Shown here in pieces: positions 1 through 64,000 of a stretch of 64,000 bases of DNA; within the stretch, counting starts at the first letter, position 1; each line of letters begins with the position of its first letter. The DNA is from Dendrophyllia cribrosa. Taxonomy: Eukaryota; Cnidaria; Anthozoa; Scleractinia; Dendrophylliidae. A program made the position numbers and the translations under genes. The notes below the pieces were generated by a model. That model ran no database searches. It worked only from the letters and a program-made list of their open reading frames with translations, and had not been told where the DNA came from. The stretch covers positions 17,554,021 to 17,618,020 of the forward strand of contig JAJLRJ010000013.1 in the NCBI GenBank assembly GCA_024195265.1, in the 5' to 3' direction.

Positions 1-385
1 GAAGTTACCTTGTCCTCATGACTATGAAGAGCCGAGCTCGGCCAAGAATTTTTGGAGGAAACGGGACTGCTTCAACATTTGAGAGCGAAGCACGTAGGAG
101 ATTTGAGATTTGAGATTTCATGAAAAATTCGAACGAGAAGCGTGGCGACTGTTTAGATTTAAGCACGGTGATGAGATAAAAAATCACGTAGAGTGGCTGT
201 TCACTCTTCGCCTAACCGAGGTTTGTAGTTTCTATTGTTACTGTAATTTCGCAAACTTGCGCTCACATTAAATCACGGACTGAAAAACTAACTGATTCTT
301 AAATTCACACTTAAGCAACAATTTTAAAGTAAGCCAAAAAAACTGTATTGTTCCATCCAGAGCTAACAAACAACGGCATAACCAA
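1..385. other. Left flank of the Polinton, no gene seen
   Basis: AT-rich host or repeat DNA without a convincing coding frame. The last six bases (380-385, AACCAA) are one copy of the target-site duplication. Confidence 0.5.
380..385. repeat. Left target-site duplication AACCAA
   Basis: Identical to 17621-17626 and directly abutting the first TIR base. Six bases is the length expected of Polinton integrase. Confidence 0.93.
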
Positions 386-508
386 AGTAGTTAAGGACTT
401 GGCGGTACCAGATCAGTTTTGCAAAACTGATCTGATACCATGCCAAGTCTTAACTACTTCCCATCTGTTGGATTAAAAAATATAGAAAAATCAAATTAAA
501 CTATATGT
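386..508 (+). repeat. Left terminal inverted repeat with terminal hairpin
   Basis: Matches the reverse complement of 17498-17620 with about one mismatch (T/G near 497). The outer 73 bp (386-458) are themselves an imperfect palindrome: the arm beginning AGTAGTTAAGGACTTGG pairs with the arm ending CCAAGTCTTAACTACT, around the perfect centre CAGTTTTGCAAAACTG. A terminus that folds on itself could matter for protein-primed replication or end protection (inference). Confidence 0.95.
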
Positions 509-1510
509 TTTCAGATTTCTGATCTCGACTTTCTGATTTCCCAAAAATAATTAAACTATATGTTTTACGCTGTTTATCCATCAGTAATATCAAAAGTGTG
601 CGAAATATTATACCTTCCACTCTTGTTTATATTGGTTGAGTTTCCCACGCGTGGGAATATTTATTGTCTCATCACCTTTTATGACAACCATCAAAGAGTT
701 AGCATTTGGATTAAAAATAACATCTACGCAATGGAACAAAGATAGTTTCCCACGCGTGGGAATATTTATTGTGAGGAAATGAGTCATCAGATTGTAAACA
801 GGATGGAGTTATCGGTGTGTGACATTCTCGGAAAAAACAGGGGAAGCCCCCTATGAAATGAGTCATCACTATAGCTATTGTTTCAGATCACGAGAGAAAA
901 TATTTTCAACATATTATGGGGTTTGATTTAACTTTACAAGATCTCTCAACTTTGCCCGGTCTGTTCTAAACTCAATAAAACGCTGTTTATCCATCAGTGA
1001 TATCAAAGGTGTGCGAAATATTATGCCTTCCACTCTTGTTTATATTGGTTCAGTTTCCCACGCGTGGGAATATTTATTGTTTCATCACCTTTTATGACAG
1101 CTTCCATGATTAGCATTTGGATTAAAAATAACATCTACACAATGGAACAAAGATAGTTTCCCACGCGTGGGAATATTTATTGTGAGGAAATGACATCGTT
1201 CGGTAGCAATAAATTCGCGTAATAACATCTACGCAATGGAATAAAGATAGTTTCCCACGCGTGGGAATATTTATTGTGAGGAAATGACATCGTTCGGTAG
1301 CAATAAATTCGCGTAATAACATCTACGCAATGGAATAAAGATAGTTTCCCACGCGTGGGAATATTTATTGTGAGGAAATGACATCGTTCGGTAGCAATAA
1401 ATTCGCGTTAGCCGATTTTTACATGTTCGCTATTTTTGTTTTCTGGGAATTTAGACACGCACCGCTTATAGCTATTGTTTTAAAAATATAATCTCATATA
1501 ATAGTATAGA
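509..1510. repeat. Non-coding left-end control region with repeated palindrome
   Basis: One kilobase without a plausible gene. The 16-bp palindrome TTCCCACGCGTGGGAA, always followed by TATTTATTGT, occurs six times (starts near 642, 747, 1055, 1158, 1252, 1346). A ~215-bp block is duplicated directly (about 567-783 and 981-1194). Candidate replication origin, enhancer or multi-site operator (inference). Confidence 0.75.
1127..1408 (+). repeat. Three 94-bp tandem repeats
   Basis: Copies start at 1127, 1221 and 1315. Each begins AATAACATCTAC, contains the CCCACGCGTGGG palindrome and ends ATAAATTCGCGT. The last two copies are essentially identical, indicating recent expansion. Confidence 0.9.
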
Positions 1511-2146
1511 ATGAATTGTAATTTGGAAATTCACAATTATATGATGAGTATTGGTGAGTTGACCTGTCCCTTTTGTGACCGACGATTAGCAGATGTTGGT
1601 AGAAATACGGAAATGATGAGTATTGGTGAGTTGATATATCCCTTTTATGATATGAAATTATTAGAAGTTGATAGTAGTGCTAGATTGGTTGAGTTATGTT
1701 GTTGTGAACAAGATATAAATAGTATAGATGGTATGAGCGTCTGTCTAAATTGCGGTTCCGTCCATGGTTATGATTATGTTAAAGAGTACGTTGATTTTTA
1801 TGAGAATATGTATAGAATAAGGACGAAGAGTGTGTATGTAAGAAAATATCATATTGAAAATATAATCAATAAATATAATAAAGAAATTCATTTGAGTTAT
1901 CAAGACCGTAACAAAATATATAAGATTTTTGGATTAATAAACAACGTGTTACCAGAAGTCAATAAGAACCGGAAACGGATGATTAGTGTAACCTATGTTT
2001 TGAGAAGATTATTAAAAATTTTAGGATTACCTTATGATAAAATAAAAATAACTTCTTCTAAAAAGACATTAAAATTTTATGAACAATGGTGGGATGATGT
2101 TTATAAATTAATAAAGAATGATGTCAACAAAATTATTAAAAGGTGA
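1511..2146 (+). CDS. VLTF3-like zinc-ribbon late transcription factor (putative)
   Basis: This 211-aa protein has an N-terminal cysteine-rich part (CPFC near residues 18-21; CCCEQ about 74; CLNC about 87) followed by a basic helical domain. The segment around YVRKYHIENIINKYNKE (residues ~114-130) and the C-terminal LKFYEQWWDDVYKLI resemble the conserved blocks of poxvirus/NCLDV VLTF3-like factors, which drive late viral transcription. That assignment is from memory of the family pattern, not a search. A 24-codon segment is duplicated in tandem near the N-terminus (starts 1541 and 1613), and the second copy carries YPFY in place of CPFC. The gene is preceded by the AT-rich motif CATATAATAGTATAG seen before other genes of the element. 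It is convergent with the 2TM gene. Alternative: an unrelated TFIIB-like zinc ribbon. Confidence 0.55.
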   Translation: MNCNLEIHNYMMSIGELTCPFCDRRLADVGRNTEMMSIGELIYPFYDMKLLEVDSSARLVELCCCEQDINSIDGMSVCLNCGSVHGYDYVKEYVDFYENMYRIRTKSVYVRKYHIENIINKYNKEIHLSYQDRNKIYKIFGLINNVLPEVNKNRKRMISVTYVLRRLLKILGLPYDKIKITSSKKTLKFYEQWWDDVYKLIKNDVNKIIKR

Positions 2147-2212
2147 CCTGTTGCATGATTCTCAGAAAAATAGGAAGTCATTTTTCCCTTTGAATGAATT
2201 ATAAAATAAAAT

Positions 2213-2695
2213 TTACTCGAATTTTTTATCATACTGTTTCTCGAATTTATCAGCAAGAGGACAAAGATCGATGATTATTTCATCTAACTGTCTCATTTCA
2301 TTGATGAAAACAGTGTGGTTGAATTGATTTCCTCTTAAAAAAGACCGTAGATCAACTAACACTTTTTCATAAGTCATATAAGAAAATTTAGACATTTCAA
2401 TTTTTCTCTTATAGTCCTTGATTTCAGATATTGTCTTAAGCAATAAACCAGCTCCAGAAATAGAAGCTAGTATAGCAGGATTTAATGTGATACTACCAGC
2501 TATTGTACCAATAACTACTAAGCCTGTTGAAGTAACATTTACAATTAAATTCAATCTCTTAAAATATTTGAAAGCCTTTTTATAACACCAAAAGCGTTTG
2601 TGGTAATATCTATATAACGCTTTGATTTCAGATAATTTTTCTTTGCTTATACACTTATCGATATGATTAAATTGAAAGATATCTGTTTTAGTCAT
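2213..2695 (-). CDS. Two-transmembrane protein of unknown function
   Basis: This is a 160-aa protein. Residues ~49-85 form a hydrophobic hairpin (LIVNVTSTGLVVIGTIAG, then NPAILASISGAGLLL) with a short polar turn, flanked by basic and aromatic helices rich in K, Y and F. That is the profile of a small two-pass membrane protein whose soluble arms face one side. It reminds me of 2TM SLATT-type effectors, but I cannot confirm any family. It lies in the leftward cluster, 26 bp downstream of the 133-aa gene, with the AT-rich TAATAATATATAG motif before its ATG. A role in entry, egress or membrane interaction would suit its position beside the fibre gene, but this is inference only. Confidence 0.6.
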   Translation of the reverse strand: MTKTDIFQFNHIDKCISKEKLSEIKALYRYYHKRFWCYKKAFKYFKRLNLIVNVTSTGLVVIGTIAGSITLNPAILASISGAGLLLKTISEIKDYKRKIEMSKFSYMTYEKVLVDLRSFLRGNQFNHTVFINEMRQLDEIIIDLCPLADKFEKQYDKKFE

Positions 2696-2721
2696 TCTAT
2701 TCTATATATTATTAGTACATA

Positions 2722-3123
2722 TTATATTTTAGGATTTGAAATAAGACAATATAATACACCACTTATTTGGCCCATTATTGGAGATCTTTTTACTTTCTTT
2801 GGCATTGAAAGGAAGCAATATGTGTATCCAGGCCCCATTTCATAGTCATTATAAAATCTTCCAAATGCATCATGAAAAATAGCATGTTTAATTAAAAATT
2901 GGTAATTGGTATTTAGAGTACAAGAACCTGGTCCTATTAATCCAATGTCAGGGTGTTTTTCTAATATTTGGTTAAATAATATTGGCTTATTCAAATAGTT
3001 AACGTACAAAAATTGATATATTAAAGCCGATTTTAATATTTCATCTTTAGTATTAGGATGTAGGTTTTTTTGGGTTGTGAAAAATTTATTACAAAAATTA
3101 ATTGACTGTGCAAGAATTGACAT
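2722..3123 (-). CDS. Unknown 133-aa protein
   Basis: I do not recognise this protein. It has no signal peptide or clear membrane span. Visible features are an all-alpha-looking N-terminal half (SALIYQFLYVNYLNK) and a glycine-rich middle (PDIGLIGPGSCTLN) followed by a histidine-containing segment (LIKHAIFHDAFGRFY). The ATG is preceded by GATATATATAA, the short promoter-like motif common to this element, and the gene follows the fibre gene in the same direction with a 32-bp gap. The base composition matches its neighbours, which supports a real gene. Confidence 0.55.
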   Translation of the reverse strand: MSILAQSINFCNKFFTTQKNLHPNTKDEILKSALIYQFLYVNYLNKPILFNQILEKHPDIGLIGPGSCTLNTNYQFLIKHAIFHDAFGRFYNDYEMGPGYTYCFLSMPKKVKRSPIMGQISGVLYCLISNPKI

Positions 3124-3155
3124 TTATATATATCAATATATTAGATAATTATATA

Positions 3156-4931
3156 TTAAAACTCTTCAAAAAGTACACTGATATGGCAATTATAAGGTGC
3201 ATATGTAATATGATCAATTGATAGTAATTTGATTTGTACAACTGTATCTTCATTGAAATTGATAACTGATGCCGCTATATTGAAAGTGTAATAAATTTTA
3301 TTCGATGCTTTATTCCAATTTTGTGGAGCAAATGAATAGTTACCGATTAATATAACCATTTTTTTGTATCCTTCAGGCGGTTTATCGTCCAATATTATCA
3401 ACCATAATTTTACTATTATCAAATTAGTTACCGCAATAAATGATGATGAACCGTTGAACATTATATCACGACTGTTCTTATTTTTCATATAATTGCCTAA
3501 AAATATGAATTTATTTTTCAGTTTTGGTAAACCAATTAGGTTTCTACCATTTAAATCAATATCAGTCTCCATAACCATTTTTCCATTTTCAATTACAAAA
3601 ACAGTATCAAATACATCTGGATCGACACTCGAAACATGTCCTTTAACACCATAAACGATTAGATGTGCTTTCTTTGTATTCCCTTTTGTTATTCTTCCAT
3701 GAAGATCTATCATTATATATTCAGGTGGAGAGACCTGCCATTTGTGTAAATGAACAATGCTTTTCGTATATCCTTCAGTGTTGAAAATCTTTGTTGTTTG
3801 CTGACCGATGTTGATAACTGTTGAGACAACAGTGACAGATGTTGAACTAATATGAGCTTTATCTGGAACAAAAAACTCGATTACCAAAGTGAACTCACCT
3901 TGAGAAAGATTTAGTGCATTAAAACCTATCCTTGACGCGAAGTCATCGTTATTGTCTGTCGTAAGAGTTATATCATAGGCTTTCTTATTAATTTTGTGTG
4001 GACTGGATACAAAATCGATAATACCATTAACAACAATATTACTCTCCGACGAGCTCTGATTAACATCTTCCATCATGTATCTAAAAACATCTTTTTTAGC
4101 TGTAGAGGTATTTATATGTGACTTGTTTACATAACTCTTATAATCATCCGTTATTCGTGTGTACAAGTTTGTATTGGAATCATTAAGTTCGCTGTTGAAA
4201 AATGAAACATTTATAGCAGCGTCATTCTCATTTGGTTCAGGAGTTGCTAGATTAACAATCTTTTTATCTCCCATATCAAGATCGCTGGAAATAGTTTTAT
4301 CAAGTTTGAGTGTTTCTAAATTATTTATTGCATTCGTATTTTGATTTATTCTTGTGTTGTTATCACCAGTTTTTGTGTCAACATATCCTTTATTTGTAGC
4401 GTGATCAACTGCTATTGGATCTTTTACATTGAAGATCGTATTTTTATTCATATCAAGGCCCGTTTCCATAGAAAGCATTTCTTTACGAGAAAGAAAAATG
4501 TTTTTCACGTCGTTGTAACTAACAAGATTGTTGTAATTTGCAGCTAAATCCAAGTATGTCTGTTGTTTCGACTTAACAATATTAAAAAGTTCTTTCAAAT
4601 CAATGTTTTTAGTAACTTCATGAGTGTGATCAGGAACATCGGGATGATATTTTTTTAGAGTTATCATATTCACAGCTGAAAGATCTTGGTTTTCATCTGT
4701 GTTGATATTTATGATTTTCTTATTCTTCGCATCATATTGTTGACCGTCATAATTTAAAAAATGTGTCTTCCCATGGTAAAAAGGGAAAGCATCATTATCC
4801 CCAGCTGCTTGAACATTTAATAAAGAATGATAATTAGCATCTAAATGATCATTCAATACTATTCTTTTGTTTTTCATATATGCATCTGTAATATTAGCTT
4901 TTTTATTATTATGATTTTTAAGAGTTATCAT
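3156..4931 (-). CDS. Fibre-like attachment protein, C-terminal main part
   Basis: This 591-aa frame is rich in N, D, T and K. It carries recurrent short beta-repeat units such as LDMNKNTIFNVKDP (residue ~165), DMGDKKIVNLATPEP (~220) and DLNGRNLIGLPKL (~465), separated by heptad-like linkers (NNTRINQNTNAINNLETLKLD). This is the look of trimeric fibre shafts and tail spikes, followed by a ~220-residue beta-rich tip. Its first ATG sits exactly at the edge of a MITE (4931-5113). The frame upstream of the MITE (5116-5447) has the same repeat type and would be in register without the insertion, so this is the larger part of a split gene of roughly 700 codons. Host attachment is inferred from the architecture; no receptor domain is recognised. 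Confidence 0.7.
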   Translation of the reverse strand: MITLKNHNNKKANITDAYMKNKRIVLNDHLDANYHSLLNVQAAGDNDAFPFYHGKTHFLNYDGQQYDAKNKKIININTDENQDLSAVNMITLKKYHPDVPDHTHEVTKNIDLKELFNIVKSKQQTYLDLAANYNNLVSYNDVKNIFLSRKEMLSMETGLDMNKNTIFNVKDPIAVDHATNKGYVDTKTGDNNTRINQNTNAINNLETLKLDKTISSDLDMGDKKIVNLATPEPNENDAAINVSFFNSELNDSNTNLYTRITDDYKSYVNKSHINTSTAKKDVFRYMMEDVNQSSSESNIVVNGIIDFVSSPHKINKKAYDITLTTDNNDDFASRIGFNALNLSQGEFTLVIEFFVPDKAHISSTSVTVVSTVINIGQQTTKIFNTEGYTKSIVHLHKWQVSPPEYIMIDLHGRITKGNTKKAHLIVYGVKGHVSSVDPDVFDTVFVIENGKMVMETDIDLNGRNLIGLPKLKNKFIFLGNYMKNKNSRDIMFNGSSSFIAVTNLIIVKLWLIILDDKPPEGYKKMVILIGNYSFAPQNWNKASNKIYYTFNIAASVINFNEDTVVQIKLLSIDHITYAPYNCHISVLFEEF

Positions 4932-5113
4932 ACACCACTTTCATAATGGCGGCCGATTTATTTATTCTTTTATATGTATGTTAATTAGCCTCACCGGCCT
5001 CGTTGGCGTGTGCAAAATTCAAAAGAATTTTTACTCTAAAACGAGGCCGGTGAGGCTAATTAACATACATATAAAAGAAGAAATAAATCGGCCGCCATTA
5101 TGAAAGTGGTGTA
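4931..5113. mobile_element. 183-bp foldback MITE inserted in the fibre gene
   Basis: The sequence is nearly a perfect inverted repeat: TACACCACTTTCATAATGGC at the left end matches its reverse complement at the right. The arms are ~75 bp, around a ~30-bp centre (5011-5040). TA dinucleotides at both ends suggest a Tc1/mariner-type target. It is GC-richer than the element and carries stop codons that cut the fibre frame. Confidence 0.9.
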
Positions 5114-5447
5114 TATTAACAGCTGACAAATCATTGTTTTCATCTGTATCCATATTTGTAATCAATTTTCGGTCCATATCAATTTCACCAGGAAGAATTA
5201 ATTTATTTCCTCGCATATCAAGATCCCCAACCATATGAGTTGTTCCATCTAACTTCAAATAATGCGTGTCTCCATACTCTTTGTTGACGACATCTTTAAA
5301 ATTTGTGGGGTCCTTGACATTAACTAATTTCTTATTTTGAATATCAAAATCACCATCATCATTCAACATAAACCCAACACCAGGTAATCCCCTTTGAGAT
5401 TGATTGTTGAATGTTGATTCAGGTAGACGTCCGTTTGAGTAACTCAT
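5031..5447 (-). pseudogene. Fibre-like protein, N-terminal fragment
   Basis: This 138-codon frame starts at an ATG preceded by TTATTATATAA. Its first ~111 codons are genuine fibre sequence: a glycine-rich head (RGLPGVGFMLND), then units of the same kind as in the downstream part (DIQNKKLVNVKDP, DLDMRGNKL, DENNDLSAVN). The last ~27 codons are MITE sequence, ending in a MITE-supplied stop. DENNDLSAVN at the break is nearly the same as DENQDLSAVN found within the C-terminal frame, which identifies the two as parts of one repeat-built gene. Confidence 0.8.
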
Positions 5448-5474
5448 TTATATAATAACATTATATTACTTTGT

Positions 5475-6110
5475 TTATATTTTTTCATTGAAATTCTTGG
5501 TTGTGAATTTCTTTGGTTTATCAATATATATGAATGAAAATGGTTCTTTAGTTGCTTTATCATATAATTGTTTTGAAATACTGTTTTCACGGCAAATTAG
5601 ACTCTTTTCATTGGTGCTTGGGAATTCGTAAAGACAGAAATGTGAACAGTTCAATCTTATGTCTTTCGGTGTCTTATAATAGCTCTGACTCAAATAAATC
5701 ACACTACAGTTTTTGTGTCTCCCTCGTATAAAATAGTCGACTAATGGTTTTTGGTTTTTATCACATACGAAATCGTCGAATATCACTATTTTCTGACTTT
5801 CATTATCAATATCATTTACAGGAATAATTTGATCATTGCTTGCTTCAATAACATTATAACCAGCTTCATCACTTATTGGCTGGAACATATCCATAAGATT
5901 CTGATACTTGGACTGCTCTAAGTTTTTCGCATACAGGTATATTTTATCAAAGTACAATAAATTGTAAATCATATGCATAAGTGTATTTGTTTTTCCCGAA
6001 CCACTTGGGCCGCAAACCAACATCCTAAATGATTGATCTGGCATGAAATCATATAACTGTCTAAAGTTCGAGACCATATCGTCTTCAATATCGTAATTTG
6101 GTATTATCAT
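5475..6110 (-). CDS. FtsK/HerA-type genome-packaging ATPase
   Basis: This protein translocates viral DNA into capsids. Walker A is GPSGSGKT, in the segment RMLVCGPSGSGKTNTL, and Walker B is IVIFDDF; between them lie the sensor-like LYAKN segment and, after them, a conserved RGRHKNCSVIYLSQS block. The length (~211 aa) is typical of Polinton and adintovirus ATPases. I chose the ATG at 6110 (MIIPNYD): it is preceded by CATATTATATA, while the longer frame to 6227 would add only a low-complexity PCYT repeat encoded by a 12-bp tandem repeat. It is divergent from the 337-aa structural gene, so 6111-6256 is a shared promoter region. Confidence 0.92.
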   Translation of the reverse strand: MIIPNYDIEDDMVSNFRQLYDFMPDQSFRMLVCGPSGSGKTNTLMHMIYNLLYFDKIYLYAKNLEQSKYQNLMDMFQPISDEAGYNVIEASNDQIIPVNDIDNESQKIVIFDDFVCDKNQKPLVDYFIRGRHKNCSVIYLSQSYYKTPKDIRLNCSHFCLYEFPSTNEKSLICRENSISKQLYDKATKEPFSFIYIDKPKKFTTKNFNEKI

Positions 6111-6140
6111 TATATAATATGGGTATATTATTTCAATACA

Positions 6141-6200
6141 ACATGGTGTGTAACACGGTGTGTAACACGGTGTATAACACGGTGTATAACACGGTGTTAA
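6141..6200. repeat. Five 12-bp tandem repeats in a divergent promoter
   Basis: Units of the form ACACGGTGTRTA lie between the ATPase start (6110) and the rightward gene at 6257. Each unit contains the near-palindrome ACACGGTGT. They are also open in the ATPase frame, giving an apparent PCYT repeat that is probably untranslated. Possible regulator binding array (inference). Confidence 0.75.
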
Positions 6201-6256
6201 ACGTTGTTTTTTATATATGATTTCCAAATTTTATGTAACCTAATAATATAATAAAA

Positions 6257-7270
6257 ATGAGTTTACTTAAATGGAAAGAACTTGCAAAGAGTAAATCTCT
6301 ATTAGGTAATAAGATTAATCTTGTACATGATGCAATCACAAAACATAATCTTAGTCATAAGATAAGTCAAGAGTCATTGGCTAAGGTATTCAAACCTGTG
6401 ACTAGTAAATTAGATGATGTTATCGACAGTAATTTAGATTTAAGGGTACCCATAAGAAAGAAAAGAGCACCTAAAAAAGCTGATCAAGGTATTGATTATA
6501 TGCCTGAAGTTGACCCTTTCGAAGACATGCAAGTTGATGATTTATTTGGTGATTATGTCCCACCAAATCAAAATAAACAAATTGTACCTAAACCACCTAC
6601 TTATGAAGAATCTTTACAAGATCTTATGGAAGGGAAGAAGGAGATTTATGTTGATCCTCAGTACTTTGGTGATGAACCTGATGAATTACCACCAGAATAT
6701 GAAGAAGAAGAGATTGACTATGGATTAGATGATGAATATACGGCAAATGAGATATTGAATGATATTGGTATTACGGATTATGAAAATGTGGAAATGAGGA
6801 TAAATCAACCAGAAATGACACATAAAAAGACTAAGGCCTATCTTAATAAGATAATAAAGGATGCGAAATTTAAAAAGAATCAATTAAATGGCTATCAATC
6901 AAATGTTACAAAACAATACAATAAGGGGGAGATATCATCAGGTGAAAGGCAAATGCGAAACAAAAGAATAGACAACGCAAGAGCTACTTTAAAGGAATAC
7001 ATAAAACATTATGAGACTAAACTGCAAACAATGAAAGGTTCCGGAATCAACGGCCGAGGAAGAAAACAGAGAGGTGGAAATATTATGTTTTTTAATGATG
7101 TAAAGCAGCTTTTGAAAAAATTGGAATTGATTGTTGGTGAAAGATTGGCAGGGAATACCAGCATTGAGATGAGGAATATGGGAGTTACTATATTGGACAC
7201 ATTATTGAAAATGTCGAAAATCAATAGGTCACAATATAGTAAATTGTATAGTCAATATTTCAAAATATAA
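6257..7270 (+). CDS. Structural protein with two PPxY late-domain motifs
   Basis: This 337-aa protein is acidic in the middle and basic at the end. It contains PPTYEES (PPxY at residues 113-116) and LPPEYEEEE (145-148), motifs that recruit NEDD4-family ubiquitin ligases in other viruses, including adenovirus pVI. Residues 259-263 read MKGSG, matching the adenain consensus (M/I/L)xGx-G, followed by the basic stretch GRGRKQRGG. This suggests maturation cleavage by the protease encoded in the element. The C-terminal ~75 residues are a helical domain (NDVKQLLKKLELIVGERL). It is first in the rightward structural cluster, 22 bp before the penton-like gene. The exact family is not recognised; an internal or scaffold-type capsid protein is most likely. 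Confidence 0.7.
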   Translation: MSLLKWKELAKSKSLLGNKINLVHDAITKHNLSHKISQESLAKVFKPVTSKLDDVIDSNLDLRVPIRKKRAPKKADQGIDYMPEVDPFEDMQVDDLFGDYVPPNQNKQIVPKPPTYEESLQDLMEGKKEIYVDPQYFGDEPDELPPEYEEEEIDYGLDDEYTANEILNDIGITDYENVEMRINQPEMTHKKTKAYLNKIIKDAKFKKNQLNGYQSNVTKQYNKGEISSGERQMRNKRIDNARATLKEYIKHYETKLQTMKGSGINGRGRKQRGGNIMFFNDVKQLLKKLELIVGERLAGNTSIEMRNMGVTILDTLLKMSKINRSQYSKLYSQYFKI

Positions 7271-7292
7271 TTTATGTAACTTTATTATATAA

Positions 7293-8039
7293 ATGGAACG
7301 AGAGATAGTTTTATCATCTTATAGTGTAAAAAATCAAGGGAATAATAAACCTGAAGATTTCACAACAAAATTTACTAGACCAATGATATTGGATAGTAAT
7401 TCTCAATATGTGATCGGCCTTAACCGAATTATCAATATGAGTTTTACATGGTTTAATGTTAATGCTGGATACAATAATCAATTAATTAAATTTAGCTCTG
7501 ATAGTGGTTCAACATTTAACAACATCACCTTTCCAGCCGGAGTATGGAATTATACAGACTTCAATACATATATCAAGGATATAACGAAGACTGGTGATAC
7601 GTATCCTATCACTCTTGAATTCGATAATACAACATTTAGGGTTACGATTACATTGGCTCAGAATTATCAGCTTGATTTGACGCATTCCAATTTTAATGAT
7701 CTAATCGGGTTTGATAAGACAGTATTATCTAATGAAACAAATATAGGGCCGAAAGTGCCCAATCTCAGTCAAGACACTGATATTTTGAATATCCATTGTA
7801 ACCTAATTAATGATTCACTTGTCGACGGTCAAGATACAGACATCATTTATAGCTTCTCGACCAGTGTACTCCAACCTAGTTATAGCTTCACTTTAGAACC
7901 ACGAAGAGTCACATTCAATCCAGTCAATAAGAATAATATTAGTAGTATCAGGGTATACATTACTGATGGAAAAAGAAGATTAGTTAACCTGAATGGAGCA
8001 GATACATCTTTCTCACTAATTCTGAAAAGTATAGAATAA
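7293..8039 (+). CDS. Minor capsid (penton-like) protein
   Basis: This 248-aa, beta-rich protein begins MEREIVLSSYSVKNQGNN and continues with FTTKFTRPMILDSNSQYVIGL, a pattern I associate with Polinton and adintovirus penton proteins (single jelly roll forming capsid vertices). The length fits. The gene sits between the PPxY protein and the small basic protein, two genes before the major capsid gene, which is the usual order. TTATTATATAA immediately precedes the ATG. Assignment rests on pattern and position. Confidence 0.75.
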   Translation: MEREIVLSSYSVKNQGNNKPEDFTTKFTRPMILDSNSQYVIGLNRIINMSFTWFNVNAGYNNQLIKFSSDSGSTFNNITFPAGVWNYTDFNTYIKDITKTGDTYPITLEFDNTTFRVTITLAQNYQLDLTHSNFNDLIGFDKTVLSNETNIGPKVPNLSQDTDILNIHCNLINDSLVDGQDTDIIYSFSTSVLQPSYSFTLEPRRVTFNPVNKNNISSIRVYITDGKRRLVNLNGADTSFSLILKSIE

Positions 8040-8056
8040 TATAACATAATAGTATA

Positions 8057-8455
8057 ATGAAACCGTATGAATTCAAAAGATTTTACCATCCAAAACTTGG
8101 TAAATTTGTATACAGACACAAAGGATCGGGAATTATCGTTGATAATATTTTCAAACCGTTGAAGAGTGTTGCATCATCTGTTTTCAAGAAATTTGCTAAG
8201 CCAATAGCAAAGAAGGCGTTAGAATCGGGGATATCCCATGCAGGTGAGCGACTGGGTAAGGCGGTATCTCAAAAATTTGGTGATTTGATAATGAAAAGAT
8301 TGACAAATTTGAGAAAAGGAGCTACAAGACAAACGGCAATTGTTCCATCCTCACCCATTAAACAGCAACAGCAAGATGAAAGTACTGATATGATACTGAA
8401 TAGACTCATTTCTGGAGATGGTTTGAGGAGAAGACGTAGAGTTAGATTTGTATAG
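8057..8455 (+). CDS. Small basic core protein with adenain-type cleavage site
   Basis: This 132-aa protein is strongly basic. It has an amphipathic centre (FKKFAKPIAKKALESGISHA) and a tail containing ISGDG followed by LRRRRRVRFV. ISGDG fits the adenain consensus (M/I/L)xGx-G, so the protease would release an arginine-rich C-terminal peptide, as adenovirus does with its core peptides (inference). The gene lies 17 bp after the penton-like gene and 50 bp before the capsid gene. A DNA-condensing or membrane-active minor virion protein is the likely role. Confidence 0.65.
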   Translation: MKPYEFKRFYHPKLGKFVYRHKGSGIIVDNIFKPLKSVASSVFKKFAKPIAKKALESGISHAGERLGKAVSQKFGDLIMKRLTNLRKGATRQTAIVPSSPIKQQQQDESTDMILNRLISGDGLRRRRRVRFV

Positions 8456-8505
8456 AATCAATGAATATATTTTTTAATTGTTAAAATTATATAACATAAT
8501 AATAT

Positions 8506-9792
8506 ATGTCTTTCAGAACAGATAATTTTCTACAAAGAAATGAGTTGGTGCGATTCCAACTCGATGATGTAATCAGGTCTCCAGCTAACGGTCAACACCA
8601 AACGAAAAATGGTTATAAATTTACAATTAATGATCGATCGAGTTTCTACGATTGGTACAATGCCTATATTGAAGTCCAATTCCAAGTACAGAAATTAGCA
8701 GACGGATCGGGATATGCTGCTGCTGACAGAATCACAGTCATTAATGGAGCGCATTCCTTAATTGACCACATAATGATTAAAAGCGCTGGGAAAATTGTGT
8801 ACGACACTGATAATCTACACAAGGTCACTTTTGTGAAGAATTTGCTAGAGTATTCTGATGATTATAGCAGATCAGTCGCTAAAAACAGTTTCTGGTATTT
8901 GGACACGAATGCTACAACAGCCAACACGAATACAGGATTTGAAGCTCGCCGGTTGCAAACTCAAGCACTTCGAGACAATGGGACTGGTGGTGCTAAAAAC
9001 ATTAATGTGATTATACCATTGAACAGGTTCTCATTTTTTGAAGAACTTGAAGATAAGATGCTTGTACCAATGCAAATACAATTTAACATTGAGCTACAAA
9101 ACGATGGTGAACTCATTCACATGGCTAATGGAACTGATGCTGGAAGAATTGTTGTTAATAGGTTTTTGCTATGGGTGCCAAAACTAACCCCAAAGGATTC
9201 ATTGTATGACAATTTCGTTAGTTCATTTCTTAAAGAAACTCAGTGGAAATATTTAAGGGAAATGTACGAAGCATCAGCTCCTACACAATCATCAGGATTT
9301 TTCCAGATTTCAAGCAGTATTGACAATGTCAAACACATTTTTGTTTACTTGAAAAGAACAAACCCGCCTAATGATGCAGTTGAAGAAGACAGTCCTTATC
9401 TAATGAACACTTTTAAACTTAATGCTGCTGATAATAACTCTTCCCTTTTAAACTGTAGACTAGAATATGGAAATGGAGTCTTTTATCCAGAAACAGAGTA
9501 TGATACAGAATCAAAAGTGAGAATCTTTAACGATTTGATGCCATATACTATGCGGAAAAATGACTATAACAGCGGAACTCAGCTGAACTTAGCAAACTAT
9601 AGTTCTCTGTATGGGTTGATTTACTTTAATCTTACGTATCAAACTGAAAAAATAACAAGAGATCCGAAACAGCTAATCTTTAGGTATAGACTAAGCCAGA
9701 ATGCAGTTGCAAACTTCAATGTTCATGCTGTAGTCCTATATGAAGAATCTGTTGTCATTGACAAGGTGGGTAATGAATTGGTTATAGTGTAA
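8506..9792 (+). CDS. Major capsid protein (double jelly roll)
   Basis: This 428-aa protein forms the pseudo-hexagonal capsomers of Polinton virions. It is beta-rich throughout, with features typical of the family: an N-terminal RNELVRFQLDDVIRS, then YDWYNAYIEVQFQ-like strands, SLIDHIMIKSAGKIVYD, a central FFEELEDKMLVPMQIQFNI block and a C-terminal IFRYRLSQNAVANFNVHAVV. The length is slightly below many Polinton capsids but complete, with an ATG preceded by ATATAACATAATAATAT and a normal stop. It is flanked by the core-protein genes. Confidence 0.9.
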   Translation: MSFRTDNFLQRNELVRFQLDDVIRSPANGQHQTKNGYKFTINDRSSFYDWYNAYIEVQFQVQKLADGSGYAAADRITVINGAHSLIDHIMIKSAGKIVYDTDNLHKVTFVKNLLEYSDDYSRSVAKNSFWYLDTNATTANTNTGFEARRLQTQALRDNGTGGAKNINVIIPLNRFSFFEELEDKMLVPMQIQFNIELQNDGELIHMANGTDAGRIVVNRFLLWVPKLTPKDSLYDNFVSSFLKETQWKYLREMYEASAPTQSSGFFQISSSIDNVKHIFVYLKRTNPPNDAVEEDSPYLMNTFKLNAADNNSSLLNCRLEYGNGVFYPETEYDTESKVRIFNDLMPYTMRKNDYNSGTQLNLANYSSLYGLIYFNLTYQTEKITRDPKQLIFRYRLSQNAVANFNVHAVVLYEESVVIDKVGNELVIV

Positions 9793-9856
9793 AATAAATA
9801 TCCTTATTTCATATATATTATGTGAAATTTTATATAATATATATTATATATAAGAA

Positions 9857-10678
9857 ATGACTCAGCTTTTTGAAATCAAAGTAAATTTGTCTGACAATCA
9901 AAAGAAGAATCTTAGCAATGCTTTCAAAAAAAGGGAAACTATTGTTCTCAGACTATCAAATAAATCTCTTCATGGCAATGACGTTTTATATGTATCATCG
10001 ATGGTGAAGAAGAGATTGGAGAAGAATCGTATGATGAATAAGGGTATGGATATCAAACTTGTTAAAAGTAATATCAGAAAACAGGTTGGAGGTAGTCTAC
10101 TAACTTCTATCTTGAGTATTGGAAAGACGCTAGCACCAACTATAGGCAAAACCCTTGGGCTATCAGCTCTTGCTGGATTGGCTTCAGAAGGTGCTTCTCA
10201 GATTGTGAAATCAATATCTGGCAAAGGCGTACAGTCGGGTGGTTTTCTCGTACCACAAGACAAAATTAATAAGCTGATAGAATATAAGCATCTTTTATCT
10301 GCGAAACAAAAACAGGATATATTGAAAGCCCTTCAATCAGGTTCAGGTGTTCATGTGAAACCAACAAAAACACAATCAGGTGGATTTTTAGGCACTCTGT
10401 TGGCAAGCATTGGTGTTCCACTCCTTCTAAATGCTTTGACTGGTAAAACTGGTAGTGGGGCTCCACGAATGGGAACTAGTAAGAAAAAGGGTATGGGAGC
10501 TCCAAGAATTGGTGTATATAGACCACCTCCATTTTATGGGAGTTGGCCCGATAATACGATAGGTATGGGGATTAAAAAAAAACAACCAAAAAAAAAGACA
10601 ACCAAAAGGGGCGAAGGCTTGCTATTAGGGAAAAGCAGCCCTTTCAATGGTATTCCTCTTCTCGGAGCAATACTGTAA
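9857..10678 (+). CDS. pVI-like hydrophobic/basic virion protein, frameshift donor for the protease
   Basis: This 273-aa protein has an N-terminal basic helical domain (~70 aa), a glycine/alanine-rich hydrophobic middle (SLLTSILSIGKTLAPTIG; LGSALAGLAS-like) and a proline/lysine-rich tail. Repeated SGGF segments and ISGKG resemble adenain sites, and RPPPFYGSW contains PPFY, a third PPxY motif in the element. Membrane-lytic pVI-like activity is inferred. The 3' end encodes GIKKKQPKKKTTKRGE over two A9 runs. The second gives a perfect A AAA AAG heptamer in this frame, and the protease frame opens there in -1. The gene terminates at 10678, within the overlapping protease frame. Confidence 0.7.
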   Translation: MTQLFEIKVNLSDNQKKNLSNAFKKRETIVLRLSNKSLHGNDVLYVSSMVKKRLEKNRMMNKGMDIKLVKSNIRKQVGGSLLTSILSIGKTLAPTIGKTLGLSALAGLASEGASQIVKSISGKGVQSGGFLVPQDKINKLIEYKHLLSAKQKQDILKALQSGSGVHVKPTKTQSGGFLGTLLASIGVPLLLNALTGKTGSGAPRMGTSKKKGMGAPRIGVYRPPPFYGSWPDNTIGMGIKKKQPKKKTTKRGEGLLLGKSSPFNGIPLLGAIL

Positions 10679-11136
10679 AACCGAAATTCCACAAAGACAT
10701 CCCGTTAAGTAATCATGATCTAATAAAATGGTGCAGATATTTAAACATCCCAATCAGTGATGTTCTGTCAAGGGATGAAAGAGTTCCACATAATCATAGC
10801 CAAGCATTATTTATTTACAATCTGGAACCTAGTTATATGGCAGGATCTCATTGGGTTACAACTTATGTAAAAGACAACGTGATAAATTATTTTGACAGTT
10901 TTGGTATGCCTCCATTTCAAGAGATCGTAAATCATGCAAAAAGAAGGAATATGACACTGCTTCACCAAAAAAACCAAATCCAAAACATAAAAACGTCTAC
11001 ATGTGGCTACTTCTGTTTATACTTTCTGAACGAAATGAATAAGGGGAATTCGTATTATAATTTATTGCAAGTATTTGACATATATGATACAATGATGAAT
11101 GAGAGATTCCTCGAACATTATTTTAGAAATATCTAA
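10576..11136 (+). CDS. Adenain-like cysteine protease (no ATG at its start; candidate -1 frameshift product)
   Basis: This is the virion maturation protease of the adenain (Ulp1-like) family. The frame contains the N-terminal conserved DLIKWCRYLNIPI and SRDERVPHN blocks (about 10720-10790), catalytic histidine in GSHWVTTY, the acidic residue in YFDSFG, and nucleophile cysteine in STCGYFCLYF (codon 11002-11004). The only early ATG is at 10837, inside the catalytic domain just before GSHW, and starting there would remove about 50 conserved residues. Upstream the frame is open with no ATG, back to the stop at 10573-10575, where it overlaps the pVI-like gene at A9 runs. Expression as a -1 frameshift fusion is therefore proposed; transcript slippage, a non-AUG start or a lost start are alternatives. 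Confidence 0.85.
   Translation, partial: KKTTKKKDNQKGRRLAIREKQPFQWYSSSRSNTVKPKFHKDIPLSNHDLIKWCRYLNIPISDVLSRDERVPHNHSQALFIYNLEPSYMAGSHWVTTYVKDNVINYFDSFGMPPFQEIVNHAKRRNMTLLHQKNQIQNIKTSTCGYFCLYFLNEMNKGNSYYNLLQVFDIYDTMMNERFLEHYFRNI
10591..10597 (+). promoter_or_regulatory. Slippery heptamer A AAA AAG, candidate -1 frameshift site
   Basis: In the frame of the pVI-like gene the codons are AAA (10589), AAA (10592), AAG (10595), giving X XXY YYZ = A AAA AAG. The first A9 run (10574-10582) also offers A AAA AAA. The -1 frame is closed by TAA at 10573 and then open to 11136. A hairpin GGCTTGCT/AGCAGCC (10616-10623 with 10634-10640) lies 18 nt downstream. Confidence 0.6.
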
Positions 11137-11149
11137 CTTATATATATAA

Positions 11150-11944
11150 ATGGTTGAATCATATTGCGTTAAGGAAAAACGACAGACGGAATCAGTACCT
11201 GATTCTGAACTATATGTAAGAACTAAAAACAATCGATTGATGTTGAAATCACAATGTTCTTCTTGTGGAATAATAAAAAGCCGATTTGTATCCAATAAAA
11301 AAGGGAAACTAAATAGCCAGTCAGAGATGGCTGGCGGATTTTTAGATATTACTGGTTCTCATACTCTTGGTGAAATTGCAGCTAAAAGCGCTTTAAAAGG
11401 TTTGTATAATTTAGGTAGAATTGGTGCTTCAAAGGCTATTAAATCAGATTTTGCTAAACAAAAGATCAAAGGTATGGCTAACAAATATCTGGATCAAGCT
11501 TTGGATAGTATTACATCAGATTTATCAAAGAAAATAGATCCTTTACACAAAGGCGGTGCTATTGATATACATAAGGCCATTGGGAAGCTTCCGAAACCAA
11601 AAGGAGGGTGGACATTACCCGGTCATAAATATACTGGGCCTTATAATGATTTAGAGAGTCAAGTGAAATATGACCCAACAACTGGCCAAATATTAGAAAT
11701 ATATGACCAACCTACAGGAAGAACGGATGCCATTGCCATGCAGCACGATGTTGATTATAGTGTTTGTAAAGACGACAGAAAGTGCAAGAATAGAGCAGAC
11801 AGAAAAATGGTTAAATCTTTAGACAACGTACCGTATAATGAAAGACAATGGGGGCATTGGTTGGCTAGAAACACGATTGATATAAAACAGAAATTAGGTC
11901 TTGGTATTAAAAAAAGGAAGCCAAAAAACGTAAAGCGGCGTTGA
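11150..11944 (+). CDS. Zinc-ribbon plus phospholipase A2-like virion protein
   Basis: This 264-aa protein has three parts. Residues 1-48 look like a DUF5679-type zinc ribbon (YCVKEK ... CSSCG), although the first CxxC has lost its second cysteine. Residues 60-64 are MAGGF, matching the adenain consensus (M/I/L)xGG-x. The C-terminal part holds a parvovirus-type PLA2 signature: a calcium-loop-like GHKYTGPYNDL and the catalytic HDVDYSVC (histidine-aspartate pair), then a basic tail. PLA2 activity would help virions escape endosomes (established for parvoviruses, inferred here). The ATG follows CTTATATATATAA. The last codons overlap the integrase frame at a slippery A AAA AAC heptamer. Confidence 0.75.
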   Translation: MVESYCVKEKRQTESVPDSELYVRTKNNRLMLKSQCSSCGIIKSRFVSNKKGKLNSQSEMAGGFLDITGSHTLGEIAAKSALKGLYNLGRIGASKAIKSDFAKQKIKGMANKYLDQALDSITSDLSKKIDPLHKGGAIDIHKAIGKLPKPKGGWTLPGHKYTGPYNDLESQVKYDPTTGQILEIYDQPTGRTDAIAMQHDVDYSVCKDDRKCKNRADRKMVKSLDNVPYNERQWGHWLARNTIDIKQKLGLGIKKRKPKNVKRR

Positions 11945-12891
11945 GTAAAAATGATTGGGCTCAACAATTAGCCGATGAATTACATAAGCCAATCAAACGA
12001 AAATTTAAAACAAGAAGAGTTATTGTTAATGGAATAGATGATATTTGGAGTGCAGATCTCGTTTTTATGGATAAACTCTCAAAATGGAATAAAGGATTCA
12101 AATACATATTGACTGTAATAGATGTATTCAGTAAATTTGCTTGGGCTATACCACTAAAAAACAAAACAGGTATTTCAATTACTGATGCATTTAACGACAT
12201 CATAAAAAAGTATAAAAGAAAACCGAAATATCTCTGGGTTGATGAAGGATCTGAATTTTATAATAAAACTTTCAAGGAGTGGTTGAAACAAAACAATATT
12301 GAGATGTATTCCACTTTTAATGAAGGTAAAGCTGTTGTGATTGAACGTTTTAATCGCACTTTGAAAACCAGAATGTATAAACAATTCACAGTTCAAAATA
12401 ATACTGTTTGGCATAATATTTTAGATGATTTGGTTAAAAAATACAACAACACTAAGCACAGTTCAATAAAAATGTCACCGCTTGAAGCATCTAAGAAAAA
12501 GAATGAAGGAACTGTTTATTTCAATCTATATGGTGATATGGAACCATCATCATCAAAAGTAAAATTCAAAGTTGGTGATAAGGTTAGAATTTCAAAGTAT
12601 AAAAGAAAGGTATTTGATAAAGGATATACTCCAAATTGGTCTGAAGAGGTATTTACAGTTGATAAAATCCAATATTCCAATCCAATAATATACAAATTGA
12701 AAGATCTCAATAATGAAGCAATAGAAGGATCATTTTACACTGAAGAATTACAATTAGCTCAACAAGATATATTCCGTATTGATAAAGTAATCAAAAGAGA
12801 CTATAAGAAAAAACAAGCTCTAGTTTCATGGTCTGGTTATCCAAAAGAGTTCAATTCATGGGTACCTCTAAAGGACGTTAAAAATATATAA
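11911..12891 (+). CDS. DDE (retroviral-type) integrase with C-terminal chromodomain (no ATG at its start)
   Basis: This enzyme integrates the element, producing the 6-bp duplication. The rve catalytic core shows the D,D-35-E triad in SADLVF, WVDEGSEF and VIERFNRTL. After it come the KYNNTKHSSIKMSPLEA block, an SH3-like DNA-binding segment (FKVGDKVRISKYKRK) and a chromodomain (FRIDKVIKRDYKKKQALVSW ... WVPLKDV) that may bias target choice. The frame opens at 11911, right after a stop in the A7 run within the PLA2 gene. The first in-frame ATG is near 12067, after the first catalytic aspartate, so an ATG-initiated protein would be dead. A -1 frameshift from the PLA2 gene is the best explanation. 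Confidence 0.93.
   Translation, partial: KKEAKKRKAALSKNDWAQQLADELHKPIKRKFKTRRVIVNGIDDIWSADLVFMDKLSKWNKGFKYILTVIDVFSKFAWAIPLKNKTGISITDAFNDIIKKYKRKPKYLWVDEGSEFYNKTFKEWLKQNNIEMYSTFNEGKAVVIERFNRTLKTRMYKQFTVQNNTVWHNILDDLVKKYNNTKHSSIKMSPLEASKKKNEGTVYFNLYGDMEPSSSKVKFKVGDKVRISKYKRKVFDKGYTPNWSEEVFTVDKIQYSNPIIYKLKDLNNEAIEGSFYTEELQLAQQDIFRIDKVIKRDYKKKQALVSWSGYPKEFNSWVPLKDVKNI
11923..11929 (+). promoter_or_regulatory. Slippery heptamer A AAA AAC, candidate -1 frameshift site
   Basis: In the PLA2 gene frame the codons are CCA (11921), AAA (11924), AAC (11927), giving A AAA AAC, the heptamer used at the MMTV gag-pro junction. The 0-frame stop is only 13 nt away (TGA, 11942-11944). A hairpin GTTGAG/CTCAAC (11940-11945 with 11960-11965) starts 10 nt after the heptamer. 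The -1 frame leads into the integrase. Confidence 0.65.
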
Positions 12892-12905
12892 TGTTTATAT
12901 ATATC

Positions 12906-13214
12906 ATGAGTGGCATTGAGAAATATATCAAAAAAATAAATTTTCAAATTCAGGAATGTGAAGATGAAATAGACAATCTTCATGATAAAATATATGATAA
13001 TGAGCGTAGATTGGATCTGTTACAATATAAAAAGAAATTATTGAAACTTTATCATAAAAAAATACATGAAATTGATGAAGATATAACATTGAAACAGTTA
13101 TTGAATATTATCTGCAATGAGATAGAAAACAATAGATACGATGATGAATGTAATGTGTTGAAACAAACCAAAGTTGATAATATAGCTGAATTGAAAACTG
13201 AAATATGGGTATAA
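12906..13214 (+). CDS. Small coiled-coil protein
   Basis: This ~102-aa protein is made almost entirely of charged heptads (KYIKKINFQIQECEDEID; NERRLDLLQYKKKLLKLYHK). I prefer the ATG at 12906 (MSGIEK) over 12891 because the TTTATATATATC motif typical of this element precedes it directly. It follows the integrase by 14 bp. No enzymatic domain is visible; a dimeric regulator or structural adaptor is possible, function unknown. Confidence 0.6.
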   Translation: MSGIEKYIKKINFQIQECEDEIDNLHDKIYDNERRLDLLQYKKKLLKLYHKKIHEIDEDITLKQLLNIICNEIENNRYDDECNVLKQTKVDNIAELKTEIWV

Positions 13215-13236
13215 ATTAAAAATACTATAAATTATT

Positions 13237-13260
13237 TAAACGCACTAAAATGACTTAAAA
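13237..13260 (+). promoter_or_regulatory. Shared upstream motif, copy 1
   Basis: TAAACGCACTAAAATGACTT lies about 25 bp before the zinc-finger gene. A near copy precedes PolB (13563-13588), and no such motif precedes the structural genes. Candidate early-class promoter element (inference). Confidence 0.5.
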
Positions 13261-13281
13261 AAATAATCATACTATATAGTA

Positions 13282-13497
13282 ATGGAAAAACAATCAAGGG
13301 GAAGACCTAAAAAGTATATAACTGATGAAGAAAAACGTATTATGGGACGTGTTTATTGTAAGAAGTATAATGACAACCCAGAGAATAAATATCATTGTAT
13401 TGAATGCAATAAATATTTCCATCCTGCAAGTAAATATAAACACAATAAAACTAGAATTCACAAAAATACAACAACGAATAACACAAGAATATCATAA
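13282..13497 (+). CDS. AT-hook and C2H2 zinc-finger protein
   Basis: This 71-aa protein begins with an AT-hook-like RGRPKKY (residues 6-12). Residues ~37-60 form one C2H2 finger, YHCIECNKYFHPASKYKHNK, with a further histidine-containing tail. Both elements bind DNA, so a virus-encoded regulator is likely. It lies between the coiled-coil gene and PolB, and shares with PolB an upstream motif absent from the structural genes, suggesting co-regulation. Confidence 0.65.
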   Translation: MEKQSRGRPKKYITDEEKRIMGRVYCKKYNDNPENKYHCIECNKYFHPASKYKHNKTRIHKNTTTNNTRIS

Positions 13498-13562
13498 AAA
13501 GATAATCATATATGACCAATCATATATAACTATCTCAAATTATTTCAAAAATAATTCCAAAA

Positions 13563-13588
13563 ATAAACGCACTATGAAAATGACTTAA
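13563..13588 (+). promoter_or_regulatory. Shared upstream motif, copy 2
   Basis: ATAAACGCACTATGAAAATG followed by ACTTAA, 32 bp before the PolB ATG. It matches 13237-13260 apart from two extra bases. An AAACGCACT fragment recurs near the right TIR (about 17478). Confidence 0.5.
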
Positions 13589-13620
13589 AGAAATATTATA
13601 TATAATTATATATATAGATA

Positions 13621-16600
13621 ATGGAAAAATCAGAATTAAAAAAATTGAGTAAGTCTCAACTAATCAAATTGCTTTTAAAGCAACAGAATAAGAAGCCTAA
13701 AATTATTGTGGTAGATGATACCAAACCAGTTCCAACACCAAGAACTTACAAACCAGTGCCAGCACCTCGTAAGAGTGTAAATCAAATGGTCCAAGATTAT
13801 GAAAACAATATAATTCTTCCACCATTGGAATTCAGGGATAAACCAGTTCCAGCACCTAGAACTAAAAAGTCAGTTGCAGAAAAACCAGTTCCTGCTCCAA
13901 GAACTAAAATAGAGCAAACAGACAAAGCTCTAAAAGGTTATACTAAATCCTATGAAATCACAATTAAAAACGATAAAGACCCATTAGTTCAACTACAAAA
14001 CACTAGAAAGGGTATTGAATACCCGCTCATAAACATATTAACATCGATGAAAGGACTGAAATTTGTTGAAACGCTTAAGGTAACATTTACAAAAATGTCA
14101 GACGGAGAAATAGTGTATAAGACCGCATATTTCAACAGTCTAGCTCAAACAATCATAAATAATCTAGAAATTACTAAATCACTACAATTGTCAAAACAGC
14201 AAATCTTGAATAAGATAGCTCAATGGATATCTGAAGGGTCTGGTTGGACTGTTAAATTGGTTGATAATCATTATATTAACATAGTAAAATATCAACCAAT
14301 GAGAGGCTCTTCATACATTAAACTACCACAAGAACTCAGAAACAGTGCAAAGGGATTGATAAATATGAAAAATGAGGATAATGAATGCTTTAGGTGGTGT
14401 CACATCAGACAGTTGAATCCCCAAGAAAAATACCCGCAGAGAATTAAAAAATGTGATAAAGAATTTATTGAAAAGTTGAATTACTCAGGAATTGAATTTC
14501 CAGTCAATCAAAAACAGTATAATAAAATTGAGAAACGGAATAATATCAATATCAATGTATTTGGATATGAAGAAAAACAACCATTTCCTATTTACATATC
14601 CCAAGAAAAATTTGAAGATCAAATGCATTTACTATTGATCACAGAAGGTGAAAACAAACATTATGTATTAATAAAAGACTTCAATAAATTTATGTACAAT
14701 CAAACAAAACATGAACATAGAAAGCATTTTTGTATGTATTGTTGACAATGTTTCAGTAGTGAAAGAGTATTATTAAATCATAAAGAAAATTGCATCATAA
14801 TAAATGGAAAACAAGCCATAAAAATGCCGACAAAGGATAATAACATATTGAAATTCAACAACTTTCATAAGCAGTTGCCTGTACCATTTGTCATCTATGC
14901 AGATTTTGAAGCTATTGTAGAAAAAATAGAAGGATGCAGACCAAACAATGACAAATCCTATACTGAATCGTATCAAAAACATACTGATTGTGGTTATGGT
15001 TATAAGGTTGTATGCTGTTATGATGATAAATATAGTAAACCAGTACAGATCTATAGAGGTGAAAAAGCTGTTAACAAATTTATGGAAGCTATGTTAGAAG
15101 AAGTTAAATATTGTCGTAATATGAATAAAAGATATTTTAACAAACCATTAAAAATGACAAAAAAGGATGAAGAAGAATTCCAAAAAGCTGATAAATGTCA
15201 TATATGTGATAAAAAGTATACAGAGAAAGATATTCGAGTCCGAGATCACTGTCATATTACTGGTCAGTATAGAGGATCAGCTCATCAAGATTGTAATATT
15301 AACTTCCGATTAACTGATAAGATACCGGTTATATTTCACAATCTCCGTGGGTATGACAGTCATTTTATAATGCAAGAGATTGGTGAAATAGTCAAGAAGC
15401 ATACATATACAAATACGAAAGGTGAAAAGTGTCAAATGAACATCAATGCAATTCCTAACAACATGGAGAAGTATATGGCTTTCATGCTCGGTAATCATCT
15501 TACCTTTATTGACAGTTTCCAATTTATGAACTCGAGTTTGGAAAAACTAGTAAGTAATCTACCAAAAGAAGCATTAAAATATACCTCCAAAAAATTCAAA
15601 GGTAAAGAGCTTGATTTAATGGCTCGAAAAGGAGTATATCCTTATGGCTACATGGACAGTTTTGATAAATTCAATGAAAAGCTGCCACCAAAAGAAGAAT
15701 TTTACAGCATATTGAATGATGAGCATATCTCAGATGAAGATTATAAACATGCTCAAAATTTGTGGGATACATTCTCTCTTAAAAATATGGGTGAGTATCA
15801 TGACCTATACCTAAAATCTGACATCCTTCTATTAGCTGATGTATTTGAAAACTTCAGGAAAACATGTTTAGAATACTACAAACTTGACCCCTGCCATTAT
15901 TTCACATCTCCTGGTTTGTCATGGGATGCTATGCTAAAAATGACCAACATTAAATTAGAGCTTATGATTGATATTGATATGTTTCAATTCATTGAAAAGG
16001 GTATGCGTGGTGGAATCAGCTATATAGCCAATCGATATGGTAAAGCCAATAATAAATACATGAAATCATATGATGAGAAGGCGCCCTCAAAGTATATTAT
16101 GTATCTTGATGCCAACAATCTGTATGGTTGGGCAATGAGTCAATACCTTCCAACTAGAGGTTTTAAATGGATGACAGAAAAACAGATTGACAATCTCAAC
16201 CTAGCTAAGTATAAAGAAGAAAGTAAAAAAGGTTTGATACTAGAAGTTGATTTACAATATCCTAAAGAACTACATAATCTTCATAATGACTACCCATTAG
16301 GACCAGAAAAGACGAAAATAACTAAAGATATGTTGTCTGAATATTGTGAAAACATCGTAAAGAAATATAATATAACAACTGGTTTAGTTCATAAATTAAT
16401 ACCAACATTAAGCAATAAAGAAAAGTATATTCTTCATTATAGAAACCTACAATTGTATATTGATCTTGGATTGAAGGTAACCAAAATTCATCGAGTGTTA
16501 GAGTTTAATCAATCCCCTTGGTTGAAACAATATATTGATTTTAACACTAATAAAAGAACTAATGCTAAAAATGCTTTTGAGAAAGACTTCTTCAAGCTTA

Positions 16601-17373
16601 TGAACAACAGCGTATTCGGAAAAACAATGGAAAATATCAGAAAACGAGTAGATGTTAGATTAGTGACCGATGAAAAGAAACTATTAAAAATGGCTGCTAA
16701 ACCAACATATGTAAGCAGTAAGATCTTCAATAAAAACCTTGTAGCTGTGCATAAGATTAAAGAAACACTAACCCTAAACAGGCCGGCATATGTGGGTATG
16801 TGTATCCTAGATCTCAGCAAAACGCTAATGTATGATTTCCATTATAATTATATCAAACAAAAATACGGTAGTAAAGCAAAATTATTATTCACAGACACTG
16901 ACAGTCTCACATACGAAATTGAAGCTAAGGATGTGTATCAAGATTTTTGGAATGATAAAGACAAATTTGATAACAGCGACTACCCTGAAAGCTCACAATA
17001 TTTTGATAAAACTAATAAAAAAGTTATTGGTAAATTCAAAGATGAAGCCGCAGGAGTTCCTATTTGTGAATTTGTTGGGTTGCGATCCAAAATGTATAGT
17101 TACATAAAAGATAACCAAAAAGGAGGAAAGACAGCTAAGGGAATCAAAAAGAATATTATCAAATATAATATCAAGCATCAAGATTATAAAGAAACGTTAT
17201 TAGGAAATAAACAGATGCATCACAAAATGAAAACAATAAGAAGCCAAACTCATCAGCTTGGAACATATGAAATCAACAAAATATCACTCAGCTGCTTCGA
17301 TGATAAAAGGTATATATCAGATGATGGTATAAATTCATATGCTTATGGACATTATAAAATAAAAAAGAATTAA
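13621..17373 (+). CDS. Protein-primed family B DNA polymerase, interrupted by one in-frame TGA
   Basis: This polymerase replicates the element. One frame of 1251 codons is broken only by TGA at 14743-14745, giving pieces of 374 and 849 aa. The N-terminal ~100 residues carry four proline-arginine motifs (PVPAPR type). Around the stop is a zinc-finger-like cysteine/histidine cluster (HFCMYC before, CFSSERVLLNHKENC after). The second piece has exonuclease motifs YADFEAIV, FHNLRGYDSHF and YLKSDILLLAD, and polymerase motif A DANNLYGWAMS, NSVFGKTMENIRKR, and motif C TDTDS. The TGA removes nothing catalytic but separates the N-terminal region. It may be a recent nonsense mutation or a read-through codon. 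Preceded by TATATATAGATA and the shared upstream motif. Confidence 0.95.
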
Positions 17374-17497
17374 ATCAAAAAATAACTTTCCTTAATTTAA
17401 TCCTGTGTAGACTTCCTGTGTTTCCGAGAATTGTGCCACGCAAAGGATTCTATTATGTGGAATCACGCAATGAAATAAACGCACTTTGTTTTTATTA
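17374..17497. other. Right-end non-coding strip of the Polinton
   Basis: 124 bp between the PolB stop and the right TIR. No gene or repeat is seen except an AAACGCACT fragment near 17478. Confidence 0.5.
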
Positions 17498-17620
17498 ACA
17501 TATAGTTTCATTTGATTTTTCTATATTTTTTAATCCAACAGATGGGAAGTAGTTAAGACTTGGCATGGTATCAGATCAGTTTTGCAAAACTGATCTGGTA
17601 CCGCCAAGTCCTTAACTACT
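17498..17620 (-). repeat. Right terminal inverted repeat with terminal hairpin
   Basis: Reverse complement of 386-508. The outer 73 bp (17548-17620) form the same hairpin in inverted orientation, with the CAGTTTTGCAAAACTG centre. Confidence 0.95.
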
Positions 17621-17626
17621 AACCAA
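17621..17626. repeat. Right target-site duplication AACCAA
   Basis: Identical to 380-385 and directly abutting the last TIR base. Confidence 0.93.
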
Positions 17627-20600
17627 ATATACTAAACGGCACTCGAAAGCGTTAATTCCTCCTATCAGTTGAAGACCTTTTTCCTTAAATTAAAGAATCG
17701 ACAACATTGAGTCGAGAACAACAAGCCTATTATATCTTAATTTTGATCGTAAAGGAAAAATCTCCCAATTGGGGTAACACTATTCTAAAGCCGGTCTAAA
17801 ATGCTCTTACAAGAGCATAACATCTTTAAAAGATACACGTGTAAGAGCTAAACTCCAAAGATAAAGTAAACAACAGCACGAAACCTACAAGAGTCCTTTC
17901 TTAGTAGTGTGTGTTTTCTCTTTTCTTAAAAAAAATTGTAATTTAGTAATAGGGCATATAATTAGTTTACCTATATCTTGCCCTTCTCCATTTTTTTCTT
18001 TTCTTATCTTGTTAACTTAAAAAAATGTATGTAATAATAAAAAATGGATGGAGTTAATAAAAAGAAAACACTTTTAAAACGTAAAAAACGCTCCGGTAGC
18101 GAAACCGATTAACAAAATCCGTCAAGCTGGCCATTTGTGCATAATAAATACATATACGGCGAAAGAAAAATCACAAAATCGACCTCGCACAACTTTTCGA
18201 ATCTTCGCACAACTTTTTGACTCAAGATCTGCCAGTCGTCTTCCCCCTTTCCATCACCCATCGCGCTACCCTCGGTCGCGCTTCTCTCCTTCCGCGTCTC
18301 AGTATACTCGCGTGCGTCTCCCGCGTCTTGCCAAGACAGACGACTGGGTTCGAGTCAGGAGCAGATGTATCTAAATTGACTAGCAATTGATCATTAAGAA
18401 TATTGAAAAAGTATTTACATCTGAAAATACCCCGACTAGATATGACTTTTATATTTTTTTTTTGGTAAGAAACACGAAATACTTTCCAGGAAAAGTCGTC
18501 AAAAATACAAGAGTACGAGTAACAAGCTAGTCAACAATCTTTTTCAATGCCCCGTGATTATATTTTATTTACATTGTCAGTTGTCGTTTTTGGCGAGTTT
18601 TCCCGCGCAACTCAGTCTTAACATAAATGTTTAATAAAAAGCCACAAAATTAGGATTTTGAGTTCTTTTACAGTAGCATTTTTAAAATTTTTGCGGTGCA
18701 GCCGGAGCCATGGTCTCTATGTCCTCCATGTGCAAGACAAAAACAAATATTTTTCAATTAGTTTGTTGAATTTGCTAAACCGAGAATGCAAACCAGAGGT
18801 CTTTTGAACATTTGAACTGATAATTAAACTATATTTTAAGAATTCTTAAAAATGTAAATTCGGCTGCAATGTTGGTGTACCAAAGTGTAGACCAACATGG
18901 CGGACGCATACAAAATTGTCTAATTTTCGAAATATTATTTTCCTCATAACTCGGTTATTAAAGGTTGTCGAGCTTTAAAATTTTGCTAAGTCGTTTCAAT
19001 TGGCATTCTCTGCAACATCTTGTATCTGGTGTTGCTTTTAAAACCAGATAAACAAACTGCTTAGAAAATCAAAACGATCGATTGTTATTTGGAGTGACAC
19101 TGTTCTCCTAACGAAATTGCTAGCGATTTTAAAGTCATGTATACAAAACTTTTAAAACAGTAACTATTAAACTGCTTATTGTTCCACTAATGGAACTGAA
19201 AATTCTGACACAATCGCTGAGGTCAAGCTGGGATCAACCAACAAAGGACCTGTTTCAGTTTTTTTTATTGTAGCATCTCCCGAAATTCCGATCGGAGAAC
19301 AGTATCACTCAAAAAACAGGCTCCCTGTGGGGAGCATGTGTCTACTGCACGACCTTAATGTAACCTAATAAGCATTGTTTTAGTTTTATCCTCTCACCTT
19401 CATGTCATTGATGGCAAAACAACAAGAATTGAATAAAGAACATGGCAAATGCGTTCATCTCTGTGTTCTGCATTAAAAAAGAAAATTATATTCTGAATTC
19501 ATTTTTCAAACAATGTAGAAGGGTCAGGTGGGAAATTATATGTATATGTCTTTTGCTTCAGCTAATATGGGATGGATTTGACCAAGCACCATGGGGTTAA
19601 TATGCAGTTTCCAAGAACAAAATATCTCTTCTTGCCCTGCTTGAATAAATTGACCTGCTGTTGATTACCCTTATATAGTCATGCCCACCAACATTCTAGT
19701 GTACAGCTGTACTGTCATGGCATATCATATTTCTTATTTGAACAACTAGCTGGAAATCAGTGTTTTTATACGACATCTCACCTGAATTACTCCACACTGA
19801 TAGCAAGTGCATAATATGAAACATTCATGTATGTGACCTGTAGTCAAAGAAATAATGCAAATGATTAGTTACCTAATGGAAGGGATAGATACGGTTTTTT
19901 TTTTCAACTCTCAAGGCTGTCATTAGTCTGCATGTAGCCACCAACTGGCTATCAAACCGTCACTAGATTACATATTACGCATGGCTCATGCTGTCTGGTA
20001 ATTTCTCTTAATATACTGTACCATAAAATTAAGAAAAAAATAGTCCTCTATAACAAATTATATTCCTGCAGACATTAAGGTCATACTGTGTATATTTGCA
20101 TGTTTGTAAAGACTTTCTCCTCTTCTGAGTAGACAATTACATCACTTATATTATTGCTGATATCTAGATATCTTTAGATGATGTTTTTTGTTGAACTGAT
20201 TCACAAATTCAAGCAGTTTATGAACGTCACTTAAAGACATTCAGCTCAGAGCAATTTTCTTTTATAAATATAAACAAGGACAGGATTTTTTTTAATCTTA
20301 TGGTACATATTACCCAGCATATCAGAGCCATTTTTGCTAGCTGCCATCTGCTCAAGAACATTAACCATAGAGCTAGCATCTGCTAACAATTTTCGCATGG
20401 CCATCTGCTCATTCTTTTTTATTAAGAAGTGCTGGCACAGTCAAACTATTATAGTACCATTTTTGCTAGCTGCCATCTGCTTATTCTTTATTGTGGAGAA
20501 AAGCTGGTACAGTCAAACTATTAGTACCATTATATGGTATAAGACTTTGTGACAATTTCTATGAATGTATGAAAAAGCTTTCACGTTGTTTCCAGACAAT

Positions 20601-20900
20601 GTCATCATGTCTGGCATTTTACCTCGCAATGTAATCAATCAACTGTGACAATGAATGTGACAACTGATACCATTAAGCACTCAAACTGACTCGGCTGAAA
20701 GTGAAATAGCAAAAACTGATTGATTGATGGCAATTAATGCTGGTTTTGAAACCATGCAAAACACTAAGTTCCTTCCTCATGCATCTCATGTTCTGTACAT
20801 TTATACACAAAGTGATGTCTGGTTTCTCTCACTCTTCTTTTGCCTGGGCAATGTTGCTCACACTGTTTCCACATTTTTTATGTCAATTAATTTCGATAAT
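17627..20900. other. Gene-poor right flank
   Basis: About 3.3 kb of AT-rich DNA without a credible coding frame. The only structure seen is a direct duplication of about 125 bp (20330-20450 and 20455-20540) containing TTTTTGCTAGCTGCCATCTG. Confidence 0.5.
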
Positions 20901-20968
20901 AGATATCACAGACTTTGTCAGGCTTCACACTGCACTACTGACTCACGGATTGTGCCCACTCCACGAGT

Positions 20969-23900
20969 CTACGGAATGTCTCTTCCTCGTACGCTGGTGA
21001 GAGAGACTGTCGATTTCGAGTTTCTTCTGTTAGTGAGCGTAGTCTGACCATTTCTCTTGCTCGAGCCCGAGTTGTGGCTGCGTCCACTGCACGGAGACTC
21101 TTCATCTGCAAGGAAGTCCTCGTGGAATGCAAAATCGGGATCGATCCCTTGGCCACCCGAAGATTTAGCCCGTGATAACGCAACAAACAACGCGCCAGGA
21201 TTTTTTGCTTCAAAGTTGTGCATTCCTGGGTGAATGACAATATACCGGAAAGGCTCTCCAGTACCAACGGTCATTCCCTGGCATTTATGGATGGTCATGC
21301 CCCATGCCAGTCTAAGAGGAATTTGAAGACGCTTGCACCGACAGGAGCATTCCATGGAACGACTTATGGGTACGATTGGCATGACTGCAAGATCTTGATG
21401 AATGAAGGGAGGTCCGGTATAGCTTGAAAACCGTACCATCACAACATCAGGAAGGGGTGGAGGATCATCACTAGGTTTAGCACCATCTAAGTAGACTATA
21501 TCCACAACTGTTCCTACTGCACCTTTAATTAGCCCCCATTCCGCTTTTATATTTGCCACAAGCATTACCTTGCTGTCATGGCAAAGGTACAGAAGTGGTA
21601 ACAGTCCACCTGCCTTGTTGCTGTCAGCATTCTGTGCATGACGGCCACTGTTGGTCGCTTTGATTTTGGCAACGGGATGATGTGGCGATTTATTACACTC
21701 AAGTAGCTTCACTTTATTTCGGTCCCACTCAAGGCGGTGTGTGGGAAAAACGAAAAGACCGTGCGCATCCATCCTACGTAAGAGTTCTTCACCATGACTT
21801 CTGCGTAAATTGTGCCACTGAAATTTTTGTAGCCACTGTACTTGCCCTGGAGTTGTAGAGTATGTTCGCATTGACATCAACACATCTCGTAACTGTTGTT
21901 CTGAATCTGCTTGCCGAATGATTTGTGTGAGCTCAGCAGCGGTGTCAAAACCTGTCCATACCAAACGACCATGATTAGATGGAGCACCGCGTGAGTCAGA
22001 AATATAGGTCGGTGTGTCACATACGGGAGGTAGCTGGACATCATCTCCGAGTAAGACAACAACAGGAACGCCTCCCCAGGGCTCCTCTGAATTAGCTTCT
22101 TTATACATTCCATAGCGCATGTGCTGTTCTATCCATCCCAGCATGGTACGTCCAAACATAGAACGCTCGTCTCCCACAAGGACCTTCAGATTTTTGCATT
22201 TCTCTTGAATCTTCCGAAGAGAAGAAACTGTTAACTCATTTCAGGATTTTGCTCCAGTCGGGATTTGAAGAAAGCTGTGAGCAGTGCTACCTTGCACTAG
22301 ATATGCAGAGTTTCCAGTTGGCGTGATGACCTGGATGGCATCGTTAGTTCCAAATACTTGTCGCACCAAGCGTTGGATGCACTTGATCATGTAGGATTTG
22401 CCTCTTCCACCTGTTCCTGAAACAACAAGTCGCAATGGTACAAAATCTTGAGGGTGCTCGATGTAGTTCCGCAGGGTCATCAAAATCAAGCTTACTATGG
22501 ATTTCTGCTCTGTGTTAAGTGTTAATGGGCACACATCTGGTAAAAGCAAGCTTCCATTCTCTGACCTGCTTTGTTCAACTTCTTGGATGCGATCCTCCAG
22601 CCATTTCTTGGCATCATGGTCTTCAGGGAGTTAAAGAGTGGTGCTGCTCCAGTCATACTCTTCTCCGCCATCGTCATATTGGAAATCTTCTTCCACTCCT
22701 TCGTAGCATTGATTCTGACCAGCATAAATATCAACCCAATCTGGTTGCTGCACTGCATCTACTGGTTTATTCTCTTCATCATCATCTTCGTAGAAGTCTT
22801 CTGCATGCCCCTCTGCCTGACGTTGCGCTTTCAGGACTTGAGCCTTAACAAATGTGGGACAGTAGTCTGTCAGCAGGAATGATTCAAAGCGCTCAATCCA
22901 CGAGGTCTCGTCATCCTTCATTTCTTGAATTGTAAACCAGCTGGGCCAGTGGAGGAGGACCATGGTCCTGCAGTAGTCTTCCTGAAGAGGCCACGTAGCA
23001 TGAGTGGCACCTCCACTTACCACGGGTACCTTCCCATTCTTTGATGCAAACTTGTACCAAGAACAAAGCTCATCATGTGGTCTGGCAAGGTATTTGACTA
23101 ATGAACTGCTGGAGGTAGCTGTGTCACCATTACGTTCCAGGCGCCTTGAACCTTTTAGTGATAAGTATGAAAATTGTCGACTGCATCGCCAGAGTGCTAA
23201 TCCGCTTAGCTCAAATGAGGCCTCTGGACCACTAATGTCTCGTCGTCCAACAGTCTTCATTAGCATCCGGGCACAAATCGATCTTCTAGACACCTCGTCA
23301 GCTACTTCAACAGCATTAAGCATGTCCTTGAAGAGGTTTACAGTTGCCCCTGTTGGTTCATTGCCCTTGCAAGCATATCCGCACACATAGTCAGTGACAC
23401 CAATGATTTCATCTGTACTGGGGCTGTCGGGATCAGAGTTGGACAATATCAAGCTCATGTCACAGTTAGCCCTCCATGCTTGCAGGTGATACCGTGAGTG
23501 CTGTATTACACGCGGATGATCTCGTGGTAGCTCAAGGCGAGAAGCTCCATTACGGTCCTTGACAATCTCTGGAGTAGTACGAGGTTCCTTACCGCGGTTA
23601 AACTCTGATCCAAATTTCATGCGACACACGCTTTCTTTTTGGTTGCAAACCAGGTCCTGGGTGACGAGGAGTTCTCAAACAGCAATCGGAGCAGGCATGA
23701 ATTCCGACACGATTTACCAACTGCAGATGATCTTCAAGCAATGCATCTTGTGTTGATGCAATATCCATAAGCATCTTCATTAATGGACTTCTTCATCTGG
23801 TAAAGGTTCAGCTGAACCCTCAGGTGGTGGCCAAAATTCCTTCCTTGGCTCTCCATTCTCATCACTACCAGCTGGATGTGATGCCGTCATGTCAAAGTTT

Positions 23901-24283
23901 TGTTCTGCCCACTGACTCAGCCGAGAAGTATATTCCTCTGTATCACACCCTTCTTCTGTAGCTTCATGGAGAAGCTGGTGGGGTTCTCTGTCATGTCTCC
24001 AGCTCAGCTGATGCCAATGAATTTGTCCACGGGATTTGGCAAAATCATATCGGTACCAGTAGTCAGTAACACCAAACACGGGCTTCACCACCTTGTCATG
24101 GTATGCGTGAGTGCGCATATCAAAGTAACTTACCACAACATGAGTGCTCTCTTGAACTGCCTTGAACCGTGCATTGCTGTCTTCTTGCAGATCAACTGTT
24201 TTACCAGTGGTCTGCACAATGTACTGCTCCAGAAGTCTTCTAAGGGGAGGGAAGTAGAATTCTGCACAGCTTCCAGTCATGAA
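20969..24283 (-). pseudogene. Helitron Rep/PIF1-like helicase, C-terminal two-thirds, decayed
   Basis: Minus-strand frames lie in order 24283 to 20969. First is a Helitron Rep block (GSCAEFYFPPLRRLLEQYI; FAKSRGQIHWHQL, which fits the HUH relaxase motif). Next is a cysteine segment (HACSDCCLRTPRHPGPG), then the long linker with DYVCGYACKGNEPT. Last is a PIF1-like helicase with Walker A GTGGRGKS (about 22420), GDDVQLPPV, GMTIHKCQGMT and FVALSRAKS. Rolling-circle transposition is the family role. Frameshifts near 23620, 22600 and 22240 break the gene. The N-terminal part lies at 36930-38352 on the same strand; the missing junction falls exactly at the edges of a 12.65 kb insertion. The element is a dead copy. 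Confidence 0.85.
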
Positions 24284-24316
24284 TCAAAGGGCTCTTCAAG
24301 CCATCTCGTTAATGCG

Positions 24317-25640
24317 TTAGAAGGTGAGGTTAATAAAAAAATAGGCAGTCTATGACTGCATGTAGCTTACTGCGCCTGTTATTACTTAGATTATCGTAGG
24401 TTTCCCCCCCCCCTTGCCCCCTGGATTTCCAAGCCGAGAGACCCCCCTCTCCTGCCCGGATTTGCAATAAAGTTTTGGAAGCCCTAAATTTACAGGTAAT
24501 GAGAAAAAAAATATATGTAATCGCATTCAGAAGATTTTGTTTTTATAACTTTCAAAACCGTCACGAGTGCTATAAATTGGTGAAACATTTTAAAAATAAA
24601 TATTGCGTGACGCATCATGACCCCCCCCCCTCCCTCGTGATTTCAAGACTAAATCGAAGTGAAATTTTTCTAGTTCCTAATAACTGCTTTGATTTTGCCA
24701 TGTATTAGTTTTTCCTGGCTTTATAGCTTATTCAAAGTGTTGTCGCAAATACACAATATTTCCTTGAATGAAAATGTCTTTCCCTTGAATAAAAGAGTTA
24801 AACGCTTATCAGAATTCAGTGATTTTCTGCTTCCGGAAGGCTTAGCGATTTTTTTATCCTAATTGCAGCGCTAGCGTCTGCGAATTATATTATAAACATC
24901 ACATAATATTTAAATTCAGCAACCTACTTTATTATATCTAGTGTTTTCTAAAATTTCCGACTTTTCATGTGCATATAGAATGCAATTCTTATGCAGTTTA
25001 GTTTAGTCTCAAGAGGAAAACGCGTCAAATTATCGCATCAAGGAAACTGTCGGCCACGCAAATTTCTTCAGCATCTGGCGAATTTCTCGCTCGACCGATT
25101 GTGGTCAAGTTTTCTAAATATTTGTCAAAAGCTACTAATAAGACAAAGAAACAGTCTATGAAATGTTTCTTACAAAATAAATGGACATTAAAAAATGTGA
25201 CTTTCTTTACCGTATTTTTCCAGGAATGCTTGAAAATTCTTAGTAAAGTCTGCCGCTTCGAGTATAAATTCTGAAAGAAGACATGTCCTCACTTGTGACA
25301 AATTTCATCGCTTTCAGCTCTCAAACCACCACTACAAAGGCAAAAAATCTTCTAAAGGACTTTTTCTTTCCATTTCGAAGTCTTAAAAGGCGTGCTTTCA
25401 TTCCGGTTATGCAAAATGAACGTCTACAAAATGAAAGCGTGGAGTTCACGGCCGGCCATATTTGTTAGAAATCTGATAGTCTTCTGAGGGAACATTTGAT
25501 TCGGGCCATTCGAAGCTATCCTCGACAAACGTTGAACAACCGACGAGGTTGCGAAGCTATCCTCGACAAACGTTGAACAACCGACGAGGTTCTAAAACAA
25601 AAAAGGAGTTAAGATCGGGGAATATCGGGTCAAAATCGGC

Positions 25641-25676
<36 letters not shown>

Positions 25677-26800
25677 TCGCAGTACACTTGTGGCAAGTCT
25701 AAAATTTAGGAAGGCAGTGAATATGCAATAACCTAAGGTAATATAGAATTGGAAAAAGCGTGTTTTTTGGAAGTGAATTGTTGATACATATTCTGGGGGG
25801 GGGGGGGGGGGGGGGGGGTGGGAGTACTCCCGACAATTAAGGGTGGGTGTGTGCCGCCTGAAGCATCAAAAGCAACCATTATAAACAATTGATAATTTTG
25901 TTTTACGAAATAATAGATTTCAATATATATTTTCTTGCTTTAAGTCTGCTATATTCTTTGCTAATTGAGCTACGTTGAGCACTCTAAGGCAACTCTCTTG
26001 CGTCAGGATTTCAATGCGATAAAGCTACGTTGAGCACTCTAAGGTATCTGCCTTGTCTGCTTCACGATTTGAATGTGATGGGAATAACACACCGACTGAT
26101 TGATATTCCTCTTCTTTTTATAAGCGGAGAACGTTTTCTCTGTCTTGCTTGCCACTAAAATAATACATTGTCTTTTTGTTTGTTTTGTCAATTAGCTCCC
26201 ATATAGTGCCAATATTTTTCCTTTAAAAAAAATCAACACGCTGAAATCGCTTATAATGCTTGCTTGATAAACTTTTGTTAACTAAATCAGCAAAATTATT
26301 ACGTCTTTTGCATACTATTGCATAATCAAACCGTAATGGCAATGGTTCAGTGTTCCAAAATAGAACAAAAGCCAAATCCATACTCTTGCACAATCAAACG
26401 GGAAAATTTTTAGTTAGCTGAAATCTCACCTCTCTTGCATACTATTGCATAATCATGACACCTCAACATTTAATAACCATTCAAAATTGAAATTTCTCTT
26501 TAATAATCAAACCGTAATAGGAATGATTCAGTATTCCAATGACTACTGAAAAGGGACATTAACGTTAATTTTGCAGAAAAGCAAATCCATTGTATAATAC
26601 AATCAAATTAGGCCCCTTCACGAGCGACGCATGAAAATAGAATGCGTGTTTTATTTCCGATTTGACAGCCTTGTCAGATAAATGACCACAAGTTGCTTCT
26701 TATTGTCTAAAATTAATTGCCGACTCGCTTAAGCTACCTGCTTTAGTGGCTTAAATTTAAGTAGAATTTAACTCAATTAAGCTGACTCGATCGCTTAACT
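24317..26800. other. Non-coding part of the Helentron-like insertion
   Basis: No gene recognised. It contains a G24 homopolymer at 25795-25818, a direct duplication of about 45 bp (25510-25550 and 25553-25593, AGCTATCCTCGACAAACG) and two copies of AGCTACGTTGAGCACTCTAA (25969, 26023). Confidence 0.5.
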
Positions 26801-26808
26801 TTAAGCAA

Positions 26809-27095
26809 ATTGGAAAACCAACTCTTTTGCTCTTCATGGTTAGTCATCAACGTATCGCAGAACATTCCTCATAATTTTTCTTTTCACGAACATTTCCGGT
26901 TGTCACTCGCTAAGCGACTTGAAAAATCGCTCTTCAGGGTTAGTCATCCCGGGTACACAACGTATCACAGAACATTCCTGACAATTTTTCTTTTCACGAC
27001 ATTTCCACTTGTCACTCGCTAACCGACTTAAAAAATCGCTCCTCGCGGTTAATCTTCCCGAGTAGACAAGGTATCGCAGAACATTCCTGCCAATT
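26809..27095 (+). repeat. Tandem repeat of ~115 bp, about 2.5 copies
   Basis: Units share CGCAGAACATTCCT, TTTTTCTTTTCACGA and TTGTCACTCGCTAA. Non-coding. A second local duplication with CTTCGTCGAGCGCGGAAAAT follows at 27230-27450. Confidence 0.7.
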
Positions 27096-29089
27096 TCTAG
27101 AATTTTCTATCAATTTTCTATTTAAGTGCTTAAAACCACAAAAACGATAAATACAAGATAAGAAACAATCTGTCAGGCGATGAGGTCATAGCTTTAAAAC
27201 ATTTGTAAAACAACTCTGCTATAAACCCGCGTATAAACCTCAGAAAGCGGACAAACATACAAGGTGAAATTTCTTAGCTTCGTCGAGCGCGGAAAATGTC
27301 AGCTATAAACCTCAAAAAGCAAACAAAGATACAGGGTGAAATTTGTTAGCTTCGTCGAGCGCGGAAAATGTCAAAGCGCAACTCACCCAAATCACTGTAA
27401 ATAAGAACTGTACGCGAAAAATGTCAAAGCGCAACTCACGCAAATCACTGTAAATAAGAACTGTAATACCCTTGTGGTGAGGTCATAGCTCTAAGAACTG
27501 TAATACCTTTGTGGTAACGTAACGTAAGACATAACAAGTTCATGACAATTCAATACCCTAGGGAAATTAACAATAGGTCCGGGGTGCCCCTCAAAAATTT
27601 TAGTGGCGGAATGTGACGCACTTCTTGAAATCCTAACCTGTTTAACCCACCGTATCCTCGGTGCCCTAATATAGCTTCTATAAAAAAGAAATAAGTAACC
27701 CCCCCGGACAAATGTGACCCTCCACGGGATTTCAGGGAATAAGGTGAACGCACGCACACGGCACGCTCGCACGCTAAAACAAAAGAACCCACTTTTAACA
27801 CGTTAGCTACGTGTTAGCCATTTGCCTCATTAACGTCGTAGCCATTGTTTTGCTTCGCACGATAGCGACAAAGAAACGTGTTACCTTTGCGTGTAATAGT
27901 TTGCACGATAATAACACGATGACCGTGTCAAAATTATAGCACGATGTCTAGCATGCTCGTACAAAAGGAATTGAGATCTAAAGTTCGTTCGCTTTGCGTT
28001 ACAGGTTGTATGAGTACGTCGAAAGCATTTTAAACTTACTTGTGGAAGTAGTCATCGGCACGCGATATCGATCGATGAACCGAACACTTTCGCCAGAATG
28101 TCAACTTGGTTTCCATCGGCATCCTTTACTGCATTTGTTCGGGCTTCTTTTCTAGGAACTATTGCAAAATTAAAATGCCTCCGCTGGTAAATACACCGAA
28201 TGAACAAAGTTTATTTTCGAATTAAGGCGAGAAATATCAGAGCGGACTAATTTTAAAAGCTTACAATTTGAGATGTTTTCCTTTGTTGCGTACGAAGTGA
28301 ATAATTGTGTGATTTCTCGAAGACTGCTTCCATCAATTTACGTCGCGAATGCTACATGAATTCATTTTTAGTTCGGTTATTTACTTCATAATCACTTGCT
28401 AATGCAATCCAGCCCCATATCTACCGTACGTGCTCCTTTCATATCAAGCGATACTCGAGTAAAGTCCTTGAGCAATCGACCGCGATTCGTCCCCAGGTCT
28501 TCTCGTTCATACAGGGAAATACGCCTAGTCGTTTTCTACTTTAACAAAGCATGCCGACATCACTGATTCTCTTCACGCCTTTGACGCCTTTCTGCGAACA
28601 ATACTGTCACGGCAACGAGTAAGTTTCATTTGGGTATCTGCTTGAGTGTTTCAATATAATTGTGTTGTGTAGTTGCGAGACAAATACGTTTGACAAAACA
28701 TTGTTTACCGTCACTCAAATTTCACTTGAAGAGGTTTAAGTAACAAAATAGCAAGGGAAATTATTATAGCTGATGTTAAATTGAAGCGAGCAAATTGTGG
28801 TCAATCAAAATAGTCCACGAGCAGGCTCCATTGTTTGGTTTTCGCGCAAGTGTCTCATGTGAGGTACATGTACCTGGTGAGCAATGCATAACTCGCGGCT
28901 TCATCGCTCACATAAAATATCGTATATTTTAGCCTGCTGCTCTGAGCCAATCAGAAACAAGAAAATAACGTAGCCTGCCAATCAGAACTCATCCTCGGAG
29001 ACGCGCAGTTTTCTTGCTGGCTGGCAGTACTTCAAGCGCTGTTTCTTACTTGAGGCTGCAAAGCTTTTTCTTAACATTATAACGACAAA

Positions 29090-29525
29090 ATGGCTGAAAA
29101 ACCTATTAACGAAGAAGCAAATTCTCAGTCTTGGCGGCTAGAAGAATCCATACCCAAACACACGAGAAAACACAACGGCGAAGTGAATGTAAGTTTGTCT
29201 TCGTCTAACAAAACTCGCTAAGTTCACTCAGGCAATTATTATTTTTTGTAATTTATTAACTTTTATTAGTTTTTTACACTTAAATAATAAATAAAACAAC
29301 TACGAATTACAATGTTACAACAAATTACACTAATAAACTCCGGCAATTATGCCAAACTGTCAGTTTACAATTTACTAGCCCTTTACGCGGTTAAAAAGGG
29401 CTAATACAGTTAATTACCTTTATCACTTCTAAATGACTATTTGTTTGCTGTTTATGGAATTCTGTAATTTCTCTTTTCAGACCCAACAATTTGCAGTACG
29501 TTGCGAAGAAAGTCAAACTACATAA
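29090..29525 (+). CDS. Small two-exon gene, unknown function
   Basis: Exon 1 (29090-29188, 33 codons, MAEKPINEEANSQSWRLEE ...) ends at GTAAGT. Exon 2 (29481-29525) follows a pyrimidine-rich acceptor TTTCTCTTTTCAG and continues in phase (TQQFAVRCEESQTT) to a stop, giving 47 aa. Perfect phase and consensus splice sites support it, but the protein is short and I recognise no domain. It could be the 5' piece of a captured host gene. It is convergent with the BEN gene inside the Helentron-like insertion. Confidence 0.4.
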
Positions 29526-29721
29526 ATTCAAAGCACAATTTTTATATTTAAGCTTAAGTATTATTTAAGGTACAGTATTATCCATTTTAATTAACTAATC
29601 ATTGTGGTTGTTTTACAGGGAAAAATCGGATGAAACCTACATTACACAACAAATATAACAAAAGCTATTAAAAGTTACCAGTTCAAAATAAATTCGGCTT
29701 AAACCCCATTATATTCTGTGT

Positions 29722-32700
29722 TCAGCAAAATAAACTTTTTTTCTTAAGCCTATGAATAAGAGTTCTTCTCTTTCCACGACACTTAGTGTTAATGCGGTGG
29801 ACTATTTGATTCCACTGCTCGCTAAAACATGGCGAGTTAAACTTTCTTTGCAAAACTGACAAAAGAAAACTAAGTTTTGAGTTGTCCAGCTGCTGAAAAC
29901 CTCTCGTTCCTGATGTGTTGCATTGTGCCATCTCATCATCAGTAAACAGAACATCAATACAGGCTAGGGCGGCGGTGGACATGTCGTGGCCATAGTCAAC
30001 AATTGCTGTTACCTTGCTCCGCTGTTCGTCCGTTGGTCCGTGACTGTTTGACACCCGTGGGATGACATTCTGATCAAGAGTTAGCAGAGGTTGTCTTAGT
30101 GGAGCCACTTGGAGAGGATACACAGGCGACGTGTCTTGTCCATGGTTCTGACTGAGTGGGGACTTGAATGCACAGTGCGAATCGGTGGGCCCTGAGCTGG
30201 CTGCTTCCCGGGTAGGCTGTACAGGGGCGCTGTTACAAAAATCCATGACAGTTGCGACTGCTGCGGGATCCAATGTCGGCAAGTCTGAGTCGTCATCAAA
30301 TATTGGCGAAGCAGGAGGTTCGTTCTGGTGGAGACACTTCAGCTCTGTTAGTTGCTTCACTACTTTTGTGAGGTGCTGGATCTGCTGTCTAAGTTCGATC
30401 GTCGCATCATAATGGTCAGTCTGTACTGATGCATCAGCGGTATGCCGTGAAACCACACCACTCCCACACTGAACACTTGCCTCGCCAGTCTCAACGTGTT
30501 GGTTTTGCGACCTCTTTCTCTTTAATTCAGCTTGTTTCTGGTTTTGTTGCTGGAGGAACTCGGCCAACAACTGCGCCTACAATAAACACTATTGTTAGGG
30601 CCAATGTGGAAGGTACACCTTTCTCACACTTGAAGCATGCCTACGACAAGCCCGCGACATAACTTGGTTCCCGTTTTAGAAATTACAGATGATAATTTGT
30701 ATCGTCGTTTGTGTCGTACGCATGCGAGTGGCATGTTGAAAAACCCACTGACTAATTTCCGTGGGATCAATGGCGAACATTAATCCCACGGAAATTAGCC
30801 CACAGATAGGAAACATAATCTATTATAATTACTCGTTTGTCATAGCACAAATGTTGGATAAATTTGGTGTCCGGTCGTTTTGCTACAAGCCACAACGTGA
30901 AGTATAAAAATGTGTAAATTTTTCTTTCTTTACGTGGGTTCGGGTAAAAATAAAACTTTCCGGAGTAAATTGACCTCAAATATTATCAAATATGTCGATT
31001 TTTAAATGTAGCGAATTGACTAAATTGCCGTGTAGCGAAACGACCGATAACCGTTATTTGACTTTGTTCAGCAAAACATAAAGATTAGCTGACAATGTTG
31101 TACTCTTTTAGAAACTACTCAGCTGCTGCTTTGTGTACAACACTGTATGTTAATACACATACTAGTTACTAGGTTCCCTACTTCCACATACAATTTACTA
31201 TCCAACTGGTCTTAAGTATAAGCCGTTACTTCATTTCCTGTCAAAAAACGTAACACATGCAGAGTGTATCTGTCCGACGTTACTGCGGGCGGTAGGTTTT
31301 TTGAATTGCGGTCGTTTCGCCAACATCCAGTTCGCTAACGTCTTAGGTCAGTTCGCTAACGTCCTATGTGTCAGTTCTCTTAAGTTTTATTTCAATTTGC
31401 CTACATCTCCCACAAGTCAATTCAAATTCTTTAAATGTAAAAGTGTAAATTAAATGTAAATGTAAAATATTGATGTTAATGTATGTTTTCTTGTCTTCAA
31501 AGAATACAAATGGTTTGCCTGGTCTGTTGCCTGCTGACGACTTGTAAGAGCGATGTCGAAAACTAGTTTCCTAACCGAGTAGACTAACTGATGGAATTAC
31601 CCTTTGATGCCTTCGAATAATAAAGTCGAATAAAGTCCCTTCGAAACTTATGGGCGCCATTTTATGTCCCAGAAGTCAAATCGGCCACAGTAAACATCTC
31701 GAACACTTTGATTTGATTTTGACATTTCCCATTGTGCAGCAAACAAACAAACGATAGAAATCTGGGCGATTTTACTGTAAACGGCTAAAAACAAGACAGA
31801 CGTTCAGACAAGTTAAGTCGAAACTGAAGGAAACGGAAAACTTTGGAAAAATTTCAATTGTTAAGTTTCAATTGTTAAGTTGTTTAACTGGACGCAAATC
31901 CTGGGTTAGCGTTGTTCTTTCTTGTTATTTCAACATTTAATTCAATTTGAAATGAGTAGACAGAGTTTCGCAGTTTACGAATAAGACAAGGTAAGAATCG
32001 AGTATTAAATTATCAACATCGATATTTATTACTAATACAAACTTTCTACTAGCGTGTTATTCTACAAATTCCATAAAGTGGCTATGAAGCCTATTATTCT
32101 ACCACTATTAAATGTCTTCTCTCCGTTTTCTCGATCTCGAAAATAATGAAAGAATGATAGAGTCTTTACTTCTATATACGTCAGATATACGTTAGCGAAC
32201 TGACCTAAGACGTTAGCGAACTGGACGTAGGCGAAACGACTCGTGGGCTAAACAAAGTGAAATAACTTGTTGGTTGCAACAGTTTGTAATCAAATTGATC
32301 AAAGCTACATGTATATCCACACTAGATAACCCACCTCATCTTTCCCCGCATCATCCGTTTTTTTCTTTTTGGCCAAGCTGGCCATGGGTGAACCTTCTGT
32401 TGTCCGTTTTGTTCCACTTTGTTCCACTTCCACATCAAACATGTGAGCGTTTTCAGGATCTTCTACGAACAGCTTCTCTTGATCGTTGAGATTTGCCACA
32501 TCATCTGGAACAAAATCAAATAAAATGTTACTTTCAGTCGTTCAATCACTGACAGTAGGTAAATCTAATTTCATAACACATCAACCTCAATTAAGAAACT
32601 TACCATGTGATGCGATGACCATTGCTTCCAGTACTTTGCCGCTGTGTCTGAGAGTGACAGTTGTAAACTTTGGCGGCTGGAGATCAGTAAATTGATTTTG

Positions 32701-32808
32701 CGTTTCCTTATCTCTCAACCTTTTGGTCTCCACAATACTAGTGGTTTTATCTGAACTAAAATAGACTAGGCACAATTTAGGAACTTTCGTAAGATTTCGA
32801 AGAGCCAT
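29722..32808 (-). CDS. Three-exon BEN-domain gene
   Basis: Exon 1 is 32604-32808 (MALRNLTKVPKLCLVYF ...; an upstream in-frame ATG exists at 32895) and ends at GTAAGT. Exon 2 is 32335-32504, between CCAG and GTGGGT. Exon 3 is 29722-30576, after TTGTAG. Phases agree at both joints. The protein (~410 aa) has a charged Lys-rich middle (MASLAKKKKTDDAGKDE), a coiled-coil (EFLQQQNQKQAELKRKR) and C-terminally a BEN-like domain (ALACIDVLFTDDEMAQCN, KLSFLLSVLQRKF, WNQIVHRINTKCRGKRR). BEN domains bind DNA in chromatin and transcription factors. Intron 2 holds a 930-bp TIR element. The gene lies in the Helentron-like insertion, so it may be captured cargo. Confidence 0.65.
31311..32240. mobile_element. 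TIR element of 930 bp in intron 2 of the BEN gene
   Basis: The left end GTCGTTTCGCC plus two AGTTCGCTAACGTC units is mirrored at the right end by GACGTTAGCGAACT units and GGCGAAACGAC. The TIR is ~50 bp and no transposase frame is seen: a non-autonomous element. A target duplication is not obvious. Confidence 0.7.
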
Positions 32809-32929
32809 GATCCTGTTATCGGGTAATTTGTAGATAATGGCAGGACAGCATTTAGCAGCGCTACTTAAATAGCTAAAGATCGTGTAAATAGCCAATTAAA
32901 AATAACTTAAGACAATGGATTTGTTTGTA

Positions 32930-33599
32930 GGCGGAGAAAAAAAATTCTCACCTTTGCGGTAACAGTGGTTTTTAATTAAGACTTCAACTAGAAAACAACT
33001 TTTGTTTGTATCGAACAAAGATTACAATTCATTTTGTCCTGAATGCCGCGCTTTCATTGTCGAACGAAAAAAAAAAAACTGAAACTGCTCGCACGATCAA
33101 GAAAACAACAGATTGCAGTTCATTTTATCTTAGGATAATTTCTGAATGTCGCGCTTTCATTATCGAGCAAAAAATAAATTGCTTATCTGACACTGCTCGC
33201 GCGATCAAGATTGCAATTCATTTTGTCCCAGGATAACTTTTTAGAAGTGGTTTTGACTACTAGCGGGAAAAATTCTCACCTTTGCGGTGACGGTGTTTTT
33301 TTTTTTAATCAAGACTTTATTGTGAGAACAACTTTTGTTCACTGCTCTCAATCAAGATTAAAATTCATTTTCATTGTCAAACGAAAAAACCCTTGCTATC
33401 TAACAGTGCTCGTGCGATGAACAAAAAAAATTACAGTTTATTTTAAGGTGACTCCATACAGTTGTATAATAATAATAATGACTGCGCGCGCTGATTATTC
33501 CAGTCTGTTCACAGACGTTGATCTTTGATACTGGGCGATAACGGGCACGAAGCGCGCGCTAGAGCGCGGAGTGTGATAACGAGTGCGGAGCGCCCCCCC

Positions 33600-33630
<31 letters not shown>

Positions 33631-34640
33631 AATTAGAACCAATAAAGCCTTTCCTCCAAAGAAGTTCACATGTTTTTTTTTTTTTCTCGCGCTCCGCGCT
33701 TGTTATCGCGCTCAAGCGCGCGCTTCACGCCCGCTATCACCCAGTATTTCGCGAAAAAATAAACGTCTGTGAACAGACTATGATTATACAAGCTTTAAGA
33801 ATCTGCTTGCTTAATCTTGCTTATCTGACACTGCCTGCGCGATCCAGATTGGATTAATTTTGTCCCAGGATAACTTTTTAAAAGTTATTTTGACTACTGA
33901 CGGCAAAAAATTCTCACCTTTGCGGTGACGGTGTTTTTTTTTTAAATCGAGACTTTATTGTGAGAACAACTTTTGTTCACTGCTCTCAATCAAGATTACA
34001 ATTCATTTTTATTGTCGAACGAAAAAGTCCTTGCTATTTGACAGTGCTCGTGCGATGAACAAAAAATTACAATTTATTTTAAGGTGACTCCATACAGTTG
34101 TATAATAATAATAATGACTGCGCGCGCTGATTACTCCAGTCTGTTCACAGACGTTGATTTTGATACTGGGCGATAGCAGGCACGAAGCGCGCGCTAGAGC
34201 ACGGAGTGTGATAACGAGTGCAAAGCACCCGAAAAAAATTCAACCAAAAAAGCCTATTTTCCCCAAAGAAGTCCACATGCGTATTTTTTCTCGCGCTTCG
34301 CGCCCGCCATCGCCCAGTATCTCGCGAAAAAATAAACGTCTGTGAACAGACTCTGAATCTTGCTTATCTGACACTGCTTGCGCGATCCAGAATGCGATTA
34401 GTTTTGTCCCAGGATAACTTTTTAAAAGTTATTCTGACTACTGACGGCAAAAAATGCTCACCTTTGCGGTAAAGGTGTTTTTTTTTTTAAATTAAGACTT
34501 GTGAGAACAACTTTTGTTCACTGCTCTCAATCACGATTACAATTCATTTTCATTGTCGAACGAAAAAAATACCTTGCTATCTGACACTGCTCGCGCGATC
34601 AAGAAAAAAAATACAATTCATTTTAATGTGTCTCCATACA
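32930..34640. repeat. Tandem array with embedded foldback elements
   Basis: Four blocks share TCTCACCTTTGCGGT(G/A)A and CTTTTGTTCACTGCTCTCAA (near 32945, 33280, 33915, 34455). Two of them contain a foldback element (33502-33779 and 34138-34352) with termini AGTCTGTTCACAGACGTT and the inverse. The foldback was thus present before the array expanded. C28/A12 runs lie at 33593-33632. Confidence 0.7.
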
Positions 34641-35115
34641 GAGGAATCTGCGCACTTGGACGGATGCGCGGCTCAAGCAAAAAAAAGTGAACGAGCTCAC
34701 AGCACGGCCTGAATTTTGGCAGCTGTCACACTGAGCATTTTAAGGAAAACATTCATTCATAACCGATTTTTAATCCCAGGATTCCCTGATATTATTGTTA
34801 AAACTTCCAAGAATGACGAGTTTGTAAATTTCATGCAAGAATTGCCTCAAACGCCGAGTAAACAAACCTCGTCGTTTCGAAAGTTCGCACGCCTATATTA
34901 TCGAACGAAAAAAAAAATTGCAATCTGACATTGCTAGCGCGCAACTCTTGTTATTTTAATGAAATTTAACACCTCAAAAGCTATTTCTGTTTTCAAACAT
35001 AGTATTTGTGAAAAATATTTACATTTAATAGCGAAACGAAAGCTAAGGATTTTTACTTCAAAAAAGTGTATTCATATGTATAAATTAAATCTGAGTTACA
35101 ATATTGACAAATCGT

Positions 35116-36222
35116 CTATTGAACATCAGGGGCAACAAAATCTTCTGTTCCTGGACGGCAGAACTCCCTAATTTCTTTGAAAAGGTAGTCAGCCCTTTCA
35201 CGACTGATCCCTTTTGGGGTAATTACTGGTGGTAAACGTCCCGGTTGTGGTATATTCCTTTCACTTTTAAGAATGTTCAGGGCTTTTTCCTCAGATGACC
35301 AGTACTGTTTGCAAAACACCGTTCCAGGAAAATCTTTGTCAAAGCGGAAGTGTTGGTAAGTTTTTAACTGGGGAATCTTCTTAAAAAATGTCTCAAGGTA
35401 TGACATCCAGTCGTACGTTGCTACTCGGCCATCAGCAGCACACGCATCTTGGTAAGTTTTCCAAAGTCGGGACTTTGTCATGGAACTTGGCAGCAATTTC
35501 ACGTCGATTCTTTTGAAGCCAGGAACACGACCGGGAAGTAGAAGGGCTTGCTCTTCGGCGACATTCATTATGAACTTAACGACACGTTCAATGGTTTCAG
35601 CACTGAAGGCGGAGCTAGGTAGACGTTTCTTGTTGCCGTGAGTTCGAAGCGATAATCCATTCTTTCTGTAATGTTTGACAAGACTGTAAAATCTGGTCTT
35701 GTGGAGACGATGCATGAACAGAAAAGTTTTCAGACATATTCGGTGGCCGTGAAAATAGAAAGGCATTCTGGTACGCTGCCGCTTTTTCTCTGCTCTTCCT
35801 GAGTTGCTGACCTCGTCGCAGTTTATGGCGCTTTGAATCATCCCTAGGATTACCAGATCGAGTTCAGTTGAGGAAAGTTCAGCACAGTTGTTTCTGCAAT
35901 CGATGATGTCCTCAAGTCGAATAGTAGAGCTGCATGAAGTTCCTTTATCACCGTGAGTACATCCACATGTTTTACCCACAAAAACCTCCACTTTCGATCG
36001 TTCAGATGTGTCAAACTCCGAAAACTCGAACTCAAACTCAATATCAACCTCCTGATCGTCATGATCGGTTTCTTTACCGCTGCTGTAGTCAGAACTGTAG
36101 TCGTCGTCATCTTGATCATCCTGTTCGTCAACCGGTCTGGCGTTAAAATAATCTTCTACTACGGATTCTAAATTATTTTCGCCCATAAGAAAGTATGAAA
36201 ATTCCTGATTTTGAGATTGCAT
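35116..36222 (-). CDS. Repetitive 368-aa ORF, possible transposon-encoded N-terminal region
   Basis: A single open frame with an acidic, aspartate-rich N-terminus (DQDDDDYSSDYSSGKETD), a cysteine cluster (KTCGCTHGDKGTSC), and a basic helical body (HRICLKTFLFMHRLHKTRFY; EQALLLPGRVPGFKR; LLPSSMTKSRLWKTYQDAC). The latter blocks resemble a large family of repeated animal ORFs that I associate with transposons, normally followed by a DDE-like domain that is missing here; this recollection is unverified. The uninterrupted frame suggests a young or captured copy. It lies near the 5' end of the Helentron-like insertion, so a capture event is possible. Confidence 0.5.
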   Translation of the reverse strand: MQSQNQEFSYFLMGENNLESVVEDYFNARPVDEQDDQDDDDYSSDYSSGKETDHDDQEVDIEFEFEFSEFDTSERSKVEVFVGKTCGCTHGDKGTSCSSTIRLEDIIDCRNNCAELSSTELDLVILGMIQSAINCDEVSNSGRAEKKRQRTRMPFYFHGHRICLKTFLFMHRLHKTRFYSLVKHYRKNGLSLRTHGNKKRLPSSAFSAETIERVVKFIMNVAEEQALLLPGRVPGFKRIDVKLLPSSMTKSRLWKTYQDACAADGRVATYDWMSYLETFFKKIPQLKTYQHFRFDKDFPGTVFCKQYWSSEEKALNILKSERNIPQPGRLPPVITPKGISRERADYLFKEIREFCRPGTEDFVAPDVQ

Positions 36223-36929
36223 GGTAAGCTTTTAACTATGATGTTGGCCGATAGATTACGAATATTATTATGGAGTAATTCTTTGCGTGTGTAAACGTTT
36301 GGAGTACAAAGAGACAATGGACGTAACTATGGAAACCAAAATCAAGAGAATGCGCGCAAAGCACCAATGAACATCGATCGAAACATCGTGCTCGATCGCT
36401 TGTGAAAAATCCAAGAGGCCGTGTTATTTTCTCTGTTTATTTATGTTTCAAAGAGGCAAACAGATTTTATTTCCCTTTAGTCTGCTTTCCGTGTAGATTT
36501 TACTCAAAACATCCGAACAATGTAAGAAGCTAATCAAAGCAAGTAACCAAGTAAGCTTCCTTTGTACATGGTAATCTAGCGTGTTATGTTCTATCGTGCT
36601 AAAGAAACAAAGGAACTTGGCGTGTTAAGAAAACAAAGGAGTATTGCGTGTTAAAGAAACAAAGCTCTACCGTGTTAACCAAAACCAACAAAGGCCACAA
36701 ACACGCTATTGTTTTTACTTGCATATCCGCACGTTAAGCGTGTCGTGTCAGAATCGTGCGAGCGTGTTATATCGTGCCGTGTGCGTGCGTTCACCTTATT
36801 CCCTGAAATCCCGTGGAGGGTCACAAATGTTAACAAAACTAAACAAAGAACCTTTGTTAACAACTTTTGCCCCTTTTTTTCGTTGTGAATCGTACATCTC
36901 GTTTATGCGCAAGCGCATTAACGAGATAA

Positions 36930-38352
36930 AAATGATGGCAGCCCAAGCTTTTCGTTGACCATAAACTGTATCAAAGCTCGAAGCTCTCTGCGCCTTTGTT
37001 CCCAATACTGTGAGGTGCCACGGAGACTTGCACCAAAGTACAGTAGCCTGTTCACAGCGGTAGTGTCACCCCTGGCAAAACGTTCTTGCAGGTCGGCCAC
37101 AGTTCAAACTTTGATGTGTGGGTCTCCGAGTTGTTGATCAACAAAGTATCTGCTCTGTTCTAGCGCACGTTTCCTCATGATCATGTTGTGCACGACAAAT
37201 TTCCATACTTTGTGCTTGGCAAACCGCCCGTTTTGCTACCACATCAAATGTTCTTCCCACTCGTGAAGACATGTACACGTTCTTGGACGGTTTATATGAA
37301 AATCACCCCGACCAGTTGGGAACAAGCAAGGAAAAGCCATAGTGAAGAGTATGGTGTTGTGAACTTTAATGCTGGAGTGGAGTTTGTCGTGGGCCATGGG
37401 ATTACAGGGCGTTCTGCTGATCGTGTTGCACTGTTATCATTAGGTGGTCCAAGATCGGTTGTTAGCTGGTTCACTGTAGACCTATCTGTTCTTCCACATT
37501 CACTCCTGGCTCCGGGATGAGAACTCCTGAGATAGTGGAGTCATCTTCAGTGTCTACATCTCCAGGGTCTACTTGGTGTGGGGCTGGCCCTCTGTCATCC
37601 ATATGTTGAGCACTTGAAAACTCCACCGTTCTCAGATTTGGCAATTCTCCATCACAAGGTAAGGCATTGATGCGAGAATAATCAATAACAATGTCAGCGT
37701 AGCTAATGTTGTTCGCCTGCAACCAACGGAGTGCTTCTTCTACACGTCGCCGTCTGACTCTAAGGTCTTTATGGGTGTCGTGTTTTCCTTGTCGGCGCAC
37801 TCGATTGATGTCTATGTCCGATGGTAATCGTGGAAGAATCGTCGCTGGTTCCTAAACAGCCTGAGGGAATGCGATGCAGTGACCCTTTGCAGCGATCCCA
37901 CCATGCTTCAACAAATGGACGTGTATTGTTGGCGCAATTCTGGCTATAAGCATCTGCTCTGCATCAGTCAAATTACTGAGCTAATCCGGAACACATCCTG
38001 GATCCATATTGTTGTCAGCAGACCAAAGTCTTTGCGGATTTTTATCTTTTTTACAACGATAGCACAAATCTTCAGTTCTAGTTGCTTTATTTGTTAAACG
38101 TCTTTCTTTGCACACTTCACAGAAGCTAAATCTGTTGCATAACTGGTCAAGTTCAAAAGCGCGAATGGCACAATAAGCACGATTTTCTTGCTCGGTCGAT
38201 CCTGCGGGTGGTTGTGGAGGCAGATCCTGGATAATGTTTCTCAACCTTTTTTCCACTTTTGCAATTCTTCGCGAATTTCGCCTCTCTCTTGTCCTTCGTT
38301 CATCTGGAGTTTTTTCTTCGCCTGATTTCGCATGCTCGTATGTTATGCCCAC
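36930..38352 (-). pseudogene. Helitron Rep/helicase, N-terminal part, decayed
   Basis: Minus-strand frames begin (near 38352) with a cysteine motif block FCEVCKERRLTNKATRTEDL then CYRCKKDKNPQRLWSADNNM (a DUF6570-like Helitron N-terminus). They continue near 37300-37150 through degenerate coding (FAKHKVWKFVVHNMIMRKRA) with at least two stops, and end in ARGDTTAVNRLLYFGASLRG and NEKLGLPSF. The next codon of the same gene is at 24283. The piece is therefore the 5' half of the gene described at 20969-24283, separated by the 12.65 kb insertion. Confidence 0.8.
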
Positions 38353-38609
38353 TGAACGCGCCCTGTCTAAAAGAGATAGTGGCTCAATTATACTTACTCC
38401 TCCATCTTATATGCCACTATGTCCAACATTTTCCTCACCAAGCTGCCGGTCTGCATGTGTCACAGATGTTGGTGATGATATGGGAAACTGTCCGTGGCAA
38501 TGCTGTTGCGACACATCACCAACACTAGTTTCATTTTCTCCTCTTTCGCGCTCTTGATTAATTGCTCCCCCTAATGAAGAAAATACAAATTGATGTATAA
38601 TGTCCATAA

Positions 38610-39820
38610 ATAGCTTGCTTACTTATTTGTGTCTTCTGCAAAGGCCATATATACTCCTCCTTCTCTGTGTGTCAGGGAAACCAAACATGTTATTCAAATA
38701 CTACATGTATAAGCTTTGGAAACCATAAGCTGTTTGGCTGAAATGTCACAATATACAATTCTACTGGATGGTTTTTCACTTCACCAGTGCTTGGAGACAT
38801 GAAATCAGCTCCTTTAGGAGCCAAAATTGCACAATGTAGAACAGTAAACTAATGATATTATTAGTTTTTAGTCCTTTTAAACTAAGGTGAAAAGGTCGGA
38901 AGCACAAGAATTAAACTCAAAAGAATTTAGCTGTAAACAAATGCTTCGACGATCTACTAGCTTCAATTTAAAATGAAATCAGGTTTAAAAATAAGCACTT
39001 AGCTCTATATTCCTCCAAATCGGCTCGATTTGCAGAGTTTCGAAGCCTCAAATGCGGTCTTGACCACTGTTTGAAAAATGTGAAACCTGTCTCAGTAGCA
39101 AACCGCGAAAAAATGCAGGAAAATAACGACTTTAATTTAAACCGTTTTTTTCCGCTCTGAAGTGTTTTCGCAGCTGACGTGAAAATAGGCCGTGTAACCG
39201 CTCGAAAAACAAAGCCTCGCTTTGGTTTCAACATGGGCAACGGCGGCGCGCGGAGTCCGGCGGGCACACGCGCGCCCGCGAAACATGCCGCTAGTCATGA
39301 CCATGAAAAATGACGGGCATAGGTTCTATGAGTATGGGGCTACGCGCGGGCTTTCGGCCCGCAGAGCTCCGCTATTATGGGTTGTAGCGCTGCTGGGGGT
39401 CCGTGTCGTCATTCAAGATGCCCGCCAAGATGGCCGCCATCTTGGATTTTACTAAAAATTGAAATGTATCGGAAAAATGTGGAAATTGCAAATATGTTTT
39501 GCTAGAGTTGCAAAATAATATACAACAAGAAGCTGTACACAGCTTGAACTCGTGACGCCTTTAACTCATTGCAGCATTGATTCCCGAGTGTTTTGAGTGC
39601 TTCTTTACGGAGAAACTTAAGCTTAAAATTATGTCTAATCAAAGGGTCCTAAGAGCCAACCCGTGAAGAAGAACTGCTAACGCGTAACGCAATATTGAAC
39701 GGTTCGATATTTGTTTAAAAAATAAAACGTTAGGATTTTTGACGAAAGCAAAGAAAAAAAAAAGTGCATCACATTCATAATGTCCAGTCCGAAAAAATAA
39801 AAAATAAATAAAAAAAGGAC
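38610..39820. other. Intergenic, repeats only
   Basis: No coding frame seen. 39541-39790 contains sequence that recurs inverted at 42880-43020 and 43805-43905. Confidence 0.5.
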
Positions 39821-39821
39821 G

Positions 39822-39893
39822 CAAGCGTGACTTGAACTGTGGCCTTGCGAGCATTAGGCCACAACCTTAATCCACTAAACTATCGAGGAACTC
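39822..39893 (-). other. tRNA-like (possible SINE head or pseudo-tRNA)
   Basis: On the minus strand, GAGTTCCTCGATAGTTTAGT resembles a tRNA 5' half with an A-box, and ACAGTTCAAGTCACGC resembles a B-box. The anticodon stem does not pair well, so this is not called as a functional tRNA. A/T-rich sequence on its 3' side would fit a SINE. Confidence 0.35.
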
Positions 39894-40129
39894 AACTCAA
39901 TGACCACTAAATTTATTTATTTTAAGGTAGATACGCATCAAAACGCCTGTTTCGGTTGAAAAATTCTTTTAGATCGATTTTAATGTTGCACAAAAGACTC
40001 CAAATGCGAAACATCTTTAAGCTTACTGTCGTTTATATTCGTTTACATCAAACAGATTATTGTTATCGCTGGATTCACTGCACCAAATTCACTACATTCA
40101 GTAGCCGACACTTCAAAGCTTAATCGCTG

Positions 40130-40605
40130 AAGCCTGGTTTCCATGTAACCGTAACTACCCCGTAACTGCCGTAAGCGAGCCCCCGGTAGCACTGCGGAAG
40201 TGACCGGGATGCTACCGTATACATACCGCCGGCAGCCGCAGTTGTATGCTTCCATTTGTGACCGCATGACCGTGACGAGCTTTTAGCGCGGAAATGGCTG
40301 CGATTTGATTGGACAGTTCTAATCATGTGTTGTCATAAAAACAATGCAACTCCCCCGGGTTGTCGACGGTTCCCGCCGGCATGTGTTTCCATAAAATCTT
40401 ATCAAGCCTGCGGTGCCGTAAAGTCGGAAAAAGTTGAACTCAACTCAACTTTCCGACACCGGGGACATCGTGCCGCCGGTCATCCCAGATGCCGGAACAG
40501 AATGTTTCCATTACAAATAGAACTACCGCCGGTGTGCCCCAGTGCTACCGCCGGTTCGGCTTACGGCAGTTACGGGGTAGTTACGGTTATATGGAAACCA
40601 GGCTT
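40130..40605. mobile_element. MITE of 476 bp with ~47-bp TIRs
   Basis: AAGCCTGGTTTCCATGTAAC at the left is mirrored by TTATATGGAAACCAGGCTT at the right, with near-identical inner GTAACTACCCCGTAACTGCC. GC-rich centre, no coding capacity. Confidence 0.8.
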
Positions 40606-40711
40606 TAGCAAATTGCAAGTTGTATAAAACACAAAACTTGCCGGGACAAAAGCGGGGAACACAATATCAAACGGTTCTATCCATCCATGAACGCCTTGCA
40701 TTGTCTTGTAA

Positions 40712-41427
40712 ACTCGCAATAGACAATATTCGTATTCACGGTATTGAACTGGAACTAGCGTGCAGTCGAGGCTTATGCGGGGAGTAGTATATAGGGGATG
40801 GCTCAAATACGGTTTTCAAAATGGCTCTCGTTTAACGATTCGTAGATACCCACAAACCCTTAAATTCGTTGTTCCTCAATGCTTATTTTAAGGCCCCAAG
40901 AGCTCCTTTCAGTCGCCCCTGGGCCCTTAACATCAAATTCGGTTTTCAAAATGGCCCTCGTTTAACGATTCGCAGATACCCACAAACCCTTAAATTCGTT
41001 GTCCCTCAATGCTTATTTTAAGGCCCCAAGAGCTCCTTTCAGTCGCTACTTGGCTCTTAACATCAAATACGGTTTTCAAAATGGCCCTCGTTTAACGATT
41101 CGCAGATACCCACAAACCCTTAAATTCGTTGTTCCTCAATGCTTATTTTAAGGCCCCAAGAGCTCCTTTCAGTCGATCCTAGACCCTTAATATAAGCATT
41201 AGGGAACAACGAATTTAAGGGTTTGTGGGTATCTGCGAATCGTTAAGCGGGGGCCATTTTGAAAACCGTATTTGAGCCATCCCCTATATACTACTCGGGG
41301 GAATCTTTTCACATGCAAATATTTTTAATGATATTCCCCCGCATTTATAGCCTCGACTGTAAAGTAATTTCAGTTAGTTTTAATACTTTAATACCGAGAA
41401 TACGAATATTGTCAATTGTACGCTGTA
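40712..41427. mobile_element. Foldback element with a tandem-repeat core
   Basis: Outer arms pair (GACAATATTCGTATTC..CGGTATT at left with AATACCGAGAATACGAATAT at right; CAGTCGAGG with CCTCGACTG; GGGGATGGCTCAAATACGG with its complement). Between them are three 130-bp direct copies (starts 40811, 40941, 41071) and one partial inverted copy. Non-coding. Confidence 0.75.
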
Positions 41428-41969
41428 ATTTTGCTTCTCCAGTCAAATCACGGAGAGATTTTGCGATATGTACTTCATGACTGAAAGCCATACAGTCGTC
41501 GACATAAACTAAAATATGCGTGCATAAATTTGCATGCGCTAATGTGACACGAAAAAAAAAAGAAGAAAATTCAGAGCGGGATTTACAACTCGTGTGCTGC
41601 GCCACGAGTAATTAAACATGCATTTTGATGCTTTTGGTAGCATTTTATATGTTTTTTTTTTCACCGAAAAAAGGTGAAAACACGCATTTTTATTGCAAAA
41701 TTATTTGCCAATGTATTTTTCGAATTGCTTGCCGTTTTACGTGCAGTGAATTTGGCGAGTGCTCGAGTTAGCATAAATATACGCATTCTAAAATGTCTCG
41801 CTCTGTCACGTTCAATTCTAGCCCAGAGTGCAGAGTGAGTTTATGTGTTTAGCTAAATATACGCATTCTAAAACGATACAGATTTCCTGTCTCTCTCTGT
41901 CACGTTCAATTCTCGCCCAGAGTACAGCCTGAGAAATGTCTTGTTGCGTTTCACAAATCGGATCAAACC

Positions 41970-42285
41970 CCCGGGGGGGGGACTCCCATATAAAAATGAC
42001 GGGGGTGCTCGTCGGAAATTTTCGAAAAACACCCTAAAAAGTACCAGACTGTCGTTTGATGGGCGTGGCTCAAAATAATTTTTACCCCTAAGAGGTACCA
42101 ATTCTAAAACAATACATGTCATATTCTGTCATATTTTTTCGGCTCATACCCTAAAAAGTACCGCGATAATTCTAACGGCGGTCATTTTAGATTTTAGTAC
42201 ACTAAGCGGTACCAATCTCCATATAGTGACCCCTAAAAGGTACGACGAGCACCCCCGTCATTTTTATATGGGAGTCACCCCCCGG
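41970..42285. mobile_element. MITE of 316 bp with 9-bp target duplication
   Basis: TIRs contain GACTCCCATATAAAAATGAC and its reverse complement. Flanked by GATCAAACC on both sides (41961-41969, 42286-42294). A related solo end lies at about 42778 (TTTTTATATGGGAGTCCCC). Confidence 0.85.
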
Positions 42286-44327
42286 GATCAAACCATTTTT
42301 GCTCAATCACGCTAAATGCTAGCGAGATTATCGCCGAGACAAGACCGAGACGAATGGCTCGTTTTAGGCGTAAAGCGATACAAATTTGGTGTCTCGCTTT
42401 GTCTCGTTCAATGCACGCCATAAAAATCACTTTATGGCCAGAATCAGGCCGGATTTAAGCTATGTCAGGTTATAATTTTTCGTACGGGTTTCACCATTTT
42501 TAATCTATTAATACCAACTACTAGAAATACGTGTCTTTTAAAACCTCTTTAAACGCTCACAAGACGATTCACCCTTCATCCTTTCCTCCCACACCCCTTT
42601 AAACAAATACCCTATACACAAACAACCTTTTAATCAATTTATTAGCCTACGCACATCCCCATTTACTTCTCCTACACCGGAGAGGGACTGCCATATAATA
42701 TTTAGAATTAGTAGCTCTTAGGGATAAAACTTCTTTTCAGCCATGCCCATCTAACGAGATTCTGAAACAGCAATCCCGTTATTTTTATATGGGAGTCCCC
42801 CCGGAGTGTCAAAAAGTGATTAGGAAACACCGTTCATTTTATAAATCGCGCTGGCTTTTTTTTCCCTTTTTTTTTCTTTCTTCGGACTGGACATTGTGAA
42901 AGTGCTGTACTGTTTTTTTTTTTTTGCGTTCGTCAAAAATTCCGTGTCAGTGTAAAAACATGAGCTTACCGCAATAATGCGTTACGCGTTAGCATTTCTT
43001 ATTCACGAATTGGCTCTTAGGAGCCTTCATGGCAAAAATTGGGTGACATTTGCCTATATAGTATTTTCACTCGTCACCAGGCTCCCAATTTGACCCTAAA
43101 CTTATCGGAAAAAGGTCATTTTTTGAAAGGAAAATCAAAATTTCGCGCATTTCTGAGTTACTTTTCTGAAATTCACACTCGGATTCCAGTACTATGATTA
43201 TTATTCTATCTTGAAACGTTAAAATAGTTTAATAACTTTCAAAAAAAGTACCGTCATTTTGACCTTGAAGTGAGCAATTTCGTATAAAGGCTTGTATGGA
43301 GTTCGACCGCGCGGTCATCGCTTTAAGCGTTCTATCCTGTTCTAACTCAATTTAACTGTCAACATCCACACTTGATTTTGGAAAAACTGGAATCTAGTAA
43401 ACATTTTGGTGGGAAATTTGCTTTGGTTCGAGCGAAAAAACCTTCGTCATTTTGCAGTTTTCAGGCGCACGATGCTTCGACTGAGTGCATTTTGGCTTCC
43501 TTCGGGTCGGCATCGTGTTTACGTTCGCTTGCTCGTCTGTGAGTGCATGGCCTAGCGGTGAGAACGAAGGAAATCAGAAGGAAAGTGGAAATCACGGCTA
43601 TATCAAGGAAACCCCGCGCTTCAAGGTTAAATAAACAAGTAAGATAGTATTGATATCGGAAAGATTTCGGTATAACCCCATACATTACCGTTCTTAAAAC
43701 TAAAACAAAAGCCAAAACAATAGAAATCCAAAAGCAAAACAATAGCGCGCACGCCCGATGCAAATGTCGTGTCTGCGGAATCAATATTTTGGTATGATTA
43801 AACATAATTTTAAGCGTATGCTTCTCCGTAAAAGTACTCAAAACACCCGGGAATCAATGCTGCAATGAATTAAAGGTGCCACGAGTTCAAGCTGTGTACA
43901 GTTTCTTGTTTGTTTTTTTTTTTTACAATGTAAACCACAACTTTTATTTGTAAATTGTTGTTCTGAAATGGAAGTTTGCTGTCTTACATGTAAATAATCA
44001 CCCAATTGTTGCTTAAGTTGGTTATCAGATTTACTCGCTCAGGGCTCCTTGCGCGCTCACTCTAAGCAAATCCTTTTTTTGCTGGCCGTTCAGGAAATGT
44101 TTTTTTTTTCTTACTGCAAGTATCTGTATGCGGGACTCCAAGAATGCTTTCCCGGGAGAGAAACTAATTGTGATATATACACACCATATACATGTACGTC
44201 TGCTTTTTCTTCTATTTTGCCAGGGAACATACCTGGCTATATGTTGCTTGTGAAAACCGAAGTTTAATAAATCAGTCTACCACTGATTTTAAACGACACT
44301 ATTATCTTCTATTTTAAGTTTGTGCAG

Positions 44328-44880
44328 AAACCTTGAGACAACCTTTTGGAAGAGTGGACATCAGATATGATTTTAACCATCAATGTAACTGGTTTATTGA
44401 AAGAAATGTTCAGGCAGTTGCTATTATCTCGATCCAATGGACGTATTTTGGGAATTGCGGGTACGTTGATATATCCTTTTCCTTTTTTAAATTTCATTAT
44501 TATTTTAAATTCATCTTTGGTATTGACAAATGTAAAAAAGAAACGATAAGGCGCATGCTCTTAATGTACCGTAAATATGAGTAAACCCTTTTCACGGAGC
44601 ATGAAACGTTTTGTAACTCGCAGTAGCTTTGAATCATAAAATACCTATGTGCAATATCTAATAAATTGTTTTCACCTTTGTTGTAGCGAATACGTCAAAG
44701 TGTTTGATGGAAATGGAACTAATGTTTTCGCTCGATATGGATGCGACTATTCGTATAAGGGGACGTTTCTAGAGATACCACTGGGAAAATTGACAAACGT
44801 CACTATTCAAGTTTATATTTTTTACAAATGGAGTTTTGTCCAGATTGTTTACGGCACTTTAAATACAAGTTTGAATTCAG
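44328..44880 (+). CDS. Host gene fragment: two exons encoding a CUB domain
   Basis: Exon A (44328-44460) follows TTTGTGCAG and ends before GTACGT. It encodes DFNHQCNWFIERNVQAVAII and YFGNCG. Exon B (44687-44880) follows TTTGTTGTAG and ends before GTAAGAAG; it encodes EYVKVFDGNGTNVFARYGCD and PLGKLTNVTIQVYIFYKW. Together they give the disulphide-bonded beta-sandwich pattern of CUB domains (C..W.I, YVKVFDG). CUB domains occur in secreted or membrane proteins of animals. Phase agrees at the joint. The rest of the gene is not identified, apart from a possible FN3 exon downstream on the same strand. Confidence 0.6.
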
Positions 44881-44922
44881 GTAAGAAGTAATTTGTATAT
44901 GTATTCGCATGTACGTACCCTC

Positions 44923-44960
<38 letters not shown>

Positions 44961-46359
44961 CTCTGGAAATTGCCCTCGTCGCGAGGACTTGTTTATAATG
45001 TAGAAGGCAAAATTATAGGAAAACCTTTCATATTTTTCAAGAGTCACTCAGACTTGAAACCGACTCCAAGTAAAAATACTCTCTCGCAAACTGACAAAAC
45101 TTTTCATCTCACTGTTGTGAAAAAGAAATTTCTGATGTCAAAGATACGTTTGTCTGTTATGTACATTTAGAAAACAACGCCTAATTTATCGATAAAAGAC
45201 ACTTTACGACAAAAACAAACCAGATTTTATTTAAGCGTACCTGTGTTGTGAAGTGTTTGTGGTTTTGACAACAACAGCAAATGGCGAGTTCAAAATAACA
45301 TGCACGTTTGGCGCTGATTTAATTGCTTTCTTGCACTTCTTTTAGCCTATGCTTTCTCCTATTAAATGTAAATTGTGCCTTTCAGCAAAATCTGTCAATG
45401 AAAGTTCTTTTCTTTAGGTCTGCAGAAATCCGCATATATTCAGTGAAGTGATGGAACTTAACCGGCTTTTGTGGCCATGAATGAATTTCTTCAAGGTCTT
45501 CAAACTGGCCTGCGCCTAGTTAATCCAACTTTTAACACAAATAATAGCTTCCTGTTTGTCGTAAAATTCTTCCATAGAATTCCTTTCTTTCGTATCATCC
45601 GATTTCCTTCTTTATTTTTTTTTATAGAAAAATCTCCGGCGAAACATGTGAGCGATCCGTTTGTAAATTTTCTTCAAAATCTCACCAAGCCAACATGAAT
45701 GCAACGAGAACGACGCGCTCAACCAATCACGAGTGAGAAATTTTGATGTTCAATCAATCAGGAGCGAGCAATTTTGCCCTCAATTAAAGGGAAATACACT
45801 CTTCGTCAGCCAATCAGCATTCAGTAACTTTGCCCTCTATATTATAAATAGAAATAATGATGTTCTGATCGAAATTAAAAGTTGACATCGTTTAGACTCT
45901 CGTTTAACTTAGGGATAGTCTGGCAGGCGATCATGGGAGCGCGCGTGAAAATCGCCACATGTGAGGAGACACGACTCGCGGGAGCGGAGAGAAAACTCTG
46001 CATACGTGTCGCGTCCTCTAGCGGAAGGAGATTTTCGCGCTCGCTCGTACGAAGTGAATATCTTTGAGAGAAATGAGCGACTAATCGTAGTCTAAGAGAA
46101 AAGTTAGTTTGATAGGTTTCTAAGGCTTATGACCCACGCTGATCCGTCCATTGATAAATTTCAGTACTTATGATGAAGACGTAGATCTTAGTCAGAAAAA
46201 GACAGAGTTCTAGGAATAAATAAATAAATAATACACAAAATAAGAAAACCGGCCCAAGCGTTTGCAGAAAATTTATCATTGTGGATTTAAATAAAAACAG
46301 TATAAGGCAGTTAAAATGAGATTTTCTGAATATTCAATTACTTTTGTAACAAACCGCAG

Positions 46360-46653
46360 CCTCACTCCTGCCTGGATGGAACGTGACAGTGGTCAGCAGA
46401 ACAGCCAGTCTTGAGGTACGTTGGACGGATGTGGCTGATCAGCTTAATGGTGGAGTGCGTCAGTATATCATCCTTGTCAGAAAGACTACTGACAACGAGC
46501 TCACGGGAAAAATCATGCCATCATCAAACACAACTTCCTTTCAGATATCAGGGCTTGATGTTGATGCTGAATATAACGTCAGCGTTATAGTCGTGAGTGG
46601 TGACGGGACGCCATTTAAAAGTAGGAATGTTTTGGTCACCACCGATGAAGGCG
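46360..46653 (+). CDS. Host gene fragment: fibronectin type III exon
   Basis: The exon follows an AG acceptor (AACCGCAG) and ends at the donor GTGAGT. It encodes one FN3 repeat of ~95 aa: PGWNVTVVSRTASLEVRWTD, a tyrosine-corner-like FQISGLDVDAEYNVSVIVVS and a closing VLVTTDEGG. The same strand and spacing as the CUB exons 1.5 kb upstream suggest one extracellular receptor-type gene, a common domain pairing in cnidarians. Further exons are not visible. Confidence 0.6.
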
Positions 46654-47877
46654 GTGAGTAACATTTTGTGTTGACATCACTAAAAGTTTCCTTTTTTTTT
46701 CATTTCTTCAGTTAAAGCTAAAGTGCACTTACATTTTACGCTCTGAAATCACGATTTGGAGCATCCGCCATTACAAAGTTTTCTTCCTCCCAATTCCTTG
46801 GACCATACATGAAGTAACTACCAGCTAAACTGCTTGTTATGTCACAGAGAGCCCGATTTCTACATACGCTTCTACATGGGAAACATTGGAGAGTTTAGTG
46901 GACGATTTTGGCTTAGAGTTATTGTTCATTCTGAATATGAAAGATACCCATGTTTTATGTTTTATAAAATCAACCTTTCTTGAATTAGGTGAATTCACTC
47001 CTACCAAGAGAAAATAATTGCACAGAGAGGGAGTCTCCCAATCATGCCTTTTGGGATATCTTAATTGCAAAAAAAGTTATTTTTAGTAACTAATGCGGAC
47101 CATGCGAAAACATATTCCGGTATGCTGGTTGACTTCCGGAAGACTTGCTTTTATGAATCAGCGCGTCAAGGCGAGGCTGAGTCAACAAATTAAAAAAATG
47201 GCGACTATCGCGGTCGTAATTTCGCATTTGTAAAAGAAAGAAAGTAAAATGGTCTTGTTTCAGCAAAGAACGTTACATAGTACCACAGCGGCCGGATACA
47301 TTAAGATCTTCATCTGTCTTTATACACAAACTGTTGCAACTGAAGCGGTAAAAAGGGGGCTGGACTATTCAACTTACCGAACAGATACCAATCAACCATC
47401 CACTCCAATCTCTTGTAAGCGGCCTTTCTAAAAGTTTGAAGTCGCTTTGCTCGATCGATGGCCAGCCCATCCAAACTTTTCAGACATGAAATAGTTGCAT
47501 ACTGTATAATTCAAAGTTATTTTTTTGTAGCTGAAGGATAAAAGGATTCTCTTCTGGGAAAATCACTTTTTAGAGATTTTCAAACCGGCTCGCATGTATG
47601 CATGGATTTGTTTTCTATAAGCTTACGTTTGGAAGGACTTTGTCAGGTACATCTTCTTTCCTTAGAAAATGAATATCATTCTGTTGAGGTCAGCTACCAA
47701 GGAACTCTATGTTGATGGGTTAGAGGTTATTTAGAGCAGTAGTAACAAACGGGGGGTTGACCGCCATGGGATTTGGGTTTAGCTGACTTCATGATCCCTA
47801 GAGGTGACATCATGGATTAAAAATAGATAGAGATGACATCATAATCTATTTTAGGTCAAATGGGGAGTGATGATATC

Positions 47878-48700
47878 GTAATCTATTTTAAGTCGGGAAT
47901 AAATGACATCATAATTTATTTTAAGTGAATGGGGAGTCGGAAATGAATGACATAATCTATTTTGAACTCGAGACTCGCACTGGGGGATAGAATGACGTAA
48001 TGTGATTATTTTTAGATTGTTGGTTAATTAATTGTTAGTGGTATAAAAGCACATTCTTTTTAGTAGTTGTGAGAGATTAATTTGAGTACGGGAGTAGAAA
48101 TCGTGTTTGGCGCATACCAAACTGGTAATTTCTTTGTAGATGATATTGAACTCGAGGCTCAAGTACTGCGAAACAGATATTATTGAAGATGATGCATTTG
48201 CAAGAGAAATTAATCGCTTAGTGTACAAAGAAGCAACACGCTGTTGTGAGGCTTGCCAGAAGGATGACCTCTCGCAACTTCATCATGATTGTATGATGAT
48301 GGAAGAGGATGAAATATGGGTCGCATATTATAAAGCGGCAAGGAAGCGCATTAATAATCTAAAGACAATATGGATGGATTTACAACAAAAAGTTCAAGAA
48401 AGATTTAATTTACAGCTGACTGGATCATGGTTAAAGTACTTGCTTCATCTTGCTACAATGGACAACACAAGTGCATTTTTATTGTATAAAAACTTTCAAC
48501 GGTAACAAGATGAAAGTGTAATCGAAAATAAAGTTGAATACTCACAAAAACAATGTTCTCTTCATGTGAAACAGATTGATTGTTTTTAATAATCGAACTA
48601 AATTTGCATGGAAAATTAGCACCTCGGAAAAATAAAGAAAGCAGCTCATTATATGCGCGTGCTAAAACAATAAACCCACACTTTGTTTAAGTTCAAACTA
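47878..48700 (+). repeat. Left ~0.82 kb inverted repeat of a virus-like relic
   Basis: Matches the reverse complement of 56388-57272 over most of its length. The outer part is built of 35-45-bp units with TAATCTATTTTAAGTC. A TATA box (GGTATAAAAGC, about 48040) and a small gene follow. Confidence 0.85.
48140..48505 (+). pseudogene. TIR-encoded small CxxC/HxxC protein, left copy
   Basis: The open frame of ~121 codons has CCEACQKDDLSQLHHDC (a CxxC-x9-HxxC zinc-binding pattern) followed by acidic and helical sequence (MMMEEDEIWVAYYKAARKR; LTGSWLKYLLHLATMDNTSA). In the right copy a continuous N-terminal segment starts at an ATG (MFGAYRTGNLF); here that ATG is GTG and an 8-nt deletion shifts the frame, so this copy is broken at its start. 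A TATA box lies ~100 bp upstream. It reminds me of small cysteine-motif ORFs recurrent in animal virus-like elements, unverified. Confidence 0.55.
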
Positions 48701-48782
48701 ACATTTCACGACGCTGGTTACATGCACATTTGAACCCTCGCAATGATGACATGGAGTTTGACTTTTTGTCTGAATTTTTTTC

Positions 48783-49393
48783 ATGCTTTCAGAAGTGCTT
48801 TCCACTTCTTCGTTGTCGGTTGAACTTCCTTCATCCTCTTCATCACTTTTAATTTCTTGGTCGCTCTCTTCAGACTCATCGGCGGACTGTTCTCAGAAGC
48901 GCTTTTCTCTCCTTCGTTGTTGGTTGAATCTCCTTCGTAAGTCTCGTTGTCGGATTCTTTTTGTTCTTCATAGATCTTTTCTTTCTATAAAAGATCGTTT
49001 AACAGTTTTTTTATTCTTGATTAAACGGTTATCAATTCCCAACTCTGCGAGTCCATCTAAAAAGGTATTAAGCGCACGGGATCGGGCTACATCATCGTTA
49101 TGGGGAAGTAGCACATACTCAACCAGCTCTGCGATGTTTGTCACGGGTACTATGCGTTGATTTCGGATTAATTGGCCTCAAGGTGCCCAAAACAGGATAT
49201 CTTTGGATGCGGCCATGCTATGCAACAAATCGGAAGCACGTTCTTTTGAAACCGCTTTGGGAAGATTGTGTAAAACATCTTTAATTCTTGGCTCCTCGTT
49301 ATCTTCCTCGTCATCGTTCTCCTCATAGGAGGTTATAGTATTTTCCATTCCGCTCTCCATTTCGTCTTCATCCCAGTCTACCTTTCTCTTCAT
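48783..49393 (-). pseudogene. Decayed virus-like gene with acidic segment
   Basis: The minus-strand frame starts at 49393 (MKRKVDWDEDEMESGMEN). It continues through an acidic stretch and a domain with KAVSKERASDLLHSMAASKD, then TGA at 49178, then in the same frame IVPVTNIAELVEYVLLP and FLDGLAELGIDNRLIKNK, and further stops. The latter blocks match, from memory, a recurrent small-ORF family of animal virus-like elements. At least three stops: non-functional. Confidence 0.45.
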
Positions 49394-49454
49394 ATCGATC
49401 CGTACTCGTAAAAGACAAGCTTCAAATGAACAGTGCAATGATGCATAGTTTCTT

Positions 49455-49767
49455 TTATAGCACCAAAACGCCCAAGCTTGTAACAACGGGGGCCAATAAG
49501 TCTTGTATAAAGCCGCCACCCTCTTGTACAAGTATTTGCTTCTTTGTTTTCTACGGAACGTTTTGCTCGGCCAGATTAATAAGAGCATCCAACACGCTTA
49601 TTTGTTTCAGGACATGGAATGCTTTTCGTAAGAACATTATGAATAATACGTAACAAGGCGTGAACCTGTTGTGGAGTAGATGTCCTTAAGAGAAAGTATC
49701 GCCGATTATCGGCATCATAAGCTAAGAGCTGTAGAAAACCCCGATTGTTCTTCACTACTTGAGACAT
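49455..49767 (-). pseudogene. Decayed GGF-type small virus-like gene
   Basis: The minus-strand frame starts MSQVVKNNRGFLQLLAYD and contains QVHALLRIIHNVLTKSIP. A frameshift near 49600 and a TAG follow, then LVQEGGGFIQDLLAPVVTSL in the other frame before a stop. The layout (helical domain, KKK, LVQ-GGF, hydrophobic tail) matches a widespread small-protein family of animal virus-like elements as I remember it; GGF could be a protease site. Confidence 0.45.
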
Positions 49768-50403
49768 AACTGTAGGATGAATTACGAATAGTGAGTTACT
49801 GTCTTATATCGTGGAATATAGAAGGTGGCGGCGGTGGTGAAAACAATAGAATTGTGGTGGTGGTGATGAAACATGTATTTCCCATGGGCATACGCATCAT
49901 TACCATGCTTGGCATTCGCAGTTTTTGCCTATTTATACCACTCCTTGATTCGTGCTATTCACTTGACGCCAATCAGCCATCCTACAATTTTGCTCGGGGT
50001 AATGTTTTGCATACTACATGTATGTTTTTGTACCGCTATAAACAGTTATTTTCAACCTTTAAACCTTTAGGTTAAGGTGGTTCTGCATTGGTTTGGAGAA
50101 TACGTTTCCAGTTTTTTCTCCGAATTAGGAGTTTTTCCACTGTTTTTTTTGCATCCGGCTTAATCACCGCTCTAACGTTACGTAAATGTCAATTTTTCGT
50201 ACCATTTACAATTAATATTGTCTTTAAAACAGACTTCCCTTACGGGCGCCATGGTTTGCGATGTGCTTACGCAGACAGACATTGTAAGAGCTTTACTTTA
50301 CTGTTAATAAAATGGCTGGTCCAGATGGCTGGTCGGCTTCCTCCAAGTGTCTGTAGTGTTTACATGGGAAATGTGTTCTATTCGGCTGAGCGCAGCGATA
50401 GAG

Positions 50404-50530
50404 AATAGAACAATAGAATTGTGGTGGTGGTGGCGGTGGTGGTGAAAACAATAGAATTGTGGTGGTGGTGGTGGTGAAAACAATAGAATTGTGGTGGTGG
50501 TGGTGGTGGTGAAAACAATAAAATTGTGGT
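50404..50530. repeat. GTG-rich minisatellite
   Basis: Repeats of GTGAAAACAATAGAATTGTG with expanded (GTG)n. Further copies lie at 49838 and 51622-51690, on both sides of a 1.6 kb stretch that may be a later insertion. Confidence 0.75.
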
Positions 50531-51751
50531 GGGAGTGGTGGGTCTGTCCATTTCATGAGTTCGAGTTCGAGTTTCCAGTCCGAGTTTTGAGTTAAAATAT
50601 CGAGTTCGAGTTAAAAGATCGAGTTACTACTTTTGGTCAGCGGTAATGCAAAGTAAGAACACGTGCTTTGGTCTTCAATCCAACATGGCGGAAAGCCGCG
50701 AAGAAAATGTTTCTTCAATTGTAAGTAAATCTTCATAACAATACCTTGTCATTTGGTATTTATTTTGTATTATTTACTCTCGAGAATGGTCTTGCTTCTA
50801 ACACAAGTCTTGCAGACCGCAGACTTGAGAAATTAAATCATAGCCTGAGAAATTTAACGATCCTAGCACTTTCAAAGCGATAATAAACTTTAGTCGATAA
50901 GTATTTATCTTGCGACAAAAGTGAGCCAAAGTAACCGCAATGTATGCCAATAGAGCTAGCACCAAACAACGACATGGAGAAATAAAATAATTCTAACGGC
51001 TCCGGACAGCATCAAATCCTCCTTTCAATTTGAGAGATAATCCGCCGAGATCAAAAGGTCAATATCATCGAAGAGAACAAATTCATAACTGTGATCTGAT
51101 GGCCCAATTCTTTCTGAAATCTTACGGGAAAGCTTAATGCTTTTAAATACTTTTTTGCGATGAGTGGGAATCGTGTTGAGCCTGTCTATCTTTATACTAC
51201 TTTTAAAATTATACTTTTCAGAGCGAATGCTATAATATGTACTGAACGTATCCGCGACACTTGTACACTTTCTCTCTTCCCCTTCCTTTGGAACATCCAA
51301 TCTAAGCTCTGCTCTTCGATGTCTGATTAAATGGCTACACTGCACGTCGTCTGTCGTCATACGTCCTTAGGACGTTTTAATCGAAAATGAAACTTAAAAC
51401 CCACCGAAATCTCCAATTATTCATAATAATAATAATAGTCATAATAATCATAATCATAATAATAAGTTGGAAATTAAAAAAATAAATTGAAATTTTGGCT
51501 CTAACTCGAAATTTTGACTCGAACTCGAAATTCTAACTCGAACTCGAAATTCTAACTCGAAATCGAATTTCTAACTCGAACTCGAAATTCTAACTCGAAC
51601 TCATAAGTTTAATATACTCGGTGGTGGTGAAAACAATAGAATTGTGTTGGTGATGGTGACGGCGGTGGTGGTGGTGAAAACAATAGATAGCGTATATAAG
51701 TGAGTAACATTCGTTTTTTCTCAGTTCACATTGAGCTTTCATTGAGTTGAC

Positions 51752-51892
51752 ATGAATTTGCGCTGCGCCGTTTGTGAGAAGACATTTAAATGCCAGAAAT
51801 CTGGGACAAAATGGCGGACGCGCGTGCGCTATACGTCGTTAATGGCACCGGAATTGTGTAAGAAAATGCATGGGAAATTGAAAACTTTCTAA
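51752..51892 (+). CDS. Possible 46-aa gene with a C2-type cysteine knuckle
   Basis: ATG at 51752 is preceded by a TATA box (CGTATATAAG, 51690-51699) at a sensible distance. The product starts MNLRCAVCEKTFKCQ and ends after a basic stretch. The CxxC plus third cysteine could bind zinc. The second half resembles TE-like sequence (AAAATGGCGGACGCG), so the original gene may have been truncated there. Confidence 0.3.
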   Translation: MNLRCAVCEKTFKCQKSGTKWRTRVRYTSLMAPELCKKMHGKLKTF

Positions 51893-53140
51893 AATGAAAC
51901 AAATACGAGCTTACGGATCCCTTAGCTTTAACTCGATATATGTTCTGTGTCGATTATGCAATGCATCTAACTTCAAAACAACTCATAAGCCGTTAGGCTA
52001 CTTTCTTCCAGAAATGTCTCCATTCTGATGCTTGTTCGACGCTCTTGTTGCCATATATTGTCTCTAAAAATAGTGAAACCGACGCCAAATGCTCGTTGAT
52101 TTGAAAATCAACCCTTGAGCAAGTCAATTTACTTGAACTCGTATTGAATACAGCATAGTTTGATGTTTTAAAATCGCTCGTAAAAAGAGCCATTTCATGC
52201 CGGAAATGCTGACTTCCAAAACAGCTATAAAATCGAAGATTTAACTAGCCATCAGATGCCATCTGTAAATGGAAGGAGTCGTTGCATAGGGGAAAGAGAA
52301 CCATCGGAAAATTGATCAGTTTTGGAGGCCACAAACGAACGCCATTTTTTTTATACTCATCCCAAAGTGTTTGCTGGTACATACTAAGTTCTAGTCTCTC
52401 TCTGTCAAAACGTGGACGCCTGGCATGAATAAATTTTCACGCGCCAAAATAGAAACCCGAGTGAAAAACTGAGTATAAGTAAAAACAAAATTTTATTTCA
52501 TAGTTTGTCTTGAAAGGTTTAGCGATCATGTCTGATATTCTTACTGAAGAAACGTCAACTAGGATGGAGAACTGAAGCTTAGCACAGAATCCTCCCTGCA
52601 TTACACCAAGAAGCAGGCTGCTCAGGGCTACTAGTTCTTTCTTTCTTTTTTTTTTATGGCTATTAGCCGTTCTGCCTTAAAAACGCCTATAGTTTTGGAG
52701 GAAGGTCTTTTTTTCTTTTCCCCGTCATAAAAGAGGTCAACTGAACTTAAATTGTGCAAGAGTTTGAAGGGAACTTGTTTCCCCGGAGTCCTTGCCGCCA
52801 TCTAATTTGTTTTCAATTCTACTGCAATAAGACACTCCGCTGACTACTCCACACGGGCTCGAAATGTGCATGATTTCTGGCAATGTAGCAGGCCAAAGAT
52901 AGTATGCAAAGGCACATAACCAACAAACACACCAGTCCTACTTTCACTCCATTTAAAGCAATGCCGATTTCTACACAAACGTTTCAGCGGTTTCATCTAA
53001 TCTATTTTATCAGGGGAAGGAAAGCCGAAGCATCAGTTTAAACAGTCACTACTTGGTCCTTTTCAAGAATCCCAGAGACAAATTGCAAATTTTGACGGCT
53101 TTCTTTATAAACCAGTACGAAGAGGCTGTAAGAAGACCCT

Positions 53141-53744
53141 TTGGTTATCTCCACACAAGATAATTGTAGACTGCGAACGAATGTATTACCAGGTGAAGAG
53201 CAATTTAATCAAACAAGGGTACAAGACAATATTTCTCAGGAGCAACTAAAGTATCTCAAACAACAGAACCTTTCGACAGCTCCCGTTCCTCAGCGATGCA
53301 GAGACTACAGGACAGAATGGACAGCCTTCTCTCTCGTACAGACCTTGGGGGAATATAACAAAGCCAAACAGTACCTTGAGCTGCAAAACTGATATCTGAC
53401 GTTTAAACATCAATTGAATGGAAGACCTCAACAGTCTAATGAAATGAAAATAAGTTTTGCAAGTCATCCGGAAGGATAATTTACCCACCATTATACAAGA
53501 ACCCACAACAGTAGCAGCAGCGGTGACAACCTCTACACCCTTAAATCCATTTATCGCGACACCCTCTCCAAATGTAACGCCCACCATATAAGAAACTTCC
53601 GCAGTAACGCCACTACCTATAAATACAGCCGTCGTGACCCCTCCCCCCACAGTACAAACACCCTCGCCAGAACCGAAGCGCAAACGACCTCGAATCCAAT
53701 TAGTAAATTACTTAGATGTTGGTGACGATAAACCTAAAAGGTGA
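53141..53744 (+). pseudogene. Remnants of one or two virus-like genes (Gln/Asn-rich; Pro/Thr-rich with NLS)
   Basis: A frame at 53141-53392 is Q/N-rich (ISQEQLKYLKQQNLS; LGEYNKAKQYLELQ). A second, 53418-53744, starts MEDLNSLM and, after two stops, continues VLQVIRKDNLPTIIQEP with a Pro/Thr-rich region, one more stop, and ends with EPKRKRPRIQLVNYLDVGDD (nuclear-localisation-like PKRKR). I do not recognise the families; composition suggests structural or regulatory proteins. Confidence 0.35.
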
Positions 53745-53847
53745 TCGCGCGTTACAGATATAGAGCTGAAGCTTACAAGTATTCTAAGAGCGTGTTCTAT
53801 TGGGGACAACCGTTTTTGGTTGTTTGGGTTGATTGGGTTTTTTCGTG

Positions 53848-53911
<64 letters not shown>

Positions 53912-54339
53912 CGTTTTTGGTTGGTTTGGTTGATCAACTTTTTCAACCAGCTAAGAAGCGCCCGCTGGCATATTGGCAGACGGCAATTTTCGCGTGTCGT
54001 CAGCCGTGTCGTAATCAAAAAGGCGGCTTTTTTGAATCAGGACATTCAAACCATAGATTTCGGCGAAATTGCTCGTTTGTTTAAGCTTCAAAGCGAACCC
54101 AGCTCTGCAGGCTCTAATTTATTAGTGACTGAAGATGAGGGTTTTTTGCGGTGGACGTATGAAAGCGTCAAATTGTTAATCTCACTGCATCACGAATATG
54201 AACACAAATTCGCCGAAACAACACCCCGACAACTCTAAACTTACGGCAGTATCAGAACACTTTCTTTCACCTAATCATTCTGCCTCTGACATGCAACTTA
54301 TCCCGCTTAAGCTTATAAAAAAAACATAACATAATATGC

Positions 54340-54459
54340 ATTTGTATAGCGCAAATAAAATCTAACCGTGACGACGTGCGTAAGGCTCGAGAGGCTCATC
54401 TTATTGATAAAGGCCAAACGCTCGAACCCAAAGGGTTAAACAGACACGATGAAACTTAA
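54340..54459 (+). pseudogene. Penelope-like element, C-terminal coding remnant
   Basis: The frame ending at 54459 reads RKAREAHLIDKGQTLEPKGL then NRHDE. This is the typical end of a GIY-YIG-type Penelope-like retroelement protein (family recollection). The 3' part resumes at about 55690-55870 after insertions, ending in CCTGAAGAAGAACGGCCGTG. Confidence 0.5.
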
Positions 54460-54502
54460 TATATACTTATGTAAATTTCAGCGTCCTATTTTTATCCATT
54501 AA

Positions 54503-55280
54503 GGCGGCTGAACACAGTTTGCGCGCGCTCTTCAATTTCAGCTGCTTACGTGAGTCAGCGCGCGCAGAGTTTTGAGAAAAACAAACGTGGCGCCTGTTCA
54601 GCGATCATTTTTTTTTGCTCAGCGTGGATCGCGAAAGTCTTGTTTTTCGTCTTAAAATCAACAATTTTTTGTTGAATCAATAGATAATATATAGAACCAT
54701 TGAAGAAATACACTGCCTTTTTGCTCGTTTTTGTCTTCGGATCGAGAACCCAGTCAAATGCAACGCATGCGCAGTTGACCAAAAAATTGTGACTGGATGT
54801 TTTAGCGACTTTCCTCGGAAACGTGCTGATTTCTACAAAACTACTCATTAGAATTTCACGAAATTTGGCACAATAATAGTTTTGAATATGCCGAACTAAC
54901 CTGCCATCAAAAATTTGAAATCTAACAGAGGAGAGTTTTACAAAACGCAAACATATTAAACCACAAATTACGGAAGATCCCTCTGTCAAAATTACATGAG
55001 ACCAGTGTTAACATGCGAATATTTTTACGAGTTTACTGGAGACAAATGATGAACAAAATCTAATGACTAGATTTTCTGAAAATAAAAGAAACCAAATATT
55101 GCAGGCTGATTTTCAATCCACCGTGTTGCCATGGCAACACCTTAAAAGCTCAACAAAAATATCAAAATATATAGCTTGTTGCTTAATCGTATGCCTCGCC
55201 AATTTTGGGCGCCCAGACGTTAGTGGTTTTAAAATGACAATGAATGACGCATAGGTACAGTGAAACTGTGTTCAGCCACC
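54503..55280. mobile_element. piggyBac-like TTAA MITE, 778 bp
   Basis: TTAA (54499-54502) then GGCGGCTGAACACAGTTT; the right end AAACTGTGTTCAGCCACC is followed by TTAA (55281-55284). No transposase frame. Confidence 0.75.
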
Positions 55281-55298
55281 TTAAGCTTATACCATTAA

Positions 55299-55632
55299 CC
55301 CTATTCGGCCTGGGGGGGGGGGGGGGGGGGGGGGGGGGGACGTTTCCATGGCAACAAGATTTTGACAGCCATGTTTTTGGAAATTTTCATATTTATACCT
55401 TTGAATGAAGAAAAACAATGTTTATTGGTATAACTTTTGTATTTTTACGTCATATATTTAGCGTTTATTTATTGGTTTTGATTAATTTTGCGTCAATTTG
55501 GACGGTTTTTAAGAGGTTTTAAAAAAATTCAGATATCCAAGACGGCGGATCCAAGATGGCGGCCGTATAACTAATTACCTAATAACTACGTCATATGATG
55601 TCATCGTTCCATCCGTTCCAGGCCGAATAGGG
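55299..55632. mobile_element. piggyBac-like TTAA MITE, 334 bp, with G-tract
   Basis: TTAA at 55295-55298 and 55633-55636. TIR CCCTATTCGGCCTGG / CCAGGCCGAATAGGG. A ~28-G tract follows the left TIR. It shares the internal blocks of the 2.3 kb element at 59211 in inverted order. Confidence 0.85.
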
Positions 55633-56387
55633 TTAACAAAGTATGTAATTTCATATCTTTCGCGTGTTATATATTCAAATCTGTAACGTTTTTTCAGCGT
55701 CCTATTTTTATCCATTCAGCTTATACTACAAACAAAGTATGTTATTTCATATCTTTCGCGTGTTAGTATTCAAATCCGTAACGTTTTTTTCTTTTAGTAC
55801 GGTTATACCCTGAAGAAGAACGGCCGTGACGTTCGAAATTAATCGGTTAAAAATATATTCCTTACTGTACGATCAGCCTTTCGTTTTATTTGTTTATAAT
55901 TATTTCTGCTGATCAGATCCTTCGCAAGGACCCAGTACTTCCAATTTGTCGAGTGGTCCTTTTATTTACAAATTGTATACAAATTCGCCGACGTGAAATT
56001 CAAAAACAACGTCTCCTACAACTTCGGATACGGCAAGGGCCAGGGTAGCAACTTCACGGATTCCTGCCGCCATCTTGGCGAAGTTAACCCGAGTTACATA
56101 AAGAAAGCCTGGTAATGATTATCCCCAGGCCAAACCGCGTTTCAACCAAGTCAGAAAAGGGTTCTATTGGGACATCTCAACCAAATCAATCAAAACTGGT
56201 TTAGGTTGAAACGGTTGTCCCCAAAAGAACACGCCCTAAGAATCAAGAGGAATAATTTCACCCGAATGAATCAAAGAGAACTTTGTATAAACCCGATGAA
56301 AAAGAATAAGCCAACTCTGTTTGCTCCTTTCCATCTAAGCTTTTAAATTGCTTGTATAATTATGAAATTGTTTGTTATCAATAAATA

Positions 56388-57272
56388 TAGTTTGAACTTA
56401 AACAAAGTGCGGGTTTATTGTTTTAGCACGCGCATGTAATTGGCTGCTTTCTTTATTTTTCATAGGTGCTAATTTTCCATGCAAATTTAGTTCGATAATT
56501 AAAAACAATCAATCTGTTTCACACGAAGAGAACATTGTCTTTGTGAGTATTCAACTTTATTACATATAATCACAACACCCGAGTCTCAGACATTCGTCTT
56601 CACTCTCATCTTTTTTCCGTTCAAAGTTAACGTTTTTATACAATAAAAATGCACTTGTGTTGTCCGTTGTAGCAAGATGAACCAAGTACTTTAACCATGA
56701 TTCAGTCAGCTGTAAATTAAGTCTTTCTTGAACTTTTTGTTGCAAATCCATCCATACTGTCTTTAAATTAATGCGCTTCCTCGCCGCTTCATAATATACG
56801 ACCCATATTTTATCCTCTTCCATCATCATACAATCATGATGAAGTTGCGAGAGTTCATCCATCTGGCAAGCCTCGCAACAGGGTGTTGCTTCTTCGTACA
56901 CTAAGCGATTAATGTCTCCTTCTCTTCAATAATATATGTTATTATTAATAATATCTGTTATTTTGTTTCGCAGTATTTGAGCCTCGAGTTCAATCTCATC
57001 TACAAACAAATTACCAGTTCGGTATGCGCCAAACATGATTTCTACTCCCGTACTCAAATTAATCTCTCACAACTACTAAAAAAAATCTGCTTTTATACCA
57101 CCAATAATTATTTAACCAACAATCTTAAAATAATCACATTACGTCATTCTATCCCCCAGTGCGACTCTCGAGTTTAAAATAGATTATGTAATTCATTTCC
57201 GACTCCCCGTTCACTAAAAATAAATGATGATGTCATTTATTCCCGACTTCCCATTGACTTAAAATAGATTAC
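56388..57272 (-). repeat. Right ~0.88 kb inverted repeat of the virus-like relic
   Basis: Reverse complement of 47878-48700 with scattered differences, including a short duplication (ATAATATCTGTTATTATTAA) not in the left copy. Confidence 0.85.
56560..56901 (-). pseudogene. TIR-encoded small CxxC/HxxC protein, right copy
   Basis: Counterpart of the gene at 48140. Here the upstream ATG and the first ~35 codons (MFGAYRTGNLF ..., about 57033 downward) are intact, but a small duplication introduces TGA before the cysteine motif CCEACQMDELSQLHHDC. The C-terminus is longer (RKKDESEDECLRLGCCDYM). The two copies are thus damaged at different places. Confidence 0.55.
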
Positions 57273-57967
57273 GATTTGTATTACTTTATTTTTAAAAAGC
57301 GAAAAAATAAAACACATTTTTCTAGTGATGTCACCTTTATTAATTCATTGAACTTTGTGATAAAATGCCCGACCATTTTTTTAGTAAACTCGCATTCAGC
57401 ATCGATCCTTTGTTTGTCAAAGTACAGCTTAACCTCAGTTTGAAAGATTGCTGAACACGGTAACACGACGTCAAAACCTTTAATGGTCTACTCGAGACTA
57501 AAGAAAATTAATATCATTAATTTATAATTTTTTGTATTTAAGCTTAAAGAATTTTCGCTAATTTTCAATACAAAAATGCATTATACCCAATACCACGTTT
57601 TTTAATAACTGAAAACTACGAATGATGCCTTGTTTGGAAGCGCCGTCGTTTACACGCTTTCTATTTCACTTTTTTTATAAAACAAAATGGATCGGACATC
57701 TTCATTCGCCTTGTCCAAGTTATGTTTCATAAAAATCAATTAGTTGTTTTTCTGAACATTGCTTTGATTGGAATATAACTGGGCACTGAGATTTTTAAGG
57801 ACTTAAACAAACAAAGCGCGAGTTAGCCGACTAAACGCAATTTTTAGCTTTACAAAAATGTTTGCTGGCCTTTCCTTGGATTTTTATTCCAAAACGATGT
57901 CTGTTTGTTTTCACCATTGAAGTATCGTCTGAATTTCAGTTAAAAAATTAAGTTTTTATTCATTTAA

Positions 57968-58013
57968 CCCTATTCAGCCTGGGCTTTTTTTTTGAGTTCC
58001 TGAGCCTGGGGGT

Positions 58014-58044
<31 letters not shown>

Positions 58045-58100
58045 GGGGGAGGGGGAGGAGGCACTGAATTTCTGAAGAGTCTGCGCGAGTTCCGCATGAT
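57968..58100 (+). mobile_element. Solo left end of the G-tract TTAA MITE family
   Basis: TTAA (57964-57967) then CCCTATTCAGCCTGG and a long G tract (58016-58043 and beyond). No matching right end was found before the LINE starts. Confidence 0.6.
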
Positions 58101-58208
58101 CGGACGTGTTTACTGAGAGGAGCCTGATCTACCTTTATTTTTCTAATTTCCCTGGTATTTTCGACCGTCAATTACATCTTGGAGCGATGCAGTATATCGA
58201 TAACTTCA

Positions 58209-59045
58209 ATGGAATCGAAAAGTCGTAAAAACAAAAGGGGAGCTAGAGGTTCGATGGAAGAAGAAACCAACGCTGCGAAACGTTCCAATATGGCGGATAG
58301 TTGCGAGGAGTCAGAGTTGGACGCCTCTTCACTCGAGCCAAGCCTAACTGACATCAAGGAGATGTTTGTTGACATATAAACTACAGTTACAACGATACTC
58401 AAGAAAAATCAACAACTCAAACAGGAAATAATGGAGCTGAAAGCCGCCCTCAACGCCAACCAAAGGGAAACTGAGAAACGCAAAACACAGCTAACATAGG
58501 CCGAGAAAGCAAACGACACCTTGCAAAACGAGCTGGAACAAGCAAGGCACAAGCTTTATAGACAGATCACGGAAGAGACAAACAGACTTGACGAAAAATA
58601 CGATGAGCTGGAACAATATTCGCGCAAAAATTATCTGGAAAGTGTTGGAGTCCCTGAAAGCGCGTATACATCCACGGAGGAAGTTGTGATCCGCATAGGA
58701 GAAGCTGTGAACGTCAATATCAACCCAGAAAGCATAGAAATATCTCATAAGCTGAAACGAAAGAACAGCAGTCCTATAATCGTAAAATCCTTAAGCCACA
58801 AGGCGAAGTCGCGACTTTATAAAGCGAGAACCAAGCTAAAGGGCCTAAAAGTGTCTGACATCTTTCCAAGTTACGCCAACGCTTCTCTTCAAAAACAGCG
58901 TGTATACATAAACGAGAATCTGACGGAATACAGGCGAAAGTTGTTTTGGAAAGCAAATCAGAAGAAAAAGAATAACATGATTATCAGTGCTTGGAAAATC
59001 GATTATAAACTTTTCGTGAAAACATCGAAGATCTTTGAAAGTTAA
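58209..59045 (+). pseudogene. LINE ORF1 (L1/Tx1-like), two in-frame stops
   Basis: One frame of ~278 codons interrupted by TAA (58377) and TAG (58497). The N-terminus is low-complexity and charged. The middle is a coiled coil (QNELEQARHKLYRQITEETN). The C-terminal block (ELEQYSRKNYLE, VGVPE, EEVVIRIGEAVNV, IEISHKLKRK, SRLYKARTKLKG, VSDIFPSYA) is the nucleic-acid-binding region common to cnidarian L1-like ORF1 proteins. The protein coats LINE RNA. Followed by the 2.3 kb TTAA element, then ORF2. Confidence 0.75.
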
Positions 59046-59210
59046 TTGACCACTGAACAAATGAAGGGATAACGGACTGGATTACTGAGAGTAGGAACTC
59101 TTAAAACAGGTTTGTTTTTAAATTTGGTGTTGGTTAATTTTGTTTTGATTTGCTTTTTCGTTGCTCATTGTTATTATTATTGTAGGAGAGAGTAAAGGAA
59201 CTACTCTTAA

Positions 59211-59267
59211 CCCTATTCAGCCTGGGCTTTTTTTGAGTTTCTGGGCATGGGGGGGGGGGCACATTGT

Positions 59268-59299
<32 letters not shown>

Positions 59300-61405
59300 T
59301 TCGTAGCTTCAAGAACATTAAGGCTATGACAATGAAACCTAGAAGGTACATAGTACGTCCAAAACTGTCTCTTTTGCGGTCCGCACAATGGAACGATGAC
59401 GTCATATGACGTAGTTATTAGGTAATTAGTTATACGGCCAACATCTTGGATCCGCCATCTTGGATTTCTGAATTTTTTTAAAACCTCTGTAAAACCGTCC
59501 AAATTGACGCAAAATTAATCAAAACCAATAAATAACGTAAATACAAAAGTTACATCGCGCAGAATGCCTATTGTTCTCGCGACATTTACTTACAGCGCCG
59601 AAAGTTTCTTGATCTGACATATCGCTCATTATTATTCATTGACGCTCAAAAAGCGGCTTAATTGATTGGTTGCCAGGCACGCACCGCTATACTCATTAAC
59701 TTGAAGTGGGCGGGCAAAGCAAACAATGAACGATGCGCGCTATTGTTGTCAGCTTTTGTTTCTTAAAATCATACGATTACCCGCATATTACCTGTATTTT
59801 TCAGCATCAGAAAAGACAAAATGAAAAGGGTTTGAGACTGCTCGATGCACATACAAAATCTAGATTGGTGTCAGCAAATGAATCTTCGATCAAGTTTTTA
59901 GATTGCCAGAAATTTTTTTTTGCAAAAAAAAAATAGGGCGAGCAACGATTGATCAAGAATCGCCGCGCTCGCCGTGCGGGGACACCAACATGAGATTTTT
60001 TTCAGTTCTTCGGCTCGATAATTTTGTTCGTTCCTCGTGGCTCACGCACTCGTCATTTTAAATCGATCGCCACGCTCTACACTCTTTTTGAACAGAAGTA
60101 AGCGGCGAGTGCTCTATGTCTGCAATCTTATAAATGATAAAGTATCACTATCTTCAAGTGCGCGAGTGCGAGCGAAGTGATTATGATCGATCGAACCCAA
60201 TCGCGCAATTAATCGAACGTTCGATTTGTTTCGATTACCAACTGATGACCAACTTATCGAAGTTAATTTACCATTTCCCCTTCCCCAGCCCCGTTATAAT
60301 AATGATTTATAATATGTCGCTGTTTCTTTTAACTTTCATGATTATCATCTGTAACAACAAGTAAGTGAAATTTGCATAACTCGAAAACTACAGCTTTAAA
60401 CCTTTTGTTTAAGACACCTCACCGCCATTGGCGCATTTCGATCCGGCAACATGCCTTTGTCTGTATAAATATACAGTGACTTCGCGAATTTACTGTGACT
60501 TCGCGAACGCAATCTACACCTGTGCTTGAAGTATTCAAATTTCGCGCGCGGACAGTTTTTGTACTTATTCAGATGATCATTAACAATTCAATAAGCTGTG
60601 TTTAACAGATGACTGCATTTCTTCAATAGAGTTTTGCTAGCTATTGTTTGTTCATGACAACCATTGTCATTCCAAAGACAATGACCACACTCCAGAACAC
60701 GCGCGAATTTTGAACCTCAAATATTCTAGCGCAAAAAAACTACAACTTCATTTGCTCGGAATTTGAAAACAAAACGATCGACGTATAGGTAAGACGTCTA
60801 TCTGACAAAAGCCGCTCTATCATTCGAAGATTCTTGCTTATTTTGCGAGAAAATCAAAGTTCGAACTTGACAAGGGTGGTTTCCCATACTAGAGTAACCG
60901 TAATAACCACCATTTTCGAAATGAAAAGACTACAACTTATCCTCGTTCGATTCACTCAGTTTTTGGCTTAAATGGTAGAATAACCCTTAAACCACAAAAA
61001 GCCGCCCTATCATCTTAAGAAAGTCATATCTTATTACTTCAAAATTTTTGTTTTAGTCAGTGTACTTCACCAAATTCGCCCCTTTTCTCTGTAATTGCGG
61101 CGCTTTTATTGAACATTCATGCTTGAATAGTCCGCCGTGATGGCTCATTAATATGCGCAAATGTCCGGCCATTCTGCCCGATGATATTATTAAACATTGT
61201 TTTTCTTCATTCAAAGGTATAAATATGCAAATTTCAAAAAACATGGCTGTCAAAATCTTGTTGCCATGGAAACATCAAGTCACATGATCAAAAAATTGTC
61301 ATATGGAATTGTTGCCAGATCAATTTTAGGAAAAGTCACAAAGTTTGATGGCGTTTGAATACATATTAAATAAGTTATGAATGTTGAAAGTTAGCGCGGG
61401 CACTT

Positions 61406-61472
<67 letters not shown>

Positions 61473-61485
61473 AGGCCAAATAGGG
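59211..61485. mobile_element. piggyBac-like TTAA element, 2275 bp, inserted in the LINE
   Basis: TTAA at 59207-59210 and 61486-61489. TIR CCCTATTCAGCCTGG / CCAGGCCAAATAGGG. An 11-G run (59249) and a 30-C run (59270-59299) lie at the left, and a 63-C run (61410-61472) at the right. Inner flanks match the 334-bp MITE at 55299, so that MITE looks like an internal deletion derivative. No transposase frame found in 59560-61190. Confidence 0.85.
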
Positions 61486-61489
61486 TTAA

Positions 61490-63895
61490 ATGCATAAATC
61501 ACACAAATGTTCGGTAATGTCTTTAAAAGTAAGAGGTCTAAGAGATACTTCTAAAAGAAAAAGCATTTTTGTGTACTTAAAAGATCAGAAGGACGATTTT
61601 TGTTTTCTTCGGGAAACTTTTTCCAAACCAAGCGATGAAGCCATTTGGAGAAATCAATGGGGAGGTCCAATTTTCTTTTCTCATGGCACCTGTCACAGTA
61701 AAGGTGTTTGTATTTTGATCAACCGAGTGGTAAAGGAAAAGGTGATATACACATCCAGTGACACCTCCGGCAGAATAATTCTAATTAACATTACGTACAA
61801 TACTTTAAAATTATCATTTTGCAATATATACGCGCCAAACGACCACACACAACAACTGGGCTTTATTCAATAACTGAATTGCCTCTTAATTGACAAAGCG
61901 GAAATCGCAACTCTAATAGTAGGGGGTGATTGGAATTGTACCTTGGAAAAGAAAGACAAAAAAGGTGGTGTCCCCTGGAGGCCCACAGCGTAAAGGAATT
62001 TGGTCAAAATTACAATGGATAGTCTTGATCTAGTTGATATTCAAAGAACACCCCATCCGAAACACAATGCGTTCTCCTATGTGTCAAAGGCATTAGGTGT
62101 TAAATCATGGATAGACTTTTTTTCTAGTTGCTAAACGCTTCACAAAATTTGTTAAAAAAGTGGATATCCAAACCTCAATAGCGCCTGATCACAATGCAAT
62201 ATTTTTGTTATTGTCGTGGCCAGACGAGCACCCTCGTGGACCGGGTTTTGAAAATTCAATAATACTCTATTAAACGACGAGGAGTACACAACCAAAATTC
62301 GAGAATTATATCCTGAACTTCGCAAAAAGTACTCTTATGTAAATGACCAACAGCTATTTTGGGAACTGATGAAAATGGAAATAAGAACCATGACTATTTC
62401 ATTTGCTAAATAAAGGCACAGACAACTAGAAAGCGCGAGACAGTGATTAAAGAACAATTAGATGAGCTGGATAAAAAATCTGCAATAGCCAGAATCTTGA
62501 TAATATTGATCCTATCCTTAAACAATATGATGACCTTAAAAAGGAACTCCAACAACACTATGACAATAACGGTAAAGCTGCGATCTTCCGGTCTAAATGC
62601 CGATGGGTCGAAGAAGGAGAGAAAGCTACAAAGTAGTTCTTTAACTTAGAGAAAAGGAATTACAATCGGAAAACCATAAATTAAATTAAATTGGAGAATG
62701 AGGAAACAACCACAGATGAAAAGCAAATCTTGTCGATGATTAAAACGTATTGTAATGACCTGTATAATTCCAAAACAACCGAGACACAAGATAACTTCGA
62801 AACATTTACCGAAAACCTGGAGATCCCTAAACTTGAGGACGAGGAAAGGGATGAACTGGACGGCCCCTTGACACATGAAGAACGCAAAAAATCTTTGGAA
62901 CCGTTTCAAAATGGTAAATCACCAGGAGTGGACGGTCTGACCGTAGAATTCTCTAAGCACTTTTTTGATTTAATAGGATTAGATCTTTTAGCTAGCTGAA
63001 TAGAGCCTATGAGCTTGGGAGGTTATCAATCTCCCAGCGTCGGGGTATAATTACTCTTTTACCCAAAGAAGACGCTGAATTACTGCTCTTACAAAACTGG
63101 CGACCCATTACTCTACTCAACGTAGATTACAAAATAGCATCAAAAGCCATAGCAATGAGAATCGAGCCAATGTTGGCGAAACTTGTGCACCCTGACCAAA
63201 CCGGCTTTGTAAAAGGAAGGTATATTGGGGAGAATATAAGGCTAATATTCGATATAATGGAACAAACAAGGGTAAATAACATCCCAGGTATACTTATATC
63301 AGTTGATCTAAAAAAAAAGCCTTTGACTCGCTGAAATGGTCATGTATTCAGAGCACTCTTCAAAAATTCAACTTTGGTGATAGCATTAGAAAATGGATCA
63401 AAGTCTTCTATACAGATATTGAAAGTGCAGCCTTGAACAACGGCTTCGCTACGGACTGGCTTAAGCCTTCTAGAGGAGTAAAACAAGGATGTCCACTCTC
63501 GCCCTTTCTGTTTATCTTGACCGCAGAAATTTTATCAAATAAAACAAGACAAAACCCGACCGTCAAGGGAATTCGTATTTTTGGCTCTGAGGTCAAACTA
63601 AGTCAATTTGAAGATGACACGAACTTATTCTGCGGTGATTTGGCATCGGCCGAACAAGCTATAGACACAGTGAACGTCTTTGGTAAATTCTCCGGATTAA
63701 TGCTTAACGTAAAGAAAACAAAAGCCATCTGGCTAGGAAAATGGTCAAAAAATAGATCCAAACGGTTAGGGATGAAATGGGTGAACAGTCCAACAAAATT
63801 CCTAGGAATTTTTGTCTCTTATGATGAGAAAGGTAATAACCAGATGAACTTCATCTTGAAAGTGCAAAAATTACAAACGAATCTAGATACCGTAA
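61490..63895 (+). pseudogene. LINE ORF2 (endonuclease and reverse transcriptase), decayed, 3' truncated
   Basis: Frames in order: an APE-type endonuclease N-terminus (SLKVRGLRD, FCFLRETFSKPSDEAIWRN, CNIYAPN), linker, then the RT domain (LLQNWRPITLLNVDYKIASK, HPDQTGFVKGRYIGENIRL, ISVDLKK, GVKQGCPLSPFLFILTAE, QFEDDTNLF). Several frameshifts and stops occur (about 61870, 62000, 62410, 63000, 63320). The catalytic box reads FEDD rather than (F/Y)ADD. Homology stops near 63895 and a GCGCC-rich repeat follows. Confidence 0.85.
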
Positions 63896-63897
63896 AT

Positions 63898-64000
63898 GCT
63901 CGAATTAGCGCCCAGCTTCAAATAAGCGCCCCGCTTCAAATTAGCGCCCCTCCTAAGGCTCAAAATTTGTAATAAGCGCCCCCCTCCAAATAAGCGCCTC
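63898..64000 (+). repeat. AATAAGCGCCCC-type minisatellite at the window edge
   Basis: Repeats of CTTCAAATAAGCGCCCC and variants run from the LINE break to the end of the window. Confidence 0.7.

Follow-up and report, generated by a model that had tools for sequence, protein, structure and literature searches.

Retroviral gag-pro and pro-pol junctions use -1 frameshifting at sites of the A AAA AAC type, and the dnaX shift of Escherichia coli gives a different product of one gene and not a fusion to a new enzyme. In the available part of one study, A_AAA_AAC ranks with the heptamers most liable to shift mammalian ribosomes and A_AAA_AAG is described as a highly shift-prone E. coli (dnaX) site (PMC5009743). 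A 2024 preprint on adintoviruses proposes, in the portion accessible to us, that penton genes use -1 frameshifting and that hexon-adenain fusions involve "a similar relationship", the frameshift sites being predicted by KnotInFrame only (PMC11071296). In Potyvirus P3N-PIPO, as far as the accessible descriptions go, transcriptional slippage at an A-run fuses the upstream part of a protein to a new -1 frame.

The window analyzed here, a 64,000-nucleotide stretch of the Dendrophyllia cribrosa genome, carries a Polinton in which the frames for the protease and the integrase each overlap the preceding gene and each lie in -1 relative to that donor, as first noted from the sequence alone. On a narrow balance of probability, we favor the interpretation that both enzymes are C-terminal extensions of the preceding proteins, reached through -1 ribosomal frameshifting, with better support in the integrase case than in the protease case. 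As at the retroviral junctions, the downstream enzyme is in -1, A AAA AAC is in phase, and only a small share of a more plentiful protein would carry the enzyme as a fusion. In contrast to retroviruses, the carrier is a DNA transposon, the protease is putatively adenain-like and not aspartic, the genes are arranged as two distinct pairs and not as a single polyprotein, and the structural analysis, by stem-loop prediction, gave weak stem-loops, with no strong pseudoknot seen.

The locus resembles the adintovirus penton and hexon-adenain ("Hexain") cases in being a Polinton-like element, in having a candidate -1 slippery site close to where a putative virion gene ends, and in a protease proposed to be joined to the preceding protein; in the accessible part of that account, however, it is the hexon that donates to the protease, and the penton gains an alternative tail, whereas the donors here are a protein of putative structural role (donor 1) and a phospholipase A2 (PLA2)-like protein, and the integrase is included (PMC11071296). 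The sequence-only reading knew of no description of such frameshifting for Polintons, a view superseded by the penton and hexon-protease suggestions in that preprint; our literature search found no report of integrase frameshifting of this kind in Polintons. The first heptamer, A_AAA_AAG, is that of dnaX (PMC5009743, same portion), where the ribosome is bacterial, while the product here would be a fusion to a new enzyme. The potyvirus example differs in that a plant RNA virus supplies the replicase itself, whereas a slipping polymerase here would be another one.

The element and its genes

The Polinton is complete (386-17620, no strand assigned), with terminal inverted repeats of 124 nt each (386-509 and 17497-17620) and a 6-bp target duplication, AACCAA, on either side (380-385 and 17621-17626). 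The repeats are 99% alike, which marks the copy as young, and a young, complete element with both heptamers in phase within short -1 overlaps was counted in favor of frameshifting. Its integrase matches rve (PF00665, E 4.3e-14) and a chromodomain (PF00385, E 1.2e-05), and a packaging ATPase of the A32 type matches PF04665 (E 3.8e-14). Two pieces that we take, by resemblance, to be the polymerase have Endonuclease_7 as their sole match, and this gene contains an in-frame TGA. A search for the double jelly-roll capsid protein in the 428-aa frame at 8506-9792 gave no Pfam match, and the main Polinton genes have no second copy inside the window.

Overlap of donor 1 and the protease frame

Donor 1 (273 aa; 9857-10678, + strand) has a predicted 0-frame product that ends in the conserved tail GEGLLLGKSSPFNGIPLLGAIL. 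The suggestion that both donors close with similar GIKK(K/R)xPK tails does not hold for this protein, which continues into GEGLLLGKSSPFNGIPLLGAIL. Its structure model is good for about residues 1-77 only, and two fold searches gave no match at E <= 0.001. "Structural protein" is kept as a putative label for it. A PHROGs search of the element returned nothing useful. The protease frame (10576-11136, + strand), which resembles adenovirus endoprotease and lies in -1 to donor 1, is shut by the TAA at 10573-10575 and has its first ATG at 10837, directly before GSHWV. The frame matches Peptidase_C5 weakly (E 0.0065; 16.6 bits, curated cut-off 21.3), its structure model from 3 sequences is poor (pLDDT 49), and a sequence search of the PDB gave a single match at chance level.

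The heptamer A AAA AAG (10591-10597) is in X XXY YYZ phase as proposed, but it is not the sole candidate. A first A9 run (10574-10582, + strand) contains an in-phase A AAA AAA at 10576-10582; a second A9 run followed by G, candidate slip site 1 (10588-10597, + strand), contains another at 10588-10594 that overlaps A AAA AAG; and CCCTTTC is present at 10639. With several in-phase candidates, the slip site in this overlap is not unique. Eight nucleotides past A AAA AAG begins a weak predicted stem-loop (10606-10644, + strand; z -0.4 to -0.8).

The two A9 runs also suit transcriptional slippage, in which RNA polymerase would gain or lose an A in the A9, A9 and A7 runs of the overlaps and place part of the mRNA in one frame. 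The fusion product would be identical and only the slipping machine would differ. We consider this quite unlikely; the second site in the window has just A7 and A6, which counts against it.

Overlap of the PLA2-like gene and the integrase frame

The PLA2-like gene, donor 2 (264 aa; 11150-11944, + strand), has DUF5679 and Phospholip_A2_4 domains (Pfam matches PF08398, E 7.8e-10, and PF18930, E 1.7e-07). A TTG at 11941 overlaps its TGA stop codon. The integrase frame (11911-12891, + strand), with rve core and chromodomain, is in -1 to this gene. The TAA at 11908-11910 closes it as described. An earlier ATG of this frame, at 11848, is followed on visual reading by a TAG at 11866, and the next ATG is indeed at 12067, past the first catalytic Asp.

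The overlap contains an A7 run (11909-11915, + strand) and, as candidate slip site 2, the in-phase A AAA AAC (11923-11929, + strand), at which slipping would occur. A predicted stem-loop (11936-11975, + strand) starts 6 nt past this heptamer, with z of -1.8 on 61 nt (equaled by 11 of 200 shuffles) and -1.1 on 91 nt. The main predicted stems, from 10606 and 11936, are well spaced, within the 5-9 nt sought for a stimulatory structure, but little or no more stable than shuffled sequences (z -0.4 to -0.8 for the first, -1.1 to -1.8 for the second). The hairpins were rejected as strong signals.

Chance expectation and gene starts

The 26 in-phase canonical heptamers found in 4676 codons correspond to an expected 0.19 in the first overlap and 0.07 in the second. 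Random synonymous codons, however, give an in-phase heptamer with a probability of 0.89 and 0.56, respectively, or 0.11 and 0.24 when the heptamer is required downstream of the last -1 stop. Lysine-rich tails readily yield in-phase heptamers, so the heptamers alone prove little, and on the probabilities of 0.89 and 0.56 we rejected them as decisive by themselves. The weak stems, the ease of chance heptamers and the E. coli type of A AAA AAG were counted against frameshifting.

An A/T box precedes the ATG in 13 of the 14 ATG-started genes of the element and 21 of 283 other ATGs, by a criterion set after the gene starts had been seen. No such box occurs in 10400-10720 or ahead of an open integrase ATG, and its lack at the protease and integrase starts was counted in favor of frameshifting. 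The same lack argues against an independent start, in which the enzymes would be translated separately, whether from a codon other than AUG or from transcripts that are spliced or begin internally, and the overlaps would reflect compact packing alone. Near-cognate codons for such a start are present in both frames (e.g. AAG 10606, ATT 10624 and TTG 11941), and we return to it, as an improbable explanation, with the integrase relatives below.

Relatives of the integrase and the PLA2-like protein

Scans of viral contigs and genome contigs found no DNA of relatives, and the comparison was made at the protein level by two-frame codon threading, the PLA2 tails and integrase heads threaded together being mostly from different contigs. 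The integrase is in one frame with a PLA2 domain in 36 of the best 120 of 7175 matches. The other 84 were threaded with PLA2 matches running on into integrase excluded; 16 are in -1, 0 in +1 and 68 are uninformative, and the 16 heads thread with PLA2 ends over 12-36 codons against a shuffled maximum of 8. One run of the threading took 114 of the 120 integrases; another used as heads 112 of the 120, four fused PLA2 matches and the window.

Among PLA2 relatives (best 120 of 2041 matches), the tails with the KN[GV] motif, from the clade nearest the window, are called -1 in 12 of 13 cases, P0144 being uncalled. A AAA AAC is the only heptamer possible in 8 tails; P0123, P0128 and P0129, in which it is forced, have 76-82% identity to the window protein over 70-82% of it. 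In this clade the proposed conservation of heptamer and -1 phase is borne out at the protein level, and we counted the -1 threading, the forced A AAA AAC and the PLA2-integrase fusions in favor of frameshifting.

The phase is not fixed in a more distant clade. Its KTPKI-type tails are called -1 in 25 of 34 cases (9 uncalled), with deduced A-runs of at least 10, and its KKRPKF-type tails are called +1 in 20 of 22 (2 uncalled), so that its A-run appears in -1, +1 and fused versions. When only tails above the shuffled maximum are taken, 24 of the 120 are in -1 and 21 in +1. The in-frame fusion P0029 joins at the A7 run (11909-11915 in the window) and not at A AAA AAC. Both this fusion and the distant clade in all phases were counted against frameshifting. 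All phases of one A-run also fit indels, assembly error or transcriptional slippage, the last of which would tolerate varied run lengths if the polymerase slips anyway and agrees with the long runs of the KTPKI-type tails; against slippage by the polymerase, the near clade retains the exact A AAA AAC and no long run. The proteins of relatives show that the -1 position of the integrase is conserved in the near clade, and that in-frame PLA2-integrase fusions occur elsewhere.

The three phases in one clade and the 36 in-frame fusions would also be expected if donor and enzyme were once one frame and a homopolymer indel in this copy, as in many relatives, real or introduced in sequencing, had left the -1 overlaps as decay. 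The in-frame TGA of the polymerase gene agrees with this, and a protist study reports, in its available part, that assembling endogenous viruses present in several copies can produce false frameshifts (PMC10120064). We regard decay or error as unlikely: informative integrase heads are in -1 in 16 of 16 cases and KN-type tails in 12 of 13, the 99% match between its terminal repeats marks the element as young, and a wrong A-run length would destroy the donor-1 tail described in the next section.

Gene callers begin many unfused integrases near this junction, as an independent start would have it, and for 12 of the 16 heads in -1 the start is predicted farther upstream, within the PLA2 end, ATG and other starts being indistinguishable from protein. 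A predicted start displayed as M may in fact be GTG or TTG, codons that initiate poorly in eukaryotes, and an independent start gives no reason for the recurrent PLA2-integrase fusion.

Relatives of donor 1

Within the best 120 of 3034 donor-1 matches, the 0-frame tail is present in 113; in two others the protein runs on into the protease, and the remaining five end neither way. When the fused protease frames of P0261 and P0262 are threaded with the tails of other copies, they fit in -1 over 36 and 15 codons, against a null of at most 8 from a shuffled control that took 30 of the 120 tails. The tail in 113 copies and this threading were counted for frameshifting, and the two fused and five other copies against it. 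For this pair the conservation check gives -1 in three copies only (the window, P0261 and P0262), with no forced heptamer. Threading of donor-1 tails against these three protease frames (76 of 118 in -1, 1 in +1, 41 unclassified) was discarded as proof; it is partly circular, because a tail resembling that of the window is bound to thread with the DNA of the window itself.

Proposed expression and its implications

The programmed frameshifting of the original proposal is supported in part, best for the PLA2-integrase pair, by near-clade phase and heptamer and by gene-start anatomy, and more weakly for the protease. In the -1 frameshifting that we favor, a majority of ribosomes would stay in frame and complete the donor together with its 0-frame tail, and a minority would slip and append the enzyme. 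The slip site would be A AAA AAC where the PLA2-like gene meets the integrase frame, and either A AAA AAG or an A-run where donor 1 meets the protease frame. The frames, their phases, the missing ATGs and the conserved 0-frame tail of donor 1 are direct observations, from which we infer the slipping, its rate and the ribosome, rather than RNA polymerase, as the slipping machine. The enzymes may then be co-packaged with their partner proteins and cleaved.

A wider idea, which we offer as possible though doubtful, is that one DNA transposon-virus has reached gag-pro-pol logic twice, through separate -1 slip sites, with the maturation protease on an abundant tail-bearing virion protein, the integrase on a PLA2 entry protein and both enzymes inside the particle. 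The length of an A-run would then be a switch open to evolution, with the settings "fused always", "fused sometimes" and "off".

These results bear on the expression and dosage of Polinton enzymes and on whether Polintons form particles. If the recoding junction is conserved, the integrase would be synthesized joined to a PLA2-type protein and, if this is true, is predicted to lie inside particles. Annotation pipelines may label such genes truncated or start them at false TTG codons, and may score live elements as pseudogenes.

Organization of the Polinton and its overlapping genes

The protease and integrase genes lie within a complete Polinton (386-17620 of the window), which has terminal inverted repeats of 124 nt that are 99% complementary, AGTAGT...ACTACT as its outermost sequence, and AACCAA flanking both sides. 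Its genes include an ATPase of the Pox_A32 type, a PLA2-like protein and an integrase that combines an rve core with a chromodomain; the adenovirus endoprotease family is a weak match for the protease. Among the matches listed, both of those that bear an organism name come from corals, Oculina patagonica (integrase search) and Stylophora pistillata (PLA2 search). The left end carries tandem repeats (567-1408) with copies 94-99% alike, whose short inverted parts contain CCCACGCGTGGG.

The protease frame (10576-11136) overlaps the preceding gene, donor 1 (9857-10678), and the integrase frame (11911-12891) overlaps the PLA2-like gene (11150-11944), each enzyme being in -1 relative to its donor. 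Both enzyme frames lack an open ATG ahead of the catalytic domain, and in-phase slippery heptamers are located at 10591-10597 (A AAA AAG) and 11923-11929 (A AAA AAC). All of these features, described in the sequence-only reading as signs of programmed -1 frameshifting, were seen again at both junctions, and the donor 1/protease overlap holds two more in-phase sites, both A AAA AAA. Across the element, 26 in-phase canonical heptamers occur in 4676 codons, and overlap length alone predicts 0.19 (donor 1/protease) and 0.07 (PLA2/integrase). Synonymous-codon randomization of the lysine-rich overlap peptides yields a heptamer with probability 0.89 and 0.56, respectively, or 0.11 and 0.24 when only the region 3' of the last -1 stop is considered. 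Stems predicted downstream are well placed (8 nt and 6 nt from the heptamers) but weak. As heptamers are easily had by chance and the stems are weak, the window sequence alone leaves frameshifting unsettled.

By a criterion picked after the starts had been inspected, an A/T-rich stretch that includes TATA or ATAAT immediately precedes the ATG in 13 of the 14 ATG-started frames of the element, compared with 21 of the 283 remaining ATGs between 6258 and 17370. This box, e.g. TATATATAA at starts such as 9857, 11150 and 13621, is possibly a late-promoter-like element. No position qualifies in 10400-10720, and in 11740-11990 some positions qualify but none leads to an open integrase-frame ATG. The pattern suggests two transcript units, one of donor 1 with protease and one of PLA2 with integrase.

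Comparison with related proteins

Among the best 120 of 3034 donor-1 matches, 113 contain the 0-frame peptide GxGLLLGKxSPFxx[IV]P..., which ends the protein in 111 by the strict pattern and as a variant in P0251; in P0286 the frame extends past it. Within the 22 residues upstream, KK is present in 111/111 strict tails and KKK in 108/111 at the protein level. The A-run lengths in this overlap are probably right in the window, since a single-base error would destroy the conserved tail. Two relatives, P0261 and P0262, are fused to the protease; threading of their fused frames against tails from other copies places them in -1 for 36 and 15 codons, respectively (null no higher than 8). Five have other endings: threading puts P0299 in the third frame, and P0253, P0259, P0302 and P0317 appear similar by eye. 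The tail motif GKGLLLGKNSPF is also found after a DUF5679-like stretch in P0121, a relative of 11150-11944, as though the motif were a transferable module.

Two-frame threading, which asks whether one DNA could encode the tail of a donor together with the head of an integrase, was applied to relatives' proteins in place of their DNA, and recovered the window's own overlaps (34 and 11 codons in -1 versus 5 and 4 in +1). The PLA2 domain shares the reading frame of the integrase in 36 of the best 120 of 7175 integrase matches and does not in the other 84. Of these unfused proteins, 16 have heads that can share DNA with PLA2 ends in -1, for 12-36 codons (shuffled maximum 8), and none in +1; 68 heads went uncalled, many because they start too near the conserved domain. 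The fused linker of P0029, GLGVKKKEAKKRKTALSKNDW, agrees with KKEAKKRKAALSKNDW, which the window encodes in -1, starting right after the TAA, so that P0029 joins at the A7 run (11909-11915) and not at A AAA AAC. In P0017 and P0064 the fusion point is, by eye, apparently inside the PLA2 end. With such differing join points, the in-frame fusions apparently have more than one origin.

For the best 120 of 2041 PLA2 matches, the script called 50 tails -1, 23 +1 and 47 neither. When scores must exceed those of shuffled sequences (maximum 9 in -1, 8 in +1), there remain 24 tails in -1, including P0190, where the shift falls within the PLA2 domain, and 21 in +1, with six unbroken threads on each side. 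These calls follow tail type. The expected conservation of phase and heptamer holds, at the protein level, in KN-motif tails, where 12 of 13 are -1 (one uncalled) and which include P0123, P0124, P0128 and P0129 (76-86% identity to the window's PLA2-like protein over 68-82% of it). A AAA AAC is the sole two-frame solution at the window's heptamer position in eight tails (P0123, P0128, P0129, P0130, P0207, P0232, P0237, P0238). Conservation fails in the KTPKI/KKRPKF clade, where phase varies: KTPKI tails are -1 (25 of 34, nine uncalled) and KKRPKF tails +1 (20 of 22, two uncalled). This variable phase is the chief evidence against a strictly programmed site. Both types, together with some of the fused copies, seem to represent a single junction at which A-run length varies.

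Proposed mechanism and published precedent

The simplest reading is low-rate -1 slipping by ribosomes on donor messages. Ribosomes reading the donor 1 or PLA2 message would occasionally slip, adding the enzyme, so that most of the product would be donor 1 with its conserved tail, and a minor part the enzyme fusion. Adenain cleaves at [MIL]xGxG and [MIL]xGGx, and since both donors contain a candidate site, ISGKG in donor 1 and MAGGF in the PLA2 protein, fusions could be cut during maturation. PMC5009743 counts A AAA AAC as one of the heptamers on which mammalian ribosomes shift most readily, and describes A AAA AAG as the E. coli site; the protease junction may therefore use A9 runs instead, with slipping by ribosome or RNA polymerase.

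The sequence-only reading knew of no such description for Polintons. For the protease this must be revised: PMC11071296 reports KnotInFrame analyses that suggest -1 slippery sites close to where some adintovirus penton genes end at the 3' side, and describes possible fusions of hexon and adenain as showing 'a similar relationship'. The protease idea is thus already published as a prediction, but with hexon as donor, where the Polinton here has donor 1. For the integrase, no published statement of -1 frameshifting was found in the open-licence literature searched, which did not include the adintovirus founding paper.

Other features of the window

An 81-nt inverted repeat (4924-5120; 96% complementary, arms 35 nt apart) marks the meeting point of two minus-strand frames. 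The polymerase frame is broken by an in-frame TGA (14743-14745), flanked by TGT and CAA where the protein is rich in cysteine; this TGA is either a nonsense mutation of this copy or a codon that is read through. Downstream of the Polinton, minus-strand open frames at 20969-24283 carry, by eye, a GTGGRGKS helicase-type motif and presumably resemble a Helitron/PIF1-like element.
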